Assembly (NCBI GenBank): GCA_023105745.1
Contig: JALGQZ010000002.1
Coordinates: 42,639,997-42,703,996 of the forward strand
Direction: 5' to 3'
Source: Austropuccinia psidii
Lineage: Eukaryota; Basidiomycota; Pucciniomycetes; Pucciniales; Sphaerophragmiaceae
DNA length: 64,000 bases
Shown one piece after another: positions 1-64,000 of this stretch (positions within the stretch are counted from its first letter, which is position 1; every line of letters starts with the position of its first letter). A program made the position numbers and the translations under genes. The notes under the pieces are model-generated. The model saw only the letters and a list, made by a program, of their open reading frames with translations. It was not told where the DNA came from and searched no databases.

Positions 1-1971
1 CTTGTCAATACCCAAGTTCAAACCAGAAACAACATGTCCTAATGCTTTGAGTTCTTCAAAACCAAAATTGCATTTCTTAAGTGAAATTTTCATGTTCACT
101 TCTGCAACTTTATGAAGTACTCTTGCAAGTCTTTCAAGGTGCAAAGACCATGAGTCAGAACATATAATAATATCATCAATATAAATGATAAGCCATCCTT
201 CAGACAACTCTGTGGGGAAGATGGTATTCATCATTCTTTGATAATGAGATGGAGCATTTTTAATGCCAAATGGCATTCTAAGATACTCAAAAATGCCACA
301 GTGAGTGATAATTCTAAGTAATTTCTTAGCTTTAGGCGTCAAAACATTTTGATGGAAGCCTTTCAATGCATCCATTGATGTTATATACTTGGCTTTAGAT
401 AATTGAGTCAAGGTTTCTTGAATTCTAGGGATTGGATACCTATCTGGAACTGTGTAGGTATTCAAAGCTCTAAAATCTCCAACCATTCTTGACTTATCAT
501 TATGCCATGCAATAATAACAGGTGTTGTCACTTCAACTTCCTCATTATGGCCTACTTTCCTTAGCACACCAAGTTGGATCAACTCTTGGATATGTTTTTC
601 CAAGGCCTCTCTAGCTCTGGGACTGGCTGGATAAGCTGGTCTTCTGAGTACTGGAGGATATGGTCTGTCAATATTAAGAGTAATATCAACTTCATGTCCT
701 CTTATAGCGCCTAATGGTTCATTATCAGAGGCAAATGCATTTTTATATGTGTATAACACATTAATAAGCTCATTCCTCATCTTTGGTGACAATGATTGAT
801 TAATTTGTGCTTCAACAAGTTGATTAGTCACAAATTCATTTTTGTAAGTATCTTTGACAGAAGATACTACAGATATCTGTTTTGGCATATTGGAGAAAGC
901 AAATTTCTGTCTCTTGTTATCTCCAATTGTGAAATATCTGTCTTTATGGTTATTTATATCAATACCATAAATATTTAAGTAATCATTTCCAAGAATGATG
1001 TGCTGAGATGTGCAATTATCCATTACTACAATCTCAGTTTTCATTCTTACACTTCCTGCTGGATGTGGGAATACAATATTAGTGTCCAATATGCCCAAGG
1101 GGTACATATTGTTACTGGCACTACTGAATTGTACACCTTCTATTGGTAATAGATGGTTTTTCCATTCAGGAAGTATAATTTGGAGATAATCTTCGCCAAC
1201 ACAAGTGCAAAATGCCCCTGTATCCAAATTTACTTTGGCTTCAATATCACTCATCAGAACTGATGTGATACAGGATGATCCAGCAGTATAACCCTTTCCT
1301 CTAGCAGGTTTTGTTTTACACATTCTGGCATCTTGGATATTGATCAGGTTGCAGCAATCTTCACTGTACTGTGGCAAGTGGGTATGGACTTCTGTGACCT
1401 CAAAGAAAGCTGAAATGTTTTCAATAGGATAGTCCTCCACTGGTGTATCTTCAGAGACTGCAGAATCTTGATCAGACTCCTCTTTTTCTTCAGTACACTT
1501 AATTTCTTCAATGACTTGAACTTCATTGATTTTTGTCTTTTTAGGACAAGTGTTGGCTAAATGTGAAGTACTTCCACATTTATGACACATCAAGACAGGT
1601 CTTTCTGGTCTTCTTTCCTCTCTAGGAATCTTTGAGACTATTTTGGACTCTATTGGGTTTTTAATCCAAGTTTTACCAATTCTTGTCCTGGTAATGATAT
1701 CTTCCATAGCATTAATGTAGTCCTCTGTTGAACAAGGTTCCACACATCTGCTTTTGATAGCATGTTCCAGTTCTCCTCCACACTTTCTTAATATTTTCAT
1801 ATTAATCATAGTGTCAGACATATCTGGGTGTAAAGCAGATAATCTGTCTTTTTGTTTGAAGAACCAAGTAAGTGGTTTGTCTTTTTCTGAGTTAAAAATG
1901 GCACTTTCAAAAGCATTCTCCATTTTAAACCTCCAAGAATTATTGGCCCATTTGGTAATCACTTCAGATTG
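1..1971 (-). CDS. Element A Gag C-terminal part, protease and start of RT (partial)
   Basis: This is the downstream part of the single Gag-Pol frame of element A. In minus-strand order it encodes the end of the capsid-like domain (1,971-1,650), a CX2CX4HX4C zinc knuckle at about 1,590-1,545 (CHKCGSTSHLANTC), an acidic linker, an aspartic protease with a DTGA active site near 1,220, and RT from about 760 to the left edge, including YIDD near 180. I read all 657 codons in frame and found no stop. The frame leaves the window at base 1 and is cut at 1,971 by the LTR of element B. It is closest to the Pol of elements B and F in this window. The visible part was intact before B inserted. Confidence 0.88.
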
Positions 1972-3996
1972 TGTAAGGTTTGACTATGAAACAATAAGTA
2001 AAAATTACTAATTTTTTACTTATTGTACTCTGAATGTCCTTATAATTGAAATAAATAAGATTAAAATAATAATAATAATAAAGAAATATTATTATTATGG
2101 CGTAAAAATATTATATTATTAAATAAATATAATAATATAATTAATATTATATGAAATTATAATATTATAAATAATATATTAATATAAAATAATTAATATA
2201 TTATAAAGCTCTTTATTATTGTTACCAACAAATAATAAAGGCGTAAAAAACTGTTTTTTATAAATAAAAAACAATTAATAACAATAATATTACTAATATT
2301 AAAGTTATATATTAATATAAATACTATTTATATTAAATAAGAATTATTAAGAGTAATAATAAGAGAGAAATTATTATAATAAGATGAAATAACCTACTTT
2401 TAACACTTAAAATAATAATTTTGAGATATTTTACCCCAAAAGAATATAATACAACTTTTTCAAATTGTATTTACAATAAAAATAAAGAAAATTACTAAAA
2501 TTCTTGATTTTTACGTGGAAATCAGATTATAGAGAGATTTAAAACAAAAACAATTAAAGAATTGATTTAATAACGTAAAAATAGTGACTAAAATTAAGAT
2601 GGTCTTTGGTCTTAAATAATATAAGAGTTTTATATATAAAGAATAAAGAAATTACCTTTTATCTAATTGATTTAATGTTTTTGATGCGTCTGAGGGGTAA
2701 ATAGATTAAAAAGAGCTCTATTTATAGTAAATACCTCCCTCCTAGAGTCCAACAGGCTTCTAGTAGACGTGTACTGATCATATCCACTGGAATTGATCAA
2801 TATTTTAAGGTTTGAGGGTGATTACATCATGATCAAACCATATTGCATCATTATTACACCATTATTTAGAGTTATCACTGTAACTCTAAGTTTGATGACA
2901 TCAGAGGCTTGGCAGAACCCCAAATTTCGTGGATTTTATTAGTTTTAATCATAAAGTAATAGTATTCACCAATTTTATCACTCTTAAGACTGTTAAACTT
3001 AATTTAAGGTTACAGTATGTGATCATAACAGCTCAATTTAAGCTCAAACTTTGATCCTCAATAACTTTGAAGGTTTTCACGCTACAGCAATTCAGAGAGT
3101 GAATTCTGATAGCCTGACATAACCTTATTATGCTGCCAAGAGCCTTTCATTACATCATCAAAACTCTAATTTTGATGATTTTTCTTGTAACTCATCTTTT
3201 CTGTTGAAATTCAATATTTTAAACTTCAAACCTTGATTTCAGGGGATTATACCCTGAATTTAATAATAAAAATTACGTCATTCTTCTCGAATAAACTAGT
3301 AGAATCCAACTGTATACTTTTTTTTAAGTTTGGACTACTTTCACAACAAAGTGGTCAACAGCTCTGTTGATTTTTATCAATATTTCCTCATAAGTCTTAA
3401 CCTTGTTTATAATTTGCAAAATAAAGTTCATATCTGTGTTCTTACAGTAATTACGTGGTAACTTTATTTTTGGTTCATCATTCTAGCATTTATAGTTTAG
3501 AAGATATTAGCTATGATCCCTGAATATATGCGTTGACCAAAAAAGTGCATATATTCAGGATAATTCCTTAAGTATTGATTTTGGGAATTAGCTTATTAAT
3601 TGTTTTATATGTGGATGTTTGTGGGGAATCCACTGGTACAATTTCTTTCACATGTTGTTTCATTAGTTTCTGAGATAAATAAGTTTTTATGGTTTTTATA
3701 AGGTATTATACCTTATAATTCCTTAAATATTGACTTTACAGATATGCCATAAAAATGGTATATGTGTATTTTTCCATGGGGAATCCAATGGTATAATTTG
3801 TTTTACATGTTGATTCATTGGTTTTTAAGTTAAACCAATTTTAGTACCAATTTATGGTATTTTTTGTATATTTGAGTAATTATTTTTAGTGTATAATTAT
3901 TCTAATTAATTTTAATATAATTATATTAAAAGTATAATTATTCTGAGTCTTTTTTGTGACCTCATTGGGTATGTGGTCATATCTCAAAGGCTCACA
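1972..3996 (-). repeat. Element B 3' LTR
   Basis: This 2,025-bp long terminal repeat pairs with 10,647-12,671. On the plus strand it runs from TGTAAGG to GGCTCACA, giving TG...CA ends in element sense. It is very AT-rich, with ATTATT-type runs in the first 700 bp. Confidence 0.93.
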
Positions 3997-4008
3997 TTCC
4001 CTACCACC
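3997..4008 (-). other. Polypurine tract of element B
   Basis: Next to the inner edge of the 3' LTR the minus strand reads GGTGGTAGGGAA directly before TGTGAGCC. Position and composition fit the plus-strand primer of an LTR retrotransposon. Confidence 0.7.
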
Positions 4009-4116
4009 AAAAAAGATTGTACCACAATCTGATATATGTGATTAGGGTATCATCCACTGTCCTACCTCTTCAATAGACTTTTGTTAGTCTTGAAGCTCAA
4101 TAATGCTTAACTTTTT

Positions 4117-6471
4117 TTATTTTTCAGGTTTTCTTTCATGTCTGAACCTTCTTAGTAATTTATCAGCTTTTGTTATATCTTTCTCAAGTAGCCATTCATC
4201 TTCTTGAGTTGAATTTCTATACCTCACAAGGTATTCCCTTTCTTTTTTGTTTCTTGTCCTTCTTTCTTTAAGGACTTTTACTATTTTCTTTTCCTCTCCT
4301 TCCTCCAAGGGGGGAATTTCAAGTGGGGGTTTATTTCTTAGTGGAAATAACTCCTTGTCACTTGAACTGTAAGGTTTTATCAGACTTACAGGGAAAGTTG
4401 GGTGTTTGTTCATTAGTTCACCTGTGAGTTCTAATTGCACAGCATTGGGTCCATGGAGTGCTTTTATCATAAATGGTCCTGCAAAGGAATCTTTCAATCT
4501 CTTTGGGCCTTTTATGTTATTGAAATTAGGGGTTGATACTAAAACCAAGTCTCCTATTTTGAAATCAGGTGGTTTATGACTTTTATCCCATCTTTCTTTT
4601 GCATATTCAAAAGAATCTTGCATGCATCTGTTTGCATGGTGTCTTGCTTTGTCAAGCATTATCTTGAAACTGCTTGCTGTTGGATGTATATCCACTAAGT
4701 CCTTTTTGAGGGTGTCATAAGGAAGTCTTGGATTCCAACCTTTCTCTAGCATTGCTGGTGTTTTGCCAGTAGAAGAATGGATTGATGTCTTATATGCCAG
4801 TTCAAGTGCTGGTATTAGTGTACACCAATCATGGGTAAAACCATCAGAATCTTTGAATTCTAGCCCATAAGCACAGAATCTTCTGATCATATCCTCTAGG
4901 GTTTGTATCATTCTTTCTGCTAGACCATCAGTTTGAGGATGATAAGCTGTTGAGAATGATAACTTTGTCCCAAACAAGTTATGGAGGTTTGTCCATAATG
5001 CTGAAGTGAACTTTGGGTCTCTGTCACTTATAATATTTTGGAATAAGCCTGTGTGGCTAATGACTTTATTCCATATCATTATGGCTGTATCCATAGCTGT
5101 GTCATCTTTATGACATGGTAAGAACATGGGAGTTTTACTGTACCTGTCAACTAACACTAGACATGCATTATAACTCCTGTCTCCTCCTGGAGGTAAGGTT
5201 GTTACCCAATCCATATGAACTATTTCCCATGGGGATTTTGGTTCTTGGATTTGGATCATCATTCCAAATTTCTTTCCTGTGGCTCTGTTGGCTTTTTGGC
5301 ATCTGTCACAGGTTTGGCAGTACTCTGCAACATCTTTCTTCCAATTTGGCCACCAAGAGCAGGTTTTCACCCTCTCTAGTGTCCTATCTTCTGAGAGATG
5401 TCCAGATGCAACACTATCATGACACTCATGTAAAATAGTGTTTATTAGTGTTCTGTCTGTTAAGGCCATAACACATGTGTGTTTTGTTCTATGGTAAAGG
5501 ATTCCATCAAGGAGGTGGAATCTTCCTTCATCATATGCCTTTTTCCATATTTCATCTAGTTTTGATGAAAGTGATGGATCTTTGCAGTCTTTCATTAGAA
5601 GTTGGCTTAAGATATGGCAATTTTTGTCTGTCTTATAGCTTTCTTTAACTTGGTTAAAGAATTCTGTGCCAATGTCTGTAACACATATTTCTTCTATATG
5701 GTGCTCTTCTTGTGGTACCCATGCTGGATTGTCAGGGGTATTTGCTAGAGCCCATCTGCTAAGACCATCTGCATTTTTATGGATATTTCCAGATTTATCA
5801 ACAATAGTCATATTTCCTTTATATTCTTGGATAGCAATTTGCCATCTCAGCATATGTCTATTTGGAGTCTTCATATTTAATAGTGATTTCACAGCATTAC
5901 AGTCTGTGATTACATCAAATACTGTGCCATCCAAATAATAATGCAGTTTTTCTAAAGCCCATACTAGGAATAAGCATTCCATTTGGCTTTCTCCATACCT
6001 TGCTTCTGTTGGCTTTATCTGCCTTGAAATGAAACAAATTGGTCCTTCCACTGGTTTATCATTGATAATTTGTGTTTGGTGAAGTGCAGCACCTAGTCCT
6101 TCTCCACAAGCATTAATGTACAGTTTGAAGGGTAGTTTCCAATCTGGCATCAGAAGAAATGGGGCATTTGTTAAGGAATTTTTCAATTCTTCATATGCCT
6201 TGACTCTTTCTTCTGTCATCTCATAGACTGTTTGTTGGTCACATAGCTTATACAATGATTTAGCAATCTTTGCAAAGTCCTTTATATGCTGTCTATAGTA
6301 ACCAGCAAATCCTAGAAATGATTGCATTTCTTTTTTGGTTTGAGGCATTGGTTTAAGTAGTACTGCTGCTACTTTATTTTTGTCTATGCCTAGACTAAGG
6401 CCAGATACTACATGTCCTAGGGCTTTTAATTCACTATATGCAAAATGACATTTTTTCAATGAAATTTTCAT
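4117..6471 (-). CDS. Element B Pol C-terminal part: RT thumb, RNase H, integrase, chromodomain-like tail
   Basis: A 784-codon frame continues Pol after a frameshift. The order is RT connection ([17 protein letters not shown], about residue 50), RNase H (about 110-250), an HHCC zinc-binding integrase N-terminus (ECHD..GH...CDRCQK, about 350-400), the DDE core ([21 protein letters not shown]), a GPF segment (DSFAGPF), and a tail with REYLVRY and DEWLLEKDI that resembles a chromodomain. The first RNase H catalytic Asp is Asn here (YINACGEG against YIDASGDG in element F), which should abolish that activity. A 5-nt shortfall against element A just upstream of this ATG puts the segment out of frame with 6,434-8,980. 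Confidence 0.9.
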
Positions 6472-8980
6472 ATTTGACTATTTTCTGTAGTACCCTTTCT
6501 AGTCTTGTCAGGTGATTTTCCCAAGTTTCTGAGCAAACTATGATATCATCAATGTAGATTATTAACCATCCTTCTGATAATTCTTCAGGAAATATGGTAT
6601 TCATCATTCTTTGATAATGGGAAGGTGCATTTCTTATCCCAAATGGCATTCTTAAGTATTCAAAAATTCCACAATGGACTATTATTCTTAGTAGTTTCTT
6701 GGCATTGTCTGTTAAGACATTTTGATGAAAACCCTTAAGAGCATCCATAGCTGTGATGAACTTAGCTTGTGACAATTGGGTCAATGTCTCATGGATTCTG
6801 GGTATTGGATATCTGTCTGGAATGGTATAGGTATTCAGGGCTCTGAAGTCTCCTACCATCCTTGATTTTCCATTATGCCAAGTTATAATGACAGGTGTAG
6901 TAACTTCTACTTGTTCATTATGTCCAACCTTTCTTAATACTCCAAGGTCCATTAATTCTTTAATGTGCACTTCTAAGGCTTCTCTAGCTCTTGGACTGGC
7001 TGGATAAGCAGGTCTTCTTAATAAAGGTGGGTAAGGTTTTTCTACATTAAGAATTATATCCACTTCATGTCCAATTATGGCACCTAGTGGCTCTTTGTCA
7101 GTTGCAAAGGCATTTTTGTACTTAAATAAGAGATCAATCAATTTTTCTTTCATTTTTTCTGTTAATTCTTGATTGAATTCTGCCTCTATGAGTTGTTCAG
7201 ATATAAAAAGTTCCTTTTCTGGAATTTTTTCTTCATTCTTAATAACTGTGATTTGTTTTTTGTTATTTAATAATTCAAACTTTTGTCTTTTGTTATCTCC
7301 TATGGTAAAATATCTATCCTTTTGGTTGGAGATATCTATACCATAGATTGATAAGTAGTCATTCCCAAGTATGAAATGATTACTAGTACAGTTGTCCATT
7401 ACTACAAACTCTACTTTAATTCTGACACATTGTGAGGGATGAGGAAAAATTAGTGTTAAATCAATTATTCCAAGGGGCTTCATGCTCTCACTTGCACTAC
7501 TAAATTTGACACCTTGTATTGGCATAAGTTTTTCTTGCCAGTCTGGGACAATGGTTTTTAAATAACTTTTGCCAACACAAGTGCAATATGCTCCTGTATC
7601 CAAGTTAACCTTTCCTTCTTGGTTATCAACCATAACAATACTAATACTTGATTTTCCAGCTGTATATCCCATTCCTCTTGCAGGTTTGGTTCTATACATT
7701 TTGGCATCTTGTATGTTTGTTAGATTTGTGTCAGATGTTCCAACTTGTGGCAAGTTTGAGTTAACATCCAGTACTTCATAAATTATATCAATATTATTAA
7801 TTTGTGCATTAATTATATTGATTTCATCACTTTCAGAGCTTTCTGACTCTTCTGTCTCTTTTTCAGAGTCTGATTCCTCTTCTTTGTCATTGTGGTTTTC
7901 TGTTTCCACAATTTCATTAATCTTTGCTTTTTTAAGGCAATTATTGGCTAAGTGTCCAATACCTCCACATTTATGGCATTTTCTTTTCTCATTATTGTTG
8001 GATGTATTGGGCTTAAAGGATTCTTTTGATTGATCTTTTTTGATAAATGGTTTATTTGGGCTTTTAATGTCCAATTTTTTCCAAGTCCTGCCAATTTTTG
8101 TTCTTGTCACTATATCTTCTAGTGCATTTATATACTCTTCTGTGGAGCATGGTTCTATGCACCTGCTTCTTAGGGCATGTTCTAGTTCCCCTCCACATTT
8201 TTTAAGTATTTTCATATGCACCATCTTCTGTGACATTTCTGGGTACAGTGCATTAAGCCTTTCAACTTGTTTTAAGAACCAAGTTAAAGGTTTATCTTTC
8301 TCAGGGTCAAAGAAAGAGTTTTCAAATGCATTTTCTATCTTATACCTCCAGGCATCATTTGCCCACTTGGTGATTATTTCTTGTTTCCACCAAGACCAGG
8401 TATTTTTACCATTTGTTTGTCTTATGCCATAATACCATCTTTTTGCAGATTTCTCAAACAATGAGTGTAATCTTGCAGTGATTAATTCATCTGGTATGGC
8501 ATAGTCTTCTTGTAACATGTCAATTGTTTTAATAAATGACATGTGGTCATATTCACCTTCTCCTGTGAATGTTGGCCATTCCTTCAATTGAGGTGCCTCC
8601 TTCATTAAGACTTGGTTATTGTCTTGGTGACTCAAGTCTGTTATGAAAGGATTTGACAATTCCTCTTTTGTTTTAACAGGGCTTCTTATATGAGAAAATG
8701 GTGTTGATAACTTTGGCATATTTAAATTAGCCTCATTAATTTTATCCATTTTTTCTGTAATAAGCCTTATTTCACTTTGAATATCATCTTTCAGATGCAT
8801 TCTTGCTTCATCACTTTTTTCCACATGGTCCAAAAGTAATTTTTGGTGTGATGAAGTCTTTTCTTCAAATTTTTCTACAGAAATACTTAATTTATTTAAT
8901 TTTTCTGTAAGATTGTCAATACTCACATCATAATTGATTGTCAAAGTCTTGTCTTTGATATCTTTTATGTATTTATACAA
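6434..8980 (-). CDS. Element B Gag capsid, zinc knuckle, protease and RT
   Basis: An 848-codon open segment. Residues about 20-90 are coiled-coil-like, about 130-320 form the Gag capsid-like region ([16 protein letters not shown]...), about 334-350 a CX2CX4HX4C knuckle ([14 protein letters not shown]), about 460 the protease DTGA, and about 590-830 RT with YIDD near residue 808. It has no ATG at its start: it is the continuation, in the same frame, of 9,020-9,910 after one TGA. It ends with about ten out-of-frame residues caused by a 5-nt shortfall near 6,475. Apart from these two lesions this would be one Gag-Pol polyprotein. Confidence 0.9.
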
Positions 8981-9019
8981 TTCTTGTTGTCCTTGTATTA
9001 ATTTTTGAGTATTGTCAAT

Positions 9020-9910
9020 TCAATTCTTTGGTTTATTATTTTCAACAATAAACTTAATGTTGTCAATTTCTTTTTTGTTTTGCACAACAATTTTTGTTAA
9101 AGAAGATAAATTGTTATTTATTTCTTGTAGTGATAATAAACTGTTTTTAATTTCTTTTAGAGGTAATATACTATTTTTAATTTCTGTTAAAGTATTTACA
9201 ACATCTTTGGACAAGGTTATTTCTTTGGGAAATGAGGTTGTCTCATTCTTTGCTCTTCCTTGTCCTTGAATTCCATCAAGGTTCTGGCCATGTTGAAAAC
9301 ATTGTCCATGGCATCCTTTTGGATTCTTGGGATTCTGTAGCTTGGGGAATATGGTTTCCTCCAATGCTTTTTCTTGTTCTTCTTCCCTTCTTGGGGAAGT
9401 GGGTTGGCTTGAGGCTTGCTGGTAGAAGCTACTGGGGCTTCTTCCTTGGTTGCCTCCCTCTTTTTGGCATGATAATCCTTGATTTTTTTGATTTGAGGTT
9501 TGGATGACAGTGGATTCCATCCATTGGAGTATTTCACTATCTCCTCCTCTTTGAGGAACTTTTTCAGGATGTGCCAGGAGTTCATCACTCCTTGGTGTAT
9601 TTGAGGCAGCATTTCCCAGTCTTTGTCCTTGTATACTGTGTAATACTGCTTGTACTGGCTCATGTAGATGTCTATTTGAACCCTCTGAATGTGATTTGTA
9701 CCTATTTGAGTTACTCATACTTAGTTCCAATTCAGGCTCAGATATCATGGGCATTTCTGGGACTTGCCTTTGGGATAAGGCACTTCCTTGTGTGGATTCT
9801 GTTCCACTGGGGATATTGCCCTTTCTTTTCCCTTTTGAGGGATCAATTCTACCTCTGAGTCCAGCTTCATCTGATTGGATGGAGTATTGGGAACCTCTTC
9901 TGGTAGTCAT
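9020..9910 (-). CDS. Element B Gag N-terminal part (unspliced frame)
   Basis: A 296-codon frame starts MTTRRGSQYSIQSD, matching the starts in A (TRNGSNYSVQPD) and F (TRSGASY). Its ATG (9,908-9,910) lies inside a predicted intron (9,900-9,984), so only unspliced RNA would use it. The middle is Q/S/P-rich low complexity and overlaps the spliced accessory frame; the end is a repetitive coiled coil (EIKNSLLSLQEI-type heptads). It stops at TGA 9,020 but stays in frame with the capsid segment beyond. The same stop is absent in A and sits elsewhere in F, so I read it as a mutation. Confidence 0.75.
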   Translation of the reverse strand: MTTRRGSQYSIQSDEAGLRGRIDPSKGKRKGNIPSGTESTQGSALSQRQVPEMPMISEPELELSMSNSNRYKSHSEGSNRHLHEPVQAVLHSIQGQRLGNAASNTPRSDELLAHPEKVPQRGGDSEILQWMESTVIQTSNQKNQGLSCQKEGGNQGRSPSSFYQQASSQPTSPRREEEQEKALEETIFPKLQNPKNPKGCHGQCFQHGQNLDGIQGQGRAKNETTSFPKEITLSKDVVNTLTEIKNSILPLKEIKNSLLSLQEINNNLSSLTKIVVQNKKEIDNIKFIVENNKPKN

Positions 9911-10134
9911 AATTAAAGAATAAGAAAAAATAAAAGTATTTTAGAAAAAAATTCTTTTATGGCAATTTAAAAAGAGGTGCTCACCTTCAGAGTCTTGAAT
10001 GGTGGGCCCTGGAAAGTCTAATTTCTTAGCTTTCTTTCTTTTGGTGATAACTGGTGTTGGAGAACTTTGACAAGTTTCTTCCACCAATCTCTCAACAGTA
10101 GCTTGGTTGTCTTCTGTTGGGTTATCTTCAAACA
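9217..10134 (-). CDS. Element B spliced accessory protein overlapping gag (predicted)
   Basis: Predicted exons on the minus strand are 10,134-9,985 (150 nt), 9,899-9,768 (132 nt) and 9,701-9,217. Intron 1 is 9,984-9,900 (GTGAGC...CCAG, 85 nt). Intron 2 is 9,767-9,702 (GC donor GCAAGT...ATAG, 66 nt). The acceptor before the first exon is TTTTTTAG. All junctions are phase 1. The product is read in the +1 frame relative to Gag and ends in a basic segment, then YRIPRIQKDAMDNVFNMAR and TLMEFKDKEEQRM. Across intron 2 the residues GTNHIQRVQIDIY align without a gap with GLNHFQVAAIEIY in A. The function is unknown and no catalytic motif is visible. The initiating exon, probably in the LTR or leader, was not found. 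Confidence 0.62.
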
Positions 10135-10628
10135 CTAAAAAAGACAAATAAATATAAGTCTTTTTATAATAAGTGTTATTTTTGGCAAGATATGGCAATT
10201 TTCCACGTAGAAATCGCTTTTATATCTTTGAAAAAATGAAATAAATAAAGAAATGAATAAAAATGAATAAAAATAACTTTTTTATTGGTTTTTAATATTT
10301 TTTAATATTTTTTATATATTTTTTTATTTTTATTTTTTAAAGAATAAAATAAAAAATGAATATGATTCTTATAAAATTAAATTATAATAAAAAATATTTT
10401 TGATTTGTAAAATATCTCTTTTAATCACTAGAGTCACTCAAAGAAAGTTTTTGCAAGTCTAAGGATGTGAAAAACCACGTGTAAGACAGTACAATTGCTT
10501 TCCAAATGCCTCAATAGCTTTTAAAATCAATAAAATATAAAATTATTATATAATTTTATGATTATAAATATAATTTATTATTGGATAAACCCAAATAGAA
10601 TCTTTTTAAAGGTCTTTTAAGTAAATAT
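10135..10628 (-). other. Element B 5' leader, noncoding
   Basis: This AT-rich leader lies between the PBS and the first predicted accessory exon. A stretch at 10,427-10,490 (ACTCAAAGAA ... GGATGTGAAAAA) is shared with the leader of element A at 14,508-14,567, which suggests a conserved leader signal, possibly packaging or splicing. No coding potential was seen. Confidence 0.5.
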
Positions 10629-10646
10629 CACGGCCAGGCCCCCAAA
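10629..10646 (-). other. PBS-like block of element B
   Basis: The plus-strand block CACGGCCAGGCCCCCAAA abuts the 5' LTR. Element sense reads TTTGGGGGCCTGGCCGTG right after the LTR. It is shared almost unchanged with elements A, D and F, whose LTRs are otherwise diverged, so it is probably the tRNA primer site. I could not assign the tRNA. Confidence 0.6.
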
Positions 10647-12671
10647 TGTAAGGTTTGACTATGAAACAATAAGTAAAAATTACTAATTTTTTACTTATTG
10701 TACTCTGAATGTCCTTATAATTGAAATAAATAAGATTAAAATAATAATAATAATAAAGAAATATTATTATTATGGCGTAAAAATATTATATTATTAAATA
10801 AATATAATAATATAATTAATATTATATGAAATTATAATATTATAAATAATATATTAATATAAAATAATTAATATATTATAAAGCTCTTTATTATTTTTAC
10901 CAACAAATAATAAAGGCGTAAAAAACTGTTTTTTATAAATAAAAAAAAATTAATAACAATAATATTACTAATATTAAAGTTATATATTAATATAAATACT
11001 ATTTATATTAAATAAGAATTATTAAGAGTAATAATAAGAGAGAAATTATTATAATAAGATGAAATAACCTACTTTTAACACTTAAAATAATAATTTTGAG
11101 ATATTTTACCCCAAAAGAATATAATACAACTTTTTCAAATTGTATTTACAATAAAAATAAAGAAAATTACTAAAATTCTTGATTTTTACGTGGAAATGAG
11201 ATTATAGAGAGATTTAAAACAAAAACAATTAAAGAATTGATTTAATCACGTAAAAATGGTGACTAATATTAAGATGGTGTTTGGTCTTTAATAATATAAG
11301 AGTTTTATATATAAAGAATAAAGAAATTACCTTTTATTTAATTGATTTAATGTTTTTGATGCGTCTGAGGGGTAAATAGAGTAAAAAGAGCTCTATTTAT
11401 AGTAAATACCTCCCTCCTAGAGTCCAACAGGCTTCTAGTAGACGTGTACTGATCATATCCACTGGAATTGATCAATATTTTAAGGTTTGAGGGTGATTAC
11501 ATCATGATCAAACCATATTGCATCATTATTACACCATTATTTAGAGTTATCACTGTAACTCTAAGTTTGATGACATCAGAGGCTTGGCAGAACCCCAAAT
11601 TTCGTGGATTTTATTAGTTTTAATCATAAAGTAATAGTATTCACCAATTTTATCACTCTTAAGACTGTTCAACTTAATTTAAGGTTACAGTATGTGATCA
11701 TAACAGCTCAATTTAAGCTCAAACTTTGATCCTCAATAACTTTGAAGGTTTTCACGCTACAGCAATTCAGAGAGTGAATTCTGATAGCCTGACATAACCT
11801 TATTATGCTGCCAAGAGCCTTTCATTACATCATCAAAACTCTAATTTTGATGATTTTTCTTGTAACTCATCTTTTCTGTTGAAATTCAATATTTTAAACT
11901 TCAAACCTTGATTTCAGGGGATTATACCCTGAATTTAATAATAAAAATTACGTCATTCTTCTCGAATAAACTAGTAGAATCCAACTGTATACTTTTTTTT
12001 AAGTTTGGACTACTTTCACAACAAAGTGGTCAACAGCTCTGTTGATTTTTATCAATATTTCCTCATAAGTCTTAACCTTGTTTATAATTTGCAAAATAAA
12101 GTTCATATCTGTGTTCTTACAGTAATTACGTGGTAACTTTATTTTTGGTTCATCATTCTAGCATGTATAGTTTAGAAGATATTAGCTATGATCCCTGAAT
12201 ATATGCGTTGACCAAAAAAGTGCATATATTCAGGATAATTCCTTAAGTATTGATTTTGGGAATTAGCTTATTAATTGTTTTATATGTGGATGTTTGTGGG
12301 GAATCCACTGGTACAATTTATTTCACATGTTGTTTCATTAGTTTCTGAGATAAATAAGTTTTTATGGTTTTTATAAGGTATTATACCTTATAATTCCTTA
12401 AATATTGACTTTACAGATATGCCATAAAAATGGTATATGTGTATTTTTCCATGGGGAATCCAATGGTATAATTTGTTTTACATGTTGATTCATTGGTTTT
12501 TAAGTTAAACCAATTTTAGTACCAATTTATGGTATTTTTTGTATATTTGAGTAATTATTTTTAGTTTATAATTATTCTAATTAATTTTAATATAATTATA
12601 TTAAAGGTATAATTATTCTGAGTCTTTTTTGTGACCTTATTGGGTATGTGGTCATATCTCAAAGGCTCACA
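10647..12671 (-). repeat. Element B 5' LTR
   Basis: 2,025 bp, the same length as 1,972-3,996 and nearly identical. It ends ...GGCTCACA and is followed by GATTT, then by element A gag sequence (CCACCAAGACCAG). Confidence 0.93.
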
Positions 12672-12676
12672 GATTT

Positions 12677-14143
12677 CCACCAAGACCAGTCATGTTTACC
12701 ATGATCAATCCTCATTTTGTAATACCATTTCTTTGCAGTTCTGGTAAACAAACAGTGTAATTTTCCCACTATGATTTCATCAGGTATATTAAAGTCTTCT
12801 TGCAACATATCAATAGTTCTGATGAATTCAATATGGTTATATTCTCCTTCACCAGAGAATGTTGGCCATTCTTCTATTTTGGGAATATCTCTTGCAGAGT
12901 AGGCGTTTTCTCCTAAGAATGGAGTCAAACTTTCTTTGACAGAAAGTTTTTCTTCAGTCAAAGGTGTAGAATGTCTTGGCATATGTGGTTCATGATTCTT
13001 ATGAATTTGCTCCACACTTGCAATTATATCATTCTTCAATTTCTGCCTCTCACTGTCACTTTTTGCTAAATGTATAGCAAATTGATTGGTGTTCTTAACT
13101 ATTTGTAAGACATGGTCTTCAAGAGTTTTAAGTCTATCATTTACTTTAAAAATGGAAGGATCCTCTGTGTCATTATTTTGACATTGGGTCTGAATTCTTT
13201 CACAAGCATTGCTAATTGACTCAAGGGTGACAGTTGTCAATTGATGCCAATCAGAATGTTGCTTGTCATTTTTCTTTAAATTATTGATGTCTAATGTAAT
13301 TTGCTTCAACTTTGACTCAAGTTTGCCAATTTCTACACTAATACTTCTATGTACATCATTTATTTGCGTGGAAAAGTCCTGTTCATCCTTTCCTGCTCCT
13401 TGGCTGTGAATTCCATAAGAGTTCTGGCCATATTGAAGACACTGTCCACGGCTGAAGGCTCCAATTTGGGGATCCTGTACCCTTGTGGGTAAGGTCTGTG
13501 CCAGTTGGCTTTGCCTTTGCCCTTGCCTTGATGGTTCTTGGGACCTCTCTGTTTCTTTTGAGGTCCTTTGGGCTTGTCCTTGGGCGCTTCTGGAGCTGGT
13601 TTGGAGCTTGTAGATGCCACTGGTGCCTCTGTCTCCAAAGCTGGAGTCATTTCCAACTCTTTCTTCTGGTCTATGGATAAAAGACTTTGGTTCTTCAACC
13701 AATTCTTTATCTTTTTGACCTTGTCTTTGCAAGACAGGGGGCTCCATCCTCCTAAGAGTTCTATGGTCTTCTCCTGACCCAGAAAGCTCTTGATGTGTAA
13801 GTAAGAGTTCATGGCCCCCTGCCAAAGGCTTGGGCAGATTTCCCACTCCTCTTCCTTGGCTGCTCTGAACCATTTTTTGTACTGGCATTGATATATTTCT
13901 ATTGCTGCCACCTGAAAGTGGTTCAGCCCTGGAAATATTACCATAAATCAGTTCAGGCTCAGAATTTACGTCAAAATCTGTTGGTACAGACCTTGGGGAA
14001 TGGGGGGCAACTCTGGCATCCTCCATATGTGCCTTTCTTGTGGAAGATTTGGCACTTCTGGATTTGGTCTTGCCTCTTCCTTGTCCACATCCATCTGGTT
14101 GGACTGAATAGTTGCTTCCATTTCTGGTATGCACCATTTTCAC
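12677..14143 (-). CDS. Element A Gag N-terminal part (unspliced frame), cut by B
   Basis: This is the 5' part of the element A Gag-Pol frame. It starts MVHTRNGSNYSVQPD (an in-frame ATG lies two codons further upstream). The first ~260 codons are Q/S/R-rich low complexity overlapping the accessory frame. Then comes a coiled coil (VEIGKLESKLKQITLDI) and the start of the capsid-like domain (EEWPTFSGEGEYNHIEF). The start codon lies inside predicted intron 14,124-14,188, so it is available only on unspliced RNA. The frame is broken only by element B: at 12,677 it rejoins 1,971 in the same frame if B and one target copy are ignored. The extra residues after WSWWKS are LTR sequence. Confidence 0.82.
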
Positions 14144-14347
14144 GTCAATTTAAAGATAAAAGGTGAAAATATAAGATAAAATACACACCTTTTGGTGGTA
14201 ATTTAGCTTTTTCTGAGTTGAATAAGGTGCCTCTTTTAGCAATCTGCACCTCAATACTGTCTTCAGATTCTGCTTCTGAAGATTCTGGACTATTGATGTA
14301 TCTTTTACTGAGTCTGTTACCAGCTGCACAGTATTTGATTAAAGACA
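13360..14347 (-). CDS. Element A spliced accessory protein overlapping gag (predicted)
   Basis: Predicted exons are 14,347-14,189 (159 nt), 14,123-13,992 (132 nt) and 13,928-13,360 (569 nt with stop). Introns are 14,188-14,124 (GTGTGT...CCAG, 65 nt) and 13,991-13,929 (GTCTGT...CCAG, 63 nt). The upstream acceptor is CTCTTTAAG at 14,348. All junctions are phase 1, and the second exon is 132 nt exactly as in B. The product is in the +1 frame relative to Gag: an acidic N-part, a helical middle with GAMNSYLHIKSFLG and GGWSPL, an APVASTS stretch, a basic linker and YRIPKLEPSAVDSVFNMAR plus TLMEF. Without intron 2 the frame would hit TAA near 13,970. Function is unknown; a nucleic-acid-binding or Gag-assisting role would fit the basic linker, but that is a guess. 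Confidence 0.65.
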
Positions 14348-14716
14348 CTTAAAGAGAAAAAATATGATAAAAGAAATTATTTTTTCTGTTTTAAGATATT
14401 TTTAAAAGATTTTTTATGAATTTTATTATTTTTTAATATTAAAAAAATTATTCTTTTTAAAGAAAAAAAATTAAAATTTAAGATTTTGAATGAAAATTAA
14501 TTCAGAGTAACTCAAAGAATAATTTTATAAGTTTTTGGATGTGAAAAAGCCAGGTGTAAAAACAATATAAATTAAACCAAATTCCTCAATGAAAAGATTT
14601 TCAAAACAATTTCAAAAATAAGAATTATTTTAACTTTAAAATGAAAGAAAAAATTATTAAATTAATATATTTTAGAGCTTAAAAATATATTAATTAAGGG
14701 TAAAAGGTTCAAAAAA
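14348..14716 (-). other. Element A 5' leader, noncoding
   Basis: An AT-rich leader between the PBS-like block and the accessory exon. It shares a conserved stretch at 14,508-14,567 with the leader of element B and ends in a pyrimidine-rich acceptor (CTCTTTAAG). I see no ORF. Confidence 0.5.
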
Positions 14717-14734
14717 CACGGCCAGGCCCCCAAA
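14717..14734 (-). other. PBS-like block of element A
   Basis: CACGGCCAGGCCCCCAAA on the plus strand, directly before the LTR start TGTAAGATG. Identical to the block in element B. Confidence 0.6.
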
Positions 14735-16654
14735 TGTAAGATGTGACTATGAAACTGATGATAATATTATTATTCAACAGTACTATGTCTGTTCTTATGA
14801 AATATAATAATAAAGTATTGTTATAACCACAATTAAATAATTAAAAAAATTATTTCTTTCACGTGTTAAGAACTACTAGTGATTTTAACAGTGAGCAAGT
14901 AATTGTCTACTAGAATCAATTACAAGAAGAATTTAATAATAAAAACTTCTTTATTAAAATAATAAAATTATTTTAATACATAATTATCTTTTGCAAGAAT
15001 AATTATAAAGATAATTCTTGAAGAAAACTATTACTAGAGAAAAACTTTAAGAATTAAGAATAAATGACTTACTAATACTCCAAAGAACTTATTGATAGAT
15101 AAGAGTAGAGAAATTTGACGTAGAATTGTGGATTTAAGGGATCAAAAGGATTTATAACAGTATTACAACAATATATAGTTGGATTCTGGGATTTCACGTC
15201 TTTCTGGATTATTTGGAAAGATTTAAAACACTTAAGAATAGCTTTAACTAATACTTACTTGTTGGTAATAATGATTTAATAAATTGATAAGATGATGATA
15301 CGGAAAAAACAGCAAGAATAGGCTTCTTTTAAGTCAACAACAGCTCACAGAGGCGTGCCATGGAGCAAACTGAAAAACCAGTGAGTGAGAAAACAATAAA
15401 CCTTTTTGGATTAATGATTGCATCATCTGTTGTCACGTAAGATTATCATAATTACTTAATTGATGCTTTTACGTGACTACCAACCCCAATATGGTTAGGA
15501 ATAAAAAGAGTAACATCTGTAAATCTTCTTTTATTCTAAAAGAATCATTGATTTCTCAAAGTTATCAATGTTATTGCCAATTTCATCACAGGTTGTAATT
15601 ACTGTGAATTTTTGAAGATTCAGTGTTTCACGTAGAATGGTCAAAAATGGACTGTAAGTAAAACTTTGAATTTTACTAGTAAAACCATAATTCTTTTTGG
15701 TTTTACCATAGATGATACAGTTCTTCATTGGTCCTGAAAGTTTCAGGAAGATTCATTAAGAATTGTATTTTTAATGAATTTTTGAAGTTTTTACCTCATT
15801 TCTACGTAGAATTGCAAATAGCAGTATTTTGCTGGTTGCTATGAGGTAAATCAATGAATATGGATCCCAAAAGGGTTTAATTACTCTTTTAGGGTCTAGT
15901 CATGGAAAGTCATCAAGAATTGACGTGGTTACAGGAGCCTAAGTAGCTTATTACCTCCTTGGCACGTCAAAATAGCAGGTTATTTGCTATTTTTCTTATG
16001 ATTACAGTAGGTGTAACTTGGTAACCAAGTTCCCAAAGAGTTTTAGTTTACCAATTGGGCCAAGATGAGCCATGGATCCATGCTCTGGAGCTATCCACGC
16101 CTCTGAGGCCTCAGAAGTTGGGTACTCTGGCTCTCTTTGATGTCTTTTGTCCCCCTTGCCTAATTTTTACGTCAAAATAGTAATTTAAGCTTAAAGTGAG
16201 ATATCCACTATGGGTGTACCAAAAGTCCATGTAAGAATACCATGATATTAAGTGCTCAAAACATGCATAACACTATTCTTAGTGTATATATAACATGGGA
16301 TTTCTCACTTTCCCATTATTTTGGCTAAAAATCAAGAAAAACAAAAATTTTCACGGATCTTTTATGTGGTATTAATGATGTGGTATTGAAGTATTTTCCA
16401 TTTTACCACCTCAAATACTTAAATTGAGCTTATTCACTCTATGGAGCTACCCTAGGTGAATTTTTGTGTAGAATCCAAATCTGGTCTTAAATCCATGGAT
16501 TTACTTACTCAATAAAAAGTTATTCATCTTTTGTGAAATTGAAAATGATGAATTTTGGATATATGCATGACTTATGAGTTTTGAATAATTCAAAATTTCT
16601 TTTTAAGATAATTGTGGCCTATTTGGGTATGTAAAATATACCTCAAGGCTCACA
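14735..16654 (-). repeat. Element A 5' LTR
   Basis: About 1,920 bp from TGTAAGATGTGAC to AAGGCTCACA on the plus strand. The termini are shared with the B and F LTRs but the body is largely different, so it is a separate family. The partner LTR is outside the window. The right flank CCTTA (16,655-16,659) should reappear beyond its left end if the insertion is intact. Confidence 0.85.
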
Positions 16655-17437
16655 CCTTACAATTCCAGTCCATGACACTACTCTATTCCATTTAACAAGA
16701 GCTGTATCCATGGCTGTATTATCTTTGCTACATGGTAAAAACATTGGAGTTTTACTGAATCTGTCTACAATCACTAGGTAAGCATTATAACTTCTGTCAC
16801 CTCCTGGTGGTAGGCCGGTTACCCAATCCATATGGAAAATTTCCCAAGGTCTGCTGGGTTCTTGGGTTTTGATCATATTTCCAAGTCTTTTGCCTGTAGA
16901 TTTATTTGCCTTTTTACATCTGTCACAGGTTTTGCAATACTCTGCAACATCTTTCTGCCACATTGGCCACCATATGCAGGTCTTTACTTTTTCTCTTGTT
17001 CTGTATTCAGACAGATGTGCTGAAAAGGGGATTTCATGGAATTCTTTCAGTACAAGATTGATTAATGACCTGTCCACCACTTTCATGACACATGTGTACT
17101 TGGTTCTGTGGTCAATTTTACCATCCAGTAGGTGAAGTCTTCCTTCATCATAAGATTTCTTCCATACTTCATCCAAGGCATGTATGACAGAGTTATTCTT
17201 ACAGTATTTGTTAAGTAATTGGAACAAGATGCTACAGTTTTTATCTTGAGTGTAACTGTGTCTTACTTCTTCAAAGAAGGTGGTGTTCAAGTCTGTAACA
17301 CTTATTCCTTCTATTGGGATCTGTGGGGAAGCTTCTTCTGGCACATAAGCAGGATTATCAATATCATTTGGTAATGGCCATCTGCTTTGTTCATCTGCAT
17401 TTTTATGAAGATTCCCATCTTTATGAACAATAGTCAT
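16655..17437 (-). pseudogene. Element C integrase fragment
   Basis: A 264-codon frame (including a few LTR codons at its end) covering the post-RNase H linker, an HHCC-like zinc region (EFHEIPFSAH ... CDRCKK) and the first catalytic Asp of integrase (HMDWVTG). It is truncated by the element A LTR before the second catalytic residue. The zinc region differs from F: GH has become AH with SA in place of SG. Confidence 0.8.
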
Positions 17438-18817
17438 ATTGCCCCTTTACTGTTGTATGGCTCTTTGCCATCTGAGCATATATGTCTGTTGGGTGTTTTC
17501 ATGTTTAAAAGTGATTTAACAGCGGTACAATCTGCTATTACTCCAAAAACACATCCCTCCAGAAAGTAGTTGAGTCTTTCTAGAGCCCAAACAAGGCCTA
17601 AACACTCCATCTGACTTGCGCCATATCTAGTTTCAGTTGGTTTGATTTGCCTGGGTATGAAACATATGGGTCCTTCCACAGGTTTATCATTGATAATCCG
17701 GACTTGATGAAGTGAAGCACAAAGTACATCTCCTGATGCATTGATATAAAGCTTAAAAGGGAGCTTCAAGTCTGGTATAATTAAGAGTGGAGAAGTGGTC
17801 AAGGCTTGTCTCAGAGATTCAAATGCTTTGAATCTGTCAACAGTCATTTCAAATACTGTGTCTTTGTCACATAATTTATAAAGAGGTCTTGCTATGGATG
17901 AAACACTTTAATATGCTGCCTGTAATATCCTGAAAACCCCAAAAATGATTGAATTTCTTTCTTATTCTGAGGCATAGGTTTCAGCAATACTCCTGCAACT
18001 TTGTTTTTGTCAATTCAAAGGGATAAACCATATACTACATGCCCCAGTGATTTAAGCTCTTTAAATCAAAAATGGCATTTCTTTAAGGAAATTTTCATGT
18101 TGACAGATTGGATTTTGTCAAAGCTCTGGATAATATGTACATATGTCCTTCCCAAGTTTTGGAACAGACAATAATGTAATCAATGTAAATGATTAACCAT
18201 CCTTCTCAAAGCTCTTCAGGGAACATTTCATTAATCATTCTTTGGAAATGTGAAGGTGCATTCTTGATACCAAAAGGCATCCTCAAATATTCATACACTC
18301 CACAATGAACAATAATCCTCAAGTATTTTCTTGCTCTTGGTGTCACCACATTCTGATTAAATCCTTTAAGGGAATCCATAGTGGATTTATATACTGCTTG
18401 AGATATCTGGGTAAGGTCAATTTGGATTTTTGGTATTGGGTATTTGTCTGGAACAGTGTAGGTATTCAGAGTTCTAAAGTCCCCAACCATTCTAGATTTT
18501 CCATTATTCCATGCCACTATGACTTGTGTAGTTATTTCCACTTCCTCATTATGGCCAACCTTTCTTATTACATCAAGATCTAAAAGTTCTTTAATTTGAA
18601 TTTCTAGAGCTTCTCTTGATTTAGCATGGGCTGGATATGCAGGGCTTCTTAAGAGTGGTGGATAAATTCTCTCAATATTAAGGATGATGTCAACTTCATG
18701 ACCAATAATTTCTCCCAAAGGTCCTTTTTCTGATGCAAATGCTCCTCTGTGGTCATATAAAAGGTGAGAAAGTTCATTTTCCTGATTATCAGTCAGATGA
18801 AGGCTTATTTCAGCTTC
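17434..18817 (-). pseudogene. Element C RNase H and RT fragments
   Basis: RNase H is at 17,434-17,847, with its first catalytic Asp changed to Asn (YINASGDV). RT is at 18,206-18,817 ([31 protein letters not shown]). The YIDD region between them (17,848-18,205) is readable by similarity to F but interrupted by frameshifts. The frame starting at 18,853 uses solo-LTR sequence for its first residues, so that start is not real. Confidence 0.78.
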
Positions 18818-18822
18818 ATTTG

Positions 18823-20260
18823 TGTCAGCCTGTGACTCAAAACCAGAGCACAAGCATGACAGCTAAAATACCATAAACCAGTGGTATAGCCAAAATACCA
18901 CCAAAACATGGAGCTAAGCCAAATTAGCTCAAAAGGTATCAAAAGAAAGAGGAAACTCACCTCTTTCTGAAAATATAAGTCCCATCACCATAGGACAAGA
19001 AATAACAAAGTTATTCGTGCTCGAAGTTATTGCTGAGCATAAACCTTAATTTTCACCTCTCATCTAAAATCTAGAAGGAGAGTCTTAACCCCATCAAATG
19101 GGTATTCGAAATGAAGCTCTAAGCCAGGGCTATCTAATGGTGCTAGCCAAACTGAGCTAGCACCAGTATTACTTGAGTTATGGTCAAATTCAGACCAAAT
19201 AAGGGTGAACAAAACATTCACCTCTCATCTAACTTTTACAGTTTTAGTGTGAGATACCTAAAGTGGTGTCTTTTTGGAGAGAGCACAATCAGGGATATCT
19301 GATGGTGCCATCCATTTCCTCATAGCTCAACTACAACAGAAGTTATTGGCCAAACAAGCTTAATACAGCTTTTGCCCAGACCACGCCAATGTACAAAAAT
19401 ACTTGTACATGGGATAACTTTGTCATATTTAATGATAACCATTTCAAGCTTGGTACCATTGTGTAGAGCACATACAGAGCTATTTAATGAACCAACTTTG
19501 AGCTTGATATCTCAAAAACTGACAGAGTTATGACCATTTTAAGGTCAAAATCCCACCTGCTGTCAGATACAGCCTTACCATGGGATAATATCCCATAACC
19601 ATGAATATGAGGTGTCAAATAGACAAAGAAGCATTTTTTTACTTCAATACCTCATATTTCAGTCAATACTGGGGTCCCATACAGTTTCTGTACAGCATTC
19701 TACGCGTCATACACGTCAGAATCAGGCTGTGAGGTCCCCAGATGAAAATTTTCACCCTGTATTGGTGAAATCCGCCCAGATGTGGTTTCAAAACCACATC
19801 TGACCCCAATACAGAGTATACAGGCTGTTTGCAAACCACAAGCCTGTCATAGAGAGTGAAAAATCTTCACTTCCTCTACGTGGAAAGGTCTAGCAGCCTT
19901 TCCACCTCAATTTCAGGATAAAAGGAGGGCTTTTCACAGCCAAAAACCTTTCCTCATCCTGCTCTTGAATAACCTATGTAGTAAACTGTCAAAAATAGTT
20001 TTACTCTTGGTTAATAATCAGGTATAATTATAAACTTAATTATTGTAGTCTTTATTATTGTAACCCAACAGATAAAACTGCACCCAGGGCTTTCAGCAGC
20101 ACTCACCACCACTATATTTCCATAGTAAAGCCCTTAAAATCTCAATTCAATCATCTTTTATCAACCTTTTATCTTTAAAAATCTATTTTTTACCATGTCA
20201 CAGTCATAGTTTTAGTTGTAAATAGCCTTATTACCTCTTCAACATAGACTCAGCCTGACA
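18823..20260 (+). repeat. Solo LTR of family D inside element C
   Basis: About 1,438 bp from TGTCAGCCTGTGACTC to GACTCAGCCTGACA, the reverse complement of the element D LTRs. It is flanked by perfect 5-bp repeats ATTTG (18,818-18,822 and 20,261-20,265) and interrupts the RT/protease linker of C. No internal sequence remains, as expected after recombination between two LTRs. A nested inverted repeat lies at 19,756-19,815. Confidence 0.93.
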
Positions 20261-21018
20261 ATTTGACTGTTCATATTTGAAACTTTCCAGCTCCAAGTTG
20301 ACTGCTTCTACTTTATTTACTGTAATTTTCTTTTAAATGGTAAGAAGGCAAATTATTGACGCTTATTGTCTCCAATAGTAAAGTATCTATCCTTGTTGTT
20401 GTGTAAGTCTATTCCATACATGATCAAATAGTCATTTCCCAATATAAAATGGGTGCTAGAGCAATTTTCCGTAACAAAAAATTCAACAGTGATTCTTGAA
20501 TTGCCATTAATATTTGGGAATATGAAATTGGTCTCAAAGATTCCCAATGCTTTCAGTGGTTTACTTGCACTATTGAATTTTATGCCATCATTTGGTAAAA
20601 AGTTGTCTTCAAGATTTGGTACACAAGTCTTACAAAAAGATTTGCCAACACAAGAGCAGAAGGCTCCTGGATGAAGTAAAAGTTTGGTGTGTTTTTTATT
20701 AATTACCACTTCTGTTATACAGGAGTTACCAGCTGTATAACCTTTTCCCCTGTTTGGTTTGGTTTTCATAAGATGTGCATCTTGAATTTTTGACAAATCA
20801 AGTTGACCATTTCTCAATTGTAGCAAGTGGGAATAAAATTCCATGATGTCAAAGGTGGCATTGATATTTTGCATATCCTTTGAAGATTCAGAAAATATTG
20901 ATGACTTATCATCTGAATTTTATTCAGTATTATTGTCTTTTTCAACAACAGGTTCTTTTTCAATTTCAATTTCATTGATTTTTCCCCTTTTTGGAAATTT
21001 ATTGGCTAAGTGGGTGGT
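20261..21018 (-). pseudogene. Element C protease and Gag knuckle fragment
   Basis: The open segment 20,353-20,874 matches the F protease. The catalytic triplet is HPG (LLHPGAFCSCVG), so the active-site Asp is lost. Upstream, 20,875-21,018 keeps part of the acidic linker and stops in the zinc knuckle region at the LTR edge. Downstream, 20,261-20,352 continues to the RT linker. It is clearly nonfunctional. Confidence 0.8.
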
Positions 21019-22840
21019 TGTAAGGTGTGGATATGAAACTTTGATAAAATATCATGTACTTTTCCTGTCCTCAAAATTTGTATAAGGTAAAATTATTTAA
21101 AAATAGTAAGAAATAGTATTTTGAAAGAGAAAACACACCAATGTGATTGTTTTTTAACTTTGTAAGTATAAAACCATAATATAATCAAAATTTATTGTTT
21201 TACCAACAATAAAGATTTATCCAAAAATACTCTACAAGAGATATTTAAGGCTGCAAAACAAATTTCTTCAAGAGAAATTTCAATTGGAATTGATTGAGAA
21301 AAGAGCTGCAAGCAATTAATTAAGGAAAAAAGTCTTTAAAAAGATATTTAAGGAGAAAAAATGCCCAAAACTGAGAAGAATGAAGTTGGAAATAAACTGA
21401 CAAAGTCAACAGTGATGAAAGATGCTTTAATTCACTTTTGGGGTGGTTCAGGGGTAAAAATGATTATAAGAGTTACAAAAAATGATTATAATGATTTTAT
21501 CACATGGTTAAAAGGTTCAAAATGATTTCAAAAAGGTGGCTTGAATCTTTTGTTGATTGGTTTAACAGTGTTTAAACTAATTATAAAAGGAAAAGATTCT
21601 AACATGAAGAGAAAAGTGGGGCAAAGAAGGCATTCTTTTATAGCCATCAATTTTCTTACTCCAAAATTGAAATTTACTCTTGTCAGTCGTGGAGAACACT
21701 CTTAGAACAGAAAAGCTAATTATGGCATCATTGAACCCTGGTTTAGACCAAAAAAGGGCTGGTTTTAGCCATTTTTTGCTATTTCTAGCCATTTTAGACC
21801 CTTAAATCAGCCATTAATATAGTAATACCTGTCCTAGGGCCTTCAAAACACGTCATAATGAGCTTAAGAGACGTAGAAACCAGGTAAAACCATTTTTACT
21901 AAGATTTTTTCATCTTAAGGGTAGTTTTACCCTCTTGGAAACAGTTAAAACTACCCTGGTTGGTATCAAAACCTCATCATCAATTGAGTCACAGACCCTG
22001 TGACTCAATTCCAGGCCAAAAGTGATGAACCTTTGCATGTATTTTGACATCTCACCCCTGTCAGCAAGGAGTTTGGGGGTCTGGCTCCCTCTTAGAGCTA
22101 GAGTTCCTTTTCCCCCCAAATTTAATCTTTCCAATTTATTTTCCCTTTAATTCCTCATCATGTATTATACTTACAATTGAAATATTTAATTCAATTGAGT
22201 CTTACAATAAACTACTGTAATAATTGACACCTCATATGTAAATCAAAGTTCACTTATGTAATACATGCACACATTTTGACAATTCAATTGAATTCAATTG
22301 AAAATACTTCAATTCCTAATAACTTCTAGAATATACACAACACCTCAGTTTTAACACAAAAATTGATGATTAACACTACATGTGATGTGAATTAAATTGA
22401 GGTTTTTATGATTTTTAACTTTTTTACAGAAAATACAAAAAAATTAATTTAAGCTTATTTGAAGTTGAGTTACCAAAATTTCACTCAGAGGTGACCCCAC
22501 CTAATTTTTTATAAGGAATCCAATGGTGAAATAAATTTGATATGTTTTTTTTAGATAAAAAGTTATGCTAAATTTCATTTAACTTTCTTTCAAAATTATT
22601 TTATTATGGGTAATTTTGTTGAAAATTCATTTTTACTTGATTTTTTCAAGTAAAAATGTGTTTTTACATTTTTCAAATTTAATGTATTTTTATTTTTAAA
22701 TTATAATTAAATTTCTGATTTTGTATATAAATTCAAATTTATATTTCAATAATAAAAATAAATTGACTTTATTTATGTTTGTATATTAATTTTTTTGTTT
22801 GTGGTCTTTTGGTTATATGAAAATACCTCTAAGGCCCACA
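21019..22840 (-). repeat. F-family LTR, probably the 5' LTR of C
   Basis: About 1,822 bp from TGTAAGGTGTGGATATG to AAGGCCCACA, collinear with the LTRs of F (42,544-44,386 and 61,070-62,899) but more diverged. The left flank (GTGGT, gag sequence) and right flank (TAGTC) do not match, so it is not a simple solo insertion. An internal deletion fusing gag to the 5' LTR explains it best. Confidence 0.85.
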
Positions 22841-22841
22841 T

Positions 22842-23225
22842 AGTCCCTCACACGCAAATCCTTACACCTGTCAGGAACCCAACGCTTCACACGCAAATCC
22901 TTATGCCTGTGCAGGACCCCTGACGTATAGCATGCAAATCCTTACGCTTGTCGAGTATCTTGAAAAAAGAAACAATCCCTTACACTTGTCAAATCTCCCA
23001 ACGCGTCACACGCAAATCCTTACACTAGTACAGGTTCCCAACAGTTCAACCCCCTCCTTCTGCCAGGGCAGGTTCCCAACAATTTCAAAAATTCCTTACG
23101 CCAGTGCAGGCTCCCAATGCTTCACACCCAAAACCTTATGCTTGTACAGGCTCCCAACAATTCCAATAATTCCTTACGCTGGGGAAGCCTCCTGACAATT
23201 CCAACACTCCCTTACACATGTAAGA
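22842..23225. repeat. Degenerate short tandem repeat
   Basis: Eight or more imperfect copies of a unit of roughly 30-50 bp built from CACACGCAAATCCTTACGC, CTGTCAGG/GTGCAGG and CTCCCAACG words. Copies vary in length and are not in a constant frame. No gene was recognised here. Confidence 0.6.
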
Positions 23226-24046
23226 TTAATAGTGTATGACCATAGGAAAATGAATGACTCATGAATCTCCAGTGGATTGCTCACATGCAGGGAACCCCAG
23301 GTTTTTGACACTTAAGATCTCAATCAGTTTAGAACATAGGATGAAGAGAATGTAGAAGGTGTTGATGCTTTCTATTTCCAGATTATCTTAAAAAGAGGAT
23401 CACAAAAAGGAACACTGGCAGAAACATTTTGTGGGGCTCTCACAAAACGGGGGATTTGGACCATTGGCAAAAGTAGGAAATCTCACGGGAAAAAAGATTA
23501 TAAAATCCATTAAAAAATCCTTTTATGAATTACAACCAAGTGATTTCAAGGAGTGTATTACAAAAGGAAAATAGTGAAAAGATTTCAGAAACTTTTTTTG
23601 ATGTTTCTTTTTGAATGAATGTTGAGACTATCCCAATTATGTCCTCCTTTGGATAAGCCTCCAATGCCTGGCCAAGGAGGGAGTTTGGTTCCTCCCAGAA
23701 TTCCCAGTGTATCGCATTTCTATGAGTTTCATCCACAAAAGGAATCATGTGGAGCAATCTGCAGTGCTCCAACAAGATTCCTTGGATTGAGTCTTGGACA
23801 AGTGCTCAAGGAATCATTAAGGTCGGTCGTAAGTCAGTAAATTCCTGCCAAGCCTCATTGTGGCAATGAGAGGAGCTTGGCACCGGGGGGGAAAAGGCAG
23901 TTGGGTCCTTGGGGAAATGGGAAGGTTTTCCAGGAAAGCAACCAGGGTAGGAGTTGAGAAAGAGGGAACACAAGGGGCAGGGTTAGGAATCAGGAAAGAG
24001 GGAGGTGGAGGGGGGAGCCAACAGGCGTATTGTTGATGATTATTAC
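23226..24046. other. Unassigned stretch next to a spliced gene
   Basis: Mixed-composition sequence with a purine-rich part at 23,880-24,010. It may hold further 3' exons of the minus-strand gene at 24,047-24,614, but I could not fix splice sites. No known domain was seen. Confidence 0.3.
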
Positions 24047-24614
24047 CAAGTGAGGAGTAGCGCGACAAGATGGAGATGGTCAAAGGAGGGGTGAGGGAAA
24101 TCTGGGAACAGGAAAAAAATAAAAAAGAGAAAATTACTAACCAAAATGTTCCTCCAATGAATGTGTTGGAGTCACCTTGGGTTCAGGCTCATGAGCTGAA
24201 AGGTCCTCATGTGGTTCAGAGGATGTACTTGGGCCTGGAATAGGTGGCTCGTTGTGTTGGGAGGGTTCTACAAAAGGAGGCAGAGTCAGTTTACTTGAGT
24301 CAAAAGCTAGAATTAGGAAAGGAATAGCTTGCTGCTTACCATGGAAAAAGTCCTCCAACCATCGGGTGCTACTTGGGCCTGGTGTCAGTTGCCACGGAGT
24401 TGGGTCACAAGGCATGCGAGGAACCGGAGTTTCTTGTTGCAGGGGATTTGGTGGGTTTTGTTCTATGGGTAAAGGAAATTAGTTAGTATGATTGCAAGAA
24501 GAAAAATGAGTCAAGGAAGAGATACAAAGCTTACTTTGGCTTTTGAATCCAATGGGCTACAAGACAGGGTGAGAAATGGCCAAAGCTTGAATGTCCTCTT
24601 GCCATTGCCATACT
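24047..24614 (-). CDS. Multi-exon gene or pseudogene of unknown function (partial model)
   Basis: Splice signals support exons at 24,556-24,535 (22 nt, weak), 24,462-24,340, 24,267-24,142 and 24,101-24,047, preceded by sequence ending at 24,614. Introns are 24,613-24,557, 24,534-24,463 (GTAAGC donor, TACTAAC branch point, CATAG acceptor), 24,339-24,268 (GTAAGC...TTGTAG) and 24,141-24,102 (GTTAGT...CCAG). Phases match at the central junctions. The product is proline-rich: LTPGPSSTRWLEDFFHG, then EPPIPGPSTSSEPHEDLSA. No family was recognised. Neither end was found, and it may be a host gene broken by the surrounding insertions. Confidence 0.45.
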
Positions 24615-25079
24615 TAATCAGCTGGATAATGACTTCTGACCGGTCAAGGAGTGAAGTGACCATCAGATGGTGGCCTAGGAGGGGGGTGGACAAATTGATA
24701 CTTGAGGGCATGGGGCTAATCATCTGGAAGCATTCCCGTCTGCCAGCTTGGTGTCTGGGAGTCCATTCCTGCTAGGGAATGCTTTCACATTGTCAACCAT
24801 GAGGGCATATTGCGCAGGATCTTCTCTCTCCGCATGGTTAGAATGGTTGCACGACAAAAAATTATTTTTTGTAAGCTTGTCAGCAAGCATCACAAGCATA
24901 AGTCGTTGTCAAGGAGCAAATGCAGGGGATACCCTGCTTAGTGTATAAGGTGCACAACATCTAGAATGAAGACAAAGTATGTTAGTATTGGAAATGAAAC
25001 TCATATGTGATGGGAGAAGGAAGACATACAATGAATTATATATTTGAAACGTGATCAAATTAATGAAGCTCGAGTAGGA
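24615..25079. other. Unassigned flank of element D
   Basis: It may contain upstream exons of the 24,047-24,614 gene. Nothing else is supportable. Element D begins at 25,080, and the five bases before it are TAGGA. Confidence 0.3.
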
Positions 25080-26515
25080 TGTCAGGCTGAGTCTATGTTG
25101 AAGCATTAATTAGCCTTTTTACAACTAGAACTTTGACTGTGACACGTAGAAAGTAATTCAAGATAAGAGTGTTTTTGGTAAAATAAAGATTTATTATAAA
25201 ATTAAAGGGTTCTACTATTAAAGAATAGTGGTGGTGAGCGCTATTGAGAACCCTGCGTGCAGTCTTACCAGTGGGATTACTATAATAAGAGCTATAATAA
25301 TTAAAATCATAATTATACCTGATTATTACCCAAGAGTAAAAATGCTTTGGACAGTTTACTACGTAATGTATTCAAGAGCAGGATGAGGAAACAATTCTGG
25401 TTGTGAAAAGCCACCTTTTTATCCTGAAATGGGGTTGAAAGGGTGCTAGACCTTTCCACATAGAGGAAGTGAAGATTTTTCACTCTCTGGGACAGGCTTG
25501 TGGTATGCGAAGACCTGTATTAACCTGTATTGGGCTCAGATGTGGTTTTGAAACCACATCTGTGCAGTTTTCACCAATACAGGGTGAAAAATTTCATCTG
25601 GGGACCTCACAGCCTGATTCTGACGTGTATGATGCGTAGAATGTTGTACAGAAACTGTATGGGACCCCAGTATTGACTGACATATGAGGTATTGAGTAAA
25701 AACAAGCTTCTTTGTCTATTTGACACCTCATATTCATGATTATGGGATATTATTCCATGGTAAGGCTGTATATGCCAGCAGGTGGGAATCTGACCTTAAA
25801 ACAGGCATACCTTTGTCAATTCTTGAGATATCAACCTCAGAATTGGTACAGTTTGTATCGTTGTCTGTGCTCTACAAAATGATACCTCATTTGATATCGG
25901 TATCATTAAATATGGCAAAGTTATTCCATGTACAAGATTTTTGTACATTTGCGTGGTTTAGGTAAAAAGCTGTATTGAGCTTATTTGCCCCATAGATTTT
26001 GTTCTAGTTGAGCTATGGGGAAATGGATGTCATCATCAGATAGCCCTGATTGTGCACTTTCCAAAAAGAGCCCACTTTAGGTATCTCACGCCAAAACTGC
26101 AAGAGTCAGATGAGAGGTGAATGTTTTGTTCACCCTTATTTGGCCTGAATTTGGCCATAACTGAAGTAATACTAATGCTAGCTCAGTTTGGCTAGTACAA
26201 TTGGATAGGCCTGGCTTAGAGCTTCATTTTGAATACCCATTTGATGGGTTTAAGCCTCTCCTTCTGGATTTTAGATGAGAGGTGAAAATTAGGGTTTATG
26301 CTCAGCAATAACTTTGAGCAGGAATGACTTTTTTATTCTTTGTCCTATGGTGATGGTACTTATATATTCAGAAGGGGTTAGTTTCCTCTTTTGTTTGATA
26401 CCTTTTTAGCTGATTTCGCTCAGCTCCATATTTTTGGTGGTATCTTGGCTATACCATTGATTTATGGTGTTGTGGCTGTCATTCTTGTTCTCTGGTTTTG
26501 AGTCACAGGCTGACA
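25080..26515 (-). repeat. Element D 3' LTR
   Basis: 1,436 bp, TGTCAGGCTGAGTC to GAGTCACAGGCTGACA. It contains a nested inverted repeat at 25,524-25,583 (CCTGTATTGG ... CCAATACAGG enclosing AGATGTGGTTT/AAACCACATCT). Confidence 0.92.
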
Positions 26516-26528
26516 TACCCCCCCTCTC
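26516..26528 (-). other. Polypurine tract of element D
   Basis: The minus strand reads GAGAGGGGGGGTA immediately before the LTR start TGTCAGCC. Confidence 0.7.
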
Positions 26529-26538
26529 AAAAGGCTCA

Positions 26539-29500
26539 TCATTGATGAGACTGTTCAGTCCTCCTAGAGGGTCTGAATCTCCTTAAATGAAGGTTCCCAT
26601 CTGTTATGGCATCTTCTGCCAACCATTTGTCTTTATCAGCTGTTTGGGTCTTCAATCTGACTAAATATTTTCTTTGATCCTTCCCATTAAGTCTGATCTT
26701 CCTGGCCCTGATTATCTTACTCACAGGTCCTGGGGAGTCCTCTATTTCCACTATTTCTGGTGGTGTGAGGCTCTTCTTCCTGGAGGAGAATTTACCCTCT
26801 TCTGTTTGGAAGTATGGCTTGACCAAACTCACTGGAAAGACTGGGTGTTTCCTGGAAAACTCCTGTGTGAGCTTGACTTCCACTGCATTCCTGCCTACCA
26901 ACTTAATGATAATGAAGAGCCCTAAAAATGAGTCTCTCATCTTCTTGGGTCCTTTGAGATTGTTGAAGTTCAGTGTAGACACTAACACCTGGTCTCCTTC
27001 CTTAAAGTCAGGTTCCATGTGTGTCTTGTCCCACCTCTGCTTATTGTATTCTTTTGCCTCAGCTATGCATTTGGGAGCTGTGTCACAGGCCCTCCTCCAC
27101 ACATCATGGAAGTCTTTGGCTGTGAAGTGGATGGTCAGAAGATTCTTCTTCAAGTGATCCAATGGCAACAAGGCATTCCACCCTTTCTCTACCAGTTCAG
27201 GTGTTTTTCCTGTGGTTGAATGCTTACTTGAATTATAAGCCAGTTGGACAGCTGGTAAAAGGGTAACCCAGTCATGGGTATATCCCTCATGGTCCTTGTA
27301 TTCCATGCCATAGGCACAGAACCTCCTAAGGATGTCCTTCATTGATTGGATCATCCTCTCTGCTAGGCCATCTGTTTGTGGTAGGTAAGCTGTGGAAAAA
27401 GCAAGCTTGGTGCCAAGCATGTCATCCAATTTGGTTCAAAATTCAGATGTGAATTTTGGGTCCCTATCACTAATGAGTATCTTAGGGACTCCATTGGTAG
27501 ATATGATGTTATCCCAAAATAACAGAGCAGTATCCATGGCTGTGTCCTCCTTGTGGCATGGTAGACACGGCATGCTCTTGCTGAACCTATCAACTATGAT
27601 TAAGCAGGCATTGTAGTTTTCTTTGCCTCCTGGGACAAGTCCTGTAACCCAGTCCATGTTGATGGTTTCCCATGGGTGTTTGGGTTCTTCTATATGTTGA
27701 AGTAACCCATACTTCTTCCCATGTTTCCTATTTGCCTTTTGGAATCTTTGACAAGTGTTGATGTATTCACTCAACTCTTGTTCCCACTTGGGCCACCAAG
27801 CTGTGCTTGCTACCCTCTCCTTGGTCCTATCTTCACTCATGTGTCCCATATAGGGGCAGTCATGGCATTCCTGCAGGATCAGAGAGATGTGGTCTCTGTC
27901 TACCACTGTGAGTGCACTTGTGTGTTTTTCTCTGTGGTAGAGCAGGACATCTATAAGGAAGAACTTGTTATCCTTATAGGCTATCAACCAGGGTTCTTCC
28001 AGCTGGGATTCCAGTTCTGGACTCCTGTACTTTTGTTGAAGGAGTTGTAGTAATATGCCACACTGTTTGCATTTGGCATAAGACTTTAGTACTGCACTGA
28101 AAAATTCATTGTGCAGTTCTGAGGATCTTATTCCCAATATGGGAGTTTCTGTTTCCTCTGAATCAGTGTTTCCACTGTCAAGGGTACCACTTTCTAGTGT
28201 CCATTCAGAAAATCTGAAGTTCTTCCTCCTATCTATCTCCATGAAATGGATAGGGATTTTGGCTACAACTTCAGGGTCATAAGCTGGATTGCTCTTGACA
28301 TTATCCAGTGGCGATCTGCTAAGGCCATCTCCATTGGTATGACTTTTACCTTCCTTGTATGTGATGGTCATGTTCCCTCTATACTCCTGGATGGCTATTT
28401 GCCATCTGAGCATGTGTCTATTTGTATTCTTCATGTTCAGTAAAGACTTCAAGGCTGTGCAATCTGTGTAGACTTTAAAAACTGCACCCTCCAGGTAATA
28501 ATGGAGTTTCTCCAGATCCCAGACTAAGCATATACCTTCAGTCTGGGTGGCCCCATACCTGGCTTCTGAATCTTTGAGCTGCCTAGAGATGTAACATATT
28601 ACTCCCTCTCTTGGTTCACCATCCACAATTTGTCTTTGGTCAAGCGCTGCTCCTAGGCCTTGACTACATTCTGCATCTATGTATAACTTGAATGGTAGTT
28701 TAAAGTCAGGTAAGAGGGGCACAGGTGCATTTGTAAGTTGATATTTGATCCTCTCATATGCATCCCTCCTTTCCTTGGTTATTTCAAAAACTACATCCTT
28801 TGAACACAACTTGTATAAACTACTAATTATGTGGGCACAATTCTTGATGTGGATTCTATAGTAGCTAGCAAACCCAAGGAAAGATTGCATCTCTTTGATG
28901 CTCTTTGGTACTGGCTTTTTCAGTACTGCTGCTAGTTTATTCTGGTCAATTGCCATACTAAGACCTGAGACTTTATGTCCTAGAGCCAGTAGCTCTTGTT
29001 GGCCAAAATTACACTTTTTCAGTGAAATTTCCAGATTGATGGGTGTACATTTTCTTAGAACTCTGTCTATGTAATGTACATGGTCTTCCCATGTCTCTGA
29101 GTATATAATGATATCATCAATATATACCACCATCCAGACTTCCAATATTTCTTCCTGAAATATTGTGTCCATCATCCTTTGGAAGTGGGCTGGTGCATTC
29201 TTGATGCCAAATAGCATCCTGGTATACTCATATATGCCCATATGGCATATTATTCTGAACAATTTCATGGAGTTTGTTCTAACTCCATTTTAGTGGAAGC
29301 CTTTCATACAATCCATTTTGGTTATGTATTTGGCTTTTGCCAGTTTATCCAAGGCATGAGGTATCCTGGGTAAAGGGTACCTGTCTGCTTTAGTGTAGTT
29401 ACTCAGAGCTCTGAAGTCTCCACACAGTCTAGACTTGCCATCATGCCAGGTGATTAGGACAGGAGTGGTTATTTCCACTATTTCATTATGTCCAATCTTC

Positions 29501-29700
29501 CTGATGATGTCCATGTCCAAGAGTTCATTGATATGTTTTTCAATTTCTTTCCTGGTTTCCAGGCTTTCTGGATAAGGAGGTCTCCTAAGCATGGGTGGAT
29601 AAGGTCTTTCCACATCCAGATATAGTTCTATATCATGGCCTTTGATCTGGCCTAATGGTTCTTCACCAATGGCAAATTCTGGTCTGTTATTTCTCATCAT
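26539..29700 (-). pseudogene. Element D RT, RNase H and integrase with nonsense mutations
   Basis: Three open pieces in one frame: 29,700-29,290 (RT N-part: YPPMLRRPPYP, GDFRALSNY), 29,268-27,436 (RT with YIDD, RNase H with YIDAECSQ, integrase HHCC and DDE start) and 27,429-26,539 (DDE Glu, GPF-like region, chromodomain-like tail). The breaks are single in-frame stops: TAA at 29,290, where relatives have Gln (GFHQN), and TGA at 27,436, where they have Trp. The integrase zinc motif has lost its last Cys (CQRFQK instead of CQRCQK). So the element is dead, but by few lesions in this part. Confidence 0.88.
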
Positions 29701-29809
29701 CTTCAGTAAACTTAGTTTTTGTTTACTGGTGAGGGTAGTGCTAAACTGTCCCTCTCTGAATTCATTCAGAAGTTCTTCTAGTGGATCATGAGAAGATATA
29801 TGGTATATA

Positions 29810-31186
29810 TCAAGTGAAAATTTCTTTTCCTTGTTGGTACCAATTGGTAATGTGCCTATTTTTACTGTTGTAAATATCTATGCCATACATCCTCTGGTAG
29901 TCTGTTCCCAGTAAGAACCCTTGGATGTGGGCATCATCTAGCACTACAAACTCTGGCTTGAGTGTGATATTACCCTTCCTGTGGGGTATAATTATCTCTT
30001 TCATAATTGTACCAATTGAATTTATCTTCCCTGAGGCACTTTTAAAGCTCTTTGCCTTGATGGGCAAGGGCTGGTTTTCCCAATTTGGGAAGTGATTATA
30101 TAGATAATTTCTGGCCACTATGGCGCATTGTCCCCCACTATCAATGATCAATGGATGTTGAGCATTGTCAATACAGACATTCATTTTAGTGGCTGTTCCA
30201 TGTATATATGCCATTGCTTTGGTTGGTGTAGCCAGGAATGTTTGTGATTCTTTTGTGTGTTTGCACAAGTTTTTATTGGAAGTATCCTGTGGCATGCCTG
30301 CTTCCAACTGTATGTCTTGAATTTCTAGTGGGGTTTCCTCTTGGTATTGTACTACAAATTCTTCTCTTGGGTCTTGGTCATCATCAGATGGTTCCCTGAT
30401 GGCATCACCCATGGAGTCTGATTCAGAATCCTTTGTTGGGGATTCCTCCTCTGGGACTTTCTCAATGGCATAGGCTTTTTTCTTTGCCTTGGGACAGTTG
30501 TTGGCAGAGTGGTCTGTTGAACCACAATTGTGACAAGAATTTCTCTTCTTTGCCACTTCTGCCACTCTTTCTTTGGGTTTGTCTTTAAACTCTACCCTGA
30601 AAGGTTGTTTCTCTTTAAAACCAATGATCTTATATGGGGTGAATTTCCCTATATTAGTCCTTTTCCTTATGTCTTGTAAGGTGTTGGCAATGTCATCTAG
30701 AGTGCAATTTTGGTTGCATCTTCATTTTACTTCATGCTCTAGTTCTCCTGGCAGTTGTGTCAGGAGTTTGTGATTCCTAATTTGAATGTTCATCTGAGGA
30801 TCAATGGCTTTAAGTCTCTTGGACTGTCTAAGACACCACTCATATGGATCTTTGTCCACAGAGTATTTGTCATTTTCAAATTACATGGTCTTCTGCAATA
30901 TCCAAGTTCCATTGCTGTACTTTTGGATGATTTGACTCTTCCACCATGGCCAGTTTCTTCTGCCATGGATTTCTTTCATTTCTGTGTACCATATACTAGC
31001 ATGACCTTTAAATTCTGTATTTAGTCTAGCAGTAATCCAGTAATCTGGTGAGCTTGGTACATCAATGAAGAGTCCATCAATGTAATCTATGAGTTCCATA
31101 TGATCATAGTCTCCTGATCCAGAGAATTTGGGCCAGCTTGAGGCCTCAGGAAGCTTTTTCAAGGCTCCCTTCTCTGAATAAGACAT
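29810..31186 (-). pseudogene. Element D protease, zinc knuckle and capsid fragments
   Basis: 29,810-30,565 encodes a CX2CX4HX4C knuckle (CHNCGSTDHSANNC), an acidic linker and a protease with DSGG. It leaves frame near 29,850, apparently through one extra C, so RT is shifted. 30,881-31,186 encodes part of the capsid-like domain (SSWPKFSGSGDYDHMEL). The stretch 30,566-30,880 between them is capsid-like in other frames. Several frameshifts are present. Confidence 0.78.
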
Positions 31187-32741
31187 GCCACTCCATCCTG
31201 GTATTGTGATGGATATCTTGCCTTATTCATCAACATGGCATCTGGTTTGATGTCATCTGATTGATATGGATTTTCCATAACTTGGCCTTGTGGTTGGGGC
31301 TTCAAGTTATGGTAGACATTAAACAATTCGTTTATGTCTTGGTCCAGACAATCCCTGTCCCTTTTGCTGTGGTGTTGTTCTTCAAAGGCTAGATTCAGTC
31401 TTTTGTTAGTTTTTTCAGAGGCTTTGCTCAATTGAGCATGTCCTTCTTGAAGATTTTTAACTATTTTTTCCATTAGGGCTTGTAATTTTTTCATCCTCTC
31501 ATGGCTGGCTTCAAGTTCTGCAAACTGCTTTGCAGATTGCTCAGCATATTGGGAGTTTGTAACCAAAGTGTATCACTTTTGATGTTACTCTCAGATGTGA
31601 CAATGTTATGTTCAGTCTGAGTGGGGGTAATGTTTCTATTACTAGGACTACTGATTCTAGAGTGGTTTGAAACTACTTCTGCTTCTTGTGCACTTCTTTT
31701 ACCAAATCCAACAGCTTCTGAATCATAGGGTCTGACTCTTTCCTCCTGTGGTTGAAGGAGGTTTTGTTCTTGCCCTTCTTTCCTTGTCTTCTCCTGGAAC
31801 CTTCCTGGAATTGTGAAGAACGGTGACTCTTGGCCACTGATCTGCTGTTTTCTGCATGGTGTGAAGCCACCGGAGAGCTGATTTGGCCTGCTCCCTGTGA
31901 GCCTGAAGGAATCTGAGTAGTCCCTGTCTGGGTTAACTGTTCTTATATAGCTTGGATAGTGGCTTAATTCTCCCTTATCCTCTGTGCCCATGCCTCCAGG
32001 AGTCTGAACTGCCTGGTAGGATTCCAACCTTTGGTGATTACCATAAGGTCTTTGAAGTCTATCTCTTTGAGACAGATCTTTTCGCAACTTGCTCCCAGTT
32101 CTGCCCAGTGAGATGCCAGGTTGAACCTCTTGTTGTCCATGCTCCATTGGAATAAGTCCTTGAGGAGTTGGTGGAACTGAAGAACTTGATCCATGTCTTT
32201 CCAGTCCTCTGCTTTGAGGTCTCCATTGAATGAAAGTGTGAATGGCAAGGTTGATATTCTCTCCCTCATTTTTTTGCCATCCACTACTGTGTCAAAGGTG
32301 TCCTCTTTCAGGTCTTCTGGTTCTGGAGAAACCTTCTCTGTCCTCTGGTTGGTTCCTTTGGAAGCCAAGATCTCTGAGGTGTACAGGTGACATTTTAGTG
32401 TTTTCAAGCAGCAAAAACTTTCTGTTCTTAGGGTATTTACCTTTGACTGTGCCTTGTACAAATTTGTTGTCTGGTGATTTGGGCAATTTACCTTTAGAGG
32501 TTACAAATGGGTTAATTATAGTAATTTTCCCTGTACAAGATATCAAGGTTGGTTTACCTTGTATTGAAGCAGAATTTCATGGTTTTCTACTCTTCTGTGT
32601 GGCGATGGGTGTCCAATTTTTTGCTGTTATCAGGCCTTCACTGTGCCTCTTCCCTTTGCCTTTGCTGCCCTCTGGCTCTGAGGGTGTCACTGGTGTGTTG
32701 GCCTGTGACTGGCTTTCAAGTGGTATGAAGCTATCTTCCAC
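31159..32741 (-). pseudogene. Element D Gag N-terminal part and remains of the overlapping accessory frame
   Basis: 31,159-31,566 is a coiled-coil Gag segment. 31,491-32,147 is the low-complexity Gag frame. In the +1 frame relative to it lie 31,964-32,461 (KGWNPTRQF recalls the GWSPL block of A) and 31,673-31,870 (basic stretch, then MIQKLLDLVKEVHKKQK at the position of the VFNMARTLMEF block). An acceptor-like TTTTGATTCAG at 32,742 precedes an open exon-like stretch. So D appears to share the overlapping design of A, B and F, but decayed, and I could not fix its introns. Confidence 0.5.
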
Positions 32742-33300
32742 TGAATCAAAACAGGAAAAAGAGGGCTTAATGTCAGTTAAGACTTCTTAAAATGCTGTTT
32801 GCACGTCTAAGAATGGCCTCTGGGCTTGTATATTACTACAATATTCCCTTGTACAATGACAGTGTAATTGAATCAACAATTACACGTCAGAAATACAGCT
32901 TACTGCTATTTGGTATACTGTTTGTATACCAATATCCCAAAGATTACTTGTAATTGGCAAGTATAATCTGTCAAAAGTGATGTATAACAGGGCAATTGAG
33001 CTAACAACATGCCCAACCACACCTCAACTGTTGGTAAATCAGTATGAGGTGTCTTAATTTAATTAAAAAATAAGACTGTATTAATGGCTCAAGTGTTTTG
33101 ATATGTAAAAGACGCCAAAAATAAGTGTCTTGTGGTTATTAGCCACGTGACAAGTAATCTTTTTAATATGAATAGCATGATAAATATATAAGAAATATAT
33201 ATTTTTAAGGAATAATTATGCCTAAAAAGATAAAACAAGTGTCAGAAAACAAAGAAAATAAGTAAAAAACTCACTTAGAAGGTCCAAAATGGTCAAAAAA
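32742..33300 (-). other. Element D 5' leader, noncoding
   Basis: An AT-rich leader between the PBS-like block and the first exon-like stretch, ending at a Y-rich acceptor. No ORF of note. Confidence 0.45.
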
Positions 33301-33319
33301 CACGGCCAGGCCCCCAAAA
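33301..33319 (-). other. PBS-like block of element D
   Basis: CACGGCCAGGCCCCCAAAA, the block of A and B with one additional A before the LTR start TGTCAGG. Confidence 0.6.
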
Positions 33320-34584
33320 TGTCAGGTTGAGTCTATGATAAAAGTAATATAAATGTATTTACAACCTTTAACTATGACTGTGACACAGTAAAAAGGATTT
33401 CAAATAGATTTATGAGGTTCAAAGATGGTTTACTTTAAGAATAAAAGGGCTTTACTATATTAAATATAGTGGTGGTGAGCGCTGTTGAAAGCCCTGGGTG
33501 CAGCTTTACCTGTTGGATTACAATAATAAAGACTACAATACTTCTAAATTAATAGTATACCTTATTATTTTCCAAGAGTATAACTGTTTTTGACAGTTGT
33601 ATTATGCAGGAATTCAAGAGCAGCATGATGAAAACAATTCTGGCTGTGAAAAGCCTCCTTTTTATCCTGAAATGGGGTGGAAAGGGTGCTAGACCTTTCC
33701 ACATAGAGGAAGTTAAGATTTTTAACTCTCTAAGACAGGCTTGTGGTTTGCAAAGACCTGTATTAACCTGTATTGGGCTCAGATGTGGTTTTGAAACCAC
33801 ATCTGGGCAGTTTTCACCAATACAGGGTGAATATTTTCATCTGGGGACCTCACAGCCTGATTCTGACGTGTATGGCGCGCAGAATGCTGTACAGAAACTG
33901 TATGAAACCCCAGTATTTACTGAAATATGAGGTATTGAAGTAAAAACAAGCTCTTTTTTCTATTTGACACCTCATATTCATGATTATGGGATATTATCCC
34001 ATGGTAAGGCTGTATATGACAGCAGGTGGGAATCTGACCTTAAAACAGCCATAACTTTGTCAATTCTTGAGATATCAACCTCAGAATTGGTTCCCTTTGT
34101 ATCCCTGTATGTGTTCTACACAATGATACCTCACTTGATATGGGTATCATTAAATATGGAAAAGTTATCCCATGTACAAGACTTTTGTACATTTGCGTGG
34201 TTTAGGCAAAAAGCTGTATTGAGCTTATTTGCCCCATAACGTTTGTTCCAGTTGAGCTATGGGGAAATGGATAGCACCATCAGATAGCCCAGATTATGCT
34301 CTTTCCAAAAGGACTCCACTTCAGGTATCTCACACTAAAACTGTAGAAGTTAGATGAGAGGTGAATATTTTCTTCACCCTTATTTGGCCTGAATTTGACC
34401 ATAACTTCTGTGATACTGGTGCTAGCTCAGTTTGGCTGGTACCATTGGATAGCCGTGACTTAGAGCTTCATTTTGAATACCCATTTCATGGGTTTAAGCC
34501 TCTTACTGTGTATTTCAAAAGAGAGGTGAAAATTAAGGTTTATTCTCAGCAATAACTTTGTTATTCTTTGTCCTTTGGTGATGG
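33320..34584 (-). repeat. Element D 5' LTR, truncated
   Basis: Collinear with 25,080-26,515 for about 1,265 bp. Homology ends at TTTGGTGATGG near 34,584, removing about 170 bp and the terminus. The nested inverted repeat is at 33,767-33,826. Confidence 0.88.
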
Positions 34585-36753
34585 GATAGAAAATAGGGGC
34601 AAGGCAGGAAGACAAAGGGTGATACGCACAATAGTGAGAAGAGTGGGTGAGAAAAAACTGAAGGGCATGTTGGGCCAAGATGGTCTTTTATACCATGGTG
34701 AAGAAGAGTCAATTGCAGAAGTTGCAGCACCGTCCAAAGTCTCAGCTTCAAGGCGGGATGGGAAAATGGAAGCTCGGCCGCAGCCAATGTTGCGACTGAG
34801 AAGGGAAATGCCCGTGTGAGGCAGAGGAACAAAGGGGTTCCAGCTGAGTATGGAAATTGATTGAGATGTCAGACTCAGTCAGATCCCCTTTGTTGCCTTA
34901 AATATCCACCTGATTGCCCAGGAGGACTTTTGTGAGAGCATTGTTGAATGTGCATGGTGGGTGCAATCCACAAATGCCCTATGCAGTAAAGGACATGGCG
35001 CATTTGTTCACAGGTGACCATGGGGAGCATACCAGCATTACAGCCAGGTGATGGAGCTTGAACAAAGGCTTGGGTACCTGTATGAAAAGTGAATACAGCA
35101 TGAGCTTGGGTTGACCAATTGCACAGGTTGGCTTTGGAATCATAATTGAAATGCTCAGTTGCTGAAAATTTGAATTGCCCAGTTGGTGAGCTATTGATCT
35201 AACAATATGAAATGCACCCCTTCTGAGCAATTGCTATTTCATCTTTGTAAGCACGCATCCTGAGCATTTTGCACAACATCAGAAGACATTTTGGCCAGGC
35301 TGAGCATTTCATGCATATTGGTGAAGTGATCCAAAGTGAGCCTTCTGATGAACTATTGCAAAAAGTGTTCCCACTATGCCTTTACTAAAAACTTGCACAC
35401 TGAGCTTTTGTCCATGACCTGCTGAGCTGGCATGTGCAAATCAGGTGAATCAGCATGCTGAGAATGTGGCACATGATTGGCACCTATGCAAACAATTGGA
35501 CGTGATAAACATTGGTAATATGCATGCATGCTGAAGTAGTATTCCACCATCCCTCTTTGTAGATAAGCCAACATTTCAGTACATACACCTTTGGCGTACA
35601 GTACATGTATGCAGCAGGACTGAGAAAATGCTTTACAAGAATGTAACATGCAATCACACAAAGGAATTGAGTCAAATTTCTCAAAGACATACCTTTGATG
35701 CAGGTTGGAGAGCTCTACCTAACTACCACCCAGAGGCTGGTGTATTCAAAGTTACGGTGTGGAACTCCTTTTGTTGTGGGATAAATAATAGGCAGTACCT
35801 TGAGGGGGAAATTATTGGTGAGTCTGTTTCGAATTTCAGAATGAGCCAATAACCATGGGTGCTAAGGTGTACTAGCTGCCCCTCTAAATATACTGAAAAA
35901 GATACCCTTTTTGATGAGATCACAAATCAATTATTTAGTTGTGTGGCTTTTCAATTAGAGAATTTTCTTCAGCAGTCTCCATCAGTCTGTCAATAAAAGA
36001 TCACTATGATAATACTGGTAATAGTTAATATTTTTTTTAATAATTTAGGTTTGCTTAACTTTCTTGTTATTGATTATAATTCTTTTTAATTAATTCTTCT
36101 AGTATTCCTTCTTTCAATACCTGAGATATTTTAAATAATATTGTTTAAGATCACTATTAATATTAATAATAATCTTGATAGCTAGCTAATACTTTTAAAG
36201 GTGATTTAATAATACTATCAATATAGCTATAATAATTTAAGGGTAAGATAATTCTTTAAGGGTGGTTTTGTTTAATATAAGGGTAAGATATAAATGATAT
36301 AATAGTAATATGATACTATTATGATCAATATAAATATAATCCAATATACCTAAAAGGCTTATGATATAAGGTATAAGGGTAAGATGATATCCCTTCTATA
36401 AATAAGGGTTATTGATAAATTAGATAAGAGCACTAATGATAATATCTTCAAACACTACTTCAACACTACTACTATAATGGTAAGACTAACAAATAATATT
36501 AAACTCTTTCATTAATATTATAAATATCTTTCATTAATTAATCATAAATAATACTATAAGATACTGAGCCTTGCTACTGATCTTTTTCAATATAAATACT
36601 AGATTATCCTACTAGAGAAGGGATGGATTGATCCTCAAAATTATTGTTTGAATCAGAAGCATGGGGGACAAAAAAGGGAGAGAGGCCCTTCATTTATACC
36701 TTTTGGGCCCTCCATAGAGCCTTCCAAAAACAAGGGACTTAGAAGAAATTCCA
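34585..36753. other. Unassigned AT-rich region
   Basis: 34,585-35,900 has moderate GC and short ORFs on both strands, with no recognisable domain or convincing splice model. 35,940-36,600 is AT-rich with three copies of TAAGGGTAAGAT (about 36,237, 36,285 and 36,384). It may be old repeat or intergenic DNA. No gene is supported. Confidence 0.35.
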
Positions 36754-37270
36754 CCTTGAGACATTTTTGCTGGTGGGTAAATTAAAAATGGTGTCATTTT
36801 ATAAAGATATTGCACCATATGTTTGGTTAATTGCACCATTCTGAACCTTATTATTGTCAGTGCACAGCCTTGAGACATTTTTGCTAGTGGTTAAATTTGA
36901 AATGGTGTCATTTGTTCAGGGTATTTCACCATATGTTTGGTTGATTGCACCATACGTTTTGAATTATACTCTTATTTTAACTAAACTTTATTCTTATTAT
37001 GCACAGCCTTGAGACATTTTTGCTAGTGGTTAAATTTGGAATGGTGTCATTTGATATAGATATTGCACCATATGTTTGGTTGATTGCACCATTTTTTTAA
37101 AACTGTATTCTTATCTCTACTAGCCTTATTTTTCTTCTTCACAGCCTTGAGACATTTTTGCTGGTGGTTAAATTTGGAATGGTGTCATTTGATACAGATA
37201 TTGCACCATTTTTTGAAAACTGTATTCTTATCTCTACTAACCTTATTTTACTTCTTCACAGCCTTGATCT
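36754..37270. repeat. Tandem repeat, four copies of 114-139 bp
   Basis: Copies start with CCTTGAGACATTTTTGCT at 36,754, 36,868, 37,007 and 37,145; a fifth start (CCTTGATCTG) is at 37,262. Each unit holds TGGTTAAATTTGGAATGGTG, GATATTGCACCAT and, in three of them, ATGTTTGGTTGATTGCACC. Unit ends vary (CTTCTTCACAG or TTATGCACAG). Spacings are 114, 139, 138 and 117 bp. It is noncoding. Confidence 0.85.
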
Positions 37271-37928
37271 GTATTTAGTTGAGTATTTCTCTATGTAAAA
37301 TTTAATTTGTAAATAATACCTGTAATGTTTGGGTATGGGAGTTTAAGTGGGGATTGAGTAATGTAACACTATGTTAACTTATATGTAAGTGTTTTTTTAT
37401 GCCAAGACAAGTAACACAAGATGTTGTAAGAGTAATGGTATCACTTATGTAATATTACACATGTTTATTCATATTGAATATTTAGACAAGCTGCATTATC
37501 TTTAAGCATATTCTTGTACCTAGTATAGACTGTATAGTATCATTTCTTTTCTTTAATCCATGATATCTAGAAAATTATTAATATCATGGGGTTGAGGCAA
37601 TATGCAACTATAGGTAAAATTTGATGTAGCTTCCAGTGGAATACTTATTTTTATTATTTTAATATAATTATCTTCCTTTTTCTTGATTTTTTTTTTACTT
37701 TTATCTTTCAATTTTTATTTTTATTTTCTTTATATAGATATATATTATTATTATTGATCAAAGCTTTAGCTTTGAAATTGTGGATTTGAACCTTGGAAGA
37801 ACTGGTATGGAATACCACATCCCCCTCTCCATTTAATGCTGTCCCCAGCATTCAAGGTGATAATCCACTTACTTTTTTTTTAAAAAAACAATCAAAAATT
37901 TCCCCCCTTTTTTTGAATAAAAGGATTT
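37271..37928. other. AT-rich noncoding stretch
   Basis: No gene, LTR terminus or repeat could be supported between the tandem repeat and the H Pol gene. Confidence 0.4.
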
Positions 37929-40900
37929 TTATTCATCAAAGTCCTCTTCATCTTCAACTTCCTCTTCTCCTTCTTCCTCTTCTTTCTCTGAGTCCAACTC
38001 TTTTCCTCTTGGATAGAACTTTTTTATTTGACTTGCTGCAAACCTTCTTGCTAGCTTTGTACCATCTAATTCTTCCAGCTGATATGGACAATTGGTTATT
38101 TGTCTCACAACTCTATAGGGTCCATCCCATCTATTCTTGAACAATAATCCCCATTGTGACTCTAATGCTTTATTGTATACAAGAACAATTTCACCTGGAT
38201 GAATTGGCTTTCTTATTTGATGTGCTAATTTCCTGTCCCAATATTTTCCTGAATCCTCCCTGGCCTTTTTTAATTTCTCTTTTGCCCTTTTTCTTATTTC
38301 TTCTTTTCCTGATAGCTGTTCAGCTCTTGCTTCCAATAAATATTCTGTTGATTGGACTTTGTGCCATTCAATTGATAAGTATGTTTTTGCTTCAATGTCT
38401 ATTGGTAGTACTGCCTTTTGACCAAATTGAAGTTCGAATGGGGAGTAACCTGTTGTTATTTTGGTTGATATTCTGTCAGCCAATGTAACCAAAGGTAAGT
38501 ATTCTTTCCATTTTGAACCATTTTCACCACACATCTTCACCAATGCATCCTTCAATTGTTTATGCCCCCTTTCTACCATTCCTTGCGACTCAGGGTAGTA
38601 GGGTTTTGTTACCCTTATCTTTGAGCCTGCTTTTTATACTGCATCTTGTAATTCCTTTCCAAAATCAGGCCCTCCATCTACTGTAACCTCTTTTGGGGCT
38701 CCATACCTGCAAATCCATTCAGAAGTGAACCATTCTGATACTGACTTTGCTGTAAGCTTTACTAAACCAATTGTCTCTGGCCATCCTGAGAAATCATCCC
38801 TGGCCACTACTAAATACTTCCATCTTCCTGCTTTTACATGTACTGCATCTATACTTACTCTTTCAAATAATGCTGAGGTGAATGAGATTCTTCCTTCCTC
38901 TTTTTGGTGATAATGACTTCTCTTTTGACAAGCTTTAAAAGATTTGACCCATTTTTTGACTATTTTCTTCATTCCTTCCCACCAAAATCTTTCTTTAACT
39001 CTTCTGTATGTTTCATTTTCTCCTCTGTGTCCCATTTCTTCATGTAATGATTTTAATATTCTCCTTTGATAACTCTTAATTGACACAACTACTTGTGTAT
39101 TTAATGTATTTCTTCTTTTGAGTTGGCCTTCCTCCAGAAAGAAATTTGATGACTTCCTTTTAATTTTTTTGAAGTCATCCTCCTTAGTACCAAAAGGCCT
39201 TTTCAATGTGTTTAAGTATTCTACCATTCTTTTCCAAAATCCTTCTTGCTTTGATGGTAGCTTTATTCCTGCCAATTTTATTATATTGTTATGTTTTACT
39301 CCAAACCCTGGGTGTGGTTTTATCCATTCTTCTTCTTCATCAAAATCAGATTTTTCTTTTTCTTCATCTTCTGACTGAGGTCTTCTTGACAGCCCATCTG
39401 GCATTGTGAAGGTCTTCCCTGTCCTATGAACTAAGTCAAAAGAGAACAATTGAATAAATGCAACCCATCTGGTCATTGGGGCATTTGGCAAACAGGGTGA
39501 GTTTGTCATTTCAATCAAGGCTTTTTCATCTACTTGTAGCTCAAAATGTTGTCCCCAAAGTACTGTTTGGAGTTTCTTGAGCATTTTGGCCACTCCACAT
39601 AGCTCCAGCTTTGGCTGTGAGTATTTTGATTCCAATCTTGAGAATTTTCTTGATTCATAAAGAACTGGTCTGTCCTTTCCTTCTTTGTCTTCTTGAGTAA
39701 GTACTGCTCCTGCAGCTATATAGCTTGAGTCTACTGCTAATTTAATCTTCCCGGCTCCCTTTTCATAATCCAAATTTTTGAATGTTATTTCCTCCCCTAC
39801 AATTATTCTTAAATTTTCAAATGCTTCATCACATTTAGTATTCCATTCCCATTCTTCATCATCTCTTGTTAATCTTCTTAGTGGTGATGCAATCTGAGAG
39901 AAATTTTGAATGAACATTCTAACATATGCACAAAGTCCCAAAAAGCCTCTTACTTCCTTTTTATTGAGGGGCTTTGGCCAACTTTGTATTTTATTAATCT
40001 TCTGCTTTGAAATTTTTCTTCCATTCAAAGAAACTACATGCCCTACTATGTCCAATGCTGGCACACAACATGCAAATTTGATACCTGATATGGTAGGTCC
40101 TGCCTCTTCAATTCTGAAAAATATTCTCTCTAATGTAACTGCATATTCCCAAATGAATCTTCTTATCAAATTATTTTCTTGTAAAGCCTCATTATTATAT
40201 GTTGATCTTGGACCTTTTATCCCTCCATCATCAATAAAAATTCCTACATTATCTGGTATTTCTTCTTGAAGTATCCAAGTCATTTGGGCTTGATAAACTG
40301 CAACAGAATTGGTTTCTCCTTGTGGTAATCTTGTGAGTTGTAGCCTTCCAATTGGTGTTTCAAATGCAGTTAAGGGTCTTGTAGAAATGTCTAATTCTCT
40401 TTCATCATACCCTCCCATTATGTCACCAAGTCCATAACAAGCTCTTCCTGAAAAGGCATCTACAAATTCTTCAATATGTGGTGGTAATCCTGTATCTTTA
40501 ATTGTTACCTTATTAAGATCCTGTAAATCATGGACAATTCTAAGTTTTCCATTTGACTTTGCAACACAGAATACTGGACTTGTATAGCTAGAGGTAGACT
40601 GCTCATACAAGCCTGTTCTGATCCTTTCCGTTACCAATTCAATAAAATGGGGTATTATAGGCTTTGGTATTGGTATTGGCTTCTTCTGCCAAGGTATATG
40701 TGGTATTACTGGTATTTTGTAGGGTTTTCCATATGAATGTTTTAGTAAACCCCTTTCCTCTGCACTGAATGCAATTGCTTTTTCTCTTAAAACTATGACA
40801 CTAATAAGAAGACTCCTTTCTTCTTCTGAAATCCATCCAGCTGGTCCAAAATTTATAAATTCAAATCTTTCTTGTGTTATTTTTGATGTGACCATAAATT

Positions 40901-41054
40901 TAGGTGGTTTTGGTGATAGTGGTGTATTATAAGGGTCTCTTGATAATGGTGGCCTTCCCAAAGGAGTATTTATGTCTTGTGGCATAGGCTCATTAACTGG
41001 TTTGACCTTCTTGAGTACTGATTTGCATTTTGCTGCACTATTTTGGTAATCCAT
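37929..41054 (-). pseudogene. Pol of a distinct Gypsy-like element (H): RT, RNase H, integrase
   Basis: One frame with a single in-frame TAA (38,634-38,636) gives 806 codons and then 216. The order is a proline-rich N-terminus, RT (LRIVHDLQDLNKVTI, YGLGDIMGGYDERELD, LTRLPQGETNS, FIDDGGIKGP near residue 275), RNase H (VDSS, KLELCG, QVDEKA, MPDGLSRRP), an integrase zinc region, the DDE core (SIDAVH, VDGGPDFG, GMVERG), WDGPY and an acidic tail. The FIDD..KGP signature recalls a basidiomycete Pol group in which xIDDVPVKGP is usual. The integrase zinc motif has Phe for its first Cys (FKACQKRS). No gag, protease or LTR was found beside it. Confidence 0.85.
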
Positions 41055-42538
41055 TTTGTAATATCACTGAAATGATTCTGTTTTTTCTTTGATATTTCTA
41101 TTTTTTTTATATATTTTTTCTTTTTAAAACTGGTTAAGTTGAAATCAATATAGTATTAATTGTTCTATTTTATTTATTTTTTGTCCTTATTTCAATAATT
41201 TATTAAATTAAATAAATCTTGACTTCTTTTATATTTTTCTGTCCATACATTTGAGGTTGCAGTTTAAGGTCATACAGGCCCCAATTGACACTAATGAATA
41301 GATATATATGTTTATAAGTAAAAAAATGAATTAATTAAAAAATAAAAATTAAAAGACCAAAGACAAACCTAATTATTTCCATAATTTTTCAGTTTAAAGT
41401 CATGGAGGACTTATTTTATTAACTATATCAATTCAAATTAGAAATTTTTCTAATCACCTGTTGAGATCTTATTCATAGGTTATGTTATAATTTATTGATT
41501 TTCCTTTTGCTAAGGGAAATTTAGCTAATGATGGAAGTTGAGGCTTTTATTTGATTATTTTATATTGTAGTCTTAACCTTTTTTAATGTTGAAGAGAATA
41601 GTATATTTTTCATTCATTTATTTATTTGGAGTCTTATTATTTATTTTGAGTAAGTCTTTTACTCAATAATAGAAGGTTAAATATCATTTTCTGGGTGAGT
41701 GTTTTGAATGTCATCCAAGGCTATTAGAAAAAAATTCTTGCTGAGTAACTCCCCCTTTTTTTTTAATATAGTCAATTCATTTGTATTTCTTTATTTTACT
41801 TATTATCATTCTGATCATTATTCTCATTTATCAATTTATCTTTTTCTTTGCTTACAGACTCAATTTTTTATCTGAGGTATGTTAATATTAGTTTTTCTTG
41901 TTTTTTTTTAATAATTATAAATTACTTGACAATTCTTTCTTTTCAAATGGTTGCAATTTGTTTTACTAATCCATTCTACTTTTCAGGTGTGTTAAATGTA
42001 GTTCTCTTAATGCATATGTTATCAACACTAATCAAATCATTACTTTCTTTTTGTGTATAATATCATAATAATTTACTATTTCATCCTAAATCAAAACTGC
42101 AGTTTGAGTGAGCTAAAATCCACTCGCTTCAAGATTTTTTTTTTTTTTAAACAAAAGGTTAAGTCGGACTTTGTGATTTCCAATAGCAGATTCATGTTCA
42201 ATTTGTAAGCTTGGTCACTAATTGTGATTTCTCTTTTTTTTTGCGGTGTCCTGAATCATCTTGCAGCCATGAGATCCAATTTCTGGAGATAAGAACAAAC
42301 ATGTTCAGGTTGTGTGTGGTGCTGAAGCTAAAAAATTTACAGAATAGTATAGTTTTCTGTACGTTATCAGATACCTGAACTGTATTGATAAGACTTCTCA
42401 CTGATTTACATGATTTTGTTTTTTATTATTTTTGTGAGTTTGTAGTGTATTCACTCTTTAATCCCAATTGCATTAAATCTACACCTTTGGAAGGAGGGTG
42501 AGAGTGGTTTGTTGCAGTGATAGTATTTTCTAATGATC
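41055..42538. other. AT-rich intergenic stretch left of element F
   Basis: No ORF with recognisable content. It may be the original upstream region of the gene at 62,996, from which element F now separates it, since the F target duplication ends here. Confidence 0.4.
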
Positions 42539-42543
42539 ATAAT
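42539..42543. repeat. Target site duplication of element F (left copy)
   Basis: ATAAT directly before the LTR, repeated at 62,900-62,904 directly after the right LTR. Confidence 0.9.
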
Positions 42544-44386
42544 TGTAAGGTGTGGATATGGAACTTTGATTAAAAATCAAGTACTTTTCCTGTCCTCAAA
42601 ATTTGTATAAGGTAAAATTCTGTTAAAAATAGTATGAAATATTATTTTTAAGAGAAAACACGCCAAATTTATTGTTTATAACTTTATTAGTATAAAACAA
42701 TAATATTATAAAAATTTATTGTTTTACCAACAATAAAAATTTATCCAAAAAATACTCTACAAGAGATATTTTAAGGCTACAAAAGAAATTTCTTCAAGAG
42801 CAATTTCAATTGGAATTAATTGAGCAAAGAACTGCAAGCAATTAATTAAAGAACAAAGTCTTTAAAAAGAATATTAAAGAGAAAACACGCCCAAAAGTGA
42901 CCAGAGTGAATTTGGAAACAAAGTGACAAAGTTAACAGTGATGAAAGATGCTTTAATTCACTTTTGGGGTGGTTCAGGGGTAAAAATGATTATAAGAGTT
43001 ACAAACAATGATTATAATGATTTTTTCACGTGGTTAAAAGGATTAAAATGATTTAAAAGTGGTGGTTGGAATCTTTGATTGATTGGTTCAACAGTTTTAA
43101 ACTAATTAATAAAAGGAAAAGATTCTAACATGAAGAGAAAAGTGGGGCAAAGAAGACATTCTTTTATAGCCATCAATTCTCTTACTCCAAAAGTAAAATT
43201 TACTCTTGTCAGTCGTGAAAAACAGTCTGACAACAGAAAAACCAATTATGCCATCATTGAACCCTGGTTTATGCCAAAAAAGGGCTGGTTTAAGCCATTT
43301 TTAGCCATTTTTAGCCATTTTAGACCCTTAAATCAGCCATTACTATAGCAATACCAGGCCTAGAGCCTTCAAAACACGTCAGAATGTGTGTCAGAGGCGT
43401 AGAAACCAGTTAAAACTGTTTTTATTATGATTGTTTTATCTTAAGGGTAGTTTTACCCTCTTGGCAACAGCTAAAACTACCCCAGTTGGTATCAAAACCT
43501 CATCATCAATTGAGTCCACAGACCCTGTAACTCAATTCCAGGCCAAAAGTGATGAACTTTTGCGTGAATTTTGACATCCCACGCCTGTCAGCAAGGATTT
43601 TGGGGGTCTAGCTCCCCCTTAGAGCTGGAGTTCCTTTTCCCCCCCCAAATTTAATCTTTCCAATTTATTTTTCCTTTAATTCCTCATCATGTATTATACT
43701 TATACTTTACATATGTAATTCAATTCAATTGTACAGTACAATACAGTAATAATTGACACCTCATATGTAAATCAAAGTTCACTTATGTAATACACGCGCA
43801 CATTTTGACATTTCAATTGAATTCAATTGAAAATACTTCAATTCCTCATAACTTCTAAACTAAACACAACACCTCAATTTTAACACAAAAATTGATGGTT
43901 AACACCACATGTGGTGTGAATTAATTTAAGGTTTTGAGGATTTTCAACTTTTTTATTGAAAATACTAAAAACTTAATTTAAGCTTATTTAGAGTTGAGTT
44001 ACAAGAATTTCACTCAGAGGTGACCCCACCTGATTTTTTATGAGGAATCCAATGGTGAAATAAATTTTATATGTTTATTTATTGGATAAAAAGTTATAAT
44101 AAATTTTATTTAACTTTTTTCCAAATTTATTTATTTTTTCCCAATTTTGTTAAAATTTCATTTTTACTTAATTTTTTCAAGTATAAATGTAATTTTATAT
44201 TTACAGAATTTAATGTATTTTTTATTTTTAAATTATAATTAATTTTTTATTTTTAATATAATTTTATATTTATATTTTGATTTTTTATTTTAATAATATA
44301 AATAAATTTATTTTATTTATATTAATATGTTATTTTTTTTATATTTGTGGTCTTTTGGGTATATGAAATTACCTCTAAGGCTCACA
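42544..44386 (-). repeat. Element F 3' LTR
   Basis: 1,843 bp, TGTAAGGTGTGGATATG to AAGGCTCACA. Compared with the 5' LTR it has one extra TTTTTAGCCA-type unit and 3 more bases near 42,950, and otherwise few changes by eye. An inverted repeat GGGTAGTTTTA/TAAAACTACCC lies at 43,445-43,482. Confidence 0.93.
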
Positions 44387-44398
44387 TTCCCTCCCCCT
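44387..44398 (-). other. Polypurine tract of element F
   Basis: The minus strand reads AGGGGGAGGGAA directly before the LTR start TGTGAGCC. Confidence 0.75.
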
Positions 44399-44409
44399 AA
44401 AAAAGAATA

Positions 44410-47400
44410 TTACTTTGTAATATTGGTGTTTCTAGTGTGTCTGAATCTCCTCAGGAGTTTGGTAGCTTCCGGTATATTTTTTTCTTCTAACCATTCATCT
44501 TCACAAGTTGGGTCACTGTACCTAACAAGGTATTCCCTTACTTTCTTGGTTCTTAATTTCCTTTCTTTAAGAACTTTGGTTATTTTCTTAGTACCAGATG
44601 TCTCAATAGGAGGTATAACTTGGGGAACCTTATTCCTCAAGGGAGATTTCTCAGCATCACTAGATTTACATGGTTTTATCAAGCTCACTGGAAATGTAGG
44701 GTGCTTATTGCTAAGTTCTTCAGATAACTCTACTTCAACAGCATTCTCTCCATGGAGGGCCTTAATCACAAAAGGTCCTGCAAAGGAGTCTTTCAACTTT
44801 TTACATCCTTTGATGTTATTGAAGTTAGTGGTGGATACAAGAACTAGGTCCCCCACTTTGAAATCTGGAGTTGCATGAGATTTATCCCATTTGTCTTTAG
44901 CATATGCAAAAGAGTCCTCCATGCATCTTACTGCATGCTTTCTAGCTTTTTCTAGCATTCCTTTGAAGCTAGCAGCTGTGGGATGTATTTCAATTAAGTC
45001 TTTCCTCAAGGAGTCTTGGGCTAACTTGGGGTTCCATCCTTTTTCTAGAATAGCAGGAGTCTGATTGGTACTAGCATGGATTGATGTTTTATATGCTAAT
45101 TCCAGTGCTGGTAACAGAGTACACCAATCATGGGTAAATCCATCACAATCTTTGAATTCAAGGCCATATGCACAAAATCTTCTCACCATGTCCTCTAAGG
45201 TTTGGATCATTCTTTCAGCCAGGCCATCAGTTTGTGGGTGGTAGGCTGTAGAGAAAGACAGTTTAGTGCCAAATAATTGGTGAAGATTTGTCCATAGTGC
45301 TGAAGTGAATTTGGGATCTCTATCACTGATGATATTTGTAAATATCCCAGTCCATGACACTACTCTATTCCATATCAGAAGAGCTGTATCCATGGCTGTA
45401 TCATCTTTGTGACATGGTAAAAAGATTGGAGTTTTACTGAATCTGTCCACAATTACTAGGCAAGCATTATAGCTCCTGTCACCTCCTGGTGGTAGGCCAG
45501 TTACCCAATCCATATGGACAATTTCCCAAGCTCTGTTTGGATCTTGGATTTTCATCATATTTCCAAGTCTTTTGCCAGTGGATTTATTTGCCTTTTGGCA
45601 TCTGTCACAGGTTTTGCAATACTCTGCAACATCTTTTTGCCACATTGGCCACCATATGCAGGTCTTCACTTTGTCTCTTGTTCTGTCTTCAGAAAGATGT
45701 CCTGAAAAGGGACTATCATGGCATTCTTGCAGTACAAGATTGATTAATGACCTGTCTACAACTGTCATGACACATGTGTGCTTGGTTCTGTGGTAAATTA
45801 TACCATCCAGTAGGTGAAATCTTCCTTCATTATAAGATTTTCTCCATACTTCATCCAAGGCATGTATTAGAGAGTTGTCTTTACAGTCTTTGTTAAGTAA
45901 TTGGCATAAGATGCTACAATTCTTATCTTGAGTGTAACTATTTCTGACTTCTTCAAAGAAGGTGGTGTTCAAGTCTGTAACACTTATTCCTTTGATTGGA
46001 ATTTGTGGTGAAGCTTCTTCTGGAACATAAGCAGGATTATCAATGTTATTTGGTAATGGCCATCTGCTTAGTCCATCTGCATTCTTATGAATATTCCCAT
46101 CCTTATGAACAATAGTCATATTGCCTCTGTATTCTTGTATGGCTATTTGCCATCTGAGCATGTGTCTGTTAGGTGTTTTCATGTTCAAAAGTGATTTCAC
46201 AGCTGTACAATCTGTTATTACTTCAAAAACACATCCCTCTAAGAAATAGTTCAATTTCTCCAAGGCCCAGACAAGGCATAGACATTCCATTTGACTTGCT
46301 CCATATCTGGCTTCAGTTGGTTTGATTTGCCTGCATATGAAACATATTGGTCCTTCTACAGGTTTGTCATTTATGATCTGAACTTGGTGAAGTGCAGCAC
46401 CTAATCCATCCCCTGATGCATCAATATACAGTTTGAAAGGTAATTTAAAGTCTGGCATCAGTAAGAGTGGAGCAGTGGTCAATGCTTCTCTTAGAGACTC
46501 AAAAGCTTTGACTCTGTCAACAGTCATCTCAAACACTGTGTCTTTGTCACACAACTTATAAAGTGGTCTTGCTATGGATGCAAAATCTTTAATGTGTTGC
46601 CTGTAATATCCTGCAAAACCTAAGAATGACTGAATTTCCTTCTTATTCTGAGGCATAGGCTTTAATAATACTGCTGCAACTTTGTTTTTATCAATTCCAA
46701 GGGACAAACCAGATACAACATGTCCTAGTGCCTTAAGTTCTTTAAATCCAAAATGACATTTCTTCAAGGAGATTTTCATGTTTACTGATTGAATTTTTGT
46801 CAAAACTCTTGATAATCTGTACATGTGCTCCTCCCAAGTCTTTGAACAGATAATAATGTCATCAATGTAAATGATTAACCATCCCTCTGAGAGTTCTTCA
46901 GGGAAGATTTCATTCATCATTCTTTGGAAGTGTTGAGGTGCATTTTTGATACCAAAGGGCATCCTTAAGTATTCATACACTCCACAATGAACAATAATTC
47001 TCAAGTATTTTCTTGCTCTTGGTGTTACCACATTTTGATGGAATCCTTTAAGGGCATCCATAGTGGTTATATACACTGCTTAAGATATTTGAGTAAGGGC
47101 AATTTGGATTTTTGGTATAGGGTATCTGTCTGGGACAGTGTAAGTGTTCAGAGCTCTAAAGTCCCCAACCATTCTGGATTTTCCATTATGCCACGCCACT
47201 ATAACTGGTGTAGTTATTTCTACTTCCTCATTGTGGCCTACTTTTCTTATTACACCAAGGTCTAGAAGTTCTTTGATATGAATTTCTAGAGCTTCTCTTG
47301 ATTTTGGACTTGCTGGATAAGCAGGTCTTCTTAAGAGTGGTGGATAAGGTCTCTCAATGTTAAGAATGATGTCAACTTCATGACCAATAATTGCTCCCAG

Positions 47401-47766
47401 GGGTTCTTTGTCTGTAGCAAATGCTCCTCTGTGGTCATACAAAAGGGAAGAAAGTTCATTTTCTTGTTTATCAGTCAGATGAAGGCTTATTTCAGCCTCA
47501 TTTAACTGTTCAGACTTGAATTTCTCTAACTCTAAGTTGACTGGTGATACTTTGTTTACTGTAATTTGTCTTTTAAATGGTAAAAAGGCAAATTTCTGGC
47601 GCTTATTGTTCCCAATTGTAAAGTATCTGTCTTTGTTATTATGTAAATCTATCCCATACATGATCAAATAGTCATTTCCCAATATAAAATGGGTACTAGA
47701 GCAATTTTCCATAACAACAAATTCAACTGTGATCCTTAAATTCCCATTTATGTGTGGGAATATGAC
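44410..47766 (-). pseudogene. Element F Pol: end of protease, RT, RNase H, integrase
   Basis: From 47,766, where element G interrupts the protease, to 44,410. RT N-part is 47,766-47,080; then a TAA (47,080-47,082) stands where element C has Gln (ISQAVY). After it an 888-codon segment runs through YIDD (about residue 69), RNase H with an intact first Asp (YIDASGDG, about 219), HHCC zinc (ECHD..GH...CKTCDRCQ, about 450-495), the DDE core ([23 protein letters not shown]), DSFAGPF and a chromodomain-like tail (REYLVRY ... DEWLEEKNI). All integrase metal-binding residues are present. Only G and two stops disable this copy. Confidence 0.92.
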
Positions 47767-48528
47767 TGTCACAGGGGCTCTTTGAAATGAAGAGGGCCTG
47801 GCACTCAGTAAACTGGGACTCACTTATGGAGGGCTCAAGGGTAAGATAAGGATGGATACACTTAAGAGTGTGAATAATGAATTACTAAAGAATAAAAATA
47901 AGAAAGCAGCAACAAAGAATAAGAGTAAGAGAAAGAAGAGCCAACCACAAACAAGTCCAAGTCCACTGTTTCAACCTGTCAGAATGGAAAGAGAAGGGTT
48001 AATAAGGATATGGCCACCCAACTCATACTGTACAGGCAAAGAAAGAAAAAGGGCAAAGACTAACTTAAGATTAAATAAATATAATACCCAGAATATAAGG
48101 ATAAGAATATTCAGATAATAATAAATCAACTAAATTAATTAACTGGGGAAAAGTCCCCAGGGGGGAGAAAGAGGGGCTGGTATATGTGAGAATCACCAGC
48201 CCTGATCCAGAGAAGAATTTTCATGAGAATAATTGATTGTTGAATTGAGTCTGGCCAATACAGGTCCTGTACAGTTGTACAGGACCTGTACAAGAGGTGT
48301 GGTGTATTTGAGTGATCATACAGTTTCATACTGGTGTATTGAAACTGTATTGGGTGAATCCATCCTGTACAAGTATTGACAGGCTGTATTGATGTACCAA
48401 ACTGTATGCATGTTTCAGAATGAAGATTGCTGAAACTGACTGCTGATGCAGATACTGGATTTGCTGATTTGAGGTGTTTGAGTGGGTGTATGAATGAATA
48501 CCCTTACCCCTGATGGATGGTTGTTACA
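47767..48528 (-). repeat. Element G 3' LTR
   Basis: 762 bp, TGTCACAGGGGCTC to GGTTGTTACA on the plus strand. It differs from the other LTR at, for example, CTCTTTGAAA against CTCTTCGAAA, GTGTGGTG against GTGTGTTG and GCTGATTTG against GCTTATTTG. Confidence 0.96.
48261..48288. promoter_or_regulatory. 13-bp perfect inverted repeat in G LTR
   Basis: CAGGTCCTGTACA and its exact reverse complement are separated by GT. The same structure is in the other LTR at 57,758-57,785. The role is unknown: transcription-factor site, RNA hairpin or 3'-end signal are all possible. Confidence 0.7.
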
Positions 48529-48541
48529 GTATCCCCCTCTT
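48529..48541 (-). other. Polypurine tract of element G
   Basis: The minus strand reads AAGAGGGGGATAC directly before the LTR start TGTAACAACC. Confidence 0.75.
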
Positions 48542-49449
48542 GAAACTGGTGGGCTCCTGAACACCATAATACCCTGCCACTGTTGAGTGGCATCTCAATA
48601 TCCCCACATTTTTTCAAAAAAATTTTTCTTTTTAATTTTCTTTCCTCTTGACCATTATCCTGAAAATCCTTCATTACTTCTTCCCTGCCAAATTCAATTG
48701 ATTCCCCCCTTTCTTTTCAAGTTTGAGTGAGTATTCCTTCCAGAGTATGCAATTCTTTTCTTTTGATTCAATCAGCCATGTCTTGGGATGTGGCCTTGGA
48801 ATATATCCCAGAATAAAGGCCATTGAGCACTTGTGCTCAAAAATTGGTGCCCAATGAGTATATGACTTGTACTCATTGGCCCAGACTTAATCCATTCAAT
48901 GAACCTCCAAGGGGTCTTGTCCCCATGATCCAAGGAATTGGCCTCAGGCAGCCCTCCCAGTGGGTTTTGGACTGTGGCCTCCATCTTGAGTGATCTTGAT
49001 GTATCTTGCTTTTTATGGCCTTTTTGGCCTTGCTGGGTGTTTTGGTGATTGGGGCAATTTTTTGATTTTCTGGGTTTTTTGGCGATAATAGGCCTTTTTG
49101 ATGTTTTGGGGTCCTACGGTCCGCGGGCCGTACGCCGTGGTTCGCGGTCCGTGGGGGCTATTGGAGGCCCCCAGGACCAAAATGGAGCCCCTGGGCCCAA
49201 ATTTGCTGGGGACCCAGGGTGACCAAGGGGCCCAAAAATGGCCCAATTCCAAATTTCACCATATATGTCCTGGATCCATTGAAGGGGTCCAGGACCATCA
49301 AGATCTTGGCCTTCCCCCAAAGTTGCAGAGGAGGCCCTGGGTGATGAGTTTAGCCCCAAAGGGGTGTGAACCTTCACCTTAGAGACTTTGAGGTGGGGCA
49401 TAATTGAGTTATGGCCCCAGTTCCTTGAGTCAACTTTCTTTTTCTTGAT
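48542..49449 (+). promoter_or_regulatory. Upstream region and GC-rich island of the antisense gene
   Basis: A noncoding stretch between the polypurine tract and the plus-strand gene. 49,110-49,400 is strikingly GC-rich for this window. It carries three CGG-N-CCG palindromes: CGGTCCG at 49,117-49,123, CGGGCCG at 49,124-49,130 and CGGTCCG at 49,145-49,151, about 300-390 bp before the candidate start codons. Zn2Cys6 proteins typically bind paired CGG triplets, so this is a candidate promoter with autoregulatory sites. That link is inference. Confidence 0.45.
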
Positions 49450-50744
49450 GTGGAGTGGATTGATTCTGACGTCTTGAATCTTCTGCTTGCACTTTCTTCA
49501 GTTATGAGTTCCAAACTGACTGAACTCACTGAATCTTCCCCTTCTGCACCGCCACCGTCTGTTCTTCATGGTTCTGGCGTCTTCAGTCGATTGTCTTCTC
49601 CCTCCATGGTGTCTTCTGGCCATTTTGACCCCTCCCAAACATATGATGGGTTCAGAGCAGTTGAAGTTCTTGATCCTGCCTGTACTGAGTGTTTGGCCAG
49701 GGGGAAGGATTGCTTTCAACATTACAATCCTCGATCGTCAAAATGCCATTTCTGCTTTATTGGGAAGAAGCCATGCCGCCATACCGGATCAACCTTGTCC
49801 CGGGTCAAGAGGCACTTATGGAGTAGGAAGGATGGGCCTTATGGGCAGGAATTCCCAATTCTTGAGGAACCTACCCCTGATGCCACTTCTGGATTTTCTC
49901 AATGTGAGTGGTTTGCATTTCTTGGTTGAGTTGATGCTGATATTTTGATGTAGTGACTGGTTCCAGGCAGAGGGATGTGGCCAGGTGGACTAATGTTGGA
50001 GGGCCCATTCCGATTGGTGGTAGGCCCATCCACTACAGCTCAGAAATTTCCATTTCAAGGACCAATGCTGATGGAGTGGTGAAAGTAGTGAAGAAGCTAA
50101 GAAGAATTGTTGATTCCCCATCAGATCCAGATGCTGAAGGAAGTGATGAGTTGGATGGTGAAGAAGTTCAAGTTATTCCTCATTCAAGTGGCCATCCATC
50201 CAGCAATTCCTCTTCTCAACCTCTTGCCAACCCCAGATTCCAAAGCCAAGTGATTCCCAGCACTCCAAGAACCTTCCAACCAATGCTTGCTTCAATTCCT
50301 ACAACCCTTCCTCCTCCATCACCAACTACTTCCCACACCACCAGGCCTGCCTTGAATCCAGCAGTAAGACCATCTCCAGTTCAACAGCCCAGAAACTCAC
50401 CCATAAAAACCTCCCGTCAACTCCAACCTGTGGCCAGCTCCAGCAGAAGAAGAGATGGATTGTCCCCTTTGCCGTTTCCTGCCGCTCAAGTATTCCAAAG
50501 AAGAGAACGTTGGCCTATCCGGGTTACCAGAGAAGATCCCAACGCGGCTAGTGAAAATCAAGATGCTGTGGCCAGATTGTTCAGGAGAGTTGATAGAAAT
50601 AGCAGAGAGGTGATTATGTATGCCAATGACAGGATGATTCCAGGTACTGCTTCTGAAGAAATGGCTGCAAAATTTGCCTGGTATGAAGATGAGTTGATAA
50701 ATGATTTCCAGAGAACTTTTGATGACTTGGGTAGAGATAACTAG
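49450..50744 (+). CDS. Antisense spliced gene in element G: Zn2Cys6-like protein
   Basis: Exon 1 is 49,450-49,903 (alternative ATG at 49,504), the intron 49,904-49,953 (GTGAGT...ATGTAG, 50 nt) and exon 2 49,954-50,744. The join is phase 1 and gives 414 residues (396 from the second ATG). Cysteines 78, 81, 88, 99, 102 and 109 form CX2CX6CX10CX2CX6C, the spacing of fungal GAL4-type binuclear zinc clusters, with basic residues between them. A conserved-looking block (TGSRQRDVARWTNVGGPIPI) follows, then a long P/S-rich region and an acidic C-terminus. I recall similar rust predicted proteins. The gene lies inside the LTRs on the opposite strand to gag-pol. A DNA-binding regulator is likely; a Zn-binding protein of another type is possible. 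Confidence 0.82.
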
Positions 50745-51524
50745 TTTCCTTTTCCTTGTTTGTGTTTGGCTTGCCTTCTATCCCCACTCTTATAACTACC
50801 AAAAAAAAATAAAAATTAAAAAAGATAATGGAACCTCCCAATACATGATTTGAGGAGGGGATGCTGCTGCTTTAAAGAAATAAAAGAAAGAAAATTATAC
50901 AAGTAAAGAAAGAAAGAAAAATAAAAGAATAAGAGAAAATGAGAGTAAAGAAAGAAATAAAGAAAAATTCCTGATGGCTGGTCCTTCTTGTGGTGAGTTG
51001 CTTGATTCTGGCCAAGAAGTGTCTGAAAAATGAAAACCAAGCATTTGATGCTCACAGAGTGGCCAAGGTGATGTTTTACAAGAAGTAGAACCCTCAGGGA
51101 TGCATACCAGGAGATGGAACTTACTTTCATAACTTCCACTCCCCACCAAGCACCATAAGACTGAAATAAATTGCCATAAATGCCTTCTGAAATGAATTGC
51201 CATAAATGACTACTGAAATGAATTGCCGTAAATGACTTGAAGTAATGAATGTCTTGAATTATGATGATTGGCATAAAATGAAAAGATAATAAAGAAAGAA
51301 AATGAAACATAAAGAAAGAAAACATTGGGCCATATCTTGATAAGGTCCAAATGGAGGGTATTGATGTTGTATGCTTCCTGAACCTGTCCAAAGAAATGAC
51401 AAGTGCTCACAAAGTGGCCAAGGTGATGCTTACAACAACATATGGGTAGAATACCCCCTTAAAGTTGCATGCCAGGAGAGGAACTTACTTTCATAACTTC
51501 TTCTCCCCACCAAGCACCATAAAA
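50745..51524. other. Noncoding spacer between the antisense gene and pol, with short repeats
   Basis: It holds A/G-rich runs (AAAGAAAG) at 50,870-50,970 and about three copies of a ~30-bp unit (CTGAAATGAATTGCCATAAA) at 51,160-51,232. An imperfect direct duplication links about 51,050-51,150 with 51,409-51,520, sharing GTGGCCAAGGTGATG and AACTTACTTTCATAACTTC. Both converging transcripts presumably end here; no terminator could be fixed. Confidence 0.5.
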
Positions 51525-54500
51525 TCAAACTCTTGAGGTATTTGGACCAGGCTTGTCTGGATACAATGAGTGGAAATCCTTGACAAGGTCTGGTGAGTTG
51601 GTAAGGTTGGAAGCTGGTTCCCAAGTGGTTCTTTCTGGGTCTTCACTGAATCCTTTCCACTCTACAAGATACCATAAATTACCTCTTTTGAGTTTTTAGT
51701 CCAGAACCTGAGCCACTTCCCATTCTTCTTGCTCTTCCACTAAAACTGGTGGTGGCGGCAATTGATGACAATTTGGGATAGTTGAATGCTTGACTGATTC
51801 TAATAAGGACACATGGAATACAGGGTGAACTGTCTTCCATTGCTGAGGCAACTTGAGGTGATATGCATGGCTGCCAATCTTCTTAAGAACTTCAAAGGGT
51901 CCCAACCATCTTTCTGATAATTTCTTGGTGGGTCTTGTTGTCTTGATGTTCTTGGAAGCTAGCCATACTTTGTCCCCAGGTTGGAAATCAGGTGGAATTG
52001 CCCTATTTCTATCTGCATACTTCTTGAATCTCCTTATTGCTGACTCCAATTCTTCTTTGACAACTTGCTGTACTGATTGGAGTTTTGTTGATAACTTTCC
52101 AGCAGGTGAGTCTTGAGAAATATGGATTGAGTCAAAGCTGGGATTTCTTCCATAAATGGTGAAAAAAGGTGATTGCTTGGTTGATGAATGTTCTGCATTA
52201 TTATAGGCAAATTCAGCCAAAGGGAGCCAGGTGTGCCAGTCATCTTGATGATAGCTGACATACATCCAAAGGTACTGTTCTAGTATCTGATTTACCCTCT
52301 CTGTCTGTCCATCTGTTTAAGGGTGAAATGCAGTTGACAGGTCTCTTGATATCTTGAGCTGCTGACATAACTGGGTCCAGAATGATGAAACAAATAAGGA
52401 ACCTCTATCACTAACAATACTTACTGGAAGGCCATGTTTGGAAAATACATGACTAATGAAGATTTGAGCTAAGTCCAGTGCAGTGATTGTGCCATAAGTT
52501 GGAATGAATGTTCCCATTTTTGAGAATCTGTCTACAATTACTAAGATTGAGTCAAAGTTGTTTGACAGGGGCAATTGAGTGATGAAGTCCATTGATAATG
52601 AATTCCAAGGACCAGATGGAATTTGAAGAGGCTTGAGTAATCCAAACTTCTTATGGTGGATGTTCTTGTTTCTTGAACATTGCTGACATGAGGACACATA
52701 GTCCTTGATGATTTGATTCATGCCAGCCCAATAAAAATCCCTCTTGATGAGCTTGAGGGTCTTCTCCTGGCCAGGATGGCCAGCCAATGGTGAATCATGA
52801 CGCCTTTGAAGAATGTCCAATTGAACTTCATGATTGCTTGGAATAACTACTCTATCTTTGAACAATAATAATCTTGCTTGAGGTTCAAGAGAATAGTCTG
52901 GGACTGATTCTCCTCTTGCTAATTTCTTGAGGATCTCCTTATAGTCTTTGTCTTGCCATACTTGTCTTTGAATCTGATCAACCAAATCTGAGAACATTTC
53001 AACTTTTATGGAAAAGAATCTTGACTCTTGAATTTCATTTTGCTTGAGAACTTGATGAAAGTTTTGAGGATTCTTGCTGATGAAATCCACCCCCCTCTCT
53101 GGGTACACGTCGTCCCGACGTGACAAGGCATCTGGTAAAGTGGCCAGCCTGCCTGGGCGGTAAGTGATAACAAAGTGAAATCCAGACAAAAATTCAGCCC
53201 AACGGGCTTGACGACGAGTAAGGACTTTAGAAGACATAAAATATTGGAGAGAACAATGGTCTGTCAAGACCTCAAAGGAATCAGAAAGAGAAAGGAGAAA
53301 GGCTCTCCAGCACTTGAGAGCCCAAACTATGCCAAGGAGTTCCTTGTCATGAATTTCATAGTTGAGCTCAGCTGGCAAGAGCTTGCGACTATCAAATGCA
53401 ATGGGATGCTTTCCTGAGTCATTCACCTGACTCAGTACAGCACCCAAGGCATAATCAGAGGCATCAGTCTCTACAATGGTTGGAAGATAAGGATTAAAGT
53501 GAGAAAGGATAGGAGCAGAGGTGAAAGCTTCTTTGAGTGCTTGAAACTGACTAAGAGCTTCCTCATTGAAGATGAAAGGAGAATCTTTTTTGAGAAGGGA
53601 AGTGAGAGAAGTGATTTTTTTGGAATAATTTTTAATGAAACGACAATAAAAATTGGCAAAGCCAAGAAAAGATTGAAGAGCCTTGATGTTTTTGGGCTGA
53701 GGCCAATTGAGGACTTGCTGAACTTTTGAAGAATCCATCTTGAGGCCATCACTTGAAACAACATAGCCCAAGTATTCCACACTTGAAGCATGGAATACAC
53801 ACTTGGAGGCTTTGGCAAACAGATTATTGTCCCTCAGTCTTTGGAGGACAGAGGCCACATGTTTGACATGTTCCTCCTCAGAACTGGAAAAGACCATAAT
53901 GTCATCTAAATAAACCACAACAAACACATCCAAAAAATCTGCAAAGATATCATTTACCAGATTTTGGAAAGAAGCAGGAGCATTGGTCAAACCAAATGGC
54001 ATGACCAAGTACTCATAACTGCCATATTTGGTTCTAAAGGCAGTTAAGTGCTCATCCCCCTCTTTGATTCTCAGAAGGTTATATGCACCACGCAAATCTA
54101 TCTTGGAGAAGATAGTGGAGCCGTTGAATACGGTAAGAAGCTGGTTCATAGGAGGAACAGGGTATCTGTTCTTCCTAGTGACAGCATTGAGTTTGCGGTA
54201 GTCAACACACAAACAAAGACCTCCATCCTTTTTCTTGACAAAAAGGACAGGTGCTCCTGTTGAAGAGGAGCTTGGTCTAATGAAACCTTTCTCTACATTC
54301 TCTGAAATGTAGGCCCGCAGTGTTTCTGACTCTTGATTTGATAATGAGTAGATAACACCAATTGGAGGTAGAAGACCCTCCAATTCGATATGGTGGTCAC
54401 AGGCGCGGTGTGGAGGAAGTTTCTCTGCTTTCACCTTGGAGAATACATCCAAATATTGGTGATAAGCAGGAGGAACAACCTTCAACACAGTTTCAATTTC

Positions 54501-55226
54501 TTCTGGCTCTTCCTCCTCATCCCACTGCTCCTCCAGGGATGCATGAAAGGATAAGGGAGGAAGGTCCATATCCCCTTGGAAGAGATGAAGTGAAGATATG
54601 GCAACATCTTCTCCAACATCCTTTATCTCTTTGAAGACTTCATCTCTTGATGGAAGTAATGACTGAGAGGGAATAATGGAAGGGATATGGACAGAAGAAG
54701 GAAGGGAAGGTGTCTTAAGTTCACCAACCAGAGCAACACTGTTGACAGCAGTGGCAAAGTCATTACTAGTAGGAGGAATAATACCACTAGAATCCTTATG
54801 ATTAGAATCATAGGTGATCAATCCATTTTTCCAATCAATAATGGGATTAAAATGGTAAAGGAAATCATAGCCCAATATCAGGTCTTCTCCCTTGGGTGAA
54901 TCTATGATAAAGAAGTCCCATTCAAAGCTTGGGAAGGAAGGCAAGTCAACTACCCACTTGGTATAATGGGTGATGAACAAGGCAGGGGATTCATTAGAAT
55001 CCAAAATGAAAAGAGGGATCTTTTCAGGGAGCTCTGACAGAGTCAATGAATACTTGAGAACAAAATTCTTTGCAATAAAAGAGTTTGTAGCACCAGAATC
55101 AATGAGAATACTATAAAAAATATCAGAGACAGAAGAAAAAATAAGAAATTTTAAAGATTTCTTGACACTAGTATTCAGAGTGCACAATTGTGCTCTTGAA
55201 GGAAATAAGTGAGAACCATTGAACAC
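51525..55226 (-). pseudogene. Element G Pol: protease, RT, RNase H, integrase, chromodomain
   Basis: The frame is -1 relative to gag. The order is protease DSGA (about residue 42), RT with YLDD (about 437; note LCLCVDYR, where LRLCVDYR is usual), RNase H (VETDASDYALG, about 585), HHCC integrase zinc region (RRHDSPLAGH ... CQQCSRNK), DDE core (SMDFITQLP, IVSDRGSLF, GQTERVN), a GPF segment (ERWLGPFEV) and a chromodomain (WYLVEWKGF ... TTWEPASNL) ending at TGA 51,525. Two stops break it: TAA at 52,317 in the near-universal HPQTDG motif (Gln codon lost) and TAA at 51,696 just before the chromodomain. The frame is maintained across both. Confidence 0.92.
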
Positions 55227-55253
55227 ATCATGATTCCCACTCAGGCTTTTCCC
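55215..55253 (-). promoter_or_regulatory. -1 ribosomal frameshift signal between gag and pol of G
   Basis: The slippery heptamer G GGA AAA (minus strand of 55,247-55,253) is in the gag zero frame, two codons before the gag TGA (55,241-55,243). Six nucleotides later a stem GTGGGAA/TTCTCAC (7 bp, one G-U, 18-nt loop) can form. Slippage by -1 enters an open frame that runs directly into Pol. Confidence 0.72.
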
Positions 55254-56602
55254 TGCTTGCTAGGGAAGCCTCTTGATGATGACCCAGGCTTGTTCTGAGG
55301 TCTCTTGAAGCATTTTTCAATTGGGTGCTTGCCACCACAATAAGTACACAACCCTGCTTGAATCCTCCTCTCCTTTTCAGAACCGATTAATTTATTGTCC
55401 TTATTGAGGAGAGCAGCATGGGGTTTGTCCTTTGAAGATTGAAATTGCTTTCCCTTCTTATTATTCTTCTGATGAGGCCTCTTTTGAAATGAGTTTTGAG
55501 GAGGCCTAGACTGATTGGATCCACTGACTGGAGGCTTCTTTTCTTGATTGCCACCCTTTTCCTTTTGCCTCTCATGATATCTTGTGTCTAATTCCAGAGT
55601 GACATCCATAAGTTCTTGAAGAGTATCAAAAGTTCCAGGGTGAGAAGCCAACTGATCCAATAATCTTGATGCCAATCCTCTTCTGTAAACATGGATATAA
55701 GCTCTTTCCCCCCAATCTCCAATTCTTGACATTAAGCTTCTGAAATCTGCTATGTACAAGGAAACATGACCACTTTCCTTCATCCTCAAATTGTCCAACT
55801 CTTGTTCAGCTTTCCTTACTTCATTGGGGTCACCAAACAGAGTGAATAATTGAGATTCAAACAATGGCCAATTATTGAGGAGGTAGGAAGGGTCTTCATT
55901 GGAAATATTTGAGAGGTAAGGTTCAATCCATTTGCCAGCTCTACCAGTGAGAAAAGAAGTTGAGTAAAGAACTTTCTTCCTGTCAGAGAAGAAATTTGCT
56001 GGATCATTATGGAAAATTAGTTGACAGGATTGGATAAATCCTCTCAACCTATGAGCTTGAGTACCATCAAAAGAATCAGGTGCCTTCATGGATGGAGTCT
56101 TGAAAGCAGGGGCTTTGGAATTGTCCCTGGGGGCAACTGCTTGAGTGAGTTGTCCCATGAATTGAGTCATCTGCTCCATCATCTTGAGGAGACTTGGATC
56201 AGTTTGAGAGACAAGAGGTTGACTAGAAAGGGCTAGATTAGAACCCTGAGGCACCTCTGGAACATTTGCCAAGGCATCTGCCACTTCAGTTTCCCCAGAA
56301 TCTTCCTCTTCCACAGACTCTTCCCCCTCATCATCTTCAACTTCCCCTTGTCTTGCTCTTGCACCTTCAGACATGCCAGGGTAGCCACCCAAAAGTCCAG
56401 AGAAAGATCTTGATCTTCTAGATTTCATTCCACCTCTTCTTGAGGGTGCTGCTCCTTCCATTGGTGGTCCTCTGTCTAAATTTACACTCAGTTGATGAAC
56501 TGATGGTGTGCGGTCAAGAGGAGCCCTTTCTGTAGGAGTGAGAACAGCTTGAATTCTTTGGGATCTAGTATTTTTGGCTGGGGGACTATGCTGAACTGGC
56601 AT
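55241..56602 (-). CDS. Element G Gag
   Basis: A 453-codon intact gag. The N-terminus is basic and low complexity (KNTRSQRIQAV), followed by an acidic stretch (EVEDDEGEESVEEEDSGE). The capsid-like region runs over about residues 165-350 (FDGTQAHRLRGFIQSCQLIF ...). A basic linker precedes a zinc knuckle CTYCGGKHPIEKC near residue 425, a CX2CX3HX4C variant. It ends at TGA 55,241; Pol follows in the -1 frame through the slippery heptamer. Gag is the only uninterrupted sense gene of G. Confidence 0.92.
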   Translation of the reverse strand: MPVQHSPPAKNTRSQRIQAVLTPTERAPLDRTPSVHQLSVNLDRGPPMEGAAPSRRGGMKSRRSRSFSGLLGGYPGMSEGARARQGEVEDDEGEESVEEEDSGETEVADALANVPEVPQGSNLALSSQPLVSQTDPSLLKMMEQMTQFMGQLTQAVAPRDNSKAPAFKTPSMKAPDSFDGTQAHRLRGFIQSCQLIFHNDPANFFSDRKKVLYSTSFLTGRAGKWIEPYLSNISNEDPSYLLNNWPLFESQLFTLFGDPNEVRKAEQELDNLRMKESGHVSLYIADFRSLMSRIGDWGERAYIHVYRRGLASRLLDQLASHPGTFDTLQELMDVTLELDTRYHERQKEKGGNQEKKPPVSGSNQSRPPQNSFQKRPHQKNNKKGKQFQSSKDKPHAALLNKDNKLIGSEKERRIQAGLCTYCGGKHPIEKCFKRPQNKPGSSSRGFPSKQGKA

Positions 56603-57248
56603 TTTGAAATAATGAAATAGAACTTGATGGTATTAAGAAGAATAATCAAATTTGGCCAAATCAATCACAATAAAATCTTGATGAATCTTGGGGAATCAAT
56701 TCAAATCTTGAGGAATCAAATTCAATCAACAGTCAAATAAATTCAATCAATCAACAATCAAATCAAATCAAATATCAATAATCTTGAGGGAGTCAATAAT
56801 CAATCAATATTCAATCAATAATCAATCAATAAGTGTCTTCAATATGAAATCAAGTCTTGAGGAATCAATCAATCAGTTCAAAATCTTCAGAAATCAATTC
56901 AATATCTTGAGAGTTCAAAGTCAATAAATCCAATAAATCCTGAATCAATAACCCAAATGAATCCCAATGAATAATCCAATCAATTAAACCAATCAATAAT
57001 TCCTAGATAAAACCTGAATAAGAACACAGAAAAAATTTGATTGATAAAAGTAAAATGAAGTGATGAAATGGTCAGCAATGATTGAGAAAAGAAAAGAATC
57101 AATTTTCATAAGAGTGAAATGAGTGAGATGAAAATTGATAAGAGAGAAAAAAAATCATAATCATTAAGATCATTAAATCATAAAAGGAATCATAATTGAT
57201 GAATGAGAGAAATGAATATAAATGAGTGAAAAGAAAGAATCAAATATG
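56603..57248 (-). other. Element G 5' leader, low complexity
   Basis: The leader is dominated by AATC/AATCAAT words at 56,640-57,010, and by A/G/T-rich sequence (GAATGAG, GATGAAAT) at 57,040-57,250. No ORF. Such a weakly structured leader could aid scanning or packaging; no specific signal was recognised. Confidence 0.55.
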
Positions 57249-57263
57249 AGTTAATTAATTTAA
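57249..57263 (-). other. Candidate self-priming PBS of element G
   Basis: Element sense next to the 5' LTR reads TTAAATTAATTAACT, not a tRNA-like TGG block. Its 14 nt TAAATTAATTAACT are exactly complementary to AGTTAATTAATTTA within the LTR (minus strand of 57,628-57,641), which lies about 40 nt downstream of an ATATA box (57,678-57,682). That is the arrangement expected for Tf1-like self-priming if the RNA starts there. Confidence 0.45.
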
Positions 57264-58025
57264 TGTCACAGGGGCTCTTCGAAATGAAGAGGGCCTGGCA
57301 CTCAGTAAACTGGGACTCACTTATGGAGGGCTCAAGGGTAAGATAAGGATGGATACACTTAAGAGTGTGAATAATGAATTACTAAAGAATAAAAATAAGA
57401 AAGCAGCAACAAAGAATAAGAGTAAGAGAAAGAAGAGCCAACCACAAACAAGTCCAAGTCCACTGTTTCAACCTGTCAGAATGGAAAGAGAAGGGTTAAT
57501 AAGGATATGGCCACCCAACTCATACTGTACAGGCAAAGAAAGAAAAAGGGCAAAGACTAACTTAAGATTAAATAAATATAATACCCAGAATATAAGGATA
57601 AGAATATTCAGATAATAATAAATCAACTAAATTAATTAACTGGGGAAAAGTCCCCAGGGGGGAGAAAGAGGGGCTGGTATATGTGAGAATCACCAGCCCT
57701 GATCCAGAGAAGAATTTTCATGAGAATAATTGATTGTTGAATTGAGTCTGGCCAATACAGGTCCTGTACAGTTGTACAGGACCTGTACAAGAGGTGTGTT
57801 GTATTTGAGTGATCATACAGTTTCATACTGGTGTATTGAAACTGTATTGGGTGAATCCATCCTGTACAAGTATTGACAGGCTGTATTGATGTACCAAACT
57901 GTATGCATGTTTCAGAATGAAGATTGCTGAAACTGACTGCTGATGCAGATACTGGATTTGCTTATTTGAGGTGTTTGAGTGGGTGTATGAATGAATACCC
58001 TTACCCCTGATGGATGGTTGTTACA
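57264..58025 (-). repeat. Element G 5' LTR
   Basis: 762 bp, nearly identical to 47,767-48,528; followed by the target copy ATGAC (58,026-58,030) and element F gag sequence. The inverted repeat is at 57,758-57,785. Confidence 0.96.
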
Positions 58026-59254
58026 ATGACATTGGTCTCAAAGATTCCCAATGCTTTCATTGGGTTACTTGCACTGTTGAATTTTATACCATCAATTGGT
58101 AACAATTGGTCTTCAAAATTTGGCACACAAGTCTTAAGAAAGGATTTTCCAACACAAGAGCAGAAAGCTCCTGGGTCAAGCAAACGTTTGGTGGGCTTGT
58201 TGTCAATCACCACTTCTGTTATACAGGAGTTACCAGCTGTATAACCTTTTCCTCTGTTTGGTTTTGTCTTCATAAGTTGTGCATCTTGAACTTTTGATAA
58301 ATCAACTTGACCATTGCTCAATTGTGGTAAGTGGGAATAAGATTCCATGATGTCAAAAGTGGCATTGATATTTTCTATATCTTTTGAAGATTCAGAAACT
58401 ATGGATGACTTATCATCTGAATTGTCTTCAATTATGTCTTCTTTTTCAACATCTGGTCCCTTTTCAATGTCAATTTCATTGATTTTCCCCCTTTTTGGAC
58501 ATGTATTGGCTAAATGGGTGGTGCTTTGGCAAATATGGCATTTTCTGACTGTATCTGCAGATTTATATTTAATATTACTAGAATTTTCTTTGGGGTTTTT
58601 GTCCACAGAATCTTTCCAAGGTGTATTAAACCTTGTTTTAAGATTCACCCTACTAGAACGAATTTTGGTTCTGGTGGTTACTTCTTCTAGTATATTTATA
58701 ATATCCTCTGCTGAAGATTGTTCAGTAGTCCTGCTTTTGACAGCATGCTCTAAGTCACCTCCACATTGTCTCAGAATTTTTCTATGGATCATAAATTCTG
58801 ACATGTCAGGATATAATGCTGTTAATCTGTCCTTTTGTTGGCAAAACCATGGTAAAGCTTTGTCTTTATCAGCATTAAATTTGGCAGATTCAAAGGCTGT
58901 TTCAACTTTAAACCTCCAAGCATCATTTGCCCATTTGTTGATGATTTGGGTTTTCAACCAAGTCCAACTCTGGTGTCCATGTGCTTGTCTTATTTTGATG
59001 TACCATCTGTGAGCTGATCTGGTAAACAAGGTGTTAAACCTGGCTGTTACCAATCTGTCTGGTAATTCAAAATCTTCTTTGATCATGTCAATACCTCTAA
59101 TGAATTCCATATGGTCATACTCTCCTTCACCACTGAAGTGAGGCCATTCTTTAAGTTTTGGAACTTCTTTCAAGAGTGCTTGGCCCATTGATGGTTCCAA
59201 GTTATGAAAAGAAGTGGATAATTCATTTTTTAATTGTGAATTATCAGGATCCAA
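58026..59254 (-). pseudogene. Element F Gag capsid, zinc knuckle and protease start, cut by G
   Basis: An open segment of about 410 codons. It has the capsid-like domain ([18 protein letters not shown], from about residue 32), a knuckle CHICQSTTHLANTC (near residue 240), an acidic linker and a protease whose active triplet reads DPG (RLLDPGAFCSCVG) instead of DTG/DSG. It ends where G inserted (target ATGAC). It continues, in the same frame, the segment 59,267-60,595 after a TAA at 59,267. The last few residues of the open frame are LTR sequence. Confidence 0.9.
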
Positions 59255-59266
59255 TACTTGTGGATT

Positions 59267-60595
59267 TTAAATTCTTGTGCCCTCATTTTGATTTAGAGGT
59301 GTAGACATTCTTGGTAAGGTGTTCAGTATTTGTTCAATTTCATTCATTTTACTGTTGCTACACCTTTGGGAATTTCTGTATTCATGTTGGAAGCTTTGTA
59401 TTAAATTTATTACTTCAATTTTATACATGTCTTCTTTATGTGTAAGTTCTTGCCATAACTCTGTTTGTCTTGTATTATCAGCAGTGACTTGATTCAATTT
59501 CATTGATAATTTTGATACTTCTTCTTGTGAAGCATCAAAACACTTTTTCAAGGCAATGGTATATGTCTTTACTTCAGTAAATGAATTTGAAATGTCATCA
59601 AGGACTTTCTTGTTATCTGTCTTGATAATATTTATGGCTTGTTTAATTCTTGTTTCAATTATGTCATCAATATTGAATTTAGAATATTTATCTGTTAATT
59701 CTTTAATAATGGCAGATTGTTCATTTATTTTATTAGAAGAATTATCATTATTGGAATTTTTAATTGTTCTCAAAACTTTTTCAAAACACATAAGTGTTTC
59801 ATTAATTTGGCACAGACTCAGGTTGTTTGTTTTAATGTTGTTACAAATGGTTTCATTTTTATCAGAAAGATGTTTTTTCACGTCATTTATAGCATTATAC
59901 AACTCTGGGATGGAATCAAATATGTCAGAAATCATTTCTGGAACCTTAATCTGGCTTCCTCCTTCTTCTGTAATTCCATCATGGTTCTGGCCATCTGAAA
60001 TACATTTTCCATGGCATCCTGCTGAATCTTTGGGATTCTGTAGCCCTGGCTGTAAGGTTTTGGGGCTGGTGCCTTCCCTTGGCCCTTGTTTGGAGCTTGT
60101 GGCTGCTTTTTCACGTTGGAATTGCTGCTGCTGGCCACTGGGGCTGTTTTTGGCACTGGTTTGGGTGGTGGAGGGTTGTTTTTCCTCCATTCTAGTGTCA
60201 AAAGCATCATGTTTTTCTTCTCCATCAATGGATGCCATCCATTGAGCAATTTGCAAGTGTTGGGATGGCCCAAGAATTTTCTTACTGTCAGGTAAGAATT
60301 CATGCAATTCTTCCACAGGTCTGCAAGGATCTGGTACTCCTTGAATTGAAGTGCATTGTTGTATGCACTGTGGCTGGCTTTGTATATGTCCACAGAGGCT
60401 TGTTGTGGCGGTGTCAGCTCTTTTTGAAGGTAAAATAGTATTATCAGCTTCAGAATGACCCAATTTAGTTGTTTGGAAGTCATCAACTGACCCTTTTCCT
60501 TCTGTACCTGGTTGGCTTCTGCCATAATCACGTCTATTACCTTTTTGGGAGCTGCTTGAGGGGTTGTAGCTGGCTCCTGACCTGGTTGAAGGCAT
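59267..60595 (-). CDS. Element F Gag N-terminal part (unspliced frame)
   Basis: 442 codons from MPSTRSGASYNPSSSS, ending at TAA 59,267. The ATG lies within predicted intron 60,582-60,645. Residues about 1-215 are low complexity and overlap the accessory frame. Residues about 220-430 are coiled coil (KKHLSDKNE, VLRTIKNSN, MKLNQVTAD). It is in the same frame as the capsid segment beyond the stop. No equivalent stop exists in A, so the TAA is probably a lesion. Confidence 0.78.
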   Translation of the reverse strand: MPSTRSGASYNPSSSSQKGNRRDYGRSQPGTEGKGSVDDFQTTKLGHSEADNTILPSKRADTATTSLCGHIQSQPQCIQQCTSIQGVPDPCRPVEELHEFLPDSKKILGPSQHLQIAQWMASIDGEEKHDAFDTRMEEKQPSTTQTSAKNSPSGQQQQFQREKAATSSKQGPREGTSPKTLQPGLQNPKDSAGCHGKCISDGQNHDGITEEGGSQIKVPEMISDIFDSIPELYNAINDVKKHLSDKNETICNNIKTNNLSLCQINETLMCFEKVLRTIKNSNNDNSSNKINEQSAIIKELTDKYSKFNIDDIIETRIKQAINIIKTDNKKVLDDISNSFTEVKTYTIALKKCFDASQEEVSKLSMKLNQVTADNTRQTELWQELTHKEDMYKIEVINLIQSFQHEYRNSQRCSNSKMNEIEQILNTLPRMSTPLNQNEGTRI

Positions 60596-60843
60596 AATTA
60601 TGGTTAAAAAAGGCTTAAAATAGTATTTTTACGTCAAAAACTTACTATTGGCCAAATTCTTAGCCTTCTGAAGAGTATTACTTATGTCCAAGTTAATTAA
60701 TTCAGAAGATATTGGTTCAGGCTGGTTATTTTGAGTCACAATAACAGTACTATTATGATCAGAATTAACAGTACTGGCAGGGATAATGCTGGTTACTGTT
60801 GAGGCTGTTTCAATGTTTTCTTGTCTTACCACGTTGTCAGACA
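59932..60843 (-). CDS. Element F spliced accessory protein overlapping gag (predicted)
   Basis: Predicted exons are 60,843-60,646 (198 nt), 60,581-60,492 (90 nt) and 60,419-59,932. Introns are 60,645-60,582 (GTAAGT...CCAG, 64 nt) and 60,491-60,420 (GTCAGT...AAAG, 72 nt). The upstream acceptor is TTAATTTTAG at 60,844. All junctions are phase 1 and both internal exons are multiples of 3, as in A and B. The frame is +1 relative to Gag. The C-terminal block reads YRIPKIQQDAMENVFQMAR and TMMELQKKEEARL, and GWHPL replaces GWSPL. After intron 2, ELTPPQQASVDIY aligns without a gap with A and B. Here the region would stay open even if intron 2 were retained. Function is unknown. Confidence 0.65.
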
Positions 60844-61051
60844 CTAAAATTAATGAAAAAGCCAATTAATTAAGTAAAAAAAAAGGTTATTTCAAAAAAG
60901 AAATGAAAATATAAGCCTCACTTATAATATGAAAAAGGTTATTTTTTTATGGATTTTTTGAATTATAAGTATTTTTTATATGTTTTTAAATTTTTCAATA
61001 TAAGAAAAAAGATTTAAAAAGAGTAAAAAAAATATGTCACAGGTAAAATAT
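60844..61051 (-). other. Element F 5' leader
   Basis: A short AT-rich leader between the PBS-like block and the accessory exon. No ORF. Confidence 0.5.
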
Positions 61052-61069
61052 CACGGCTGGGCCCCCAAA
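61052..61069 (-). other. PBS-like block of element F
   Basis: CACGGCTGGGCCCCCAAA directly before the LTR start TGTAAGG. It differs from the A/B block at two adjacent bases (TG for CA). Confidence 0.58.
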
Positions 61070-62899
61070 TGTAAGGTGTGGATATGAAACTTTGATTAAA
61101 AATCAAGTACTTTTCCTGTCCTCAAAATTTGTATAAGGTAAAATTCTGTTAAAAATAGTATGAAATATTATTTTTAAGAGAAAACACGCCAAATTTATTG
61201 TTTATAACTTTATTAGTATAAAACAATAATATTATAAAAATTTATTGTTTTACCAACAATAAAAATTTATCCAAAAAATACTCTACAAGAGATATTTTAA
61301 GGCTACAAAAGAAATTTCTTCAAGAGCAATTTCAATTGGAATTAATTGAGCAAAGAGCTGCAAGCAATTAATTAAAGAACAAAGTCTTTAAAAAGAATAT
61401 TAAAGAGAAAACACGCCCAAAAGTGACCAGAGTGAATTTTGAAACAAAGTGACAAAGTTAACAGTGATGAAAGATTTTAATTCACTTTTGGGGTGGTTCA
61501 GGGGTAAAAATGATTATAAGAGTTACAAAAAATGATTATAATGATTTTTTCACGTGGTTAAAAGGATTAAAATGATTTAAAAGTGGTGGTTGGAATCTTT
61601 GATTGATTGGTTTAACAGTTTTAAACTAATTAATAAAAGGAAAAGATTCTAACATGAAGAGAAAAGTGGGGCAAAGAAGACATTCTTTTATAGCCATCAA
61701 TTCTCTTACTCCAAAAGTAAAATTTACTCTTGTCAGTCGTGAAAAACTGTCTGACAACAGAAAAGCCAATTATGGCATCATTGAACCCTGGTTTAGGCCA
61801 AAAAAGGGCTGGTTTAAGCCATTTTTAGCCATTTTAGACCCTTAAATCAGCCATTACTATAGCAATACCAGGCCTAGAGCCTTCAAAACACGTCAGAATG
61901 TGTGTCAGAGGCGTAGAAACCAGTTAAAACTGTTTTTATTATGATTGTTTTATCTTAAGGGTAGTTTTACCCTCTTGGCAACAGCTAAAACTACCCCAGT
62001 TGGTATCAAAACCTCATCATCAATTGAGTCCACAGACCCTGTAACTCAATTCCAGGCCAAAAGTGATGAACTTTTGCGTGAATTTTGACATCCCACGCCT
62101 TTCAGCAAGGATTTTGGGGGTCTAGCTCCCCCTTAGAGCTGGAGTTCCTTTTCCCCCCCAAATTTAATCTTTCCAATTTATTTTTCCTTTAATTCCTCAT
62201 CATGTATTATACTTATACTTTACATATGTAATTCAATTCAATTGTACAGTACAATACAGTAATAATTGACACCTCATATGTAAATCAAAGTTCACTTATG
62301 TAATACACGCGCACATTTTGACATTTCAATTGAATTCAATTGAAAATACTTCAATTCCTCATAACTTCTAAACTAAACACAACACCTCAATTTTAACACA
62401 AAAATTGATGGTTAACACCACATGTGGTGTGAATTAAATTAAGGTTTTGAGGATTTTCAACTTTTGTATTGAAAATACTAAAAGCTTAATTTAAGCTTAT
62501 TTAGAGTTGAGTTACAAGAATTTCACTCAGAGGTGACCCCACCTGATTTTTTATGAGAAATCCAATGGTGAAATAAATTTTATATGTTTATTTATTGGAT
62601 AAAAAGTTATAATAAATTTTATTTAACTTTTTTCCAAATTTATTTATTTTTTCACAATTTTGTTAAAATTTCATTTTTACTTAATTTTTTCAAGTATAAA
62701 TGTAATTTTATATTTACAAAATTTAATGTATTTTTTATTTTTAAATTATAATTAATTTTTTATTTTTAATATAATTTTATATTTATATTTTGATTTTTTA
62801 TTTTAATAATATAAATAAATTTATTTTATTTATATTAATATGTTATTTTTTTTATATTTGTGGTCTTTTGGGTATATGAAATTACCTCTAAGGCTCACA
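61070..62899 (-). repeat. Element F 5' LTR
   Basis: 1,830 bp, TGTAAGGTGTGG to AAGGCTCACA, followed by target copy ATAAT (62,900-62,904). Confidence 0.93.
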
Positions 62900-62944
62900 A
62901 TAATTATAATGGTATAGTAAACATTTTGGGAGTGAAAGCTTCTT

Positions 62945-62951
62945 TATAAAA
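62945..62951 (+). promoter_or_regulatory. TATA box of the downstream gene
   Basis: TATAAAA lies 41 bp beyond the element F target copy and about 45 bp before the first ATG (62,996), with a pyrimidine-rich stretch between them typical of fungal start regions. Confidence 0.6.
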
Positions 62952-62995
62952 GACCGCCTTTTCTTTTTTTTGCTTCTGTCATCACCCCACCTTCT

Positions 62996-63617
62996 ATGTC
63001 AAAGAGAACACTTATAATCTTACTTATTATATTTTTGCTTTTATTGTTATGTGATTTATTTTAGTTTTAGAGCTATTGTTTCTTATTACTATGATTATGA
63101 ATGATTTTTTTTGAAGTTGATATGGCTTTATTTTACCTTTGAATTTCATTGCATTTTTTTTTAGAAAACAAAAATTCAAAATGAGCTTCGTTTCACCTCG
63201 TCGGGGTTATAACTCTCAAGGGGAGGCATGGTGCAAAGGCATGTATTCCTCCTCATCGATTGAAGCTGCTGTTGAATATTATATAAATTGTACCCAAAGA
63301 AAACGATCACTCCCAGCTTGGGAGACGATAAATAAGCCTCCTTCCCTAAGATTTGAGCCTTGCATCCAAACTCGCTCTCAAAGGAGATACTCCAAGTCAA
63401 TGACAAGCTCCTATCATCCATCTCCTCCAATATTAGAAGATTACCTGGACTTTAGCTCTCCTCCTAATGGCAATAAGAGATTTAAAAAATCCAAAAAAAC
63501 TATTGTGCTTGCTTTATAAACGGAGCATTCTCTTCTCCCACTAAGCCAAAGGCTTTGAAAAAAAAGGTATACAATCTTCGCCCAAGAGATTCTTCTGGGA
63601 GAGTCATTAAGAAGTAA
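62996..63617 (+). CDS. Probable host gene of unknown function, short basic protein
   Basis: The clearest coding part is 63,181-63,519: ATG at 63,181, 112 residues, beginning MSFVSPRRGYNSQGEAWC and ending K-rich. An upstream ATG at 62,996 opens a hydrophobic start (MSKRTLIILLIIFLLLL) that could join through an intron 63,046-63,164 (GTTATG...TTTTTAG, in phase but weak donor). Near the 3' end a 41-nt intron 63,505-63,545 would extend the protein in frame to YNLRPRDSSGRVIKK and TAA 63,617. If all this holds, it is a small basic protein with a signal-peptide or membrane-anchor start. No family was recognised. It has its own TATA box and no transposon similarity was seen. Confidence 0.45.
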
Positions 63618-64000
63618 AAATAATAATGTTGGTTAATTTTTTATTCCAATTTATATACATATTTCTTTAGTTTGGGGAGAAAGTCACAATAATCAAATAT
63701 GAAGTCTGACTTATGATTTTCCTTTGTAGACTTTTTACTTTGAAGAAACAGCCGGTTTAGTATTATTCTTCTTTTATATCTTGTCTTTTCCAAAAAAAAC
63801 TTAAAAATAAAAAAAAAAAATTCTTAAATAAAAAAAAATATATTTCTTTTATGTACAGATACTTATTTGATTCTATATTGTTCCAAACAAAAAAATTAAA
63901 ATAAAATTGAGTATTTTTTTTTTTTAATCAGTCTTCTTCCTGCTGAATTTATTACAATGTATAAGGATAAAGCAAATCCATTCATGAGTTTTCATTATGA
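63618..64000. other. AT-rich 3' flank
   Basis: Noncoding sequence with T and A runs. No gene or repeat is supported. Confidence 0.4.

What the first reader, a model, noticed from the sequence alone, without database searches (positions are those of the whole stretch)
13360..14347. Splice-shifted second protein overlapping gag in element A
Two small introns (14,188-14,124 and 13,991-13,929) join an upstream exon to the +1 frame of gag, while the Gag start codon lies inside the first intron. Unspliced RNA would give Gag-Pol and spliced RNA a separate protein ending in VFNMARTLMEF...FPRK. Both frames are open over roughly 190 codons. Intron 2 itself encodes SEPEL in the Gag frame, also seen in B. 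This is a compact retrovirus-like split of genomic and spliced messages that I do not know to be described in fungal Gypsy elements.
Basis: partly seen in the sequence, partly recalled or inferred. Interest (0 to 1): 0.92.

Follow-up and report, generated by a model that had tools for sequence, protein, structure and literature searches.

The report
Spliced second protein overlapping fungal Gag
A very abundant jumping gene of a rust fungus hides a second, unknown protein inside its Gag gene, and splicing its RNA switches from Gag to that protein; rare DNA copies that lack the two introns exactly indicate that this splicing happens.

Summary
Confirmed and extended. The window lies in a ~1 Gb genome; all 360 listed protein relatives are from the rust Austropuccinia psidii MF-1. 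In element A the two introns (14188-14124, 13991-13929) join three exons into one open frame (286 codons in A, 255 in B, 258 in C) in the +1 frame of gag. The Gag ATG lies inside intron 1 in A, B, C and older element E. Decisive evidence is genomic: of five copies fetched, three lack both introns exactly, one lacks both plus one base, one lacks intron 2 alone. Lineage variants of B are mostly synonymous in the spliced frame (33 S, 17 N), not in the Gag frame over exon 3 (10 S, 25 N). Gag's frame still stays open (0 stops against 12-14 expected). The window leaders of A, B and C contain no ATG, so Gag's is first on unspliced RNA. Correction: exon 1 has no start codon; it begins at a conserved acceptor as AG|TG. 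I infer an upstream intron 0 that builds the start codon A|TG; this is not shown. The protein matches no Pfam family; its function is a guess. No RNA reads were examined.

The parts
14736..16661 (-). 5' LTR of element A (upper end approximate)
   Evidence..TTACA end followed by TTTGGGGGCC shared with B and C
14783..14784 (-). candidate donor of the inferred intron 0 (A|GTAC) in the LTR end; weak
   Evidence: A|GTAC at the same place in A, B, C and in 13 of 15 aligned rows; low donor score; use not shown
14138..14735 (-). ATG-free leader of A (includes exon 1 and most of intron 1)
   Evidence: 0 ATG in 598 nt, 6.6 expected from dinucleotide shuffles; none in 21 of 28 parsed A copies
14189..14347 (-). 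ORF2 exon 1 of A; begins TG directly after AG (14349-14348)
   Evidence: 0 indels in 30 copies
14124..14188 (-). intron 1 of A (65 nt, GTGTGT..CAG), contains the Gag start codon
   Evidence: 30 of 30 copies; exactly absent in L066, L067, L069
12674..14137 (-). Gag(-Pol) frame of A, ATG 14137-14135, cut by insertion of element B
13992..14123 (-). ORF2 exon 2 of A (internal in-frame ATG at 14121)
13929..13991 (-). intron 2 of A (63 nt, GTCTGT..CAG); has stops in the ORF2 frame; Gag-coding when retained
   Evidence: 30 of 30 copies; exactly absent in L065-L069
13360..13928 (-). ORF2 exon 3 of A with its stop
9985..10134 (-). ORF2 exon 1 of element B
9900..9984 (-). intron 1 of B (85 nt here, 84-88 in copies); Gag ATG at 9910
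9768..9899 (-). ORF2 exon 2 of B
9702..9767 (-). intron 2 of B (66 nt, GC..AG)
   Evidence: GCAAGT in 29 of 30 copies
9217..9701 (-). ORF2 exon 3 of B
60646..60843 (-). ORF2 exon 1 of element C
   Evidence: same exon in MF-1 gene models
60582..60645 (-). intron 1 of C (64 nt); Gag ATG at 60595
60492..60581 (-). ORF2 exon 2 of C
60420..60491 (-). intron 2 of C (72 nt, open in the ORF2 frame)
59932..60419 (-). ORF2 exon 3 of C
32441..32740 (-). putative exon 1 of the old element E (begins CAG|TGGAAGAT)
   Evidence: MF-1 models
32374..32440 (-). intron 1 of E (67 nt); Gag ATG at 32393
31673..32373 (-). second exon of E's overlapping frame (stops in this copy)

Best explanation
A lineage of Gypsy-type LTR retrotransposons in this rust genome carries an accessory gene (here ORF2) that overlaps the first ~190 codons of gag in the +1 frame and is reached by splicing. 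Unspliced RNA, whose leader has no AUG before Gag's in the window copies, is translated into Gag-Pol and carries the primer site. Removing intron 1 deletes the Gag start codon and joins exon 1 to exon 2 in the ORF2 frame; removing intron 2 takes out stops (A, B) and leaves Gag's own frame unchanged. SUPPORTED BY DIRECT SEQUENCE EVIDENCE: the exon frame is conserved and constrained, splice sites are conserved, and copies lacking both introns exactly exist, so partly spliced element RNA was made and reverse transcribed. INFERRED (about 0.6): an intron 0, from a donor in the LTR end over the primer site to the conserved acceptor before exon 1, builds the start codon across the junction (A|TG), so that fully spliced RNA encodes a 255-286 residue protein and lacks the primer site. 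INFERRED, weak: the product (helical domain, basic C-terminal part with pI 10.2-10.5) is an RNA-binding accessory or regulatory protein acting on the element's own RNA or particles.
For: Introns 14188-14124 and 13991-13929 exactly absent in L066, L067, L069; L068 lacks both with one extra base, L065 intron 2 alone. Other deletions of 10 nt or more in 58 A/B copies: 20, all in leader or intron 1. Spliced ORF2 open in 25/30 A, 22/30 B, 4/4 C copies fetched. Shared variants of B in the exons 33 S: 17 N (P 3e-10 under neutrality), Gag frame over exon 3 10 S: 25 N (P 0.32); all exons, shared against single variants, P 9e-8. Between A-type copies (7 of 15 pairs examined) exon 1 pN/pS 0.08-0.41, exon 3 0.11-0.53, Gag over exon 3 0.96-1.91. 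Exon 1: 0 indel events in A and B, leaders 25 and 72. Gag frame kept open: 0 stops against 12-14. Leaders of the window copies A, B, C: 0 ATG against 6.6, 8.5, 6.1 expected (at most 1 of 2,000 shuffles as low). MF-1 gene models use the same junctions: junction 2 in 49 of 120 A-type, junction 1 in 13 of 120 C-type, QGTVKETL junction in 20 of 120 E-type proteins.
Against: No RNA read was examined. Intron 0 and the A|TG start are inferred: 24 of 24 exact genome matches with ATG at that edge keep the adjoining leader (110-160 nt seen) and have a changed acceptor; none lacks intron 0 (A-type exact pattern only). The candidate donor A|GTAC scores low. ORF2 could start at internal in-frame ATGs. A has too few shared variants to test: exon 3 2 S: 3 N in ORF2 but 3 S: 2 N in the Gag frame, i.e. 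no contrast or the reverse; exon 1 of A has only singletons (2 S, 10 N). Exon 2 is mixed between A-type copies (pN/pS 0-0.89). For B exon 1 alone, shared against single variants is not significant (P 0.11). 7 of 28 A and 13 of 28 B copies have an ATG in the leader, and 27-54 of about 1,270 same-length slices of the window have as few ATGs. In C-type MF-1 models a retained-intron-2 pattern is commoner (51 of 120) than the spliced one (24 of 120). B, C and E were not tested for intron-less copies because the genome search stopped answering. MF-1 models may be ab initio.
Confidence: 0.87

Rival explanations
1. ORF2 is made without splicing, by leaky scanning from the ATG at 14121, 16 nt after the Gag ATG.
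For: In A that ATG lies close behind Gag's and begins many MF-1 models (52 of 120 listed A-type proteins begin at it or its variants; 24 are 232 residues).
Against: Retained intron 2 puts stops in the ORF2 frame in A and B; exon 1 looks coding though it would be untranslated; intron-less copies indicate splicing.
Confidence: 0.04
2. Rival to the intron 0 step only: splicing is real, but RNA with introns 1 and 2 removed and the leader kept is the ORF2 messenger; translation starts at the first ATG of exon 2 and exon 1 is leader.
For: Leader and exon 1 of the window copies contain no ATG, and the first ATG of such an RNA is in the ORF2 frame in A, B and C (read); the five intron-less copies keep the leader; 0 of 24 candidate copies lack intron 0.
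Against: Exon 1 is open in A, B and C, has no indels in 60 copies, favours synonymous change in B (8 S: 3 N, P 0.001) and between A-type copies; the pyrimidine-AG|TG edge is shared by four elements. RNA without the primer site could hardly leave DNA copies, so their absence is expected.
Confidence: 0.3
3. The intron-less copies are chance deletions and the introns are gene-prediction artefacts.
For: The dinucleotide AG flanks the junctions, and the family is very large (45,913 first-look candidates).
Against: Deletions are base-exact at GT..AG sites in copies 89-96% identical to each other, while 20 other deletions of 10 nt or more fall only in leader or intron 1.
Confidence: 0.03
4. Splicing only silences Gag by removing its start codon; the second frame is incidental.
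For: Intron 1 removes the Gag ATG in A, B, C and E.
Against: The spliced frame carries most of the constraint in the overlap (for B, 103).
Confidence: 0.03

Closest known systems
Spliced subgenomic RNA of BARE (Copia, barley; PMC3735527, abstract and section list seen)
   Same: A retrotransposon makes separate unspliced and spliced RNA pools with different products.
   Different: In BARE splicing favours Gag alone; here splicing removes the Gag start codon and opens another protein in another frame.
Retroviral splicing for env or regulatory proteins, including insect gypsy env (recalled; only the listing of PMC4276936 seen)
   Same: Unspliced RNA for Gag-Pol, spliced RNA for another protein; overlapping frames; a basic accessory protein from multiply spliced RNA.
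   Different: The extra protein overlaps the start of gag, shows no recognised envelope feature and matches no Pfam family.
Ogre/Tat plant Gypsy elements with an extra ORF and an intron (recalled; only the listing seen)
   Same: Gypsy element with an additional ORF near gag and use of splicing.
   Different: From recall, that ORF lies upstream of gag and the intron in pol; here the extra ORF is overprinted on gag through small introns.
A. psidii MF-1 'hypothetical protein O181_...' records
   Same: Same protein families and, in part of the gene models, the same junctions.
   Different: The names shown do not connect them to a retrotransposon or to an overlap with gag.

Membership tests
Ty3/Gypsy LTR retrotransposon | pair of LTRs | tested here: met
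   B LTRs 12671-10647 and 3996-1972, 99.2%; C LTRs 62899-61067 and 44386-42541, 98.4%
Ty3/Gypsy LTR retrotransposon | RT and RNase H upstream of integrase | tested here: met
   B: RVT_1, then RT_RNaseH, then Integrase_H2C2 and rve
Ty3/Gypsy chromovirus branch | chromodomain at the integrase end | tested here: inconclusive
   Chromo E 0.023, under the Pfam cut-off
Retrovirus-type split of genomic and spliced messages | element RNA spliced at defined sites, removing the Gag start | tested here: met
   indirect: intron-less genomic copies of A type; no RNA examined
Retrovirus-type split of genomic and spliced messages | splice donor in the LTR or 5' leader | tested here: inconclusive
   weak candidate A|GTAC only
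Endogenous retrovirus | envelope protein | tested here: inconclusive
   no Pfam match for ORF2; region after integrase not studied
BARE-like spliced Gag RNA | spliced RNA encodes Gag | tested here: not met
   intron 1 contains the Gag ATG in A, B, C, E
MIT (ESCRT-III binding) domain | three-helix MIT fold | tested here: inconclusive

The most novel reading that the evidence does not exclude
A complex-retrovirus-like regulatory circuit in a fungal Gypsy lineage: a start codon that exists only after LTR-to-exon splicing (A|TG) makes an early message without the primer site for a basic helical protein that then controls export, packaging or release of the intron-retaining Gag-Pol RNA, as Rev/Rex-type proteins do; a possible MIT-like fold would point to ESCRT.
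Probability: 0.15. Interest if true: 0.92.

Novelty: new variant of a known kind. Interest (0 to 1): 0.74.

Why it matters
It would make fungal Gypsy elements users of splicing and of an overprinted accessory gene, traits associated with retroviruses, in a gigabase plant-pathogen genome that PMC8063080 (passages) describes as expanded by Gypsy elements. It also assigns many 'hypothetical proteins' of the rust proteome (911, 827 and 897 hits in three searches) to mobile-element genes of one layout, and gives a natural record of splicing in DNA.

Tried and rejected
Chance open frame: rejected. Gag as the constrained frame in the overlap: not supported (for B, 103), although Gag over intron 2 of B shows 4 S: 0 N. 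Homology of E's overlapping protein to that of A/B/C: not shown (single sequence; profile 1% probability); E shares the layout only. Relatives by sequence in Pfam or PDB: none above cut-off. Fold search among viral models: nothing with E <= 0.001. E-family model: pLDDT 51, not searched. Genome copies lacking intron 0: none among 24 exact matches. Other rust genera: not tested; each protein search lists only its best 120 hits, and all 360 are from A. psidii MF-1. Papers (open-licence library only): the searches listed nothing whose title or abstract start describes this in fungal elements (83, 100 and 118 listed no paper); passages of PMC12210899 and PMC8063080 were seen, where the word gag was counted 0 times. 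Primer-site, U5 and splice-consensus names are recalled; no tRNA match was tested.

Full report
What is there. The window holds several nested Gypsy-type LTR elements on the minus strand. A (5' LTR about 16661-14736) is cut in its gag by B (LTRs 12671-10647 and 3996-1972, 99.2% alike), and C (LTRs 62899-61067 and 44386-42541, 98.4%) by another element; an older element E has LTRs 34584-33319 and 26356-25079, 85.7% alike. Pfam finds RT, RNase H and integrase in B. The listed relatives of the overlapping proteins are all from Austropuccinia psidii MF-1: 120 of 120 in each of three searches, out of 911, 827 and 897 hits. The genome that holds the window has 1.015 Gb, close to the 1,018 Mb primary assembly given in PMC8063080 (passages). 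The species name is therefore an inference.

The overlapping frame. The +1 frame of gag in A (13944-13360) is conserved in B and C at 40% and 36% identity. Codon position 3 of this frame is the most divergent in A-B, A-C and B-C; that is codon position 1 of Gag, so in the overlap the second protein is the more constrained one. Yet the Gag frame has no stop over exon 3 in A, B or C, where synonymous recoding of the second protein gives a mean of 14.37, 12.21 and 12.35 stops and no stop-free case in 20,000 recodings each.

Exons. In A, removal of 14188-14124 and 13991-13929 gives one frame from 14347 to 13360. The homologous sites in B are 9984-9900 and 9767-9702 (GC..AG), in C 60645-60582 and 60491-60420. 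With one base (A) in front, the exons read as 286, 255 and 258 residues without a stop. Thirty A copies (99-100% alike) and thirty B copies (95-100%) were aligned. The spliced frame is open in 25 of 30 and 22 of 30, the Gag frame over the overlap in 26 of 30 and 21 of 30. B's intron 1 varies from 84 to 88 nt, so exons 1 and 2 share one frame in all these copies only if it is removed. In C intron 2 is open in the ORF2 frame; among 120 listed C-type MF-1 models a pattern of retained intron 2 is found in 51 and of removed intron 2 in 24.

Selection. In B, variants shared by two or more copies (lineage changes) are 8 S: 3 N in exon 1, 3: 1 in exon 2 and 22: 13 in exon 3; in the Gag frame over exon 3 they are 10: 25 and over intron 2, which only Gag uses, 4: 0 (tests). 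B singletons have pN/pS 0.45, 2.42 and 1.01 in exons 1-3. Exon 1 alone, shared against single, is not significant (P 0.11). In A there are too few shared variants: exon 2 2 S: 1 N, exon 3 2 S: 3 N, and in the Gag frame over exon 3 3 S: 2 N, which does not show the contrast; A singletons have 1.62, 2.87 and 0.45, and all exon 1 variants of A are singletons. Between A-type copies, in 7 of the 15 possible pairs of A and L065-L069 (pairs are not independent), pN/pS is 0.08-0.41 in exon 1, 0-0.89 in exon 2 (one pair without synonymous change), 0.11-0.53 in exon 3 and 0.96-1.91 in the Gag frame over exon 3. Exon 1 has 0 indel events in either family, leaders 25 (A) and 72 (B); leaders are rich in A/T runs, which inflates that contrast.

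Intron-less copies. A genome search with MF-1 protein P0099 gave 45,913 first-look candidates of which 150 were scored; its five best matches run through the intron 2 region without a stop. All five were fetched. L066, L067 and L069 lack both introns to the base, L068 lacks both plus one base at junction 1, and L065 keeps intron 1 and lacks intron 2 exactly. They are 89.2-95.7% identical to each other and count as at least three events if each of the two nearest pairs is one. All keep the leader. In 58 other A and B copies, 20 deletions of 10 nt or more were seen, all in the leader or intron 1. Base-exact loss at GT..AG sites is best explained by reverse transcription of partly spliced RNA. 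In the four doubly intron-less copies the Gag ATG is gone.

Start codon. Leaders of the window copies of A, B and C (598, 736, 473 nt) have no ATG, against 6.6, 8.5 and 6.1 expected from shuffles; E has 3 against 14.1. As a looser control, 39 of 1,269, 27 of 1,266 and 54 of 1,271 same-length slices of the window also have none. Across copies, 21 of 28 parsed A, 15 of 28 parsed B and 4 of 4 C leaders have none. So Gag's ATG is the first on unspliced RNA of the window copies. Exon 1 has no ATG either. Its left edge is a pyrimidine-rich stretch and AG|TG in A, B, C and E, and 11 of 120 listed C-type MF-1 models begin exactly at the next residue. I infer an intron 0 whose donor follows an A; A|GTAC in the LTR end of A, B and C (13 of 15 aligned rows) is a candidate with a low donor score. 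Twenty-four exact matches in the genome have ATG at this edge; in all, the adjoining 110-160 nt are leader and the AG is changed, so none shows intron 0 removed. A messenger with the leader retained could instead start at internal ATGs and leave exon 1 untranslated; the signs of constraint on exon 1 argue against that as the only product.

Product. pI 9.3-9.5, with a basic C-terminal 95 residues (pI 10.2-10.5). The AlphaFold2 model (71 sequences, pLDDT 63) has helices at 47-136 and 201-226. MIT or Vps4 entries stand at the head of two structure comparisons, below the level that means kinship. No Pfam or PDB sequence relative was found. An RNA-binding accessory role is a guess from charge and layout.

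Fourth element. E places its Gag ATG (32393) just before an intron 1 acceptor (32374) and has an overlapping frame with a basic end, but profile comparison shows no kinship to the protein of A/B/C.

Novelty. Spliced messages and overlapping accessory genes are known in retroviruses (recalled) and spliced RNA in some plant elements (BARE abstract). A protein overprinted on the start of gag and switched by removing the Gag start codon was not found for fungal elements in the searches. I rate it a new variant of a known kind.

Noticed in passing
L067 and L068 (at about window-A position 14721), and 3 of 30 aligned A copies: An extra stretch (102 and 92 nt in L067 and L068) repeats the LTR end and primer-site region, giving two primer-site-like stretches in tandem.
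   Followed up: partly
window 9767-9702: Intron 2 of element B is of the GC..AG type in 30 of 30 copies, GCAAGT in 29.
   Followed up: yes
window 34584-25079: Old element E has the same layout, with the Gag ATG inside intron 1, although its overlapping protein shows no profile similarity to that of A/B/C.
   Followed up: partly
window 9020-9022: The window copy of B has a stop in the Gag frame between the overlap and the capsid region, although its LTRs are 99.2% alike.
   Followed up: no
window 47767-58025: A different Gypsy-like element (LTR 762 nt, 99.6% alike) sits inside C; tblastn with the A and B overlapping proteins found nothing in it.
   Followed up: no
window 14783-14745, 10703-10660, 61110-61080: Directly after A|GTAC the LTR ends of A, B and C each seem to contain an inverted repeat with different sequence (read by eye).
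   Followed up: no
model m3e3dd2b78fc7, residues 42-129: MIT or Vps4 entries (ESCRT-III binding) hold most top places of two structure comparisons without reaching significance.
   Followed up: partly
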